Shown piece after piece: positions 1 through 32,167 of a stretch of 32,167 bases of DNA. The stretch comes from a candidate division WOR-3 bacterium. GTDB taxonomy: Bacteria > SDB-A. The stretch is from the NCBI GenBank assembly GCA_016926475.1, contig JAFGON010000004.1, positions 1 to 32,167 on the forward strand. Direction: 5' to 3'. A program made the position numbers and the translations under genes. Under the pieces are notes generated by a model. The model was given only the letters and a program-made list of their open reading frames with translations. It did no database searches and was not told the origin of the DNA. How positions within the stretch are numbered: the stretch's first letter is position 1; each line of letters opens with the position of its first letter.

Positions 1-1149
1 AACAGAGTTCTCGAAAGCGGTAAATGGGGATCAATAAACGGAAACTTCGTCAGAGAATTCGAAAAAAAATATTGCGATTTCAGCAACATCGACCATGGAG
101 TAGCGGTTGTCAACGGATCTATTGCCCTTTATCTCGCTTTAAAATCCTGCGGAATAGGACCTGGCGACGAAGTTATAGTGCCAGCTTACACTTTTATAGC
201 TTCAGCTTCATCTGTTCTCGACGCGCTCGCCAAACCTGTTTTCGCAGACATAGACCCGACAACTTTAAACATCGACCCATCTTCCGTAGAAGATAAAATT
301 AGCCCAGACACGCGTGCGATAATGCCGGTGCATTTTGCAGGCAGACAGGCGGATATGGTAAGAATCCATAAAATAGCAGAAAAACACAACCTGCGTGTTA
401 TTGAAGACGCATGCCAGGCATGGGGAAGTTCTTATTCGGGGCATACCACTGGGTCTCTCAGCGACGCGGCTTGCTTCAGTTTTCAATCTTCCAAAAACAT
501 ATCGTCAGGCGAAGGGGGCATGATAATAACAAAATCCCAGGAAATCTTCTCAACCGCAAGAAGCCTGGGAAATTGCGGCAGGAGTGAAACTGGACTCTGG
601 TACGCTCATTACAATTACGGAGGTAATTACAGGATGACCGAATTTCAGGCCGCGATTTTGTCGGCCCAGCTCAGCAGGTATCCTGAACTCCACGCTAAAA
701 GGCAAGCCAACGCTTTTGAACTTCAAAAAAGGATAAAAGATATAGAGGGATACAAAACTCTATCCCCTCTCGAAAAGGATTCAGTATCTTCTTGGCATAT
801 CTTTCCTTTTTCCATCGACATAAAAGCCTGGCATGGACTGACAAAGGGAGAAATTGTAGACGCCGTCAGAGCGGAAGGAATTCCTTTAAGCGCAGGTTAT
901 TCACTTCCTGTCTACAGACAACCTGTTTTTCTCGATAAAAACTTCGGCCCTGGAGGAGGTCCGACTTCTTTTTACAAGACGCCTTTTCCCGATTTTGAGT
1001 TGTATTCACTGCCCAACACCGAAAGGGCTTGTTTTGAAGAAACGCTATGGATCACTCAAAATGCCCTTTTATCCGAAAAAAAGATGATTGATCGGATTGT
1101 TGAAGCACTGGTAAAAGTTTTTGAATTCAAGGATGAGATGAGAAGTTAA
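1..1149 (+). CDS. DegT/DnrJ/EryC1/StrS-family PLP-dependent sugar aminotransferase (5' partial)
   Basis: The reading frame is open from base 1, so the gene begins before the window. An ATG at 178 lies inside the conserved domain and is not the start. The visible translation opens with the family's N-terminal pattern (SGKWGSINGNFVREFE), so only about 15-25 residues are probably missing. The PLP-binding Asp is in VIEDACQAWG (near base 405) and the Schiff-base Lys is in SSKNISSGEGG (codon 493-495). Family members transfer an amino group to keto-sugar nucleotides, giving amino sugars for surface polysaccharides or glycans. The stop is one base before the next ATG, so it is probably co-transcribed with the HD-GYP regulator. 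The glycosyltransferase and UDP-GlcNAc 2-epimerase elsewhere in the window fit a glycan role, but the substrate cannot be read from the sequence. Family confidence is high. Confidence 0.93.
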   Translation, partial: NRVLESGKWGSINGNFVREFEKKYCDFSNIDHGVAVVNGSIALYLALKSCGIGPGDEVIVPAYTFIASASSVLDALAKPVFADIDPTTLNIDPSSVEDKISPDTRAIMPVHFAGRQADMVRIHKIAEKHNLRVIEDACQAWGSSYSGHTTGSLSDAACFSFQSSKNISSGEGGMIITKSQEIFSTARSLGNCGRSETGLWYAHYNYGGNYRMTEFQAAILSAQLSRYPELHAKRQANAFELQKRIKDIEGYKTLSPLEKDSVSSWHIFPFSIDIKAWHGLTKGEIVDAVRAEGIPLSAGYSLPVYRQPVFLDKNFGPGGGPTSFYKTPFPDFELYSLPNTERACFEETLWITQNALLSEKKMIDRIVEALVKVFEFKDEMRS

Positions 1150-1150
1150 A

Positions 1151-2128
1151 ATGCAAGAAAAACAGACGGTGCTTCTTGTAGACGACAATGAATTGATATT
1201 GCGAACCATTACCTTGTCCCTCTCAGGCGAGGATTATTCCATTTTGACTGCTTTAAACGGCAGGGAAGCTTACGATATCGCGATTAAAGAAAAACCGTCT
1301 CTTGTAATAACTGATCTGACTATGCCGGAGATGAACGGGATAGATCTGTGCAAAAAATTGAAATCCACGGAAGAAACCAAGTTCATACCGGTGCTCGTGA
1401 TAACCGCTTACGACGCCCTTGTAGAAAGGCTCAAAGCCATAAAAGCCGGAGCCGATGAATTCCTTTCCAAACCTTTCAACCCTCTTGAACTCAAAGTCAG
1501 AATTAAATCTTTCCTCAAATTCAAGGAAGTTCTCGACAAACTTGAAGACGTTTCAATGGTAATCGCTTCCCTCGCAAAAGCCATTGACGCGAGAGATTCT
1601 TACACCCAGGGCCACAACGCGAGGGTGTCTTTTGTATCCCAAAAAATCGCTGATTATTTCGACCTTTCGAAGACGACCAAAAGCGAAATGAAAGAAGCCG
1701 GCCTTCTTCATGACATTGGAAAAATCGGTATAGCGGAGCGTATTTTACAGAAACCCGGAAGCTTGGATGCAAAAGAACGTGAAATCATAGAAACCCATCC
1801 GGTGATAGGGGAAGAAATTCTCAAACCTCTAAAATTTACCCCTGTTTTCAGGGCAATTATCAGGTCTCATCACGAGAAGCTCAATGGATCAGGTTATCCA
1901 GACGCTTTAAAAGGGGATCAAATATCCTTTCCTGTCAGAATAATATCCATATCGGACGTTTTCGACGCTCTTTCAACGACAAGACCTTACAGGAAAGCTC
2001 TGACTACAGAACAGGTTTTAGAAGCCATAAAAAAAGAGGTCCAAATGGGATTTTGGGATGTCGAGGTTTTCAAAGCTCTTGAAAAAATCGCTTTCGAAGA
2101 GGAAATCAAATCAGTTTATCTTCCTTAG
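1151..2128 (+). CDS. Response regulator with HD-GYP domain, probable cyclic-di-GMP phosphodiesterase
   Basis: Residues 1-120 form a receiver domain with acidic residues D11/D12, phospho-acceptor D55 in VITDLTMPEMNG and K107 in FLSKPF. A short helical linker leads into an HD-GYP domain (about 135-325). Its metal ligands and signature are intact: H155, HD at 187-188 (LLHDIGKIG), H216, HHE at 240-242, GYP at 248-250 and D269. HD-GYP proteins hydrolyse c-di-GMP to pGpG and GMP, so phosphorylation probably gates c-di-GMP turnover. No cognate histidine kinase is visible nearby. The start is one base after the aminotransferase stop with only a weak Shine-Dalgarno, suggesting translational coupling. 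The gene ends 3 bp from the convergent lipoprotein gene. c-di-GMP commonly tunes type IV pili, but a link to the pil genes here is only an inference. Confidence 0.93.
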   Translation: MQEKQTVLLVDDNELILRTITLSLSGEDYSILTALNGREAYDIAIKEKPSLVITDLTMPEMNGIDLCKKLKSTEETKFIPVLVITAYDALVERLKAIKAGADEFLSKPFNPLELKVRIKSFLKFKEVLDKLEDVSMVIASLAKAIDARDSYTQGHNARVSFVSQKIADYFDLSKTTKSEMKEAGLLHDIGKIGIAERILQKPGSLDAKEREIIETHPVIGEEILKPLKFTPVFRAIIRSHHEKLNGSGYPDALKGDQISFPVRIISISDVFDALSTTRPYRKALTTEQVLEAIKKEVQMGFWDVEVFKALEKIAFEEEIKSVYLP

Positions 2129-2131
2129 ACT

Positions 2132-2776
2132 CTATCTGAAATAAAACGACGCCTCAAAAATATCTCCGTGAAGATTTGTCTCCCGCAGTTTTCCCCTTCC
2201 GTCTGACTTCCAATCAATCGTGAATTCTTCGCCTTCAATATCCAAAACAGACAGCGCTTCAGTTTTATCTACTATTAGAATCGCGTACAGAGTGTTTTTG
2301 AAAATGATGAAGACTCTCTCTTCCCTAACTTCGACTGTCTCTCCCGGAGCAAATCCCACACAAAGAGCAAAAAGGAGGTCTCCAAACGGAATTATCGGAT
2401 CGTATTCATTTTGGGTCCAGCTCCTGTAATCACTCCACTGTCCGCTTTCGTCGATCCAATGCACTTCGAGTGAATCAAAAGATTTTCTGGCTTTAAAAAT
2501 TGGAACACCGAAAGGACCCGAGATGTTTATCGCCCACAGAGAATCTTCGACATTGTGAATAATAGCGAAATCGCCGTTCATGTCTCCGTAAGACGAGTTC
2601 AAATTGACTATTCCTCTCCAAGATGAATCCGGCGCATCTGAAAATTGAATGGCATCACAAGCATCTTGATCTTCTTGCGAAACATGGTTCGTGTATTCTT
2701 TTCTTATAGAAGAGCAGCCGCTTGGAACCACAGAAAAAACAACCGAACAATACAGTGCGTAAAGAAAATGTTTCAT
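2132..2776 (-). CDS. Lipoprotein with a probable LolB/LolA-like fold
   Basis: This is a 214-residue protein with an N-terminal hydrophobic stretch ending in a lipobox-like VPSGC, so it is probably a lipid-anchored envelope protein. After the signal it is rich in alternating beta-strand segments of the type seen in the LolA/LolB superfamily and related domains (for example MNGDFAIIHNVEDSLWAINI and LRETNLHGDIFEASFYF). The resemblance is by pattern only and no catalytic motif is visible. Its ATG overlaps the stop of the upstream propeller lipoprotein (ATGA, 4 bp), making it the last gene of a tightly coupled minus-strand operon. If it is LolB-like, it could receive lipoproteins at the outer membrane, complementing the lolA gene at 28465. 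That is an inference, and a general envelope lipoprotein is equally possible. Confidence 0.7.
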   Translation of the reverse strand: MKHFLYALYCSVVFSVVPSGCSSIRKEYTNHVSQEDQDACDAIQFSDAPDSSWRGIVNLNSSYGDMNGDFAIIHNVEDSLWAINISGPFGVPIFKARKSFDSLEVHWIDESGQWSDYRSWTQNEYDPIIPFGDLLFALCVGFAPGETVEVREERVFIIFKNTLYAILIVDKTEALSVLDIEGEEFTIDWKSDGRGKLRETNLHGDIFEASFYFR

Positions 2777-3771
2777 TGTAGACCTTCATTTTTTATAAGC
2801 CAAAGATAACCCTTGGGAATCTGCATTGCGTGGCTCACCAAGATCAGTTGGCCATAGACGGAAACCTTCTCCGCGGGTGAAGATTCTTCGCAGTAAGCCG
2901 CAAGGTCTCCATTTTTGTCGTAAACTTTCAAACCCTTGACATCACAGGCTACATATACGAAATCACCCGACAATTCGACGTCAAACGCGGAGATTCCATT
3001 TACGGCTTTTAAAAGCTTACCTCTTTCTTCCTCTTTCAGACCGTAAATCAAGAGCCCGTCGTTCTCGGCGGCGATAAACAGTTTTTCACCGTCGCTCGCA
3101 ATGCCCGCGATTCCTGAAAGATTCTCGATAGTAAAGGCAAGCTCCCCCTTTTCGAAGACACATACGCTTTTTGTGTCCCAAAGTCCCGCGAAGATAAAAT
3201 CGCCGGCAGTCAAAACGTGAGAAACACTCCCTTCGCATCGCATGCTGTCCGTCAGAGAGTATGAGAATGCGCTTCCGATGGAGTTTCTCTTGTGAAAACA
3301 CAGGACGCCCCTCTCTCCACAGGCGCAATATAAGTCATCTCCGTGAGAGCAGGCATCAAAAAACACGGTGTTGGTATCTTGGGTGGTCACTCTCCCAACC
3401 GCTTCGAACCCCTCCCTTTTCTCCACCAAAAGAATTCCCTGAATTCCCTCTACCACCAAAAAAATCCCCTCAGAATATTTTATATCTCGAACAAAATATT
3501 TCTCTCGTATCAAATAGCCTCTATCCGTCAAAAAAAGTGTGTCTTCAAAAGTCCATTCGTATCCGAAAAGCGTCTGTTTCGAAAGAGCGTCAAAAGCCGC
3601 TAAAAAATTGTTGGGTCCAGAAGCGACAGAAGTGCAAGTTCCTATCAGACTGTCAACTACAAAAAGTTTCCTCGGATTTGCAACGGTTCCAGAAACACTT
3701 TCAGACGGCGAACAAGAAAGGCCGACAAGAAAAAATATGAAAATTGCCTTGTTCAGAACAAATCTATTCAT
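2773..3771 (-). CDS. Lipoprotein with beta-propeller-like (LVIVD/WD-type) repeats
   Basis: This is a 332-residue protein with a signal peptide ending in VGLSC, a good lipobox with predicted Cys20. The mature part consists of recurring units of about 40-45 residues with a G-[ILV]-hydrophobic-hydrophobic pattern, such as IASDGEKLFIAAENDGLLIYG and VELSGDFVYVACDVKGLKVYDKNG. This resembles LVIVD or seven-bladed propeller repeats. Such proteins usually act as envelope scaffolds or ligand-binding platforms, as BamB does in Gram-negatives, but I see nothing identifying a specific partner. It overlaps the 3' end of the glycosyltransferase gene by 8 bp and the start of the downstream lipoprotein gene by 4 bp, so translation is probably coupled. 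The function is unassigned. Confidence 0.75.
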   Translation of the reverse strand: MNRFVLNKAIFIFFLVGLSCSPSESVSGTVANPRKLFVVDSLIGTCTSVASGPNNFLAAFDALSKQTLFGYEWTFEDTLFLTDRGYLIREKYFVRDIKYSEGIFLVVEGIQGILLVEKREGFEAVGRVTTQDTNTVFFDACSHGDDLYCACGERGVLCFHKRNSIGSAFSYSLTDSMRCEGSVSHVLTAGDFIFAGLWDTKSVCVFEKGELAFTIENLSGIAGIASDGEKLFIAAENDGLLIYGLKEEERGKLLKAVNGISAFDVELSGDFVYVACDVKGLKVYDKNGDLAAYCEESSPAEKVSVYGQLILVSHAMQIPKGYLWLIKNEGLQ

Positions 3772-5182
3772 TTTCAGATCCCCCTATGATTTCTTTTCTC
3801 CTTTTATAGGCGTTAAGCCTCGCTTGATTCTTCGCGTTCAGTTTGAAAATTTCGCTTCTTAGGACATCGCTGTTGCCGGGATGTCTTCTGTAATGATAGA
3901 GAACTTCGCGTACTCTTTTCAGCCTGTACTTTTCGGTCACTTTCAAAACCATGTCGTAGTCTTCTCCGTAATCGCAAAAATCGCCTTCGTCGAAATAACC
4001 CATCTCTTCTATCGCCGATTTTCTCCAAACTCTCACAGCGCCTGCTCCGTCAACTCTCAGAATGTTGTTGACAGAATATTCTTCGTGCCTGACGACTCCC
4101 ATCTCATTCAAAACATTCCCATCACAGTCTATAAGGTCGTAATAACTGACTGCCAGTCCGGCGGTTAAGTCAGATTTCAGGGCTTTGATCATAAGTCGCA
4201 ACGTCGAAGGGGAATACAAATCATCAGAATCGAGTTGAGCGATGAACTGCCCCCTCGCTTTTTTAACTCCTAGATTAAGAGCTTTTGCGATTCTGTTGTC
4301 ATCCCTTCTGAAGACTCTTATTCTAGGATCTTTTTGAGACAGTTCTAACGCGGTTTCATAGGTTCGGTCATCAGAAGCGTTGTCTACGACAATAAGTTCC
4401 CATTCTTTTGTATCCTGCTCGAGCACGCTCGAGACAGCCGATTTGAGAAAATCCGCTCTGTTGTGCACTGGAATGACAACACTCACCGTCACATCACAGG
4501 CTTCTTCGGCTCTCTTGGAAGCAGTCTTCCTGGGCTCTTCGTAAAAATAGACTCCCTGCCGAACGAGAAAATTCATGAAGCATTTCTCAATTTGCTCTTT
4601 TTGACTGTCGCTGTAGTAAAGATAGCTGAATCCGCCGTATTCACCCTGTGAAGGGAAAAATAGTTTGTCTTTAATGGAATTTTTTCTTTCGACCGTTTCA
4701 AAGGAATACATCGCCTCCGGAATCCTCACAATGTCCCTTTTTCCCCAAAATTTCAAATGCATGTCGTAATTGAAAGATTGGGGAAGATTTTCGTCAAATA
4801 AATTCTCCTCCATAACGAATGATTTTCTGTATATTCTGAGCTTTCCGAAATTCCATCTTTCTGTCCAATCCCCGTTGTAATCCAAGAGAGCGGTCTTTTT
4901 CCCATCGCATGAGCAGTAATCGCTGTAAAAAATACCCGCGTTCTCCTTGTCGGGGCTGAATTTTTTTAAAATCCCTGCGGCTTCTCTCTTGATTTGAACT
5001 CCTGGAACAACAACGGTGAAAAATTCTCCTTTTAGGCCGGGTAAAACTCTGTTCAACGCTTCAGGTCCGTAATCCTCTGAAAACAATATTTCAGAATTTT
5101 TGGATGTTTTTACGCAGTCCAAGATGCATCTGTGCTCTTTTGACTTTTCAAGAGTTCTGGCCAAGATGAAACTCAAAAGCAT
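3764..5182 (-). CDS. Family 2 glycosyltransferase with a degenerate second GT-A domain at its N-terminus
   Basis: The 472-residue protein has a canonical GT2 domain from about residue 231. It shows VSVVIPVHNRADFL, the nucleotide-binding IVVDNASDD, the metal-binding DSD at 318-320 (QLDSDD) and the catalytic-base motif ED at 407-408 (YGEDYD). Residues about 10-170 align by eye with the same domain. ALNRVLPGLKGEFF pairs with ALNLGVKKARGQFI, AGIFYSDYCSCDG with AGLAVSYYDLIDCDG, LRIYRKS with VRVWRKS, and FNYDMHLK with EDYDMVLK. In this first copy DSD has become VPG and ED has become FN, and the first Rossmann strand is missing. It is therefore probably a non-catalytic or substrate-binding module. 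No signal peptide or convincing membrane span is present, so it is likely cytoplasmic and membrane-peripheral. It starts one base after the lytic transglycosylase stop. Donor and acceptor are unknown. Confidence 0.9.
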   Translation of the reverse strand: MLLSFILARTLEKSKEHRCILDCVKTSKNSEILFSEDYGPEALNRVLPGLKGEFFTVVVPGVQIKREAAGILKKFSPDKENAGIFYSDYCSCDGKKTALLDYNGDWTERWNFGKLRIYRKSFVMEENLFDENLPQSFNYDMHLKFWGKRDIVRIPEAMYSFETVERKNSIKDKLFFPSQGEYGGFSYLYYSDSQKEQIEKCFMNFLVRQGVYFYEEPRKTASKRAEEACDVTVSVVIPVHNRADFLKSAVSSVLEQDTKEWELIVVDNASDDRTYETALELSQKDPRIRVFRRDDNRIAKALNLGVKKARGQFIAQLDSDDLYSPSTLRLMIKALKSDLTAGLAVSYYDLIDCDGNVLNEMGVVRHEEYSVNNILRVDGAGAVRVWRKSAIEEMGYFDEGDFCDYGEDYDMVLKVTEKYRLKRVREVLYHYRRHPGNSDVLRSEIFKLNAKNQARLNAYKRRKEIIGGSENE

Positions 5183-5183
5183 G

Positions 5184-7343
5184 CTAAAACGTTCTCCTGT
5201 CTATTTTATCGTAGATCCAAGCCGCAGTGAGGACTTTTGGGACGTATGCTCTGGTTTCAGAAAACCCGATGTTTGAAATATACTCGTCTTCTCCTCCCTC
5301 GCAAATCCATTTTTTCGCGTTTCCGGGACCCGCGTTATACGCGGCAAGAGCGATATAAATTTTCCCGAAATAATGGAGCTGATCCGAAAGGTATTTAGAA
5401 CCAAGCCTAAGATTGTGATCCGGATGAGTAAGGTCAAATGAGTTCATGCCTATCGACGACGCAACGTAATTAGCTGTCGCGGGCATCAGCTGAGCCAACC
5501 CAACCGCTCCTGCCCAGGACCTGATTTCATTGTCGAAAAGACTTTCGGTTCTAACAAGCCCCTGCAGAACAGTCGTTTTCAAGGAGAAAACTTTCGCTGC
5601 ATTTTCAATCGACAGCCTGAAAGCTTGGGGATACAAAAGAAAAAAAAGGTCTGAAGGGCAGCTTTCCCTGAAATGGCTTTTGACGGACGAGGCCAAGACG
5701 ATTGCTTTGAACCTGTCAAGCCCTTGATCCGCGGTCTTAGACATCAAAAATTTTTCTCTCGGATTTGGATTTTCGATAGCGTCAAGTTCTTTCCTCGCCC
5801 AATCCCGCAGGCCAAAAGCGTAGAGATGCCTGGCTCTTTCACAGGATTCAATAGCTTCTGCGCTCAAGCTGAAATCGGAAAATACATCATCGGTTCCGTT
5901 GAGAAAATCAAGGTGCAGCGAAGCGCTGAAAGATCTCGATTCAGAGAGTTTGATCTCAGACCTCCGTGCGTAGTCGTCCATCGGCAAAAAAGAGCATATT
6001 TTAATAAAGACGTTATTTGCCTGATCAGATTCCATACTCAGGGCAGTCGAATAGACAAGGGACACATTTCTCTCGCCAACGGGTAGTTCGAGAACGTATT
6101 TTTCAAATTCAGCTTTCTCTTCATCGTCAAGTATTTCTAAAAGCATTTCGGCAGCTTTGGGAATCATATCGTTTGAATGAGGCGACTCGAGAACAGATCT
6201 CAGCAGACCTATCGCTTCCGTTCTGCGGCCATTTTTTATTTTTAATTCAGCTAAAAAGAAAAGCGCGTCATCGTATAAATTACCTGAATTAAACTCTCTG
6301 ATGAAATCCGACCATACCCGTTCTTCTTCCGTTTCATTTCCTGTAGACCTATAGCAAAGCCCGAGGTTGTACAAGGCGTTTCTCCTGTTGTTTCCAGAAG
6401 AAGCTCTTTCAAGATAAACCACTGCAGTAGAGTATTTTGAGAGCTTTCTCAGAGCCCTGCCCATCAAAAGAGAAGCTTCCAAGTTTCCCGGATGAGATTC
6501 CAAAAATGTCTCGAGCAAATCGACTATCTTTTCGTATTTTCTCGATTTCTCGAAAGCGCGAGCCAAAGCGACGGTGTCCGCTTTTCCCAGTTCGATCAAC
6601 ATAGACCAAGCAGTGTCGATTACCTCTCCCGAAGATGAAAGGAGTTCATTCAAATTCGTTATCGCTTCATCCGTATCACCTACAGACAAAAATATTCTCG
6701 CCGCCAAGAGCTTTTCGCTTTGGTCGAAGTCGGCGGCTCTCAAATGTTCGACAGCTAAACCCCTCTCGCCTCTTGACAGATAGACTCGAGAAAGATTTTT
6801 GGAAACATCAGAATTCAGAATGGATTTGTATTTGTCGCAAAAATCTTCTCCGAGTTCAATCGCCGAAACGGTGTCACCTGTCTGTAAAAGGGATAAAAAA
6901 ACAAAATAGTCTGAATAATCCTCTAAAACGCGGGGTGTTTTTCCCGAAGACATCGATTTTCTGAACATATCCAGTGCGACTTTGAAGTCGTTCTTTTCAA
7001 ACGCCTGAACTGCACGAGCGAAATCATCGTAACTAAACATGAAGTTGTTGTCATATCTGTACAATGGTCCGGCTATTTCTACTGGAATGGAATTTTTATC
7101 CGCGATTTTCCTCGCCCAAAAAAGACTGCTGTCAATAGCGTTCATAGAAAAATAAATTCTAGTTGCCGAGATACAGTACTCTGGAGAAGCCCTGTCAAAT
7201 TCGTTTACGTAAGACAGAAGATCTCTCGCCAGAAGCACATCACCTTTTTGAAGTGCTATTTCAATTTCCCTGATATCAGATCCAAACAAAACTCCTGAAG
7301 ACAAAGCTGAAGACAACAACAAAACCGAACAGATTTTCTCCAT
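5184..7343 (-). CDS. Slt70-like periplasmic lytic transglycosylase with TPR-type superhelix
   Basis: This is a 719-residue protein with a signal peptide (MEKICSVLLLSSALSSG). A long helical-repeat region resembling TPRs covers about residues 25-560, and a C-terminal SLT domain covers about 570-715. The SLT signatures are present: catalytic Glu600 in VRTES, GAVGLAQLMPATA and ALAAYNAGPGN. Enzymes of this type cleave the MurNAc-GlcNAc bond of peptidoglycan non-hydrolytically, leaving 1,6-anhydroMurNAc. The helical superhelix normally wraps the glycan strand. The length is close to that of Slt70-type proteins (about 620-720). A good Shine-Dalgarno (AAGGGGA) precedes the ATG, 10 bp after the SpoIID-domain gene, and the stop is one base before the glycosyltransferase ATG. 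The operon places it with two other wall-trimming enzymes. Confidence 0.94.
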   Translation of the reverse strand: MEKICSVLLLSSALSSGVLFGSDIREIEIALQKGDVLLARDLLSYVNEFDRASPEYCISATRIYFSMNAIDSSLFWARKIADKNSIPVEIAGPLYRYDNNFMFSYDDFARAVQAFEKNDFKVALDMFRKSMSSGKTPRVLEDYSDYFVFLSLLQTGDTVSAIELGEDFCDKYKSILNSDVSKNLSRVYLSRGERGLAVEHLRAADFDQSEKLLAARIFLSVGDTDEAITNLNELLSSSGEVIDTAWSMLIELGKADTVALARAFEKSRKYEKIVDLLETFLESHPGNLEASLLMGRALRKLSKYSTAVVYLERASSGNNRRNALYNLGLCYRSTGNETEEERVWSDFIREFNSGNLYDDALFFLAELKIKNGRRTEAIGLLRSVLESPHSNDMIPKAAEMLLEILDDEEKAEFEKYVLELPVGERNVSLVYSTALSMESDQANNVFIKICSFLPMDDYARRSEIKLSESRSFSASLHLDFLNGTDDVFSDFSLSAEAIESCERARHLYAFGLRDWARKELDAIENPNPREKFLMSKTADQGLDRFKAIVLASSVKSHFRESCPSDLFFLLYPQAFRLSIENAAKVFSLKTTVLQGLVRTESLFDNEIRSWAGAVGLAQLMPATANYVASSIGMNSFDLTHPDHNLRLGSKYLSDQLHYFGKIYIALAAYNAGPGNAKKWICEGGEDEYISNIGFSETRAYVPKVLTAAWIYDKIDRRTF

Positions 7344-7353
7344 ATTAATCCCC

Positions 7354-8685
7354 TTATTTCAGGAGAGGGGGTTTCCCTTTGCAATCCTGGGGCCCGTCTC
7401 CTGTCGCTCCATGGATGCACCTTTTCAACTCATAACAATTCGCTTTTTCGTAGCAAGGTCTCTTTTCAGTCCATTTTTTTTCGTAAAATTCTTTAAAACT
7501 GTAAAGTTTGGCTACGCGGCAACCTGGAAAATAGTGCTTTAAAATACTCTTGGGGTCAAACCCTTTTTCAGCGAGGGTCATCGCTCCTATCTGACACATT
7601 CCAACTCCATGCCCCCAACCGGCTCCTTTGCATACCCAATGGTCTTTATAGTCTTTTAAATAAAACGAGGCTGAAGGCAATGTGTCAGCTGAAAGTGCTT
7701 TTCTTATGTTCAACTCACCTTTCACTAAACATTTGCCGATTTTTCCCGTAAATTCAATCTCGGTGACCCTGAAAGAAGATGTGATCTTTTTTGGCGCTGC
7801 AGACACTATTTCTCCGATATCAAAACCTAATTTCAAAAGGTTGTCAGACACCGCTTTTTTTGACACTGTCCTTTCCCACCGATAATAATCTTTGGAATAT
7901 GAGAACTCTTCGGGTTTATAGTGAGCAGGCGAACATAACGCCTCGTGAAAATCGCTGTTGACGTATTCTTCAATTCTCTCAAAACAGACCGTTGACTCCA
8001 GACAATCGTATTTTCCAGGCATGTAAGGATGCGGAACTTCTTCGGTCCAAGCGTCTTTGAATTCAGCTGTTATGCCTCCGCATATTTTAGAAAATCTGCA
8101 GTCGGCAATTTTATTTTCAAACAGCAGAAACTCACCTGCCGTTTCGGACACCGCTTTGATTATCTTTTCATTTTCCCGCAGGACACCCCTGTAATCTTGG
8201 CAGTGATCGTCTGCGCAGAGATGAAAATTTTCTTTACTGTGCAGTTTTTTTGACATGCTGAAAGCTGAGGATCTCGCCAGTATTGCTTGGACTTTTAAAA
8301 ATTCAAGGGAGCATTGTGATTTCATTTCCGAACCGACCACCGACACGATATAGTGTTCAAATGGCAATTCATTGACGAGGACAAGCCCCTGCGGTGTCGA
8401 TAAGACCTCGATTATACCCCGAAACGCGTGGTCTTCCGTATGTTCCCAGTGAAATGTACCTCCTACGGTTATTCCCCTTACGACCGTCAGGGAGCCTCTT
8501 ATCCTCAGGGGAGACGGAAAAGTTCTTCCATCGGAATAAATATCATCGCCGGATTTTCTGAACATAAAATCACCTAAAAAACCTTCTTCGGATTTTTCGA
8601 CAAAAGAGAGTAAAACTTCCGTTTTGGGACCGTCTACTTTCACCCTTATCAGATTTCTCTTTATCTTTTCGCTGTCATCACCCAA
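7354..8685 (-). CDS. SpoIID/LytB-domain protein, putative peptidoglycan lytic transglycosylase, without signal peptide
   Basis: The 443-residue protein carries the SpoIID domain. The putative catalytic Glu120 lies in YIVSVVGSEMKSQC, followed by KVQAILARS. C157 and C162 lie in HLCADDHCQDYRG, where SpoIID proteins bind zinc, then CGGITAEFKDAW and GWGHGVGMCQIGA (about 356-368). Characterised SpoIID proteins cleave glycan strands that have lost their stem peptides. The TTG start at 8685 is supported by a GGAGG (8691-8695) five bases upstream, and the domain begins almost at once, leaving no room for a signal peptide. The C-terminal tail (about 405-443) is an unusual Cys-rich extension with C411, C417, C423 and C435. 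The gene follows the S66 peptidase gene in the same frame with only a TAG between them. The family call is firm; the cellular location is unclear. Confidence 0.92.
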   Translation of the reverse strand: MGDDSEKIKRNLIRVKVDGPKTEVLLSFVEKSEEGFLGDFMFRKSGDDIYSDGRTFPSPLRIRGSLTVVRGITVGGTFHWEHTEDHAFRGIIEVLSTPQGLVLVNELPFEHYIVSVVGSEMKSQCSLEFLKVQAILARSSAFSMSKKLHSKENFHLCADDHCQDYRGVLRENEKIIKAVSETAGEFLLFENKIADCRFSKICGGITAEFKDAWTEEVPHPYMPGKYDCLESTVCFERIEEYVNSDFHEALCSPAHYKPEEFSYSKDYYRWERTVSKKAVSDNLLKLGFDIGEIVSAAPKKITSSFRVTEIEFTGKIGKCLVKGELNIRKALSADTLPSASFYLKDYKDHWVCKGAGWGHGVGMCQIGAMTLAEKGFDPKSILKHYFPGCRVAKLYSFKEFYEKKWTEKRPCYEKANCYELKRCIHGATGDGPQDCKGKPPLLK

Positions 8686-8695
8686 CTAAACCTCC
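8685..8695 (-). promoter_or_regulatory. Ribosome binding site that decides the TTG start of the SpoIID-domain gene
   Basis: Read on the minus strand the junction is GTGGAGG TT TAG TTG. The GGAGG (8695-8691) lies inside the last codons of the S66 peptidase gene. It is followed by five bases including the S66 stop codon TAG (8688-8686), and then TTG (8685-8683). This spacing supports TTG as a genuine start and predicts translational coupling. Confidence 0.75.
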
Positions 8696-9597
8696 ACGGC
8701 TTTCTCAAGAAACTCCAACGTGCCGAGTTTAGAATCCAAACGAACTCTCAACCCGAGCGGAAGGGTTATCTTATTTTTTATATGTCCAAAATCCGCTCCA
8801 ACGACAACAGGGCATTTCAAAACAGACAGTCTCTCCGCGACAACTTCTTCGCATGAAGGCGGTTGCTCGGGACAAGAAGCGAACCTACCCACCAAAACGC
8901 CTTTCACTCCCTCGAATTTCCCCGCGGATAAAAGATGGGTGAGAATCCTGTCTATTCTGTAAGGTGATTCACCTGTGTCTTCGAAAGCAAGAATTTTACC
9001 CCGTGAATCGAATTCATACTTGGTTTTCAAAGATGTCTGCAGCAACGAAAGACATCCTCCCGTCAATTCCCCTTCAGCAACGCCTTCAATCAAGCCTCTC
9101 CATCCTTCAGGAAATTTGTGTATGCCCATATCATCTCCGGAAGCCAGTTTTATGAGGAATTCAAAAGAAAAATCTGAAGTCAAATCAGAGAAATCAGGGG
9201 ACAGCATCGGTCCGTAAAAATTGATCATACCTTTTTTGAGCAATATCAGTGATATTACCGTTAAATCAGAAAATCCGCAGAAAATACCGTCGAAACTATC
9301 GACCTCTTTGGCTGAAATTATTTCCTGAGCTATTCTCGTACAACCATATCCTCCTCTTATTCCCATGATCATTCCGGCGGATTTATCTCTGAAAGCCAGG
9401 ATCAATTCTTTTTTTCTCTGTTTATCAGATCCCGACAAATACCAAGAATTCTCCCGGAAGTTGTACGTTTTCACTTCGAAACCTTTACCCGAGAAAAAAT
9501 TTACCGCGTTTGCGAACCTTTCTTTATCCTTCAGCGGCCCCGCAGGAAGAACGGGGACAATGAGAGGTCTTTTAGAAATTGACAGGGGTTTTTTCAT
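8686..9597 (-). CDS. S66-family muramoyl-tetrapeptide (L,D-)carboxypeptidase, LdcA/MccF-like
   Basis: The 303-residue protein matches the S66 family in length and motifs. These are GIRGGYGCTRI (79-89), the nucleophile Ser110 in CGFSDLT, the FYGPM segment, the Glu206 region in LAFEDTGESPYRIDR, and His272 in GHIKNKITLPLG. A complete Ser-Glu-His triad is therefore present. LdcA enzymes remove the terminal D-Ala from tetrapeptides during peptidoglycan recycling, while MccF relatives cleave related amide bonds. No signal peptide is seen, consistent with a cytoplasmic enzyme. The ATG lies 6 bp from a strong hairpin (9603-9630) and lacks an obvious Shine-Dalgarno, so expression may depend on that structure. 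The gene heads a run of six tightly spaced genes. Confidence 0.93.
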   Translation of the reverse strand: MKKPLSISKRPLIVPVLPAGPLKDKERFANAVNFFSGKGFEVKTYNFRENSWYLSGSDKQRKKELILAFRDKSAGMIMGIRGGYGCTRIAQEIISAKEVDSFDGIFCGFSDLTVISLILLKKGMINFYGPMLSPDFSDLTSDFSFEFLIKLASGDDMGIHKFPEGWRGLIEGVAEGELTGGCLSLLQTSLKTKYEFDSRGKILAFEDTGESPYRIDRILTHLLSAGKFEGVKGVLVGRFASCPEQPPSCEEVVAERLSVLKCPVVVGADFGHIKNKITLPLGLRVRLDSKLGTLEFLEKAVEV

Positions 9598-9602
9598 TTA
9601 GC

Positions 9603-9630
9603 AAAAAAGAGCGGGTGACCGCTCTTTTTT
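9603..9630. terminator. Bidirectional Rho-independent terminator or attenuator hairpin
   Basis: AAAAAAGAGCGG, loop GTGA, then CCGCTCTTTTTT form a perfect 12-bp stem with A and T tracts on both sides, so it can work in either direction. It lies downstream of the small lipoprotein gene (stop at 9648) on the minus strand. It also sits immediately upstream of the S66 peptidase ATG (9597), where it could act as an attenuator. Confidence 0.85.
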
Positions 9631-9647
9631 CCGGTGAAAAACATCTT

Positions 9648-10100
9648 TTAGTTCGTAAGAGTTACGCTCACTTTCGTTTCACAGTCCCAGTTTTTTTCAT
9701 ACCCATAAGCGTCCTCTCCTGAGATTCGTATAGACAAATACAATTGTTCGGTTGGATTTGCCGTCATGTAGAGGAATGCTTCGGCCGTGGGCACCGGATA
9801 AGAATTTATGACCGTTTTTTCTTCTCCTGAGGGTATGCTGACGTCTATGTATCTTGTTATGTCATTGACACCGGTTATTGAAGAACCGTCATTTTTCCTG
9901 AATCTGAATTCGACTTTTTTTGCCCTTGCATCTACGTCGTTTACTACGTCGACCGTCACCGAAATTGGGGAACTGGTAGTATCAACCAAAAATATTTCAG
10001 GGTTTACATCTTTGATTACGACTTCAGGAGTTGACACCATTTTACCGCAACCGATGCCAAAAAGAGCCATAAAAATTACGCCTGTATAAAATCTGAGCAT
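9648..10100 (-). CDS. Small lipoprotein of unknown function
   Basis: The frame could open at 10154, but that position is inside the -35 box of a strong promoter. The ATG at 10100 has a strong Shine-Dalgarno (AAGGAGGT) 4 bases upstream and begins a clean lipoprotein signal, MLRFYTGVIFMALFGIGCG, with the lipobox Cys at about residue 18. The resulting protein is 150 residues. The mature part is beta-rich with conserved-looking stretches such as ISVTVDVVNDVDARAKKVEFRFRK and LYLSIRISGEDAYGYEKNW. It could be a single Ig-like or fibronectin-like domain, but I do not recognise a family. It is monocistronic: it has its own promoter and ends 18 bp before a perfect terminator hairpin. Confidence 0.72.
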   Translation of the reverse strand: MLRFYTGVIFMALFGIGCGKMVSTPEVVIKDVNPEIFLVDTTSSPISVTVDVVNDVDARAKKVEFRFRKNDGSSITGVNDITRYIDVSIPSGEEKTVINSYPVPTAEAFLYMTANPTEQLYLSIRISGEDAYGYEKNWDCETKVSVTLTN

Positions 10101-10125
10101 CAATACCTCCTTTTTTTCTGATCTA

Positions 10126-10154
10126 ATTATAATACTTTCGTATAATTTTTTCAA
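10126..10154 (-). promoter_or_regulatory. Sigma-70-type promoter for the small lipoprotein gene
   Basis: On the minus strand there is a -35 TTGAAA (10154-10149), a 17-bp spacer and a consensus -10 TATAAT (10131-10126), about 20 bp upstream of the Shine-Dalgarno. This placement rules out translation starting at 10154. Confidence 0.8.
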
Positions 10155-10160
10155 GCTCTT

Positions 10161-10205
10161 TATAACAATATATAATTGTTAATATTATCGTATTACTATA
10201 ACAAT
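10161..10205. promoter_or_regulatory. Inverted repeat plus repeated half-site between divergent promoters (candidate operator)
   Basis: TAACAAT-ATATA-ATTGTTA at 10163-10181 has perfect 7-bp arms. The motif TATAACAAT at 10161-10169 occurs again in the same orientation at 10197-10205, 36 bp away. The cluster lies between the lipoprotein promoter (10126-10154) and the predicted pil promoter (10248-10276). The small HTH protein encoded next door is a plausible binder, though this is an inference. The region is very AT-rich, so chance repeats are more likely than usual. Confidence 0.45.
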
Positions 10206-10247
10206 TTCTATTTACATAACTACTTATCTATCTATTTAAATATCCAC

Positions 10248-10276
10248 TTGACTTATTAGTGATTTTCTCTAATAAT
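10248..10276 (+). promoter_or_regulatory. Candidate promoter of the HTH-pilMNOPQ operon
   Basis: A -35 TTGACT (10248-10253), a 17-bp spacer and a -10 AATAAT (10271-10276) lie about 60 bp upstream of the first Shine-Dalgarno of the operon. No other upstream element of similar quality was seen. Confidence 0.6.
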
Positions 10277-10343
10277 TTATGTATGTTAGGATACAAAAGT
10301 GCTCTTTTAGATAAAGTTATCTTCATTTACGAAAGGAGGATGT

Positions 10344-10529
10344 ATGGTGATTTCTCCTCGAGAAGTTGATCCCAACAAATTCTATACAGTAGAAGAAGTC
10401 GCTGTTTTCCTTGATATTTCTGAGCAGACAGTGAGAAAGCATCTAAGGGTCAATCTGCTCAAAGGCAAAAAGATTGGAAGGCGTTGGCATATCAAAGGGG
10501 CTGTCATCAGAAAATTCATAGAAGGTTAG
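10344..10529 (+). CDS. Small MerR/excisionase-type helix-turn-helix DNA-binding protein
   Basis: This 61-residue protein is almost entirely one winged-HTH of the HTH_17/excisionase type. It shows YTVEEVAVFLDISEQTVRKHL, then KGKKIGRRWHIKGAVIRKFIEG. A strong AGGAGG lies just upstream; the ATG at 10344 is spaced 4 bases from it, and the following in-frame GTG (10347) is a possible alternative start. The gene is followed after 13 bp, containing another AGGAGG, by pilM, so it is probably the first gene of the pilus operon. Such small proteins bind DNA as regulators, recombination directionality factors or antitoxin-like proteins. No integrase or toxin is nearby, so local transcriptional regulation, perhaps autoregulation, is the best inference. 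Confidence 0.85.
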   Translation: MVISPREVDPNKFYTVEEVAVFLDISEQTVRKHLRVNLLKGKKIGRRWHIKGAVIRKFIEG

Positions 10530-10542
10530 GCAGGAGGAGGAA

Positions 10543-11565
10543 ATGGCGAAAAAGGGAATAGGCGTAGATATAGGGTCGAGTTCGATAAAAATAGTCGAAC
10601 TCGCGAACATAAACAAAAAACCTTCACTTGTCAAATACGGGATAATTGAACTTCCCTCCGATGTAATAGTAGACAGTCACATTATGGACCCGCTTCTCAT
10701 AACGGAAACTATACAGAAAATTATGGAAAGGGAGATGATAAAACCCGGAAAGGTCAACATAGGCCTTCAGGGAAGATCCATAATGGTAAAAAAAATCGAA
10801 ACAGAGCTTATGAACGACAACGAATACGCGCATCAAGTCAGATTTGACGCTCAAAACAATTTCCCGTTTGATTTTGAAGACATTGACATAAGTCTTGATT
10901 TTCACGTGGTCGATAGAAACAAACAAGAAAAGAAAATGGATGTCCTCCTGGTTGCCGCTAAAACAGAGGGCATAGACCAGCAAATAGACCCTCTGTCGGA
11001 AAGCGGCATGAAAGTAAACGTCGTGGATTACAACTTGTTTGCCCTTCAAAACTGCTACGAGAAGACAAAAGGATCCATTGACTCCGATACTTTAGCTTTT
11101 GTCCACGTAGGCGCTGAATGGTTTTTGATGAGCATTGTTGAAGACGGAAAACCTCTGTTGGCAAGAGATTTGAATTCTCCCGGAACCCTCAAGATAATGC
11201 ACCAGATAATGAGGAATCTCGGTGTATCGGAAGATGAGGCAAAAAAAGTTTTGAGAAACGAAACCCCTCCTCCCCCCGATCAACTGACAGCGGTCACGAA
11301 TATTTACAACGATTTTATAAACGAAGTAGCCGATAATGTGTCAAAGCAAGAAGATTCTTCAAACAAAAAAATCAAGAAAATTGTAGTCTCGGGAGGCGGA
11401 GTTCTGGTGCCGAGGTTAAAGCAGGGCTTAGAAGAAATCTTGAAAAAACCCGTTGAGATATTCAACCCGTTTCACGAAATTAACACTCCCGACCATTACA
11501 GGGAAAAGCTCGAGACCGAAGGGCCGATTCTTTCCATAGCCGCCGGGCTCGCGATGAGAGGATAA
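10543..11565 (+). CDS. pilM: Type IV pilus assembly ATPase-fold protein PilM
   Basis: This 340-residue protein has the actin/FtsA-like fold typical of PilM. The phosphate-1 loop is GVDIGSSSIKIVEL (about residues 6-19). The SHS2-like insertion includes VNIGLQGRSIMVKKIE, the Q-rich NEYAHQVRFDAQNNFPF segment follows, and a C-terminal nucleotide-binding glycine stretch is KKIVVSGGGVLVPRL. PilM is cytoplasmic and recruits the N-terminus of PilN, linking the motor ATPases to the inner-membrane alignment complex. A strong GGAGGAGG precedes the ATG. The order pilM-N-O-P-Q that follows is the standard one, which makes the call firm. Confidence 0.96.
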   Translation: MAKKGIGVDIGSSSIKIVELANINKKPSLVKYGIIELPSDVIVDSHIMDPLLITETIQKIMEREMIKPGKVNIGLQGRSIMVKKIETELMNDNEYAHQVRFDAQNNFPFDFEDIDISLDFHVVDRNKQEKKMDVLLVAAKTEGIDQQIDPLSESGMKVNVVDYNLFALQNCYEKTKGSIDSDTLAFVHVGAEWFLMSIVEDGKPLLARDLNSPGTLKIMHQIMRNLGVSEDEAKKVLRNETPPPPDQLTAVTNIYNDFINEVADNVSKQEDSSNKKIKKIVVSGGGVLVPRLKQGLEEILKKPVEIFNPFHEINTPDHYREKLETEGPILSIAAGLAMRG

Positions 11566-11587
11566 AAACTAACTTGAGAGGTTTAAT

Positions 11588-12202
11588 ATGATAGAAGTAA
11601 ATCTTCTCCGACAGAGGGCGATGAAGAAGAGGCCCAAGGCTCAAAAGGGGCCATCGGGCGGAGGCGGCGGAAATATAATCCCCGTCATCCTTGCCTTCAT
11701 TGTCGTCCTGATTATTCTGCCGTTGGTTTTTTTATTTCAGCAGATGAGAATTAACTCAGTGAAAAACAGGACAAAACAAGTTCAGACCGACATTTCAAGG
11801 ATGGCCGAAGAACTCGAAGCCAGAAGAGAAGCCCAAAAAACCCTTGAAGGGCTTCAAGAACAGGAAAGACTCCTCAGAGAAAGGATCACCATTATAGCCT
11901 CGCTGAATTCAGGCCGGACCGCTTACGCTCACCTCCTGCAGGAAATTTCCGACAGGTTTCCGCAATATACTTGGATTTCATCCCTAACCGAGTCTGGAGG
12001 AGCGTTGACAATATCGGGGTTGACACTCTACGACGTCGTTCTCCCTCACCTTTGGGACGGCCTTGAAGAGTCTCCATACATCAACAACATTCAAATAGAA
12101 AATTGGTCTCTGTCGAGTATGAACGAGCAGACTGTCGTGTCTTTTGTTCTGACCGCAAGTTTACTTAAAACAACTTTGATTCAAAGTGGAGGCGAACAAT
12201 GA
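11588..12202 (+). CDS. pilN: Type IV pilus inner-membrane protein PilN
   Basis: This is a 204-residue bitopic protein. It begins with MIEVNLLRQRA, the short cytoplasmic NLL-type motif that PilM binds. A basic, Gly-rich linker follows, then one transmembrane helix (about 30-51), a coiled coil (about 55-100) and a periplasmic ferredoxin-like domain. The length and layout match PilN. Its last four bases overlap the start of pilO (ATGA), as expected for two proteins that heterodimerise. The Gly-rich stretch before the membrane (PSGGGGGN) is somewhat unusual. Confidence 0.92.
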   Translation: MIEVNLLRQRAMKKRPKAQKGPSGGGGGNIIPVILAFIVVLIILPLVFLFQQMRINSVKNRTKQVQTDISRMAEELEARREAQKTLEGLQEQERLLRERITIIASLNSGRTAYAHLLQEISDRFPQYTWISSLTESGGALTISGLTLYDVVLPHLWDGLEESPYINNIQIENWSLSSMNEQTVVSFVLTASLLKTTLIQSGGEQ

Positions 12203-12786
12203 ACAACAGATTGCTCGCAGCTCTGATTTTTTTGCTCGGTGTAGTCGGCGCTATCTCCCTTTTCTTCTACATGCAGATGAACCCTCTTAAATCCGCCAAC
12301 AACAAACTCAAGCAGCAATTGGAAGTAAAGAGAGCTTATGAGGATTCTCTCAGACAAGTAGTCGACGTAAGCGAGAAAATTGAGTACTACAAAGCTTTAC
12401 TCAAAAGCATGGAAGGACTCCTCGCCAAAGCCGAAGCCATGGTTCCTAAAGAAGCTGACAGAAACGACATTTGCGCTTTGCTCATAGAACTCTCTCACCA
12501 GGCTAATGTAACGATTTTGTCTTCAACACCCTCGGTCCCCGTATCCTCCAACGATGGCACTGGTAGTTTCATGATTCCCGTCGCCTTGAACATAGAGGGC
12601 ACCTACCAGACGCTCGGGAAATTTCTCGAATTTCTAGCCAACAACCAGCGCATACTTAAACTTTCTTCTCTATCAATAACGCCTTCGACGGTGAAAGAAG
12701 GTTTTATAAACGTTTCTCTTGTAGTTAACGCTTACTATCTGCCCGTCGGAGCGGCTCAAACTCAATCACCTGATCAATGGAATTAG
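12199..12786 (+). CDS. pilO: Type IV pilus inner-membrane protein PilO
   Basis: This is a 195-residue bitopic protein with a transmembrane helix at about residues 7-25 and a periplasmic coiled coil at about 28-80. A ferredoxin-like domain contains the typical PilO stretch VALNIEGTYQTLGKFLEFLANNQRILKL. It forms the inner-membrane alignment complex with PilN and contacts PilP. It overlaps pilN by 4 bp. Sequence similarity within PilO families is usually low, so position in the operon contributes strongly to the assignment. Confidence 0.92.
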   Translation: MNNRLLAALIFLLGVVGAISLFFYMQMNPLKSANNKLKQQLEVKRAYEDSLRQVVDVSEKIEYYKALLKSMEGLLAKAEAMVPKEADRNDICALLIELSHQANVTILSSTPSVPVSSNDGTGSFMIPVALNIEGTYQTLGKFLEFLANNQRILKLSSLSITPSTVKEGFINVSLVVNAYYLPVGAAQTQSPDQWN

Positions 12787-12802
12787 AGGAAAGGTGGCAG
12801 AT

Positions 12803-13339
12803 ATGAAAAAGCTCACAATTTTTTTTCTTGTTTTGTCAGCCGCTTTCCTTACAGGCTGTAAAAACAAAGGCGACGTGATATCGGGGACCATTGGTCAAGC
12901 GGCTGAAGTCGTATCCAATGGTTCCTCGGTCAGGATTCAACAGAACACCGCAAATCCGGCCGATTCGGCGACGGAATTAGGAACGATGGGCAACCAGATC
13001 TCGACACAGGAAATTGAGCAGATGCTCGCAACGGAAGAATTTTATTTTACCGCTTCGAGGGACCCTTTTAACTCTCCTCTCTCCTCGCTTGAAAAATCGA
13101 ATCTATTGAATCCACAGGAAGGTATTTTGGAAGGCGTCATATCAGGGCCAAGGGGTCTTCTCGCGATAATAAGAAGCACTGACGGCAAGCATTGGCTTCT
13201 TAGAAAAGGAGACAGGGTCAGCGGAGGAAACGTCGCTGAAATTACGCCTGAAGCTGTGACCTTTGTTCTCGAACATTATGGGCAAATATCAACAGTTATC
13301 ATAAGACGTGAAAATTCAATAAATGGGGAGGAACAGTGA
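12803..13339 (+). CDS. pilP: Type IV pilus lipoprotein PilP
   Basis: A GTG at 12794 would add three residues. I prefer the ATG at 12803 because AGGTGG lies 5-6 bases upstream and the protein then starts with a standard lipoprotein signal (MKKLTIFFLVLSAAFLTGC, lipobox LTGC). The unstructured linker is followed by a PilP-type beta domain (about 85-170) with ASRDPFNSPL, the family's RDPF motif, and GVISGPRGLLAIIRSTDGKHWLLRKGD. PilP bridges the PilNO complex to the periplasmic domains of the secretin. Its 3' end overlaps the GTG start of pilQ by 4 bp. Confidence 0.9.
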   Translation: MKKLTIFFLVLSAAFLTGCKNKGDVISGTIGQAAEVVSNGSSVRIQQNTANPADSATELGTMGNQISTQEIEQMLATEEFYFTASRDPFNSPLSSLEKSNLLNPQEGILEGVISGPRGLLAIIRSTDGKHWLLRKGDRVSGGNVAEITPEAVTFVLEHYGQISTVIIRRENSINGEEQ

Positions 13340-14973
13340 AGAAATGTTTTTTGACCTCCGTTTTATTGTTGTCAGCACTTTCATTTTTGTCGGCGTACAA
13401 TATAAACGAAATCGAGATATCTCCGGCTTATTCCGGAGCCCAGATAGCGATTGGAACAGACAGGCTGGGCTCATACAGGGATTATCAGTCCGGGGACAAC
13501 ATCGTGATAGATTTCTACGGAGCGACAAACAATCTGAGGGCTGCAGCATTTCCCTACGTCGACCGAGGTCCTGTGGTCGGAATAGGAATAGCGGATTTCT
13601 CTTCGAGCGACATTATCAGGGTTGTCATCGAGACCAGCGGATTGAAAAGTTACAAGGTGTCCAGCTCCGGATCCAACCTAATCATCAACGTAGAACCCGT
13701 TGTGTCTTCAGGCAGTTTCAGCGTCTGGAGAGCGTCCGAGAGCATACAGAATCTCGAATACTCCGATTTTTCCTTCGGAGGGCTTCCTAGCGGATCGTTT
13801 GTTGGATCAGGCGGACTGATCAGCATGAACCTCGACCAGGCAGACATCACAACAGTCCTGAGGGCTATTGCGGATTACAGCGGAAGGGACATTATCGCCG
13901 CCCCCACGATAGCAGGCACTGTGACTTTGAGGCTTAACAACGTCACTTGGTGGCAAGCTCTTCAGGCTATATGCCATTCCCATGGATTGGGAATTTCAGA
14001 GGAAAATGGAATACTCCTCGTCGGAACACAGGGCGATTTCGACACATGGAGACAGGCTCAGGAGAGCGCGGAGAGGGTCATATACAGAGTCTACACACTT
14101 CAGTATTCCACCCCTTCCGAGGTCAGCGCGTCCATTTCTTCCATGATTTCCGAAAAAGGTTCGATTCTTCTGGACTTGAGAACAAATTCTGTGATCGTAA
14201 GCGACATTGAATCACGCCAATCTGCCATAAAAGACATGATAGACCTACTCGACAAACCGACACCCCAGGTTGAAATAGTCGCTAAAATCGTCGACATGAA
14301 CATGGACGCCTCCAGGAGCCTGGGAATAAACTGGAGGGTATTAGGACTTGGAATATTCGATGAAAACGAAATACAATTTGGTGACACAAGTCAGACCTAT
14401 GGCTCTGGTTTGATCAATTTGAGCTTCGGGCAAATTTACGATTACGCCCAAATTAATGCCAGTTTAGTAGCTATGGAGTCAAAAGGCGACGCGAAAACTA
14501 TAGCAAGCCCGCACGTCACGGTCTTGGACAACAACCCGGCTTCAATCCTCGGCGGAAAGAGGTTCGGCGTCCCGGTCAGAGGCTCAGACGGTTCGGTGAC
14601 AATACAGTTCTACGACGCCGGCACGAGGCTCGAAGTGACTCCCCACGTCAACGCCAACGACGAGATTACACTTGAAATAAGGACAGAACTCTCGGACGTC
14701 GACGTAGCTTCGGTTCAGGAGGGCAAGCCGATAATAACAACACATGAAGCTTCTACAAACCAGAGAGTGATGGACGGAGAGACGGTCGTCCTCGGCGGTT
14801 TCGTCACGGAATCGGAAAACCAAAACGAGAGCGGAATCCCGATTCTAAAGAGCATTCCGATAATCGGATGGCTTTTCAAAACGAGGAGCACATCTACAAC
14901 CCAGCGTGAAGTCCTAATATTCATAACCCCTCACATCATCAGACCTCACTTGACACCTGCCACTATTCAGTAG
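13336..14973 (+). CDS. pilQ: Type IV pilus outer-membrane secretin PilQ
   Basis: This is a 545-residue protein starting at GTG 13336, with GGGGAGG a few bases upstream. The signal peptide (MKKCFLTSVLLLSALSFLSA) is followed by a single AMIN-like beta domain (about 25-125), a secretin N0/STN domain (MNLDQADITTVLRAIADYSG, about 160-230) and an N1 domain (VYTLQYSTPSEVSASISSM, about 250-315). The C-terminal secretin domain runs to the end and includes VEIVAKIVDMN and the VxGRVxxPG-equivalent region ending ILKSIPIIGWLFKTR. It forms the multimeric outer-membrane pore for the pilus. It is shorter than proteobacterial PilQ (about 700), because it has one AMIN domain rather than two. A strong terminator follows. 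Confidence 0.95.
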   Translation: MKKCFLTSVLLLSALSFLSAYNINEIEISPAYSGAQIAIGTDRLGSYRDYQSGDNIVIDFYGATNNLRAAAFPYVDRGPVVGIGIADFSSSDIIRVVIETSGLKSYKVSSSGSNLIINVEPVVSSGSFSVWRASESIQNLEYSDFSFGGLPSGSFVGSGGLISMNLDQADITTVLRAIADYSGRDIIAAPTIAGTVTLRLNNVTWWQALQAICHSHGLGISEENGILLVGTQGDFDTWRQAQESAERVIYRVYTLQYSTPSEVSASISSMISEKGSILLDLRTNSVIVSDIESRQSAIKDMIDLLDKPTPQVEIVAKIVDMNMDASRSLGINWRVLGLGIFDENEIQFGDTSQTYGSGLINLSFGQIYDYAQINASLVAMESKGDAKTIASPHVTVLDNNPASILGGKRFGVPVRGSDGSVTIQFYDAGTRLEVTPHVNANDEITLEIRTELSDVDVASVQEGKPIITTHEASTNQRVMDGETVVLGGFVTESENQNESGIPILKSIPIIGWLFKTRSTSTTQREVLIFITPHIIRPHLTPATIQ

Positions 14974-14988
14974 TTTTTCTTTAGCCCG

Positions 14989-15015
14989 AAAAAGAGGGGT
15001 CCGTCCCCTCTTTTT
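14989..15015 (+). terminator. Rho-independent terminator of the pilMNOPQ operon
   Basis: AAAAAGAGGGG, loop TCCGT, then CCCCTCTTTTT form an 11-bp stem followed by a long T run. It begins 16 bp after the pilQ stop. Confidence 0.9.
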
Positions 15016-15048
15016 TTTTTTCTCATTTCCCCTTGAAATCGGTTTGTT

Positions 15049-15951
15049 TTGCTGTTAAAAGCATTTATGGCATTGTTTTTTTATATTATGCTGATTTCCA
15101 CAAACAGCGTCATGGTTGGTTTTTTTTCGAATTTAGACCCGACCCCATACATAAACACAGGTCAAATACTCTTTTTGCCCGACACGGTTTACGCCCATCA
15201 GAAAATATTTATCTCTCCCTATTTCATCGATTTCGCCAAAATAAAACTCTATTGCCACGGGCATGAAACTTCACCGGAAATAGATGAAATTTCAAGCACA
15301 CTGAGTATTCCGGCTTTTCCGGACGACACCTCTAACATCGTGTTTGAAATCACCGGCGAATTCGCTTATCAGAGGGACACCGTGACAATTATATCAGAGA
15401 GGTGGCTGGAGTTCTTCCTCGACCCGGACCTGCAATTTTCGATATTGTGGGAAGGAGCAAGACCAATTACCTACTCTCTCATCTCCAGCGGCAGATCTCA
15501 ATCACCAACTAGCGCCGCTCACACAAAGATTTTTGACAAAAAACCGAGTTCTGAATTCTACGACGGAGGTCTGATGAGATGGTGGATGTCGATTCAGAGG
15601 ACCCACAACGTCAAAGTGATAACCGACAGCGGAGAAGAAAGGTTTTTTCCAGTTCTCGAAAACGGAACCCACGCGCCTCTTTCTGGAACTTACCACTTCG
15701 TAGGGAATCAAGCCAGCCACGGCTGCATCAGAAACCCATTGGCGAAAGTGTATTACGATATACTCGAAGTTGGAGACAGAGTTGAAATGCACTACCGAAA
15801 TTCAGGAAACTCCTACAGACACGAAAGAATCAATCGTGCTTACAGGTATTTAAACTGGGACGCGCTCCTGGAAGTAGATTCCTCTTTGTCGAGGTACGTG
15901 GAAGATGCTAAACTTAGAATTTCAAAAGAGTTCGGTTTGAACAACCGATAA
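15049..15951 (+). CDS. L,D-transpeptidase (YkuD-domain) family protein
   Basis: The 300-residue protein has an N-terminal hydrophobic segment (signal peptide or anchor, about 5-20) and a beta-rich N-terminal domain. The YkuD active-site motif near the C-terminus is H208 in NGTHAPLSG and S223-H-G-C226-I-R in ASHGCIRNPL, with Cys226 as the nucleophile. YkuD enzymes make 3-3 peptidoglycan cross-links or attach lipoproteins to peptidoglycan. The first usable start is TTG 15049. The ATG at 15067 gives a shorter leader without the basic residue at position 4, so TTG is preferred, although neither has a good Shine-Dalgarno. It is followed by lpoB after 12 bp and may share an operon with it. Confidence 0.88.
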   Translation: MLLKAFMALFFYIMLISTNSVMVGFFSNLDPTPYINTGQILFLPDTVYAHQKIFISPYFIDFAKIKLYCHGHETSPEIDEISSTLSIPAFPDDTSNIVFEITGEFAYQRDTVTIISERWLEFFLDPDLQFSILWEGARPITYSLISSGRSQSPTSAAHTKIFDKKPSSEFYDGGLMRWWMSIQRTHNVKVITDSGEERFFPVLENGTHAPLSGTYHFVGNQASHGCIRNPLAKVYYDILEVGDRVEMHYRNSGNSYRHERINRAYRYLNWDALLEVDSSLSRYVEDAKLRISKEFGLNNR

Positions 15952-15963
15952 AAGGAGGAAAAA

Positions 15964-16539
15964 ATGAAAAAAATCATTATACTGGGACTGGTCCTAATAT
16001 TTACGTTCGCCTGTTCGTCGAGAAGGGTGACGAGAATTGACTCCGATCTCGTAACCGATGTCAGCGGAAGATGGAACGATACCGATTCAAGACTCGTAGC
16101 TGAAAAGATGATTTCCGAATGTCTCGGGAGCTCCTGGCTTGTCAACTATCATGACCGTTTCGGAGAAAAACCCACGGTAATTGTCGGTACCGTTCAGAAC
16201 AGAAGCTACGAACATATAGACGCTACGACATTCATGAAAGACATAGAAAGAGAATTCGTCAACGATGGACAAATACGAATAGTAGCCTCGGTCTCCGAGA
16301 GAGAAGACCTGCGGGACGAGAGGTTTTCACAGCAAGGTTTCGCATCGCCGGAGACGAGAACCGCTCTGAGAAACGAATTCGGAGCCGATTACATGATGAT
16401 GGGGACAATAACCTCGATTATTGACGAATCTTCAGATGTCAGGGTCGTTTATTACCAAGTGGATTTAGAACTCCTCGACATCGAGACAACTGAAAAGGTC
16501 TGGATGGCAACCGAAAAGATAAAAAAGATAATAGAATAA
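15964..16539 (+). CDS. lpoB: Penicillin-binding-protein activator LpoB-like lipoprotein
   Basis: This is a 191-residue lipoprotein with signal MKKIIILGLVLIFTFACSS (lipobox TFAC). The mature domain matches the LpoB family. It has VSGRWNDTDSRLVAEKMISECL near the N-terminus, VIVGTVQNRSYEHIDATTFMKDIE, then FGADYMMMGTITSIID and YYQVDLELLDIETTEKVW. LpoB is an outer-membrane lipoprotein that reaches through the peptidoglycan to stimulate the class A synthase PBP1B. It lacks the long Pro-rich linker of the E. coli protein, and no PBP gene is in the window. A strong AAAGGAGG precedes the ATG, and the gene sits between an L,D-transpeptidase and a COG3014-type lipoprotein. Confidence 0.92.
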   Translation: MKKIIILGLVLIFTFACSSRRVTRIDSDLVTDVSGRWNDTDSRLVAEKMISECLGSSWLVNYHDRFGEKPTVIVGTVQNRSYEHIDATTFMKDIEREFVNDGQIRIVASVSEREDLRDERFSQQGFASPETRTALRNEFGADYMMMGTITSIIDESSDVRVVYYQVDLELLDIETTEKVWMATEKIKKIIE

Positions 16540-16561
16540 TATTCCGGGCTAATTCTTACAA

Positions 16562-17869
16562 ATGAAAATTTTCCCCATAATTTTACTGTTTTTTTTCTTG
16601 TTCTCGTGCTCTTCCAGCAGGGCTAGGTACGACGCGCTGAATAAGTTCTTGTATTCCGGAAACTACCCAAAAGCTATGGACATGTACGACAGTCTGGAAA
16701 TCAAAGACGAAAATGCGATCTCTCTGGACTACGCGAACAGAGGGCTTCTGCTTCATCTGGCAGGCAGATACCAGGAGAGCAACAGTAATTTTGAAATTGC
16801 CGAAAGAGCTATGGACCGTTTTTTGAGGAGCAATTGGAAACAACAGATAACTTCATTTATAGTCAACGAATACACTCTCCCCTACCCTGGGGAAGATTAC
16901 GAAAACGTGATGGTAAATTTCTACAAAATGTTCAATTACGTTCTCCTGAACCTGCCGGAAGACGCTCTCGTCGAATGCAGGAGGATAGACCTGAAACTGA
17001 ATTTCCTGAAAGACATCTATGAGGGCAAGAATACCTACACAGACGACGCCTTTTCAAGATATATGGCAGGTATTCTCTATGAGAGCCAAAACCAATGGGA
17101 TGATTGTTTTATTGAGTATTTCAAATCATACCAAATCTACAAAGCTTTATACTCCCAGAATTATCACACTCCATTGCCATCATCTCTTGCCGAAGCTTTG
17201 AAAAGAGCGGCTGTGAAAACAGGCAGGGAAAACGATGTTCCGGAACTTTTCAAAGATCGGTCCTATGAAGATTCCTATCCAGATACCGACTCGATCTGCG
17301 AATTTATTTTCATTCTCGAAGCGGGACAAATCCCATATAAGGAAGAAATGGTATCTTACGCGACAACCGAAGAAGGCAAAATACTCTCCGTGGCGCTTCC
17401 AGTTATGATCCCGTGCGAGACCGACGTCTTTGAGGGCGTGATGAGCACATCATATGGCGTTTCAAAAATTGAACTCGTTCAGAACTTAGGAGCTATAGCT
17501 TCTATCAGCCTTAAAGACCACGGCGGCAGAATACTTGTGAGAGCTGCCGCGAGAGCCGGTCTGAAATACCTGGCACAAGTAGCCGGAGAAAAAATCGGTG
17601 ACGAAATAGCGGGTGAAGACGATTCTTGGGTAGGAAAACTATTTTCGGGTTTGATAGGAGCATTTTCGGCGGCGACAGAACACGCCGACTTGAGAGGGTG
17701 GGCACTTTTGCCAGACAAGATATTTTTGGGCAGAATATCTCTCTCCCCCGAAGACACTATCGTAAATATAACTGTTTACTCACTCGACAGGGGGCCTGCC
17801 TCGTTCAGCTACGAAGTAAAAAACAGACCAGGATCAATAATTTTCGCCAAAGAGAGGATTTGGTTTTAA
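16562..17869 (+). CDS. COG3014-type lipoprotein with TPR-like N-terminal region
   Basis: This is a 435-residue protein with a lipoprotein signal (MKIFPIILLFFFLFSCSSS). Its N-terminal 230 residues contain helical-repeat segments (YSGNYPKAMDMYDSL, LHLAGRYQESNSNFEIAERAM). The C-terminal part has the pattern I associate with the COG3014 family, including YEDSYPDTDSICEFIFILEAGQIPYKEE and the Ala-rich ILVRAAARAGLKYLAQVAGEKIGDEIAGED. Members of this family often lie next to LpoB-like genes in Gram-negative genomes, which supports both calls. The molecular role is unknown and may be a partner of the PBP-activator system. Its stop overlaps the stop of the convergent MBL-fold gene by 4 bp. Confidence 0.8.
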   Translation: MKIFPIILLFFFLFSCSSSRARYDALNKFLYSGNYPKAMDMYDSLEIKDENAISLDYANRGLLLHLAGRYQESNSNFEIAERAMDRFLRSNWKQQITSFIVNEYTLPYPGEDYENVMVNFYKMFNYVLLNLPEDALVECRRIDLKLNFLKDIYEGKNTYTDDAFSRYMAGILYESQNQWDDCFIEYFKSYQIYKALYSQNYHTPLPSSLAEALKRAAVKTGRENDVPELFKDRSYEDSYPDTDSICEFIFILEAGQIPYKEEMVSYATTEEGKILSVALPVMIPCETDVFEGVMSTSYGVSKIELVQNLGAIASISLKDHGGRILVRAAARAGLKYLAQVAGEKIGDEIAGEDDSWVGKLFSGLIGAFSAATEHADLRGWALLPDKIFLGRISLSPEDTIVNITVYSLDRGPASFSYEVKNRPGSIIFAKERIWF

Positions 17870-18759
17870 AGGTAATATTCCGAACCTTCCCTCGCAGCGC
17901 TGGTTTCCGGAAAGATACTCTTCCCTTTCTTTTCCAACTCCTCGATTTTTTCATCGTCGTATTCAGGGTTCAAATGGAATAGTATCAGCTTTTTAACTTC
18001 AGCTCTCTTGGCTTGAGCAACGACATTTCCAAGAGATGAATGCCCGAAACCCTGGTGGTCTGGATAGTCTTCGTCAGAAAAATGGCAGTCGTGAACCAGC
18101 AGGTCTGATTGTTTGACGAAATCTCCTACTTTTCTGTCGCCTCCCTGATAGTTTTCGGTGTCGGTGACGTAGCAGAATGTCTTGCCTCGAAAAGAAATCT
18201 TATAAGAAAAGGATCCTCCCTTTGGATGAGAAAAGTTCTTATGAATGGACATAACGGCGTCGTTTTCTGAAATTTCAATCTTTTCGGACCTGTTTCTGAC
18301 AATTATGACCTCTTGGGAATCAAGAGGAAAAATCAATACATCCCACTGGTTGACAGAATTCACGGTTATTTTCGCCGCTGCGTCTTCGATGAAAAATGCA
18401 GCCAGAGGCGCAGAAAACCAGGTATCTAATATGTCCCTTAGCTTTACGTCGAACAGGTCAGGTCCGAATATGTCGATTCTCTTACCTGTAATCCATATAG
18501 GCTTGAAAAAGGGCAGTCCCAGTATGTGGTCCTGGTGGGTATGGCTTAGAAAGAGCAGAATTCTATCGCATTTATCTTTTTGCAGTGATTTACCCAGTGG
18601 AATCAAGCCTGTTCCGGCGTCAAAGACAATTTTCCTTCCTCCTACGTTGACCTCGACACAAGAAGTATTACCTCCATAGACAGCATAATCACCTCCCGGA
18701 GTTGGATAACTTCCTCTCGCACCCCAAATTTTTACTCTGAAATCATTCTCGTTGGACAA
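17866..18759 (-). CDS. Metallo-beta-lactamase-fold hydrolase
   Basis: The 297-residue protein has the MBL fold with the metal-binding motif HxHxDH (H73, H75, D77, H78 in LSHTHQDHILGLPFF). Preceding it is the GARGSYPTPGGDYAVYGGNTSCVEV segment typical of the COG1235-like phosphodiesterase group. Later ligands are Asp in VTDTENY and His in HDCHFS and LFHLNPEYDD. Substrates of relatives include cyclic phosphates, nucleic acids and cyclic nucleotides, and I cannot choose between them. No signal peptide is seen, so it is cytoplasmic. A strong GAGGAGGT Shine-Dalgarno and a promoter lie upstream, divergent from grpE-dnaK-dnaJ. The 3' end overlaps the convergent COG3014-type gene by 4 bp. Confidence 0.9.
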   Translation of the reverse strand: MSNENDFRVKIWGARGSYPTPGGDYAVYGGNTSCVEVNVGGRKIVFDAGTGLIPLGKSLQKDKCDRILLFLSHTHQDHILGLPFFKPIWITGKRIDIFGPDLFDVKLRDILDTWFSAPLAAFFIEDAAAKITVNSVNQWDVLIFPLDSQEVIIVRNRSEKIEISENDAVMSIHKNFSHPKGGSFSYKISFRGKTFCYVTDTENYQGGDRKVGDFVKQSDLLVHDCHFSDEDYPDHQGFGHSSLGNVVAQAKRAEVKKLILFHLNPEYDDEKIEELEKKGKSIFPETSAAREGSEYYL

Positions 18760-18776
18760 TGTTCACCTCCTCAAAT

Positions 18777-18804
18777 ATTCTATACTCTGTAACATACAAG
18801 TCAA
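18777..18804 (-). promoter_or_regulatory. Candidate promoter for the MBL-fold hydrolase gene
   Basis: On the minus strand there is a -35 TTGACT (18804-18799), a 16-bp spacer and a -10 TAGAAT (18782-18777). The ATG at 18759 follows a GAGGAGGT. Because the -10 is so close to the start, the leader would be very short. Confidence 0.6.
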
Positions 18805-18815
18805 ATACATTGTTG

Positions 18816-18839
18816 ACTTTTTTGATAATTACAAAAAGT
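18816..18839. repeat. Inverted repeat between divergent MBL and grpE promoters
   Basis: ACTTTTT (18816-18822) and AAAAAGT (18833-18839) form perfect 7-bp arms around a 10-bp spacer. They lie exactly between the two divergent -35 boxes. This is a possible shared operator, but the AT-richness makes chance occurrence plausible. Confidence 0.35.
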
Positions 18840-18845
18840 GAAATC

Positions 18846-18874
18846 TTGACAGTTTAAGGTAAATTATATACTTT
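18846..18874 (+). promoter_or_regulatory. Candidate sigma-70-type promoter of grpE-dnaK-dnaJ
   Basis: A consensus -35 TTGACA (18846-18851) is followed by a 17-bp spacer and TACTTT (18869-18874). An overlapping TATACT would give a 15-bp spacer. No sigma-32-like CCCCAT element and no CIRCE operator were found here. Confidence 0.65.
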
Positions 18875-18891
18875 TATGATTTAAGGGAATG

Positions 18892-18909
18892 TAAAATTTA
18901 ACAATTTTA
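18892..18909. repeat. Inverted repeat in the grpE 5' leader
   Basis: TAAAATT-TAAC-AATTTTA has perfect 7-bp arms and a 4-base loop. It lies between the predicted transcription start and the grpE ribosome binding site. It could be an operator or a weak, thermolabile RNA hairpin. With only A-T pairs it would melt easily. Confidence 0.4.
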
Positions 18910-18949
18910 GAGAAAATTCATTTTTAGAAGAGAAATGGAGGTTTTATAA

Positions 18950-19549
18950 GTGCTTGGAAACTTCATAGACGAAGAAGTTGATGAAAATCCAGAAGATTCA
19001 GAACATCAAGTCAGTTATGACACCGAAGATCTTTTCAAGAAAATGGAGATTGAAAACCAGGAATTAGAAAAAAAATACAGGGAGTTATACGAAAATTACC
19101 TGAGAACTCTCGCCGATTTTGATAATTTCAAAAAAAGGACGAAAAAAGAGTCCATAAACAGCTACAAGTCTGGTCAAGCGGATGTTTTGAAAGACATCCT
19201 CGATTTTTCAGACGACCTGCAAAGAGGCAGAGAATTTTTGGCGACATGCAAAAACGAGGGCGAGTTTTTAACAGGTATTGAGCTAATCGAGAACAAGCTC
19301 AAGAATTTTCTCGTATCGCACAATACTCTGTGTTTCGGAGAACCTGGAGATGGTTTTGATCCCAAGCTACATGAAGCTATTGCCTCTGAAAGCGTAGAGG
19401 ACCCCGAACTCGAAGGCAAAATACTGCAAGTAGTGAGAAAAGGTTACGTAAAAGAAGATGAAGTCTTAAGACCCGCTCAGGTTATAGTAGCTCATTTCAC
19501 TGAAAATTTACCTGGCTCAAATCAAAAAAACGTTGAAAACTGTAATTAA
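18950..19549 (+). CDS. grpE: Nucleotide exchange factor GrpE
   Basis: This 199-residue protein starts at GTG 18950, with TGGAGG eight bases upstream. An acidic N-terminus is followed by the long dimerising helix (about 25-85) containing the family signature YLRTLADFDNFKKRTKKE. The beta-wing domain ends with VVRKGYVKEDEVLRPAQVIVAHF. GrpE releases ADP from DnaK in the cytoplasm. It heads the grpE-dnaK-dnaJ operon. No hrcA precedes it, unlike the common hrcA-grpE-dnaK-dnaJ arrangement. Confidence 0.97.
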   Translation: MLGNFIDEEVDENPEDSEHQVSYDTEDLFKKMEIENQELEKKYRELYENYLRTLADFDNFKKRTKKESINSYKSGQADVLKDILDFSDDLQRGREFLATCKNEGEFLTGIELIENKLKNFLVSHNTLCFGEPGDGFDPKLHEAIASESVEDPELEGKILQVVRKGYVKEDEVLRPAQVIVAHFTENLPGSNQKNVENCN

Positions 19550-19568
19550 TCTATAAAGGAGTTGAAAT

Positions 19569-21485
19569 ATGGCAAATGAAAAAATCATCGGTATTGACCT
19601 CGGAACGACAAATTCGTGTGTCGCGGTGGTCGAGGGCAACGAACCGCTTGTGATACCAAATCCGGACGGGGAGAGAACCACGCCTTCGGTGGTTGGATTC
19701 ACGAAACAAGGAGAGAGACTCGTCGGACTTTTGGCAAAAAGACAGCAGATAACAAACGCCAAAAATACCATTTATTCCATTAAAAGATTTATGGGAAGAC
19801 GGATAGAAGAAGTCGGCAGGGAAAGAGAACTTGTTCCCTACTCGATAATCGACGGAGGACAAGCCGGCGTCAAAGTAACCGCTCTCGAGAAGGAATACAC
19901 TCCCCAGGAAATTTCATCAATGATACTTCAGTATCTCAAAAAATCCGCAGAGGATTATTTAGGCACAAAAATTTCTAAAGCGGTGATAACAGTTCCCGCT
20001 TATTTCAACGACGCGCAAAGGCAGGCGACCAAAGACGCCGGTAAAATTGCCGGACTCGACGTCATGAGAATCATAAATGAGCCCACTGCGGCAGCTCTGG
20101 CATACGGTCTCGACAAAAAGAAAAACCAAAAAATCGCCGTTTACGATTTAGGTGGAGGAACTTTCGACATAAGCATTCTCGAAATAGGAGATGGAGTATT
20201 TGAAGTGATCTCGACCAACGGGGACACTCACCTCGGGGGTGACGACTTCGACCAGAGAATCGTCGACTTTGTCGCCGATGAATTCATAAAAACAGATGGC
20301 ATTGACCTCAGGAAAGATCCCCAAGCGCTTCAGAGACTCAGAGAAGCAGCAGAAAAGGCAAAGAGAGAGCTGTCCTCTTCTCTCGAAAGGCCCATACAAC
20401 TTCCATACATAACCGCCGACAGCACAGGAGCAAAACACCTCGATATAACTCTGACGAGAGCAAAACTTGAATCCTTGGTGGGAGACCTGATCAAAAAAAC
20501 CCTCCGACCATGCGAACAAGCCCTTTACGACGCGAAAATGTCTCCGGCTGACATCGATGAAGTCATACTCGTAGGCGGAATGACGAGGATGCCAAAAGTC
20601 CAGGAGACCGTTTCGAATTTCTTTTCAAAAGAACCCCACAAGGGAATAAACCCAGATGAGGTCGTCGCTATTGGAGCTGCCATTCAGGGAGCCGTGCTCG
20701 CCGGAGACGTAAAGGACGTTCTCCTTTTGGACGTCACTCCCCTGTCCCTCGGGATAGAGACTTTGGGCGGCATCATGACCAAGATAATCGAGCGTAACAC
20801 GACAATTCCGACGAAAAAAAGTCAAATATTCAGCACCGCCACCGACAACCAGACCAGCGTTACCATACATGTTCTTCAAGGTGAAAGGGAAATGGCCTCC
20901 GACAACAGAACTCTCGGCAGGTTCGATTTGATAAGCATCCCCCCCGCTCCAAGGGGCATTCCTCAAATTGAAGTCACCTTCGACATTGACGCTGACGGAA
21001 TTCTTCACGTTTCTGCCAAAGATCTCGCGACCTCCCGTGAGCAGAAAATAAGAATAGAAGCCGGAACAGGCATAGGCGAAGAAGATATTAACAGAATGGT
21101 CAGAGAAGCGACAGAACATGAAACCGAAGACAGAGAAAAGAAGAAACTCATCGAAGCTAAAAACCAAGCCGACAATTTAATCTATACTATCGAGAAAAAC
21201 ATACGTGAAAAATCAGGTTCCGTTTCACCTGAAGAAAAAAACCAAATCGAAGCTGATATAGAAGATTTGAAAAAAGCGATGTCCTCGAACGACTACGTCT
21301 CCATAAATAACGCGATGAGCAATTTGACCAACCACTTCAACCCTATAGCTCAAAGGCTTTATCAGCAGGAATCGACTTCAGAGGCGGGTCCACATGAATC
21401 ATCTCCCGAAAACGGTCAACAACAGGAAGACGCTTCCCAAACGGACGCGGATTTTGAAGTCATAAACGACGGCCAGAAAAAATAA
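19569..21485 (+). CDS. dnaK: Molecular chaperone DnaK (Hsp70)
   Basis: The 638-residue length is standard for DnaK. The N-terminal ATPase shows [16 protein letters not shown], the [14 protein letters not shown] phosphate-2 loop and [15 protein letters not shown]. The linker is [18 protein letters not shown], followed by the peptide-binding domain and helical lid. The C-terminal tail is acidic and Q-rich but ends [10 protein letters not shown] instead of the commoner EEVKDK-type ending. A ribosome binding site (AAAGGAG) precedes the ATG. It lies between grpE and dnaJ. Confidence 0.98.
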
Positions 21486-21498
21486 AGACGAGATTTAA

Positions 21499-22680
21499 TT
21501 GCAAAGTCCTAACACGCAACAGAGACGAGATTACTACGAAGTTTTGGGAATTCCAAAAAACGCCTCCGAAGATGATATAAAAAAAGCTTACCGTTCTCTC
21601 GCAAAAAAATACCACCCTGATCTGAACAAAGGCGATGAAAAAAATGCCTCTGAAAAGTTCAAGGAAATAAGCGAAGCATACGAAGTTCTGATGGACAAAA
21701 ATAAAAGAGCTCAATACGACAGGTTTGGGCACGAAGGGCTCTCGCAGAGTTTCGGCCAAAACGGTTTCTCGATGAGAGATTTCACCCACATGGATGATAT
21801 TAGTGATATTTTCGGCGGATTCGGAGGTATCGAAGACATTTTAGGTTCATTTTTCGGGTCTTCTCAGGGATTTAAATCCAGAAAAAGACAAAACCCATTC
21901 GCCCCTCAAAGGGGCAGAAACATCGAGATATCTTTGAAAATCTCCTTGCAAGAAATGAATTCCGACATTCACAAGACCATAAACCTTTCAAGACATGAAG
22001 TTTGCGATTTGTGCAACGGTTTCGGGTACAAAGACAAAAACGACAAACAGACTTGTTCAGCTTGCGGGGGTTCAGGTTATGTCAAAAAATCTGTCAACAC
22101 AATGTTCGGAAGGATGGTTTCTACGACAACTTGCCCAAAATGTGGAGGATCAGGCTTCGAGGTAAAAAATCCCTGCCAAAAATGCCAGGGAGAAGGAGTC
22201 GTGAGCGTATCTTCCAAAATAAATATCGACCTTCCAGCCGGTGTCATTCCCGAAGAGGGACCGTATGCTCTGAGAGGGGAAGGAAACGCAGGCAGATCCG
22301 GAGGACCAAGAGGGGACCTTATAATCAACCTAACAGAAATTCCCGATGGAGTGTTTTTGAGATCAGGACGCAACATACTTCTGAGAATGCCAGTGGGTGT
22401 TGACATATTGGCTATGGGAGACAAGATAAAAGTTCCAACAATAGAAGGCGACGTCTTGATGAATATACCTCAAGGCACCCAAACCGGTCATGTTTTCAGG
22501 TTGAAGAACAAAGGCCTTCCTCATCCGAAAAAATCCCAAAAAGGCGACCAGTTGGTCGAAGTGATCGCTTGGACTCCTCAAAGTCTGACCAAGAAAGCTA
22601 AAGAACTCATGAAAGAACTCGGAAAAGAAATCTCCGGCAGCACACCACCCCCTTCGAGGAAACTATTCAACATAGACTGA
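21499..22680 (+). CDS. dnaJ: Chaperone DnaJ (Hsp40, type I)
   Basis: This 393-residue protein has all type I regions. The J domain (about 11-75) contains [11 protein letters not shown] and HPD in [11 protein letters not shown]. It is followed by a short G/F-rich linker ([16 protein letters not shown]), four zinc-binding CxxCxGxG motifs ([32 protein letters not shown]) and the C-terminal substrate-binding domain. No ATG or GTG is available before the J domain, so the start is TTG 21499. Its ribosome binding site is weak, suggesting modest expression relative to dnaK. DnaJ delivers clients to DnaK and stimulates its ATPase. Confidence 0.96.
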
Positions 22681-22733
22681 ACCTTCTCAAGTTACATCCG
22701 CTTTTTTTTTCTACATCAATCGATGAAGAGAAA

Positions 22734-23405
22734 ATGAAAGTCGTTTTTGACGAAGATGAATACAGGCACTTGAGAAGAATTTTCAGAATAGGTACGTTTG
22801 AAAATTTTTTTGTCGCAGACGGGAAGGGTCACCTAGTAAAATGCATTTTGGAAAGCGGAAGAAGGGAAGCTGAAATTCTCGAGGTTATCGACACATTTGA
22901 TTTTACTGAAAATAAAATCTCTCTGACTGTGTCTTGTTCCATACTCGAAAAGAAGAAATTCGAAGAACTAGTTTATAAATCAACCGAAACCGGAGCGAGG
23001 GCGATCCAACCTTTTTTTTGCTCTCGAACCCAGTGGGTGTTATTCAACGAAGACAGACTTACAAAAATAATGATTTCGGCTTTAAAACAATCCGGAAGAA
23101 TTTTTTTACCGGAAATAAAAAAACCTTTACCCCTCGCTTCTTTGTTATCTTCAGAAAAAGCGGAGAACAGAGAGTTTTGTTACATGGATATGGGAGCGGA
23201 TAATACAGAGCCAATCGAACTTGGTAAAGTCAAAAATCTTTTTATAGGACCGGAAGGCGGTTGGACGGAAGACGAAAAGCAATCCTTTCGTGTCGCCGGC
23301 TTTCAAAGTCTTTCAATTGGCTACTCTACTATGAGAGCTGAAACGGCTGCCGCGGTCGGCACGGCTCTCATCGTCCAATCGCAAATGAAATCATTGGCTC
23401 CATAG
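22734..23405 (+). CDS. rsmE: 16S rRNA m3U1498 methyltransferase RsmE
   Basis: The annotated part has 223 residues and shows RsmE hallmarks. These are EYRHLRRIFRIG (PUA-like domain), VYKSTETGARAIQPFFCSRTQW, LKQSGRIFLPEI and the SPOUT knot motifs LFIGPEGGWTEDE and GYSTMRAETAAAVGTALIV. It methylates U1498 in the ribosomal decoding centre. The ATG at 22734 appears to cut into the domain. The frame is open upstream, and HPLFFSTSIDEEKMKVVFDEDEYRHL fits the usual RsmE N-terminus better, yet no ATG, GTG or TTG exists there. A non-canonical start such as ATT 22665, with GAGG five bases upstream, or CTG 22677 overlapping the dnaJ stop, is possible. It is coupled to wecB. Confidence 0.93.
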   Translation: MKVVFDEDEYRHLRRIFRIGTFENFFVADGKGHLVKCILESGRREAEILEVIDTFDFTENKISLTVSCSILEKKKFEELVYKSTETGARAIQPFFCSRTQWVLFNEDRLTKIMISALKQSGRIFLPEIKKPLPLASLLSSEKAENREFCYMDMGADNTEPIELGKVKNLFIGPEGGWTEDEKQSFRVAGFQSLSIGYSTMRAETAAAVGTALIVQSQMKSLAP

Positions 23406-24470
23406 ATGAAAAAGAACATAGCGATCATATCTGGAACCAGGCCGAATATAGTGAAAATTGCCCCTTTGTTGAAACGCCACACCAACAGCTTCAGTGATAT
23501 TTTCAGCGTTGAACTATTCCACACAGGACAGCACTATGATTTCTCAATGCACGGCGCTTTTTTCGAGGACTTTTCTCTTCCTCCTCCTGAACACGTCTTT
23601 GAAGTCAAGGACTTGAAAGTTTCTGCTCAGATAGGGACGATAATGGTGAAACTTGAAAGGGCTTTTGAGAAAAAACGTCCAGACCTCGCTATAGTTGTCG
23701 GCGACGTCAATTCGACTTTGGCAGCTGCGATAACATCATCGAAAATGGGTATAACCATCGCCCATCTCGAAGCCGGTGTCCGTTCTTTCGACATGACCAT
23801 GCCGGAAGAACAGAACAGAGTCGTCGTCGACTCCCTGTCAGATATCCTGCTCTCACCAACAAAGACAGCTGTTGAAAACCTCAAAAACCAGGGTAAAGAC
23901 ATAAGCTCGATAAAGTACGTCGGAAACATTCTCGCCGAAGCTCTTTATTTCGTAAATGGAAAAAAGTCAGCAAGAGAAAATTTCGGCTTGATGACCCTCC
24001 ACAGGCCTTTTAACGTCGACAATTCAAAAAACCTGGAGTCCTTGATAACTGCTTTAGGAGAAAAATTAAAATTCCCGATAATATTTCCGGCTCATCCCAG
24101 AACCTTGAAAAATCTTTCAAAAATCAAACTCCCTCCGGGCATAAAAGTCGAACAACCCATGGCCTATTCCGAATTCATCTCTGCCCTTTCCAGATGCTCT
24201 TTCGTAATCACCGATTCCGGAGGCATCCAGACAGAAGCGACTATATTAAAGACTCCTTGCGTCACTTTAAGAAAAAACTCCGAGTGGCCTGAGACAGTAG
24301 ATTACGGGACAAACGTGTTACTCGAAGATCCGTCACTAATATGCTATGCGGTTGAAACAGCTGTTGAAAAAACAAAAAAAGCGACACATCCCTATCTCTG
24401 GGACAAAGACGTATCGCTGAGAATCTGGAATGAAATCTCCGTTTATCTAAACATAGACCTTATTGACTGA
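23406..24470 (+). CDS. wecB: UDP-N-acetylglucosamine 2-epimerase (non-hydrolysing)
   Basis: The 354-residue length matches WecB. Motifs are IISGTRPNIVKIAPLL, FHTGQHYDFSM, VVGDVNSTLAAA, IAHLEAGVRSFDMTMPEEQNR, the MTLHRP region, ITDSGGIQTEA and LRKNSEWPET (usually LRxxTEWPE). The enzyme converts UDP-GlcNAc into UDP-ManNAc for surface polysaccharide or glycolipid synthesis. The ATG follows the rsmE stop directly (TAGATG) without its own Shine-Dalgarno, so translation is probably coupled. Small departures from the family consensus (GTRPN for GTRPE, EEQNR for EEINR) keep the key acidic residues, so activity is likely. The 3' end overlaps the convergent ankyrin gene by 11 bp. Confidence 0.94.
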   Translation: MKKNIAIISGTRPNIVKIAPLLKRHTNSFSDIFSVELFHTGQHYDFSMHGAFFEDFSLPPPEHVFEVKDLKVSAQIGTIMVKLERAFEKKRPDLAIVVGDVNSTLAAAITSSKMGITIAHLEAGVRSFDMTMPEEQNRVVVDSLSDILLSPTKTAVENLKNQGKDISSIKYVGNILAEALYFVNGKKSARENFGLMTLHRPFNVDNSKNLESLITALGEKLKFPIIFPAHPRTLKNLSKIKLPPGIKVEQPMAYSEFISALSRCSFVITDSGGIQTEATILKTPCVTLRKNSEWPETVDYGTNVLLEDPSLICYAVETAVEKTKKATHPYLWDKDVSLRIWNEISVYLNIDLID

Positions 24471-25743
24471 CGCCGCCTCTGTTTTTGAGCAGTTCCTGTA
24501 TCTCGACATGGCCGGCCTGGTTCGCGTAAAACAAAGGAGTGTGATTTTCATCATTTTCCGGATTCACTTGCGCTCCCGCTGAAATAAGTGAGTTGGCTAT
24601 TTCAATGTATCCGTATTGAGAGGCATAGTGAAGAGGTGTCCAGCCTCTGGAGTTCTTAATGTTCAAATCGGCACCTCTTGTTACCAATGTCTGGGCTGTT
24701 TCGATGAAACCCTCGGACACCGCCAAATGAATTGGAGCCACGCCTGAATCCCCTCCAGCTATACAGTTTACATCAGAACCCGCTTCAATAAGCTTTATTA
24801 GAATATTTGTTTCCCCGTTGTATGCAGACAAATGAAGAGGCGTCCAATAACCTACGGTGACTTCATCTATCGAAGTTTTTCCTTCTGCCGTCAAGTTCGC
24901 CCCGGATGAAATTAGAAGATCGACTATATCTGAAAAACCTTCCCTCGAAGCGTAATGAAGAGCCGTCCAGCCATTTTCCTTTTCGGCGTTTACATCAGCG
25001 CCTGTCGATAGAAGCTCTTTCACGACCAGAAAATGTCCGTAATTGCATGCCATATGAAGGGGCGTGACGCCGGCAATATCTGAAATGTCCACAGAAGCCC
25101 CTGCCGAGAGGAGTTCCTGAACTACTATGAGGTTTCCCCATTCTGAAGCGGCAAAAAGAGGAGTTTCTCCGTATTCGTTTCTCGAATTGATGCTCGCACC
25201 TCTATCCAACAATAGCTCGACAACTTCAAAAAAATCTTCTCGTGATGCGATGTGCAGCGGAGTGTCTCCGGAATCTCCCCACACGCGTGAATTGACATCC
25301 GCGCCGTTGTCGAGGAGTATTTTTGACACTTCATATCTTCCGTTGTAAGCGGCAAGGTGAAGGGGAATCCAATAGCCGGCGGTGTAGTCGTCCACCGATG
25401 TTTTACCCCTTAAAGTAACATCAGCACCGTTTTTTAACAGCATTTGAACTATTTCTGTGTACCCTTCTCTCGTAGCGTAGTGAAGAGGAGTCCAGTTCCA
25501 TTCGTCTCCGGAATTCACGTCAGCGCCGGCTTTTATCAACTCTTCGGCGATGGATGCTTCTCCCTGATCACAGGCTTTTCTCAGGGCGTAGTTGTACCTT
25601 TCCTTACCTTCGGGATAGGAAGAAACGTCTTCAAGGCTGTTTATCCAGTTGGTCGTCTCTTGAGTTATACTCGCGCTGCATGAAAACAAAAACAAAATAA
25701 CCATGGATAAAGAAATCCATTTTAAAAAAGCACGACGCTTCAT
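24460..25743 (-). CDS. Ankyrin-repeat lipoprotein
   Basis: The frame could start at 25779, but that position is inside the predicted -10 box. The ATG at 25743 follows AAAGGAGG and gives 427 residues, with a lipoprotein signal (MKRRAFLKWISLSMVILFLFSC, Cys22). Eleven ankyrin repeats span about residue 50 to the end, recognisable by TPLHxA and LLxxGADVN. Repeats 2-6 and 7-11 form two similar blocks. The first repeat of each block carries the same nine-residue insertion, GKTS[VI]D[DE]xTxGY, before its second helix pair. Ankyrin proteins mediate protein-protein contact, and the lipid anchor puts this one in the periplasm or on the outer membrane. The partner is unknown. It converges on wecB with an 11-bp overlap. 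Confidence 0.92.
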   Translation of the reverse strand: MKRRAFLKWISLSMVILFLFSCSASITQETTNWINSLEDVSSYPEGKERYNYALRKACDQGEASIAEELIKAGADVNSGDEWNWTPLHYATREGYTEIVQMLLKNGADVTLRGKTSVDDYTAGYWIPLHLAAYNGRYEVSKILLDNGADVNSRVWGDSGDTPLHIASREDFFEVVELLLDRGASINSRNEYGETPLFAASEWGNLIVVQELLSAGASVDISDIAGVTPLHMACNYGHFLVVKELLSTGADVNAEKENGWTALHYASREGFSDIVDLLISSGANLTAEGKTSIDEVTVGYWTPLHLSAYNGETNILIKLIEAGSDVNCIAGGDSGVAPIHLAVSEGFIETAQTLVTRGADLNIKNSRGWTPLHYASQYGYIEIANSLISAGAQVNPENDENHTPLFYANQAGHVEIQELLKNRGGVSQ

Positions 25744-26038
25744 TATAGTACCTCCTTTGTTAAGTTTCTCGTTGTACATTATACAATATTACATGAAATA
25801 TTTTAATCATATTCCGTGGATAAAAGATTTGTGGTTTTTTTTTACCCCGAGTTTTATAATATCTCAATAAAAATGTGTCAACTTCGACAGGTTAGGATAG
25901 ATTTGCACGAAATGGGTTACTTTTGCAATGAAAGATAGAGGTCCTTTATACCCAAAGTCTGTTTAGATTTGAGAGAGATGAAAAGACAAAAAAACCTCGC
26001 AAATCTACATATACCAGAACTTTTATTTAAGAAATCAA
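25744..26038. other. Intergenic region between the ankyrin gene and ftsK
   Basis: This 295-bp, AT-rich stretch is the longest gene-free part of the window. It holds the ankyrin gene's ribosome binding site and -10 element at its left end. A TATAAT on the plus strand lies near 25855, with no good -35. A 9-bp inverted repeat occurs at TAGATTTGC (25898-25906) and GCAAATCTA (25999-26007). No conserved riboswitch, tRNA or small open reading frame with a ribosome binding site was recognised. Confidence 0.5.
25778..25783 (-). promoter_or_regulatory. -10 element of the ankyrin-lipoprotein gene
   Basis: TATAAT on the minus strand (25783-25778) is preceded by TTAAAA with a 17-bp spacer, a weak -35. 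It lies about 35 bp upstream of the preferred ATG at 25743. Confidence 0.55.
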
Positions 26039-28468
26039 ATGAACACTCTATTTAGCATATTGAAATCAGCAGGAAAGATACTGCTGTTTTCAGCTTTGGG
26101 CTTGGTCTGTTTTTATTTTCTGTTTGTAATCTTTAAATTCTTTTTTTCCAGAGCCGTAACCCTTCCAAAAAAAAAGTGGAAAGACCTTTCGGCGATAATA
26201 TTTCTTGCTTTTTCCCTGTATATGTTGACCGCTTTCTGCTCTTATTCATTTTTCCCACAAAAACACCTTGCGGGTTATTTGGGGCATTGGACTTCTTCCT
26301 GGCTTTTTTATCTTTTTGGATGGCAGACATGGCTTTTGTTGGCGGAACTTTTTCTCGTATCTTGGAAGTTGGCGTTCAACGCTTGGTCCGAAAACAAAGA
26401 CAATGGTAAAAATCAAATTTCCGGGCTTTTGTCTCTCTTGATGGTGATCGCTCTTTCTTCGATGTCAATTTTGGGAATGTACACGATACCGGGTAAAAAA
26501 CCTGTTGGAAACTTCACGGAATATCTCGCTTCTGGTCAAGTAGGTCGAGTTATTGCTGAATACGGGTCAGCTTTTTTGGGCCGCGCGGGTTTTTTTCTGG
26601 CTGTTTTGATCTTCCTTTTCACGACATCGGTTCTCGCTGTCGGATTGGACGCTCTTAAAATATTCGGTGGTCTAAAAAAAATCTTCTTTTCAATGAGTAA
26701 AATCAAGGTTCAAAGAACAAAAAAGAAAAAAAACGATGCCCCGAAAAAAGAGAGGAAAATTCCGGTTAAATCTCTCCAAATTGAAGAAATCAACAAAGAC
26801 GAAGATTTGATCATTCAGACCCAGTCCCCGGAATATGAGAACTTCATCGACACCAAATCTCAAGAGACAATTCTCTCGCTTCTGGAAGAAAATGACACTT
26901 CCGAAGCTGTCCCTCCCGCTCCAGAAAACAAATTGGCGGCTGTTCTCGAAAAAAAACTCTCCGATTTCAACATAAAGGGAAAAGTTACGGATATTGAAAC
27001 CGGTCCGGTTATCACTACAATAGAATTTTTCCCGGAACCTGGGATAAAACTTTCAAAAATCAGTTCTCTCTCCGATGACATGGCAATGGCTATGCACGCT
27101 GAAAAGGTCCGGATAGTCGCTCCGATCCCAGGGAAATCCGTCGTAGGATTTGAAATCCCCAACAAGACAAAATCAACTGTTTATCTCAAATCAATACTCA
27201 CCGATCAATCCTTCAGGTCTAGCGATCAGCCCCTGACCATCGCACTGGGAGTGACGACTTCAAACCAGCCGCAAATAGCTGACTTGTCTCTTATGCCGCA
27301 TCTTCTCGTAGCAGGGACCACGGGCAGCGGTAAAAGTGTCTGTATCAATTCAATAATATGCTCACTGATATCGAGGATTTCTCCAAAAAACTTGAGATTT
27401 ATCATGATAGATCCCAAAAGAATTGAATTGTCAATTTACAACGGTATTCCACATCTTGTCAGACCGGTCATCGTAGAACCGAAACACGCCCCTCAAATAC
27501 TGAACTCGCTTATCAGCTGGATGGATTTAAGATACAAAGATTTCGGGAAACTCGGCGTAAGAAACATCTCCTCTTACAACAAAAAAGTGCCGCCAGAACT
27601 CAGCAAACCATATATTGTCGCTGTCATAGATGAACTGGCTGACCTCATGATGACAACCGGAAAGATTGTCGAAGACAGTCTTATAAGACTCGCGCAGATG
27701 TCCCGAGCCGTTGGTATCCATCTGATACTCGCAACACAAAGACCCTCTGTGAATGTCATCACCGGACTTATAAAAGCCAACTTCCCGGCGAGGATCGCTT
27801 TTAAAACATCTTCACAGATAGATTCCCGCACTATTCTCGACGGTCCTGGAGCCGAAAAACTTCTCGGAAAAGGCGACATGCTTTTTTCATCTCCAGGAAT
27901 GGGCGAAGCGATAAGGCTTCATGGGGCGTATATCAGCACCGAGGAAGCGAGAAGAATCGTCAAGTTCTGGGCACAAAATCATCTGGAAAAATTACTAAAG
28001 GGAAAGTTTGCCCAAAACTCAAAAATTCCGGAGATGGTCGCAAATGAAGACCAAGTTCTTGACGCAATAACAGATCCGGAAAGTACTCCAGGCGCTGAAG
28101 AAATCCTCGAAAGGTTTTTCAACAACGCTTTTGCTGAAACCGGCACCGACAAAGAGGTTTTATCGAGACACCTGTCGTCTCTCACCTATTATCCTCCCAT
28201 AAAAGAACAGGAAGAAGTCCCTCTGCCGGATTTCAGCCCTGAAGAAAACTGGGGAGACAATGTCGACGGACTCGATCCTCTTTACGAAGAGGCAAAAGAA
28301 TTCGTTCTGCGGACGAGAGTAGCTTCGGTGTCGGCGATACAGAGGCATTTCAAGGTCGGGTACGCCAGAGCAGGAAGGATAATAGATCAACTTGAGAACA
28401 ACAAGATAATCGGACCTCATCAAGGTTCCAAATCCCGAGACGTTTACGGAGAAAAGGAGATAAAATGA
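26039..28468 (+). CDS. ftsK: DNA translocase FtsK/SpoIIIE
   Basis: This 809-residue protein has an N-terminal membrane domain with four to five helices (about 10-220) and a charged Lys-rich linker. The FtsK alpha domain starts around 300. The RecA-like motor has Walker A GTTGSGKS (about 425-432) and Walker B VAVIDELADLM (about 524-534). A C-terminal winged-helix gamma domain (LYEEAKEFVLRTRVASVSAIQRHFKVGYARAGRIID) recognises KOPS-like sequences. It pumps chromosome ends through the division septum and activates XerCD recombination. The linker is short compared with E. coli FtsK (1329 residues). The ATG lacks a clear Shine-Dalgarno. Its stop overlaps the downstream lolA start by ATGA. Confidence 0.97.
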   Translation: MNTLFSILKSAGKILLFSALGLVCFYFLFVIFKFFFSRAVTLPKKKWKDLSAIIFLAFSLYMLTAFCSYSFFPQKHLAGYLGHWTSSWLFYLFGWQTWLLLAELFLVSWKLAFNAWSENKDNGKNQISGLLSLLMVIALSSMSILGMYTIPGKKPVGNFTEYLASGQVGRVIAEYGSAFLGRAGFFLAVLIFLFTTSVLAVGLDALKIFGGLKKIFFSMSKIKVQRTKKKKNDAPKKERKIPVKSLQIEEINKDEDLIIQTQSPEYENFIDTKSQETILSLLEENDTSEAVPPAPENKLAAVLEKKLSDFNIKGKVTDIETGPVITTIEFFPEPGIKLSKISSLSDDMAMAMHAEKVRIVAPIPGKSVVGFEIPNKTKSTVYLKSILTDQSFRSSDQPLTIALGVTTSNQPQIADLSLMPHLLVAGTTGSGKSVCINSIICSLISRISPKNLRFIMIDPKRIELSIYNGIPHLVRPVIVEPKHAPQILNSLISWMDLRYKDFGKLGVRNISSYNKKVPPELSKPYIVAVIDELADLMMTTGKIVEDSLIRLAQMSRAVGIHLILATQRPSVNVITGLIKANFPARIAFKTSSQIDSRTILDGPGAEKLLGKGDMLFSSPGMGEAIRLHGAYISTEEARRIVKFWAQNHLEKLLKGKFAQNSKIPEMVANEDQVLDAITDPESTPGAEEILERFFNNAFAETGTDKEVLSRHLSSLTYYPPIKEQEEVPLPDFSPEENWGDNVDGLDPLYEEAKEFVLRTRVASVSAIQRHFKVGYARAGRIIDQLENNKIIGPHQGSKSRDVYGEKEIK

Positions 28469-29025
28469 CTTTTTTGCTGATTTTATTCGGATTTTCACCT
28501 GCCGCAGATTCTTTTTTCGACTATTTGGAAAAAATCGATTATTTCTCTTCGCAATACGAAGAGACGGTTTTCGATTCTCTCACCCAGTCGGAATATGTCT
28601 TTAAGGGAGAAATATTTCTGTCTCGTCCAAAATTCTTCAGAATGAACGTTTTATACCCAGAAATTCAAACTCTGATATGCGACGGTGATTTTCTCCTTGT
28701 AGAAATTCCTTCCGACGACAACAGGATATTGATACCACTTGAGGATCCACAGAACAATTTACCTAGACCGGAAAAATTCATATTCGGCGAAAGAGAAGAA
28801 TTCCGAGAAACAGACATTACCGCAAGTGTCAGCTCCACTACGATAGAACTCGCTCCTTCAAGTGAAAATGATTATTTCAGGAAGGTTGAAATCACCTTTT
28901 CAAATGAAGATCAAACGCTTTTGAGGTTGAAGATTTTCACTCTGGACTACGGCACCAGGGACATGAAATTCACACCCGGAACCCAACGCTTTTCTCCAAT
29001 TGACGATTCTTTTTTTCAGATTTAA
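28465..29025 (+). CDS. lolA: Periplasmic lipoprotein carrier LolA-like protein
   Basis: This 186-residue protein has a short hydrophobic leader and a LolA-type unclosed beta-barrel. FSSQYEETVFDSLTQSEYVFKGEIFLSRPKFFRMNV matches the family's pattern of a strand ending in KP-x-x-FR. Later strands include VEITFSNEDQTLLRLKIF. LolA carries lipoproteins across the periplasm to the outer membrane. The start overlaps the ftsK stop (ATGA), the same ftsK-lolA linkage seen in E. coli, which strengthens the call. The leader lacks the usual N-terminal basic residues (MTFLLILFGFSPAAD), so export may be unusual or the true start may differ. Confidence 0.85.
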   Translation: MTFLLILFGFSPAADSFFDYLEKIDYFSSQYEETVFDSLTQSEYVFKGEIFLSRPKFFRMNVLYPEIQTLICDGDFLLVEIPSDDNRILIPLEDPQNNLPRPEKFIFGEREEFRETDITASVSSTTIELAPSSENDYFRKVEITFSNEDQTLLRLKIFTLDYGTRDMKFTPGTQRFSPIDDSFFQI

Positions 29026-29039
29026 AACCTTTTTTAGAC

Positions 29040-29068
29040 AACGGTCAAAACCGTTTATGCTGTATTAT
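29040..29068 (+). promoter_or_regulatory. Candidate promoter and inverted repeat upstream of the ECF sigma gene
   Basis: AACGGT-CAAA-ACCGTT (29040-29055) is a perfect 6-bp inverted repeat. With a 17-bp spacer from its left arm there is a TATTAT (29063-29068). ECF promoters often carry an AAC-containing -35, so an autoregulated ECF promoter is possible. The match is weak and no second copy was found in the window. Confidence 0.3.
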
Positions 29069-29120
29069 GATAAAAAATTAAACCAACAACAGTGGATTTA
29101 AGTCTAAAAAGTGAAAATTG

Positions 29121-29624
29121 ATGGAGAATGAAATCGAATTTGAAGATATTTACAACAAGTTGTGGCCTAAAATTTACAGCGTTTGCCACAGATTCGTCGG
29201 AGAAAAAGACGCGTCCGACATGGCGCAGGAAACTTTTATGAAGTTTTACAAATCGATGGATAAATTCAAAGGTAAAAGTTCAGTATACACATACATATAC
29301 AGGATAGCAGTGAACCTCTGCCTTGACAAAATCAAAAAAGATAAAAAGACCATGCCCCTCGATGCATCGTGCGAACTGCTACCGGATGATAGAAACAAAA
29401 GCGACGATCCTCTTGTCGACAAAAAGATTTATCAGGCTTATAAAACTCTTTCAAAACAAAGAAAAACTGTTATTGTGCTCAGGATTCTTGAAGGACTCTC
29501 CATAAAAGAAACAGCCCAAATAATGGAATTGTCAATCGGAGCAGTCAAAACGCATCTTTTTTTAGCTATTAAGGAAATGAACGAAAAACTGACAATCATT
29601 CGATCGGAGTTGGCAAGTGATTAA
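29121..29624 (+). CDS. ECF-type RNA polymerase sigma factor
   Basis: The protein has about 167 residues from ATG 29121; a TTG at 29118 directly before it would add one residue. Region 2 has DMAQETFMKFYKSMDKFKGKSSVYTYIYRIAVNLCLD, matching the ECF core- and -10-binding pattern. Region 4 has a C-terminal HTH (LRILEGLSIKETAQIMELSIGAVKTHLFLAIKEM). ECF sigmas direct polymerase to stress or envelope regulons and are held inactive by cognate anti-sigma factors. The following gene overlaps by 8 bp and encodes just such a factor. The signal sensed is not visible in the sequence. Confidence 0.94.
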   Translation: MENEIEFEDIYNKLWPKIYSVCHRFVGEKDASDMAQETFMKFYKSMDKFKGKSSVYTYIYRIAVNLCLDKIKKDKKTMPLDASCELLPDDRNKSDDPLVDKKIYQAYKTLSKQRKTVIVLRILEGLSIKETAQIMELSIGAVKTHLFLAIKEMNEKLTIIRSELASD

Positions 29625-30162
29625 ATCCTGTTCGGATTTCCTCGAAGCTCTGTATGATTATTCTTTCAAAGATATGGACGAATCTGACCTGGCTTCTTTC
29701 TTGGATCATGCCGAAAAGTGCCCTGCTTGCAAAAAAGCATACGAGAACACACTGTTCATATCCGAAGTTTTAGACAAAACCACAGCTCCTCAAGTCATCC
29801 CCATCCACCGGTTCGCTTACCCAAAAACAAACTCCAGAGTTTTCCTCATGAGCAGAATACTCGTTGCGGCGGCGCTTTTCACTTTTTTTATACTGCTCAC
29901 TCTGCCCCAAAAAGAATTGATAAATAATACGGATTTGAGAGAAGCCAACTCAGCCCTCTTCGAGGTTTCATTCTTCAGTAGCCCAGAGATTTTGGAAAGG
30001 GCGGTCTACGAAAGCAGAACCCTTCAAGCGGAAAGCCTCTATTACTATCAAGAAGACATGTATTTTCTGCTCAATTCGATTGACGAAGACGAATTTGTAT
30101 CTCTCAACAATAAACTGAAAAAAGACTTGTTTTTCAAAACATCAGTCGGAGGTATTTTATGA
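29617..30162 (+). CDS. Membrane-bound zinc-finger (ZAS) anti-sigma factor
   Basis: This 181-residue protein starts at GTG 29617, with GGAG upstream inside the sigma gene. The N-terminal ZAS domain has the ligand set Cys5 and H31-x3-C35-x2-C38 (HAEKCPACKKAY). One transmembrane helix (about 79-96, ILVAAALFTFFILLTL) separates it from a periplasmic sensor part (about 97-181) with no recognised domain. It should bind and hold the ECF sigma factor at the membrane. The 8-bp overlap suggests stoichiometric co-translation. The 3' end overlaps the downstream Spy-like gene by 4 bp (ATGA). Confidence 0.87.
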   Translation: MIKSCSDFLEALYDYSFKDMDESDLASFLDHAEKCPACKKAYENTLFISEVLDKTTAPQVIPIHRFAYPKTNSRVFLMSRILVAAALFTFFILLTLPQKELINNTDLREANSALFEVSFFSSPEILERAVYESRTLQAESLYYYQEDMYFLLNSIDEDEFVSLNNKLKKDLFFKTSVGGIL

Positions 30163-30587
30163 GATTTTTATTAATCTTTTTTCTTTTTTTTGCATCCCAG
30201 ATATACGCCCAAAGAGACGATCACATGAGGAATTTTGAAGCGATAAAACTTTGGGAAATGGCTCAGCATCTTGAATTAAATGAAGAACAGATAGCGTCGG
30301 TCATAAAAATCCACAGGGAGAATTTAGAGATAATATCCGGATTGCATGAAAGACGTTCTGATCTGATAGATGACCTAAAGTTCGAAATAGCTCTTTCTCC
30401 GGACGATGAAGATCTCACCCCCATAATCGACGAAATAATAGGAATCGACAAATCGCTTCAGGATCTTCGAGAGAAAGAAAGGGAAAGAATGTTCGAGGTT
30501 TTGACACCATTACAAAGGGCAAAATTCTACGTTTTCCAGGTCGATTTCGCCAGACAGGTGAGAGATTATCTAAGGCAAAACAGGTGA
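30159..30587 (+). CDS. Periplasmic Spy/CpxP-like (LTxxQ) stress protein
   Basis: The 142-residue protein has a signal peptide (MRFLLIFFLFFASQIYAQ). The mature all-helical protein has two LTxxQ-like motifs: LELNEEQIASVIKIHREN near the front and LTPLQRAKFYVFQVDF near the end. Between them is a long, highly charged coiled-coil segment. CpxP, Spy and related heavy-metal-resistance proteins form cradle-like dimers that act as periplasmic chaperones or inhibit membrane sensors. Here it could feed back on the anti-sigma sensor domain encoded upstream, which is an inference from the operon. The stop is one base from the convergent greA-type gene. Confidence 0.85.
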   Translation: MRFLLIFFLFFASQIYAQRDDHMRNFEAIKLWEMAQHLELNEEQIASVIKIHRENLEIISGLHERRSDLIDDLKFEIALSPDDEDLTPIIDEIIGIDKSLQDLREKERERMFEVLTPLQRAKFYVFQVDFARQVRDYLRQNR

Positions 30588-30588
30588 T

Positions 30589-32167
30589 TCACTTCTTTCT
30601 TCTGTCCTGGTAATTTCGTCTGTCTTCGTCGTCTGTTTTCCCTTTTTCTATTACATTTCTGAATTCATCTTCTTCAAGCAGTTTTCTTCTCTGGTCGGTT
30701 CTACTATCAGCAAGCCCATCGAAGATTTGAATTTCTTCAATTTTCCACTGGATTCCTTCAACTTCAAGAGTGTCTCCTACTTTTAAACCGAGCATTTTAG
30801 CTCCAATGGGAGAAAGGTATGAAATAATGCCTTTTTCAGGATCAGAATCCCACGGACCTAGTATTGAATATTTCCTTTTCTCGTTTTTTGAGGACAAAAA
30901 AACCTCACACCCAATTGACACTTTACCCCTTTCCACGAAATTTTCGTCTATTACGCGCGTTTTGGAGAGTTGATCTTCCAGTTCAGCTATTTTCGCCGCA
31001 ACCTCTCGATGCTTGGATCTCGCGGCGTGGTATTCAAAATTTTCTGAAAGGTCTCCCATCGCAGCCGCTCTCCTGATTTCTTCAACAATGGATGGAAGAG
31101 TTTCGTGTAAAAGTTTATCCCTCAAAGATTGACGGTCAATATATGAACGTTTCGTCACATAAACCGAATCGCTGTGTTCTTCCAAAAGATTTTCCGAGAC
31201 GACTATTTCAGGTCTCAGCCTGATCAGCTTGGTTCTTATTTCACTTTTCTGAACTGCGTTGAAAAGCGACAGATCATTTATCCAGTTCAGCACAAGTTTT
31301 GCCTGCTGGAGAGGTGATTCGAGAACCGCGTTTTTCACTATTAGATAATCATCCTTCTTTAAAACTTCTCTCAACTTGGATGTCAGTTTTCTGCTTCTCT
31401 CTTCCTTTTCAGCTGAATGCTCCTCAGCAATAAGAAAAATCCATTCGGCTATTGCAGAATCTGTAATATGGTTTTGTTTGAAATTATTTGCCTGTTTTTT
31501 GAAAACCTCGATAGCCCATACAAGAGCTTCGGGGGATTCTGTGGGGTGGCCTAAGATATAAACTACGTCATCATATAAATATTCTTGTGACAAAACGTCC
31601 CTGAAGCCAAGAGATTTCGCAGTCAACAATCTTCTCCTCAGGTTTGCGTCTATTCTCGACGAAGCGACAAGGGTTTTAACCAGTTTTACCTTCATATCAG
31701 TTCTTGTTGAACCCTCAACCAATTCCAGAATTTCATCATCGGTTAAGCTCGAAAAGTCAAATTTTTCCAACGAAATTCTTTTAAACCTCTTTTTGAAATC
31801 CAACGAAAGGAAATGGAATTTCAAACGCAATACCGGCGGAGCTTCTTTAAACCTCAATTCTGCTTGTTTGAATGTTTTCAACGCTTTTTCTTCTAAATCT
31901 TCGTCAATTGATCTCTTTTTTGCCGACTGCAAAAAATCCAACAGTTTTTCGTACTGTTTTTCAAAATCATCTTTATTTTCCAGGCTTGGTTCAAAAACCC
32001 CTACAGGCGACTTAGGTTTTTTTCTGAGAGAAAACTTGCCTCCTTTTCCTCCAGAGGCGTAATCTATGTACATACAGTTTTTTATTTTATCCCTCGCGGT
32101 GTTCCACCAGTTATCGTTGACGCCCAAATCACCAGAAACACTGCTTTTGATATCCAGGCCAAAAGCC
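30589..32167 (-). CDS. greA: GreA-type transcript cleavage factor with a large N-terminal helical domain (5' partial)
   Basis: The C-terminal 190 or so residues are GreA. The coiled-coil finger has the catalytic acidic tip GDLSEN, then FEYHAARSKHREVAAKIAELEDQL. The C-terminal FKBP-like domain contains ISYLSPIGAKMLGLKVGDTLEVEG. Before it lie more than 300 residues of helical repeat with an N-terminal motif DNWWNTARDKIKNC and GGKGGKFSLRKKP. Long Gre proteins with similar N-terminal parts occur in chlamydiae and some other phyla. A TTG at 32127 is available, but the frame stays open through the window edge (…DIKSSVSGDLGVNDNWW), so the start is probably outside. GreA rescues backtracked RNA polymerase by stimulating transcript cleavage. 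The acidic C-terminal tail (RRNYQDRRKK end) is an extension. Confidence 0.92.
   Translation of the reverse strand, partial: AFGLDIKSSVSGDLGVNDNWWNTARDKIKNCMYIDYASGGKGGKFSLRKKPKSPVGVFEPSLENKDDFEKQYEKLLDFLQSAKKRSIDEDLEEKALKTFKQAELRFKEAPPVLRLKFHFLSLDFKKRFKRISLEKFDFSSLTDDEILELVEGSTRTDMKVKLVKTLVASSRIDANLRRRLLTAKSLGFRDVLSQEYLYDDVVYILGHPTESPEALVWAIEVFKKQANNFKQNHITDSAIAEWIFLIAEEHSAEKEERSRKLTSKLREVLKKDDYLIVKNAVLESPLQQAKLVLNWINDLSLFNAVQKSEIRTKLIRLRPEIVVSENLLEEHSDSVYVTKRSYIDRQSLRDKLLHETLPSIVEEIRRAAAMGDLSENFEYHAARSKHREVAAKIAELEDQLSKTRVIDENFVERGKVSIGCEVFLSSKNEKRKYSILGPWDSDPEKGIISYLSPIGAKMLGLKVGDTLEVEGIQWKIEEIQIFDGLADSRTDQRRKLLEEDEFRNVIEKGKTDDEDRRNYQDRRKK

Follow-up and report, generated by a model that had tools for sequence, protein, structure and literature searches.

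A SpoIID subfamily without export signals and its tandem glycosyltransferase partner in a six-gene block of a candidate division WOR-3 bacterium

The stretch of DNA analyzed here (the window) comprises 32,167 nt of contig JAFGON010000004.1 from a candidate division WOR-3 bacterium. Between positions 2132 and 9597 six open reading frames were confirmed on the minus strand, separated by intergenic gaps of 0, 10, 1, -8 and -4 bp, exactly the ORFs and spacings given in a preliminary description of the sequence. Domain searches assigned them to the S66, SpoIID, TPR-SLT and GT2 families, followed by two lipoprotein-type proteins. Elsewhere in the window, PilM and secretin genes (type IV pilus-like) and then a YkuD L,D-transpeptidase-like protein are located at 10543-15951 (+), a protein made largely of ankyrin repeats with many Pfam Ank matches at 24460-25779 (-), and a 512-aa ORF, carrying GreA/GreB domains at its end and approximately 320 extra N-terminal residues, at 30589-32127 (-).

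The gene order of the block is kept in all four genomes of the family, namely that of the window and three relatives (L036-L038), and is preserved across two genera, with genes that abut or overlap. Synteny of the S66, SpoIID, SLT and GT2 genes in related genomes, which the preliminary description had suggested looking for, is therefore present in the three relatives; beyond the family the six-gene combination was not found. Among the sampled genomes, kin closer than domain level amount to these four only, window included, and the synteny is family-wide but narrow. All four genomes also share the flanks of the block, with RR-HD and DegT genes pointing towards it on one side and lipoC, on the same strand as the block, on the other. 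In one relative (G003) around 3.4 kb of extra DNA separates the two lipoprotein genes. A conserved, coupled operon with peptidoglycan-type enzymes is thus supported.

Transcription of the block is less straightforward. An intrinsic-terminator-like hairpin with a T-run (9603..9630, minus strand; fold z -4.2) abuts the ATG of the S66 gene and recurs in two of the three relatives (G001 and G002), while it is not visible in G003. Because the hairpin lies directly before this ATG, a promoter belonging to the block itself is not evident. The small lipoprotein gene lipoC is located upstream (9648..10100, minus strand), with its ATG at 10100 behind AAAGGAGG, and is preceded by a promoter-like TTGAAA-17-TATAAT sequence (10126..10154, minus strand) with 11/12 matches. 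This is the sole good promoter-like match just upstream on the strand of the block, in a region where such matches total the chance level. lipoC is possibly co-transcribed with the six genes, and from the hairpin and the promoter-like site we infer that transcripts may reach the block across a leaky terminator, a possible form of read-through control.

The first gene of the block (8686..9597, minus strand) encodes an S66 L,D-carboxypeptidase of the LdcA/MccF family (PF02016/PF17676). Both domains are present, the PDB match is 6uuk (3.5e-33), and S110, E206 and H272, which from knowledge of the family we take to be the Ser-Glu-His triad, are invariant in the alignment. The Slt70-like lytic transglycosylase (5184..7343, minus strand) has a signal peptide, a TPR-rich N-terminal part and a C-terminal PF01464 domain, with a catalytic-type Glu in an RTES motif at approximately aa 600. 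Neither lipoprotein of the block gave a Pfam match above the cut-off. The putative lipoprotein at 2773..3771 (minus strand) shows weak, below cut-off similarity to LVIVD repeats (beta-propeller-like). The last one (2132..2776, minus strand) is a putative lipoprotein with a LolB-like fold, Foldseek placing LolB as the top matches (best E 6e-7) from a model with a pLDDT of only 52; the lipobox of the window copy is not canonical. A wide link between S66 and SpoIID was considered and rejected, as the two genes are close only in the family; elsewhere a single S66 copy, that of G015, has SpoIID at a distance of about 6 kb. Linkage of S66 and SLT is essentially limited to the family.

The SpoIID-domain protein (7354..8685, minus strand) scores 177 bits with TIGR02669 (cut-off 83) and 80 bits with PF08486 (cut-off 23). 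Its TTG start codon, with GGAGG upstream, directly follows an in-frame stop, so that a concealed signal peptide would have no room in frame. The stop codon of S66 and the start of SpoIID overlap in G003. No export signal, membrane anchor or hydrophobic N-terminus, features typical of the studied members, was found in the window protein. A tree built with 63 SpoIID proteins of the sampled genomes places it in a well-supported clade (n=23, support 100/99). A convincing signal peptide at the N-terminus is missing from all 23 members; the numeric signal cut was passed by L045, but solely through an internal stretch. Most SpoIID proteins outside the clade have a signal peptide, and in some of the nearest branches proteins of both kinds occur together. 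The catalytic Glu is kept in 23/23 clade members (E120 of the window protein, in an (S/A)EM motif) and aligns with 4RWR and 5I1T. The zinc ligands of C. difficile SpoIID are H134, C140, H145 and C146 (PMC6934232), to which H149, C157, H161 and C162 of the window protein correspond by alignment, the pairing of H149 with H134 coming from inspection; the clade retains these ligands. Additionally, D160 and K200 mark the clade, being found in all 23 members and in 0/40 of the other SpoIID proteins; as they lie in or beside conserved motifs, an altered choice of substrate is plausible. The four SpoIID proteins of the family have in common a Cys-rich C-terminal tail (7354-7456, minus strand; CYE..NCYEL..C..GDGP..C), and the SpoIID of L042 has a similar one (CFEFYNCY..TC).

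The presence of SpoIID in a diderm genome, which the preliminary description had pointed out, is by itself no surprise, since bacteria that do not sporulate are described as widely carrying the family (PMC6635528). Candidate roles in sporulation or engulfment found no support, and SpoIIP and SpoIIM are not among the six genes of the operon.

The localization calls were made from hydropathy and start codons, without SignalP. By these checks export signals are present at the N-termini of SLT and of both lipoproteins of the block, and no signal peptide is carried by S66, SpoIID or GT2, so that the products appear to be split between two compartments. With SLT exported and SpoIID and its clade devoid of export signals, SLT and SpoIID are probably in different compartments. 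This bears on the preliminary description, which had seen a single wall-remodelling pathway with two glycan-strand cleaving enzymes acting jointly on the wall. That view is only partly supported: the coupled operon and the peptidoglycan-type enzymes are borne out, but joint action of the two cleaving enzymes on the wall is not supported.

The GT2 gene (3764..5182, minus strand) encodes a tandem GT-A protein without a transmembrane segment, in which a degenerate N-terminal domain precedes a GT2 domain with QLDSDD and ED motifs. The PF00535 match is confined to the C-terminal half. Two GT-A-like domains are seen in a confident structure model (pLDDT 89.9), and the best structural match, which is also the top PDB sequence match, is the chondroitin polymerase K4CP. 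A DxD-type motif is absent from the first domain in all 18 sequences compared and present only in the second; a polymerase with two active sites is therefore unlikely. The earlier term 'pseudo-tandem GT2' thus proved apt.

The tandem GT2 is found in 18 of the 22 genomes with a clade SpoIID, and the 268 others yield 1 partial match (290 genomes searched with profile A5, which was built from 18 of its own 19 genome matches, these being recovered by construction). The clade genomes without it are G056, G083, G195 and G224. Ten further genomes, all inside the clade set, had already been found with A1, an earlier and narrower profile made from five sequences. The co-occurrence gives a Fisher p of ~7e-24, uncorrected for relatedness, and the 18 genomes span 13 families. 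The two genes lie 0.3-2.2 kb apart in four lineages, namely the family of the window, G004, G120 and G151/G289/G290; four linked families of 13 would be expected with a chance of ~1e-8 under random placement. In most lineages besides these four, GT2 and SpoIID are unlinked. It is the pairing of SpoIID with the tandem GT2 that recurs across lineages, and we propose that the two form a widely conserved core, for which the remaining genes are a family-specific setting.

In G151, G289 and G290 (the last from ORF order) the pair is part of an AmiA-like amidase-GT2-DUF4922-SpoIID run, and this four-gene run is present in all three sampled genomes of the phylum of G289. At L075 4990-9651, L076 987-5305 and L121 992-5307 the amidase, GT2, DUF4922 and SpoIID proteins of the run show no evident signal peptides. 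G120 has GT2-DUF4922-SpoIID. The DUF4922 family has weak Ap4A-phosphorylase similarity and was not detected in the genome of the window. A BadF/NagK-type kinase adjoins SpoIID in G131 and G268 and adjoins GT2 in G010; the protein next to SpoIID in G056 is sugar-kinase-like but more divergent. The amidase-like and NagK-like neighbors point to amino-sugar or peptidoglycan chemistry. Bacteroides presumably carry the GT2-DUF4922-SpoIID neighborhood as well, and the control genome of Bacteroides ihuae matches both PF16269 and PF08486.

Searches for GH3/NagZ, AnmK and an AmpG-type permease (TIGR00901) gave matches in 0/4 family genomes each, with the control genomes positive (five for the permease, E. 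coli among them). In G000 a weak BadF-family match adjoins an lpxK-like gene, so named from reading the sequence. The standard cytoplasmic salvage route was thus not found, suggesting that another importer and route are used or that the pair serves another glycan. With respect to other origins, a defence system was dismissed after PADLOC gave no match, and phage origin was likewise dismissed: SpoIID has no PHROG match, and the matches of SLT and GT2 to phage families are explained by common domains alone. For S66 there is one match, to a PHROG without an assigned function (phrog_6292, 8e-37).

The interpretation we lean towards, at somewhat less than an even chance, is cytoplasmic handling of peptidoglycan-derived glycans by an operon that would span two compartments. 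In the periplasm, SLT would trim glycan strands, and the two lipoproteins, one LolB-like and one propeller-like, would be located on the side of the outer membrane. Within the cytoplasm, S66 would take D-Ala off fragments or precursors that bear tetrapeptides, and peptide-poor MurNAc-GlcNAc oligosaccharides would be cut by the SpoIID variant. The tandem GT2 would act in this pathway by transferring a sugar, either to put released sugar to new use or to make the substrate of SpoIID. Leading to this interpretation are the gene order in four genomes, the clade without signals, D160/K200 beside the kept Glu and zinc ligands, the co-occurrence with GT2, the linkage in four lineages and the peptidoglycan-type neighbors. 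However, a glycosyltransferase is an odd member of a salvage pathway, AmpG-type permease, AnmK and GH3/NagZ are undetected in the family, and in most lineages outside the four linked ones the two genes lie apart. A further argument against a cytoplasmic location may be that, among the closest relatives of the clade, some proteins have signal peptides and others do not. A wider proposal, held more tentatively, is that the D160/K200 SpoIID subfamily and the tandem GT2 constitute a two-protein cytoplasmic glycan pathway of several deep bacterial lineages, in which GT2 would make or extend, and the SpoIID variant cut, an amino-sugar glycan, with the kinase, DUF4922 and amidase as accessories.

The main rival, which we consider unlikely, is a synthase-plus-lyase pair outside peptidoglycan, where GT2 builds a cytoplasmic or carrier-linked glycan that the SpoIID variant cuts and S66 and SLT are mere family-specific neighbors. 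Such a pair would fit the near-obligate co-occurrence of SpoIID and GT2 set against the family-limited linkage of S66 and SLT, the resemblance of GT2 to a glycan polymerase, the altered specificity suggested by diagnostic residues near conserved SpoIID motifs, and the DUF4922 gene between the two in some genomes. It is at odds with the neighbors and the S66/SLT setting, which point to peptidoglycan, and with the first GT domain lacking DxD, which makes a two-site polymerase improbable. If SpoIID were instead exported by an unrecognized route to work with SLT, the block would serve ordinary periplasmic wall turnover, close to what the preliminary description proposed. It is true that known SpoIID enzymes have wall glycan as their substrate, in the periplasm or at the septum (PMC6635528, PMC6934232), that the operon also encodes an exported SLT and that SpoIID proteins related to the clade carry signal peptides, yet 23 clade proteins without one, the in-frame stop before the start codon in the window and a partner GT2 that is soluble and, by its sequence, cytoplasmic render this improbable. 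Quite improbable, too, is the absence of any functional unit, the block being simply a set of envelope genes crowded into a small genome and retained by a single family. The six-gene order is indeed seen only in the four family genomes, and the block has a terminator-like hairpin at its 5' end and no evident promoter of its own; against this stand the overlapping or abutting genes, the order kept across two genera and the three additional lineages in which SpoIID and GT2 are linked.

SpoIID in non-sporulating diderms is already known (PMC6635528); the clade without export signals and the GT2 partner appear to be new. The preliminary description had known of no named system with this combination of genes, and the open-access literature searched likewise yielded none, nor any description of a cytoplasmic SpoIID system, an export-signal-free SpoIID clade or the GT2 partner; as the search covered open-access papers only, this is weak evidence of absence. 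SpoIID enzymes have been studied as exported wall cutters, and if the interpretation of cytoplasmic glycan handling is true, the same fold works on glycans inside the cell. SpoIID and GT2 are a well-defined pair of genes that can be put to the test in several diderm lineages; the pair may explain wall-sugar handling in bacteria where NagZ, AnmK and AmpG are undetected.

Several known systems resemble parts of the block. The S66 protein is like LdcA and other S66 L,D-carboxypeptidases in both domains, in the Ser/Glu/His positions and in lacking a signal peptide; however, its gene directly adjoins that of SpoIID, and the canonical AmpG/NagZ/AnmK partners were not detected in the family. The last lipoprotein shares with LolB a predicted fold (from Foldseek with a low-pLDDT model), though no sequence match. 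Like K4CP, the GT2 protein has two GT-A-like domains in tandem, but here the DxD-type motif is in the second domain alone and identity is low (15-18%). At L047 7198-12931 a SpoIID gene lies directly before NamZ (Pfam), followed by NagZ- and AnmK-like genes (judged from sequence starts only). SpoIID is thus found beside peptidoglycan-salvage enzymes there also, yet that SpoIID has a signal peptide and falls outside the clade. With the SpoIID lytic transglycosylases of B. subtilis, C. difficile and Waddlia, the window protein shares the domain, the catalytic Glu and, at all four positions, the zinc ligands known from the C. difficile enzyme. It differs from these enzymes in having neither signal peptide nor anchor, in carrying D160 and K200, and in its GT2 partner, which takes the place of SpoIIP/SpoIIM.
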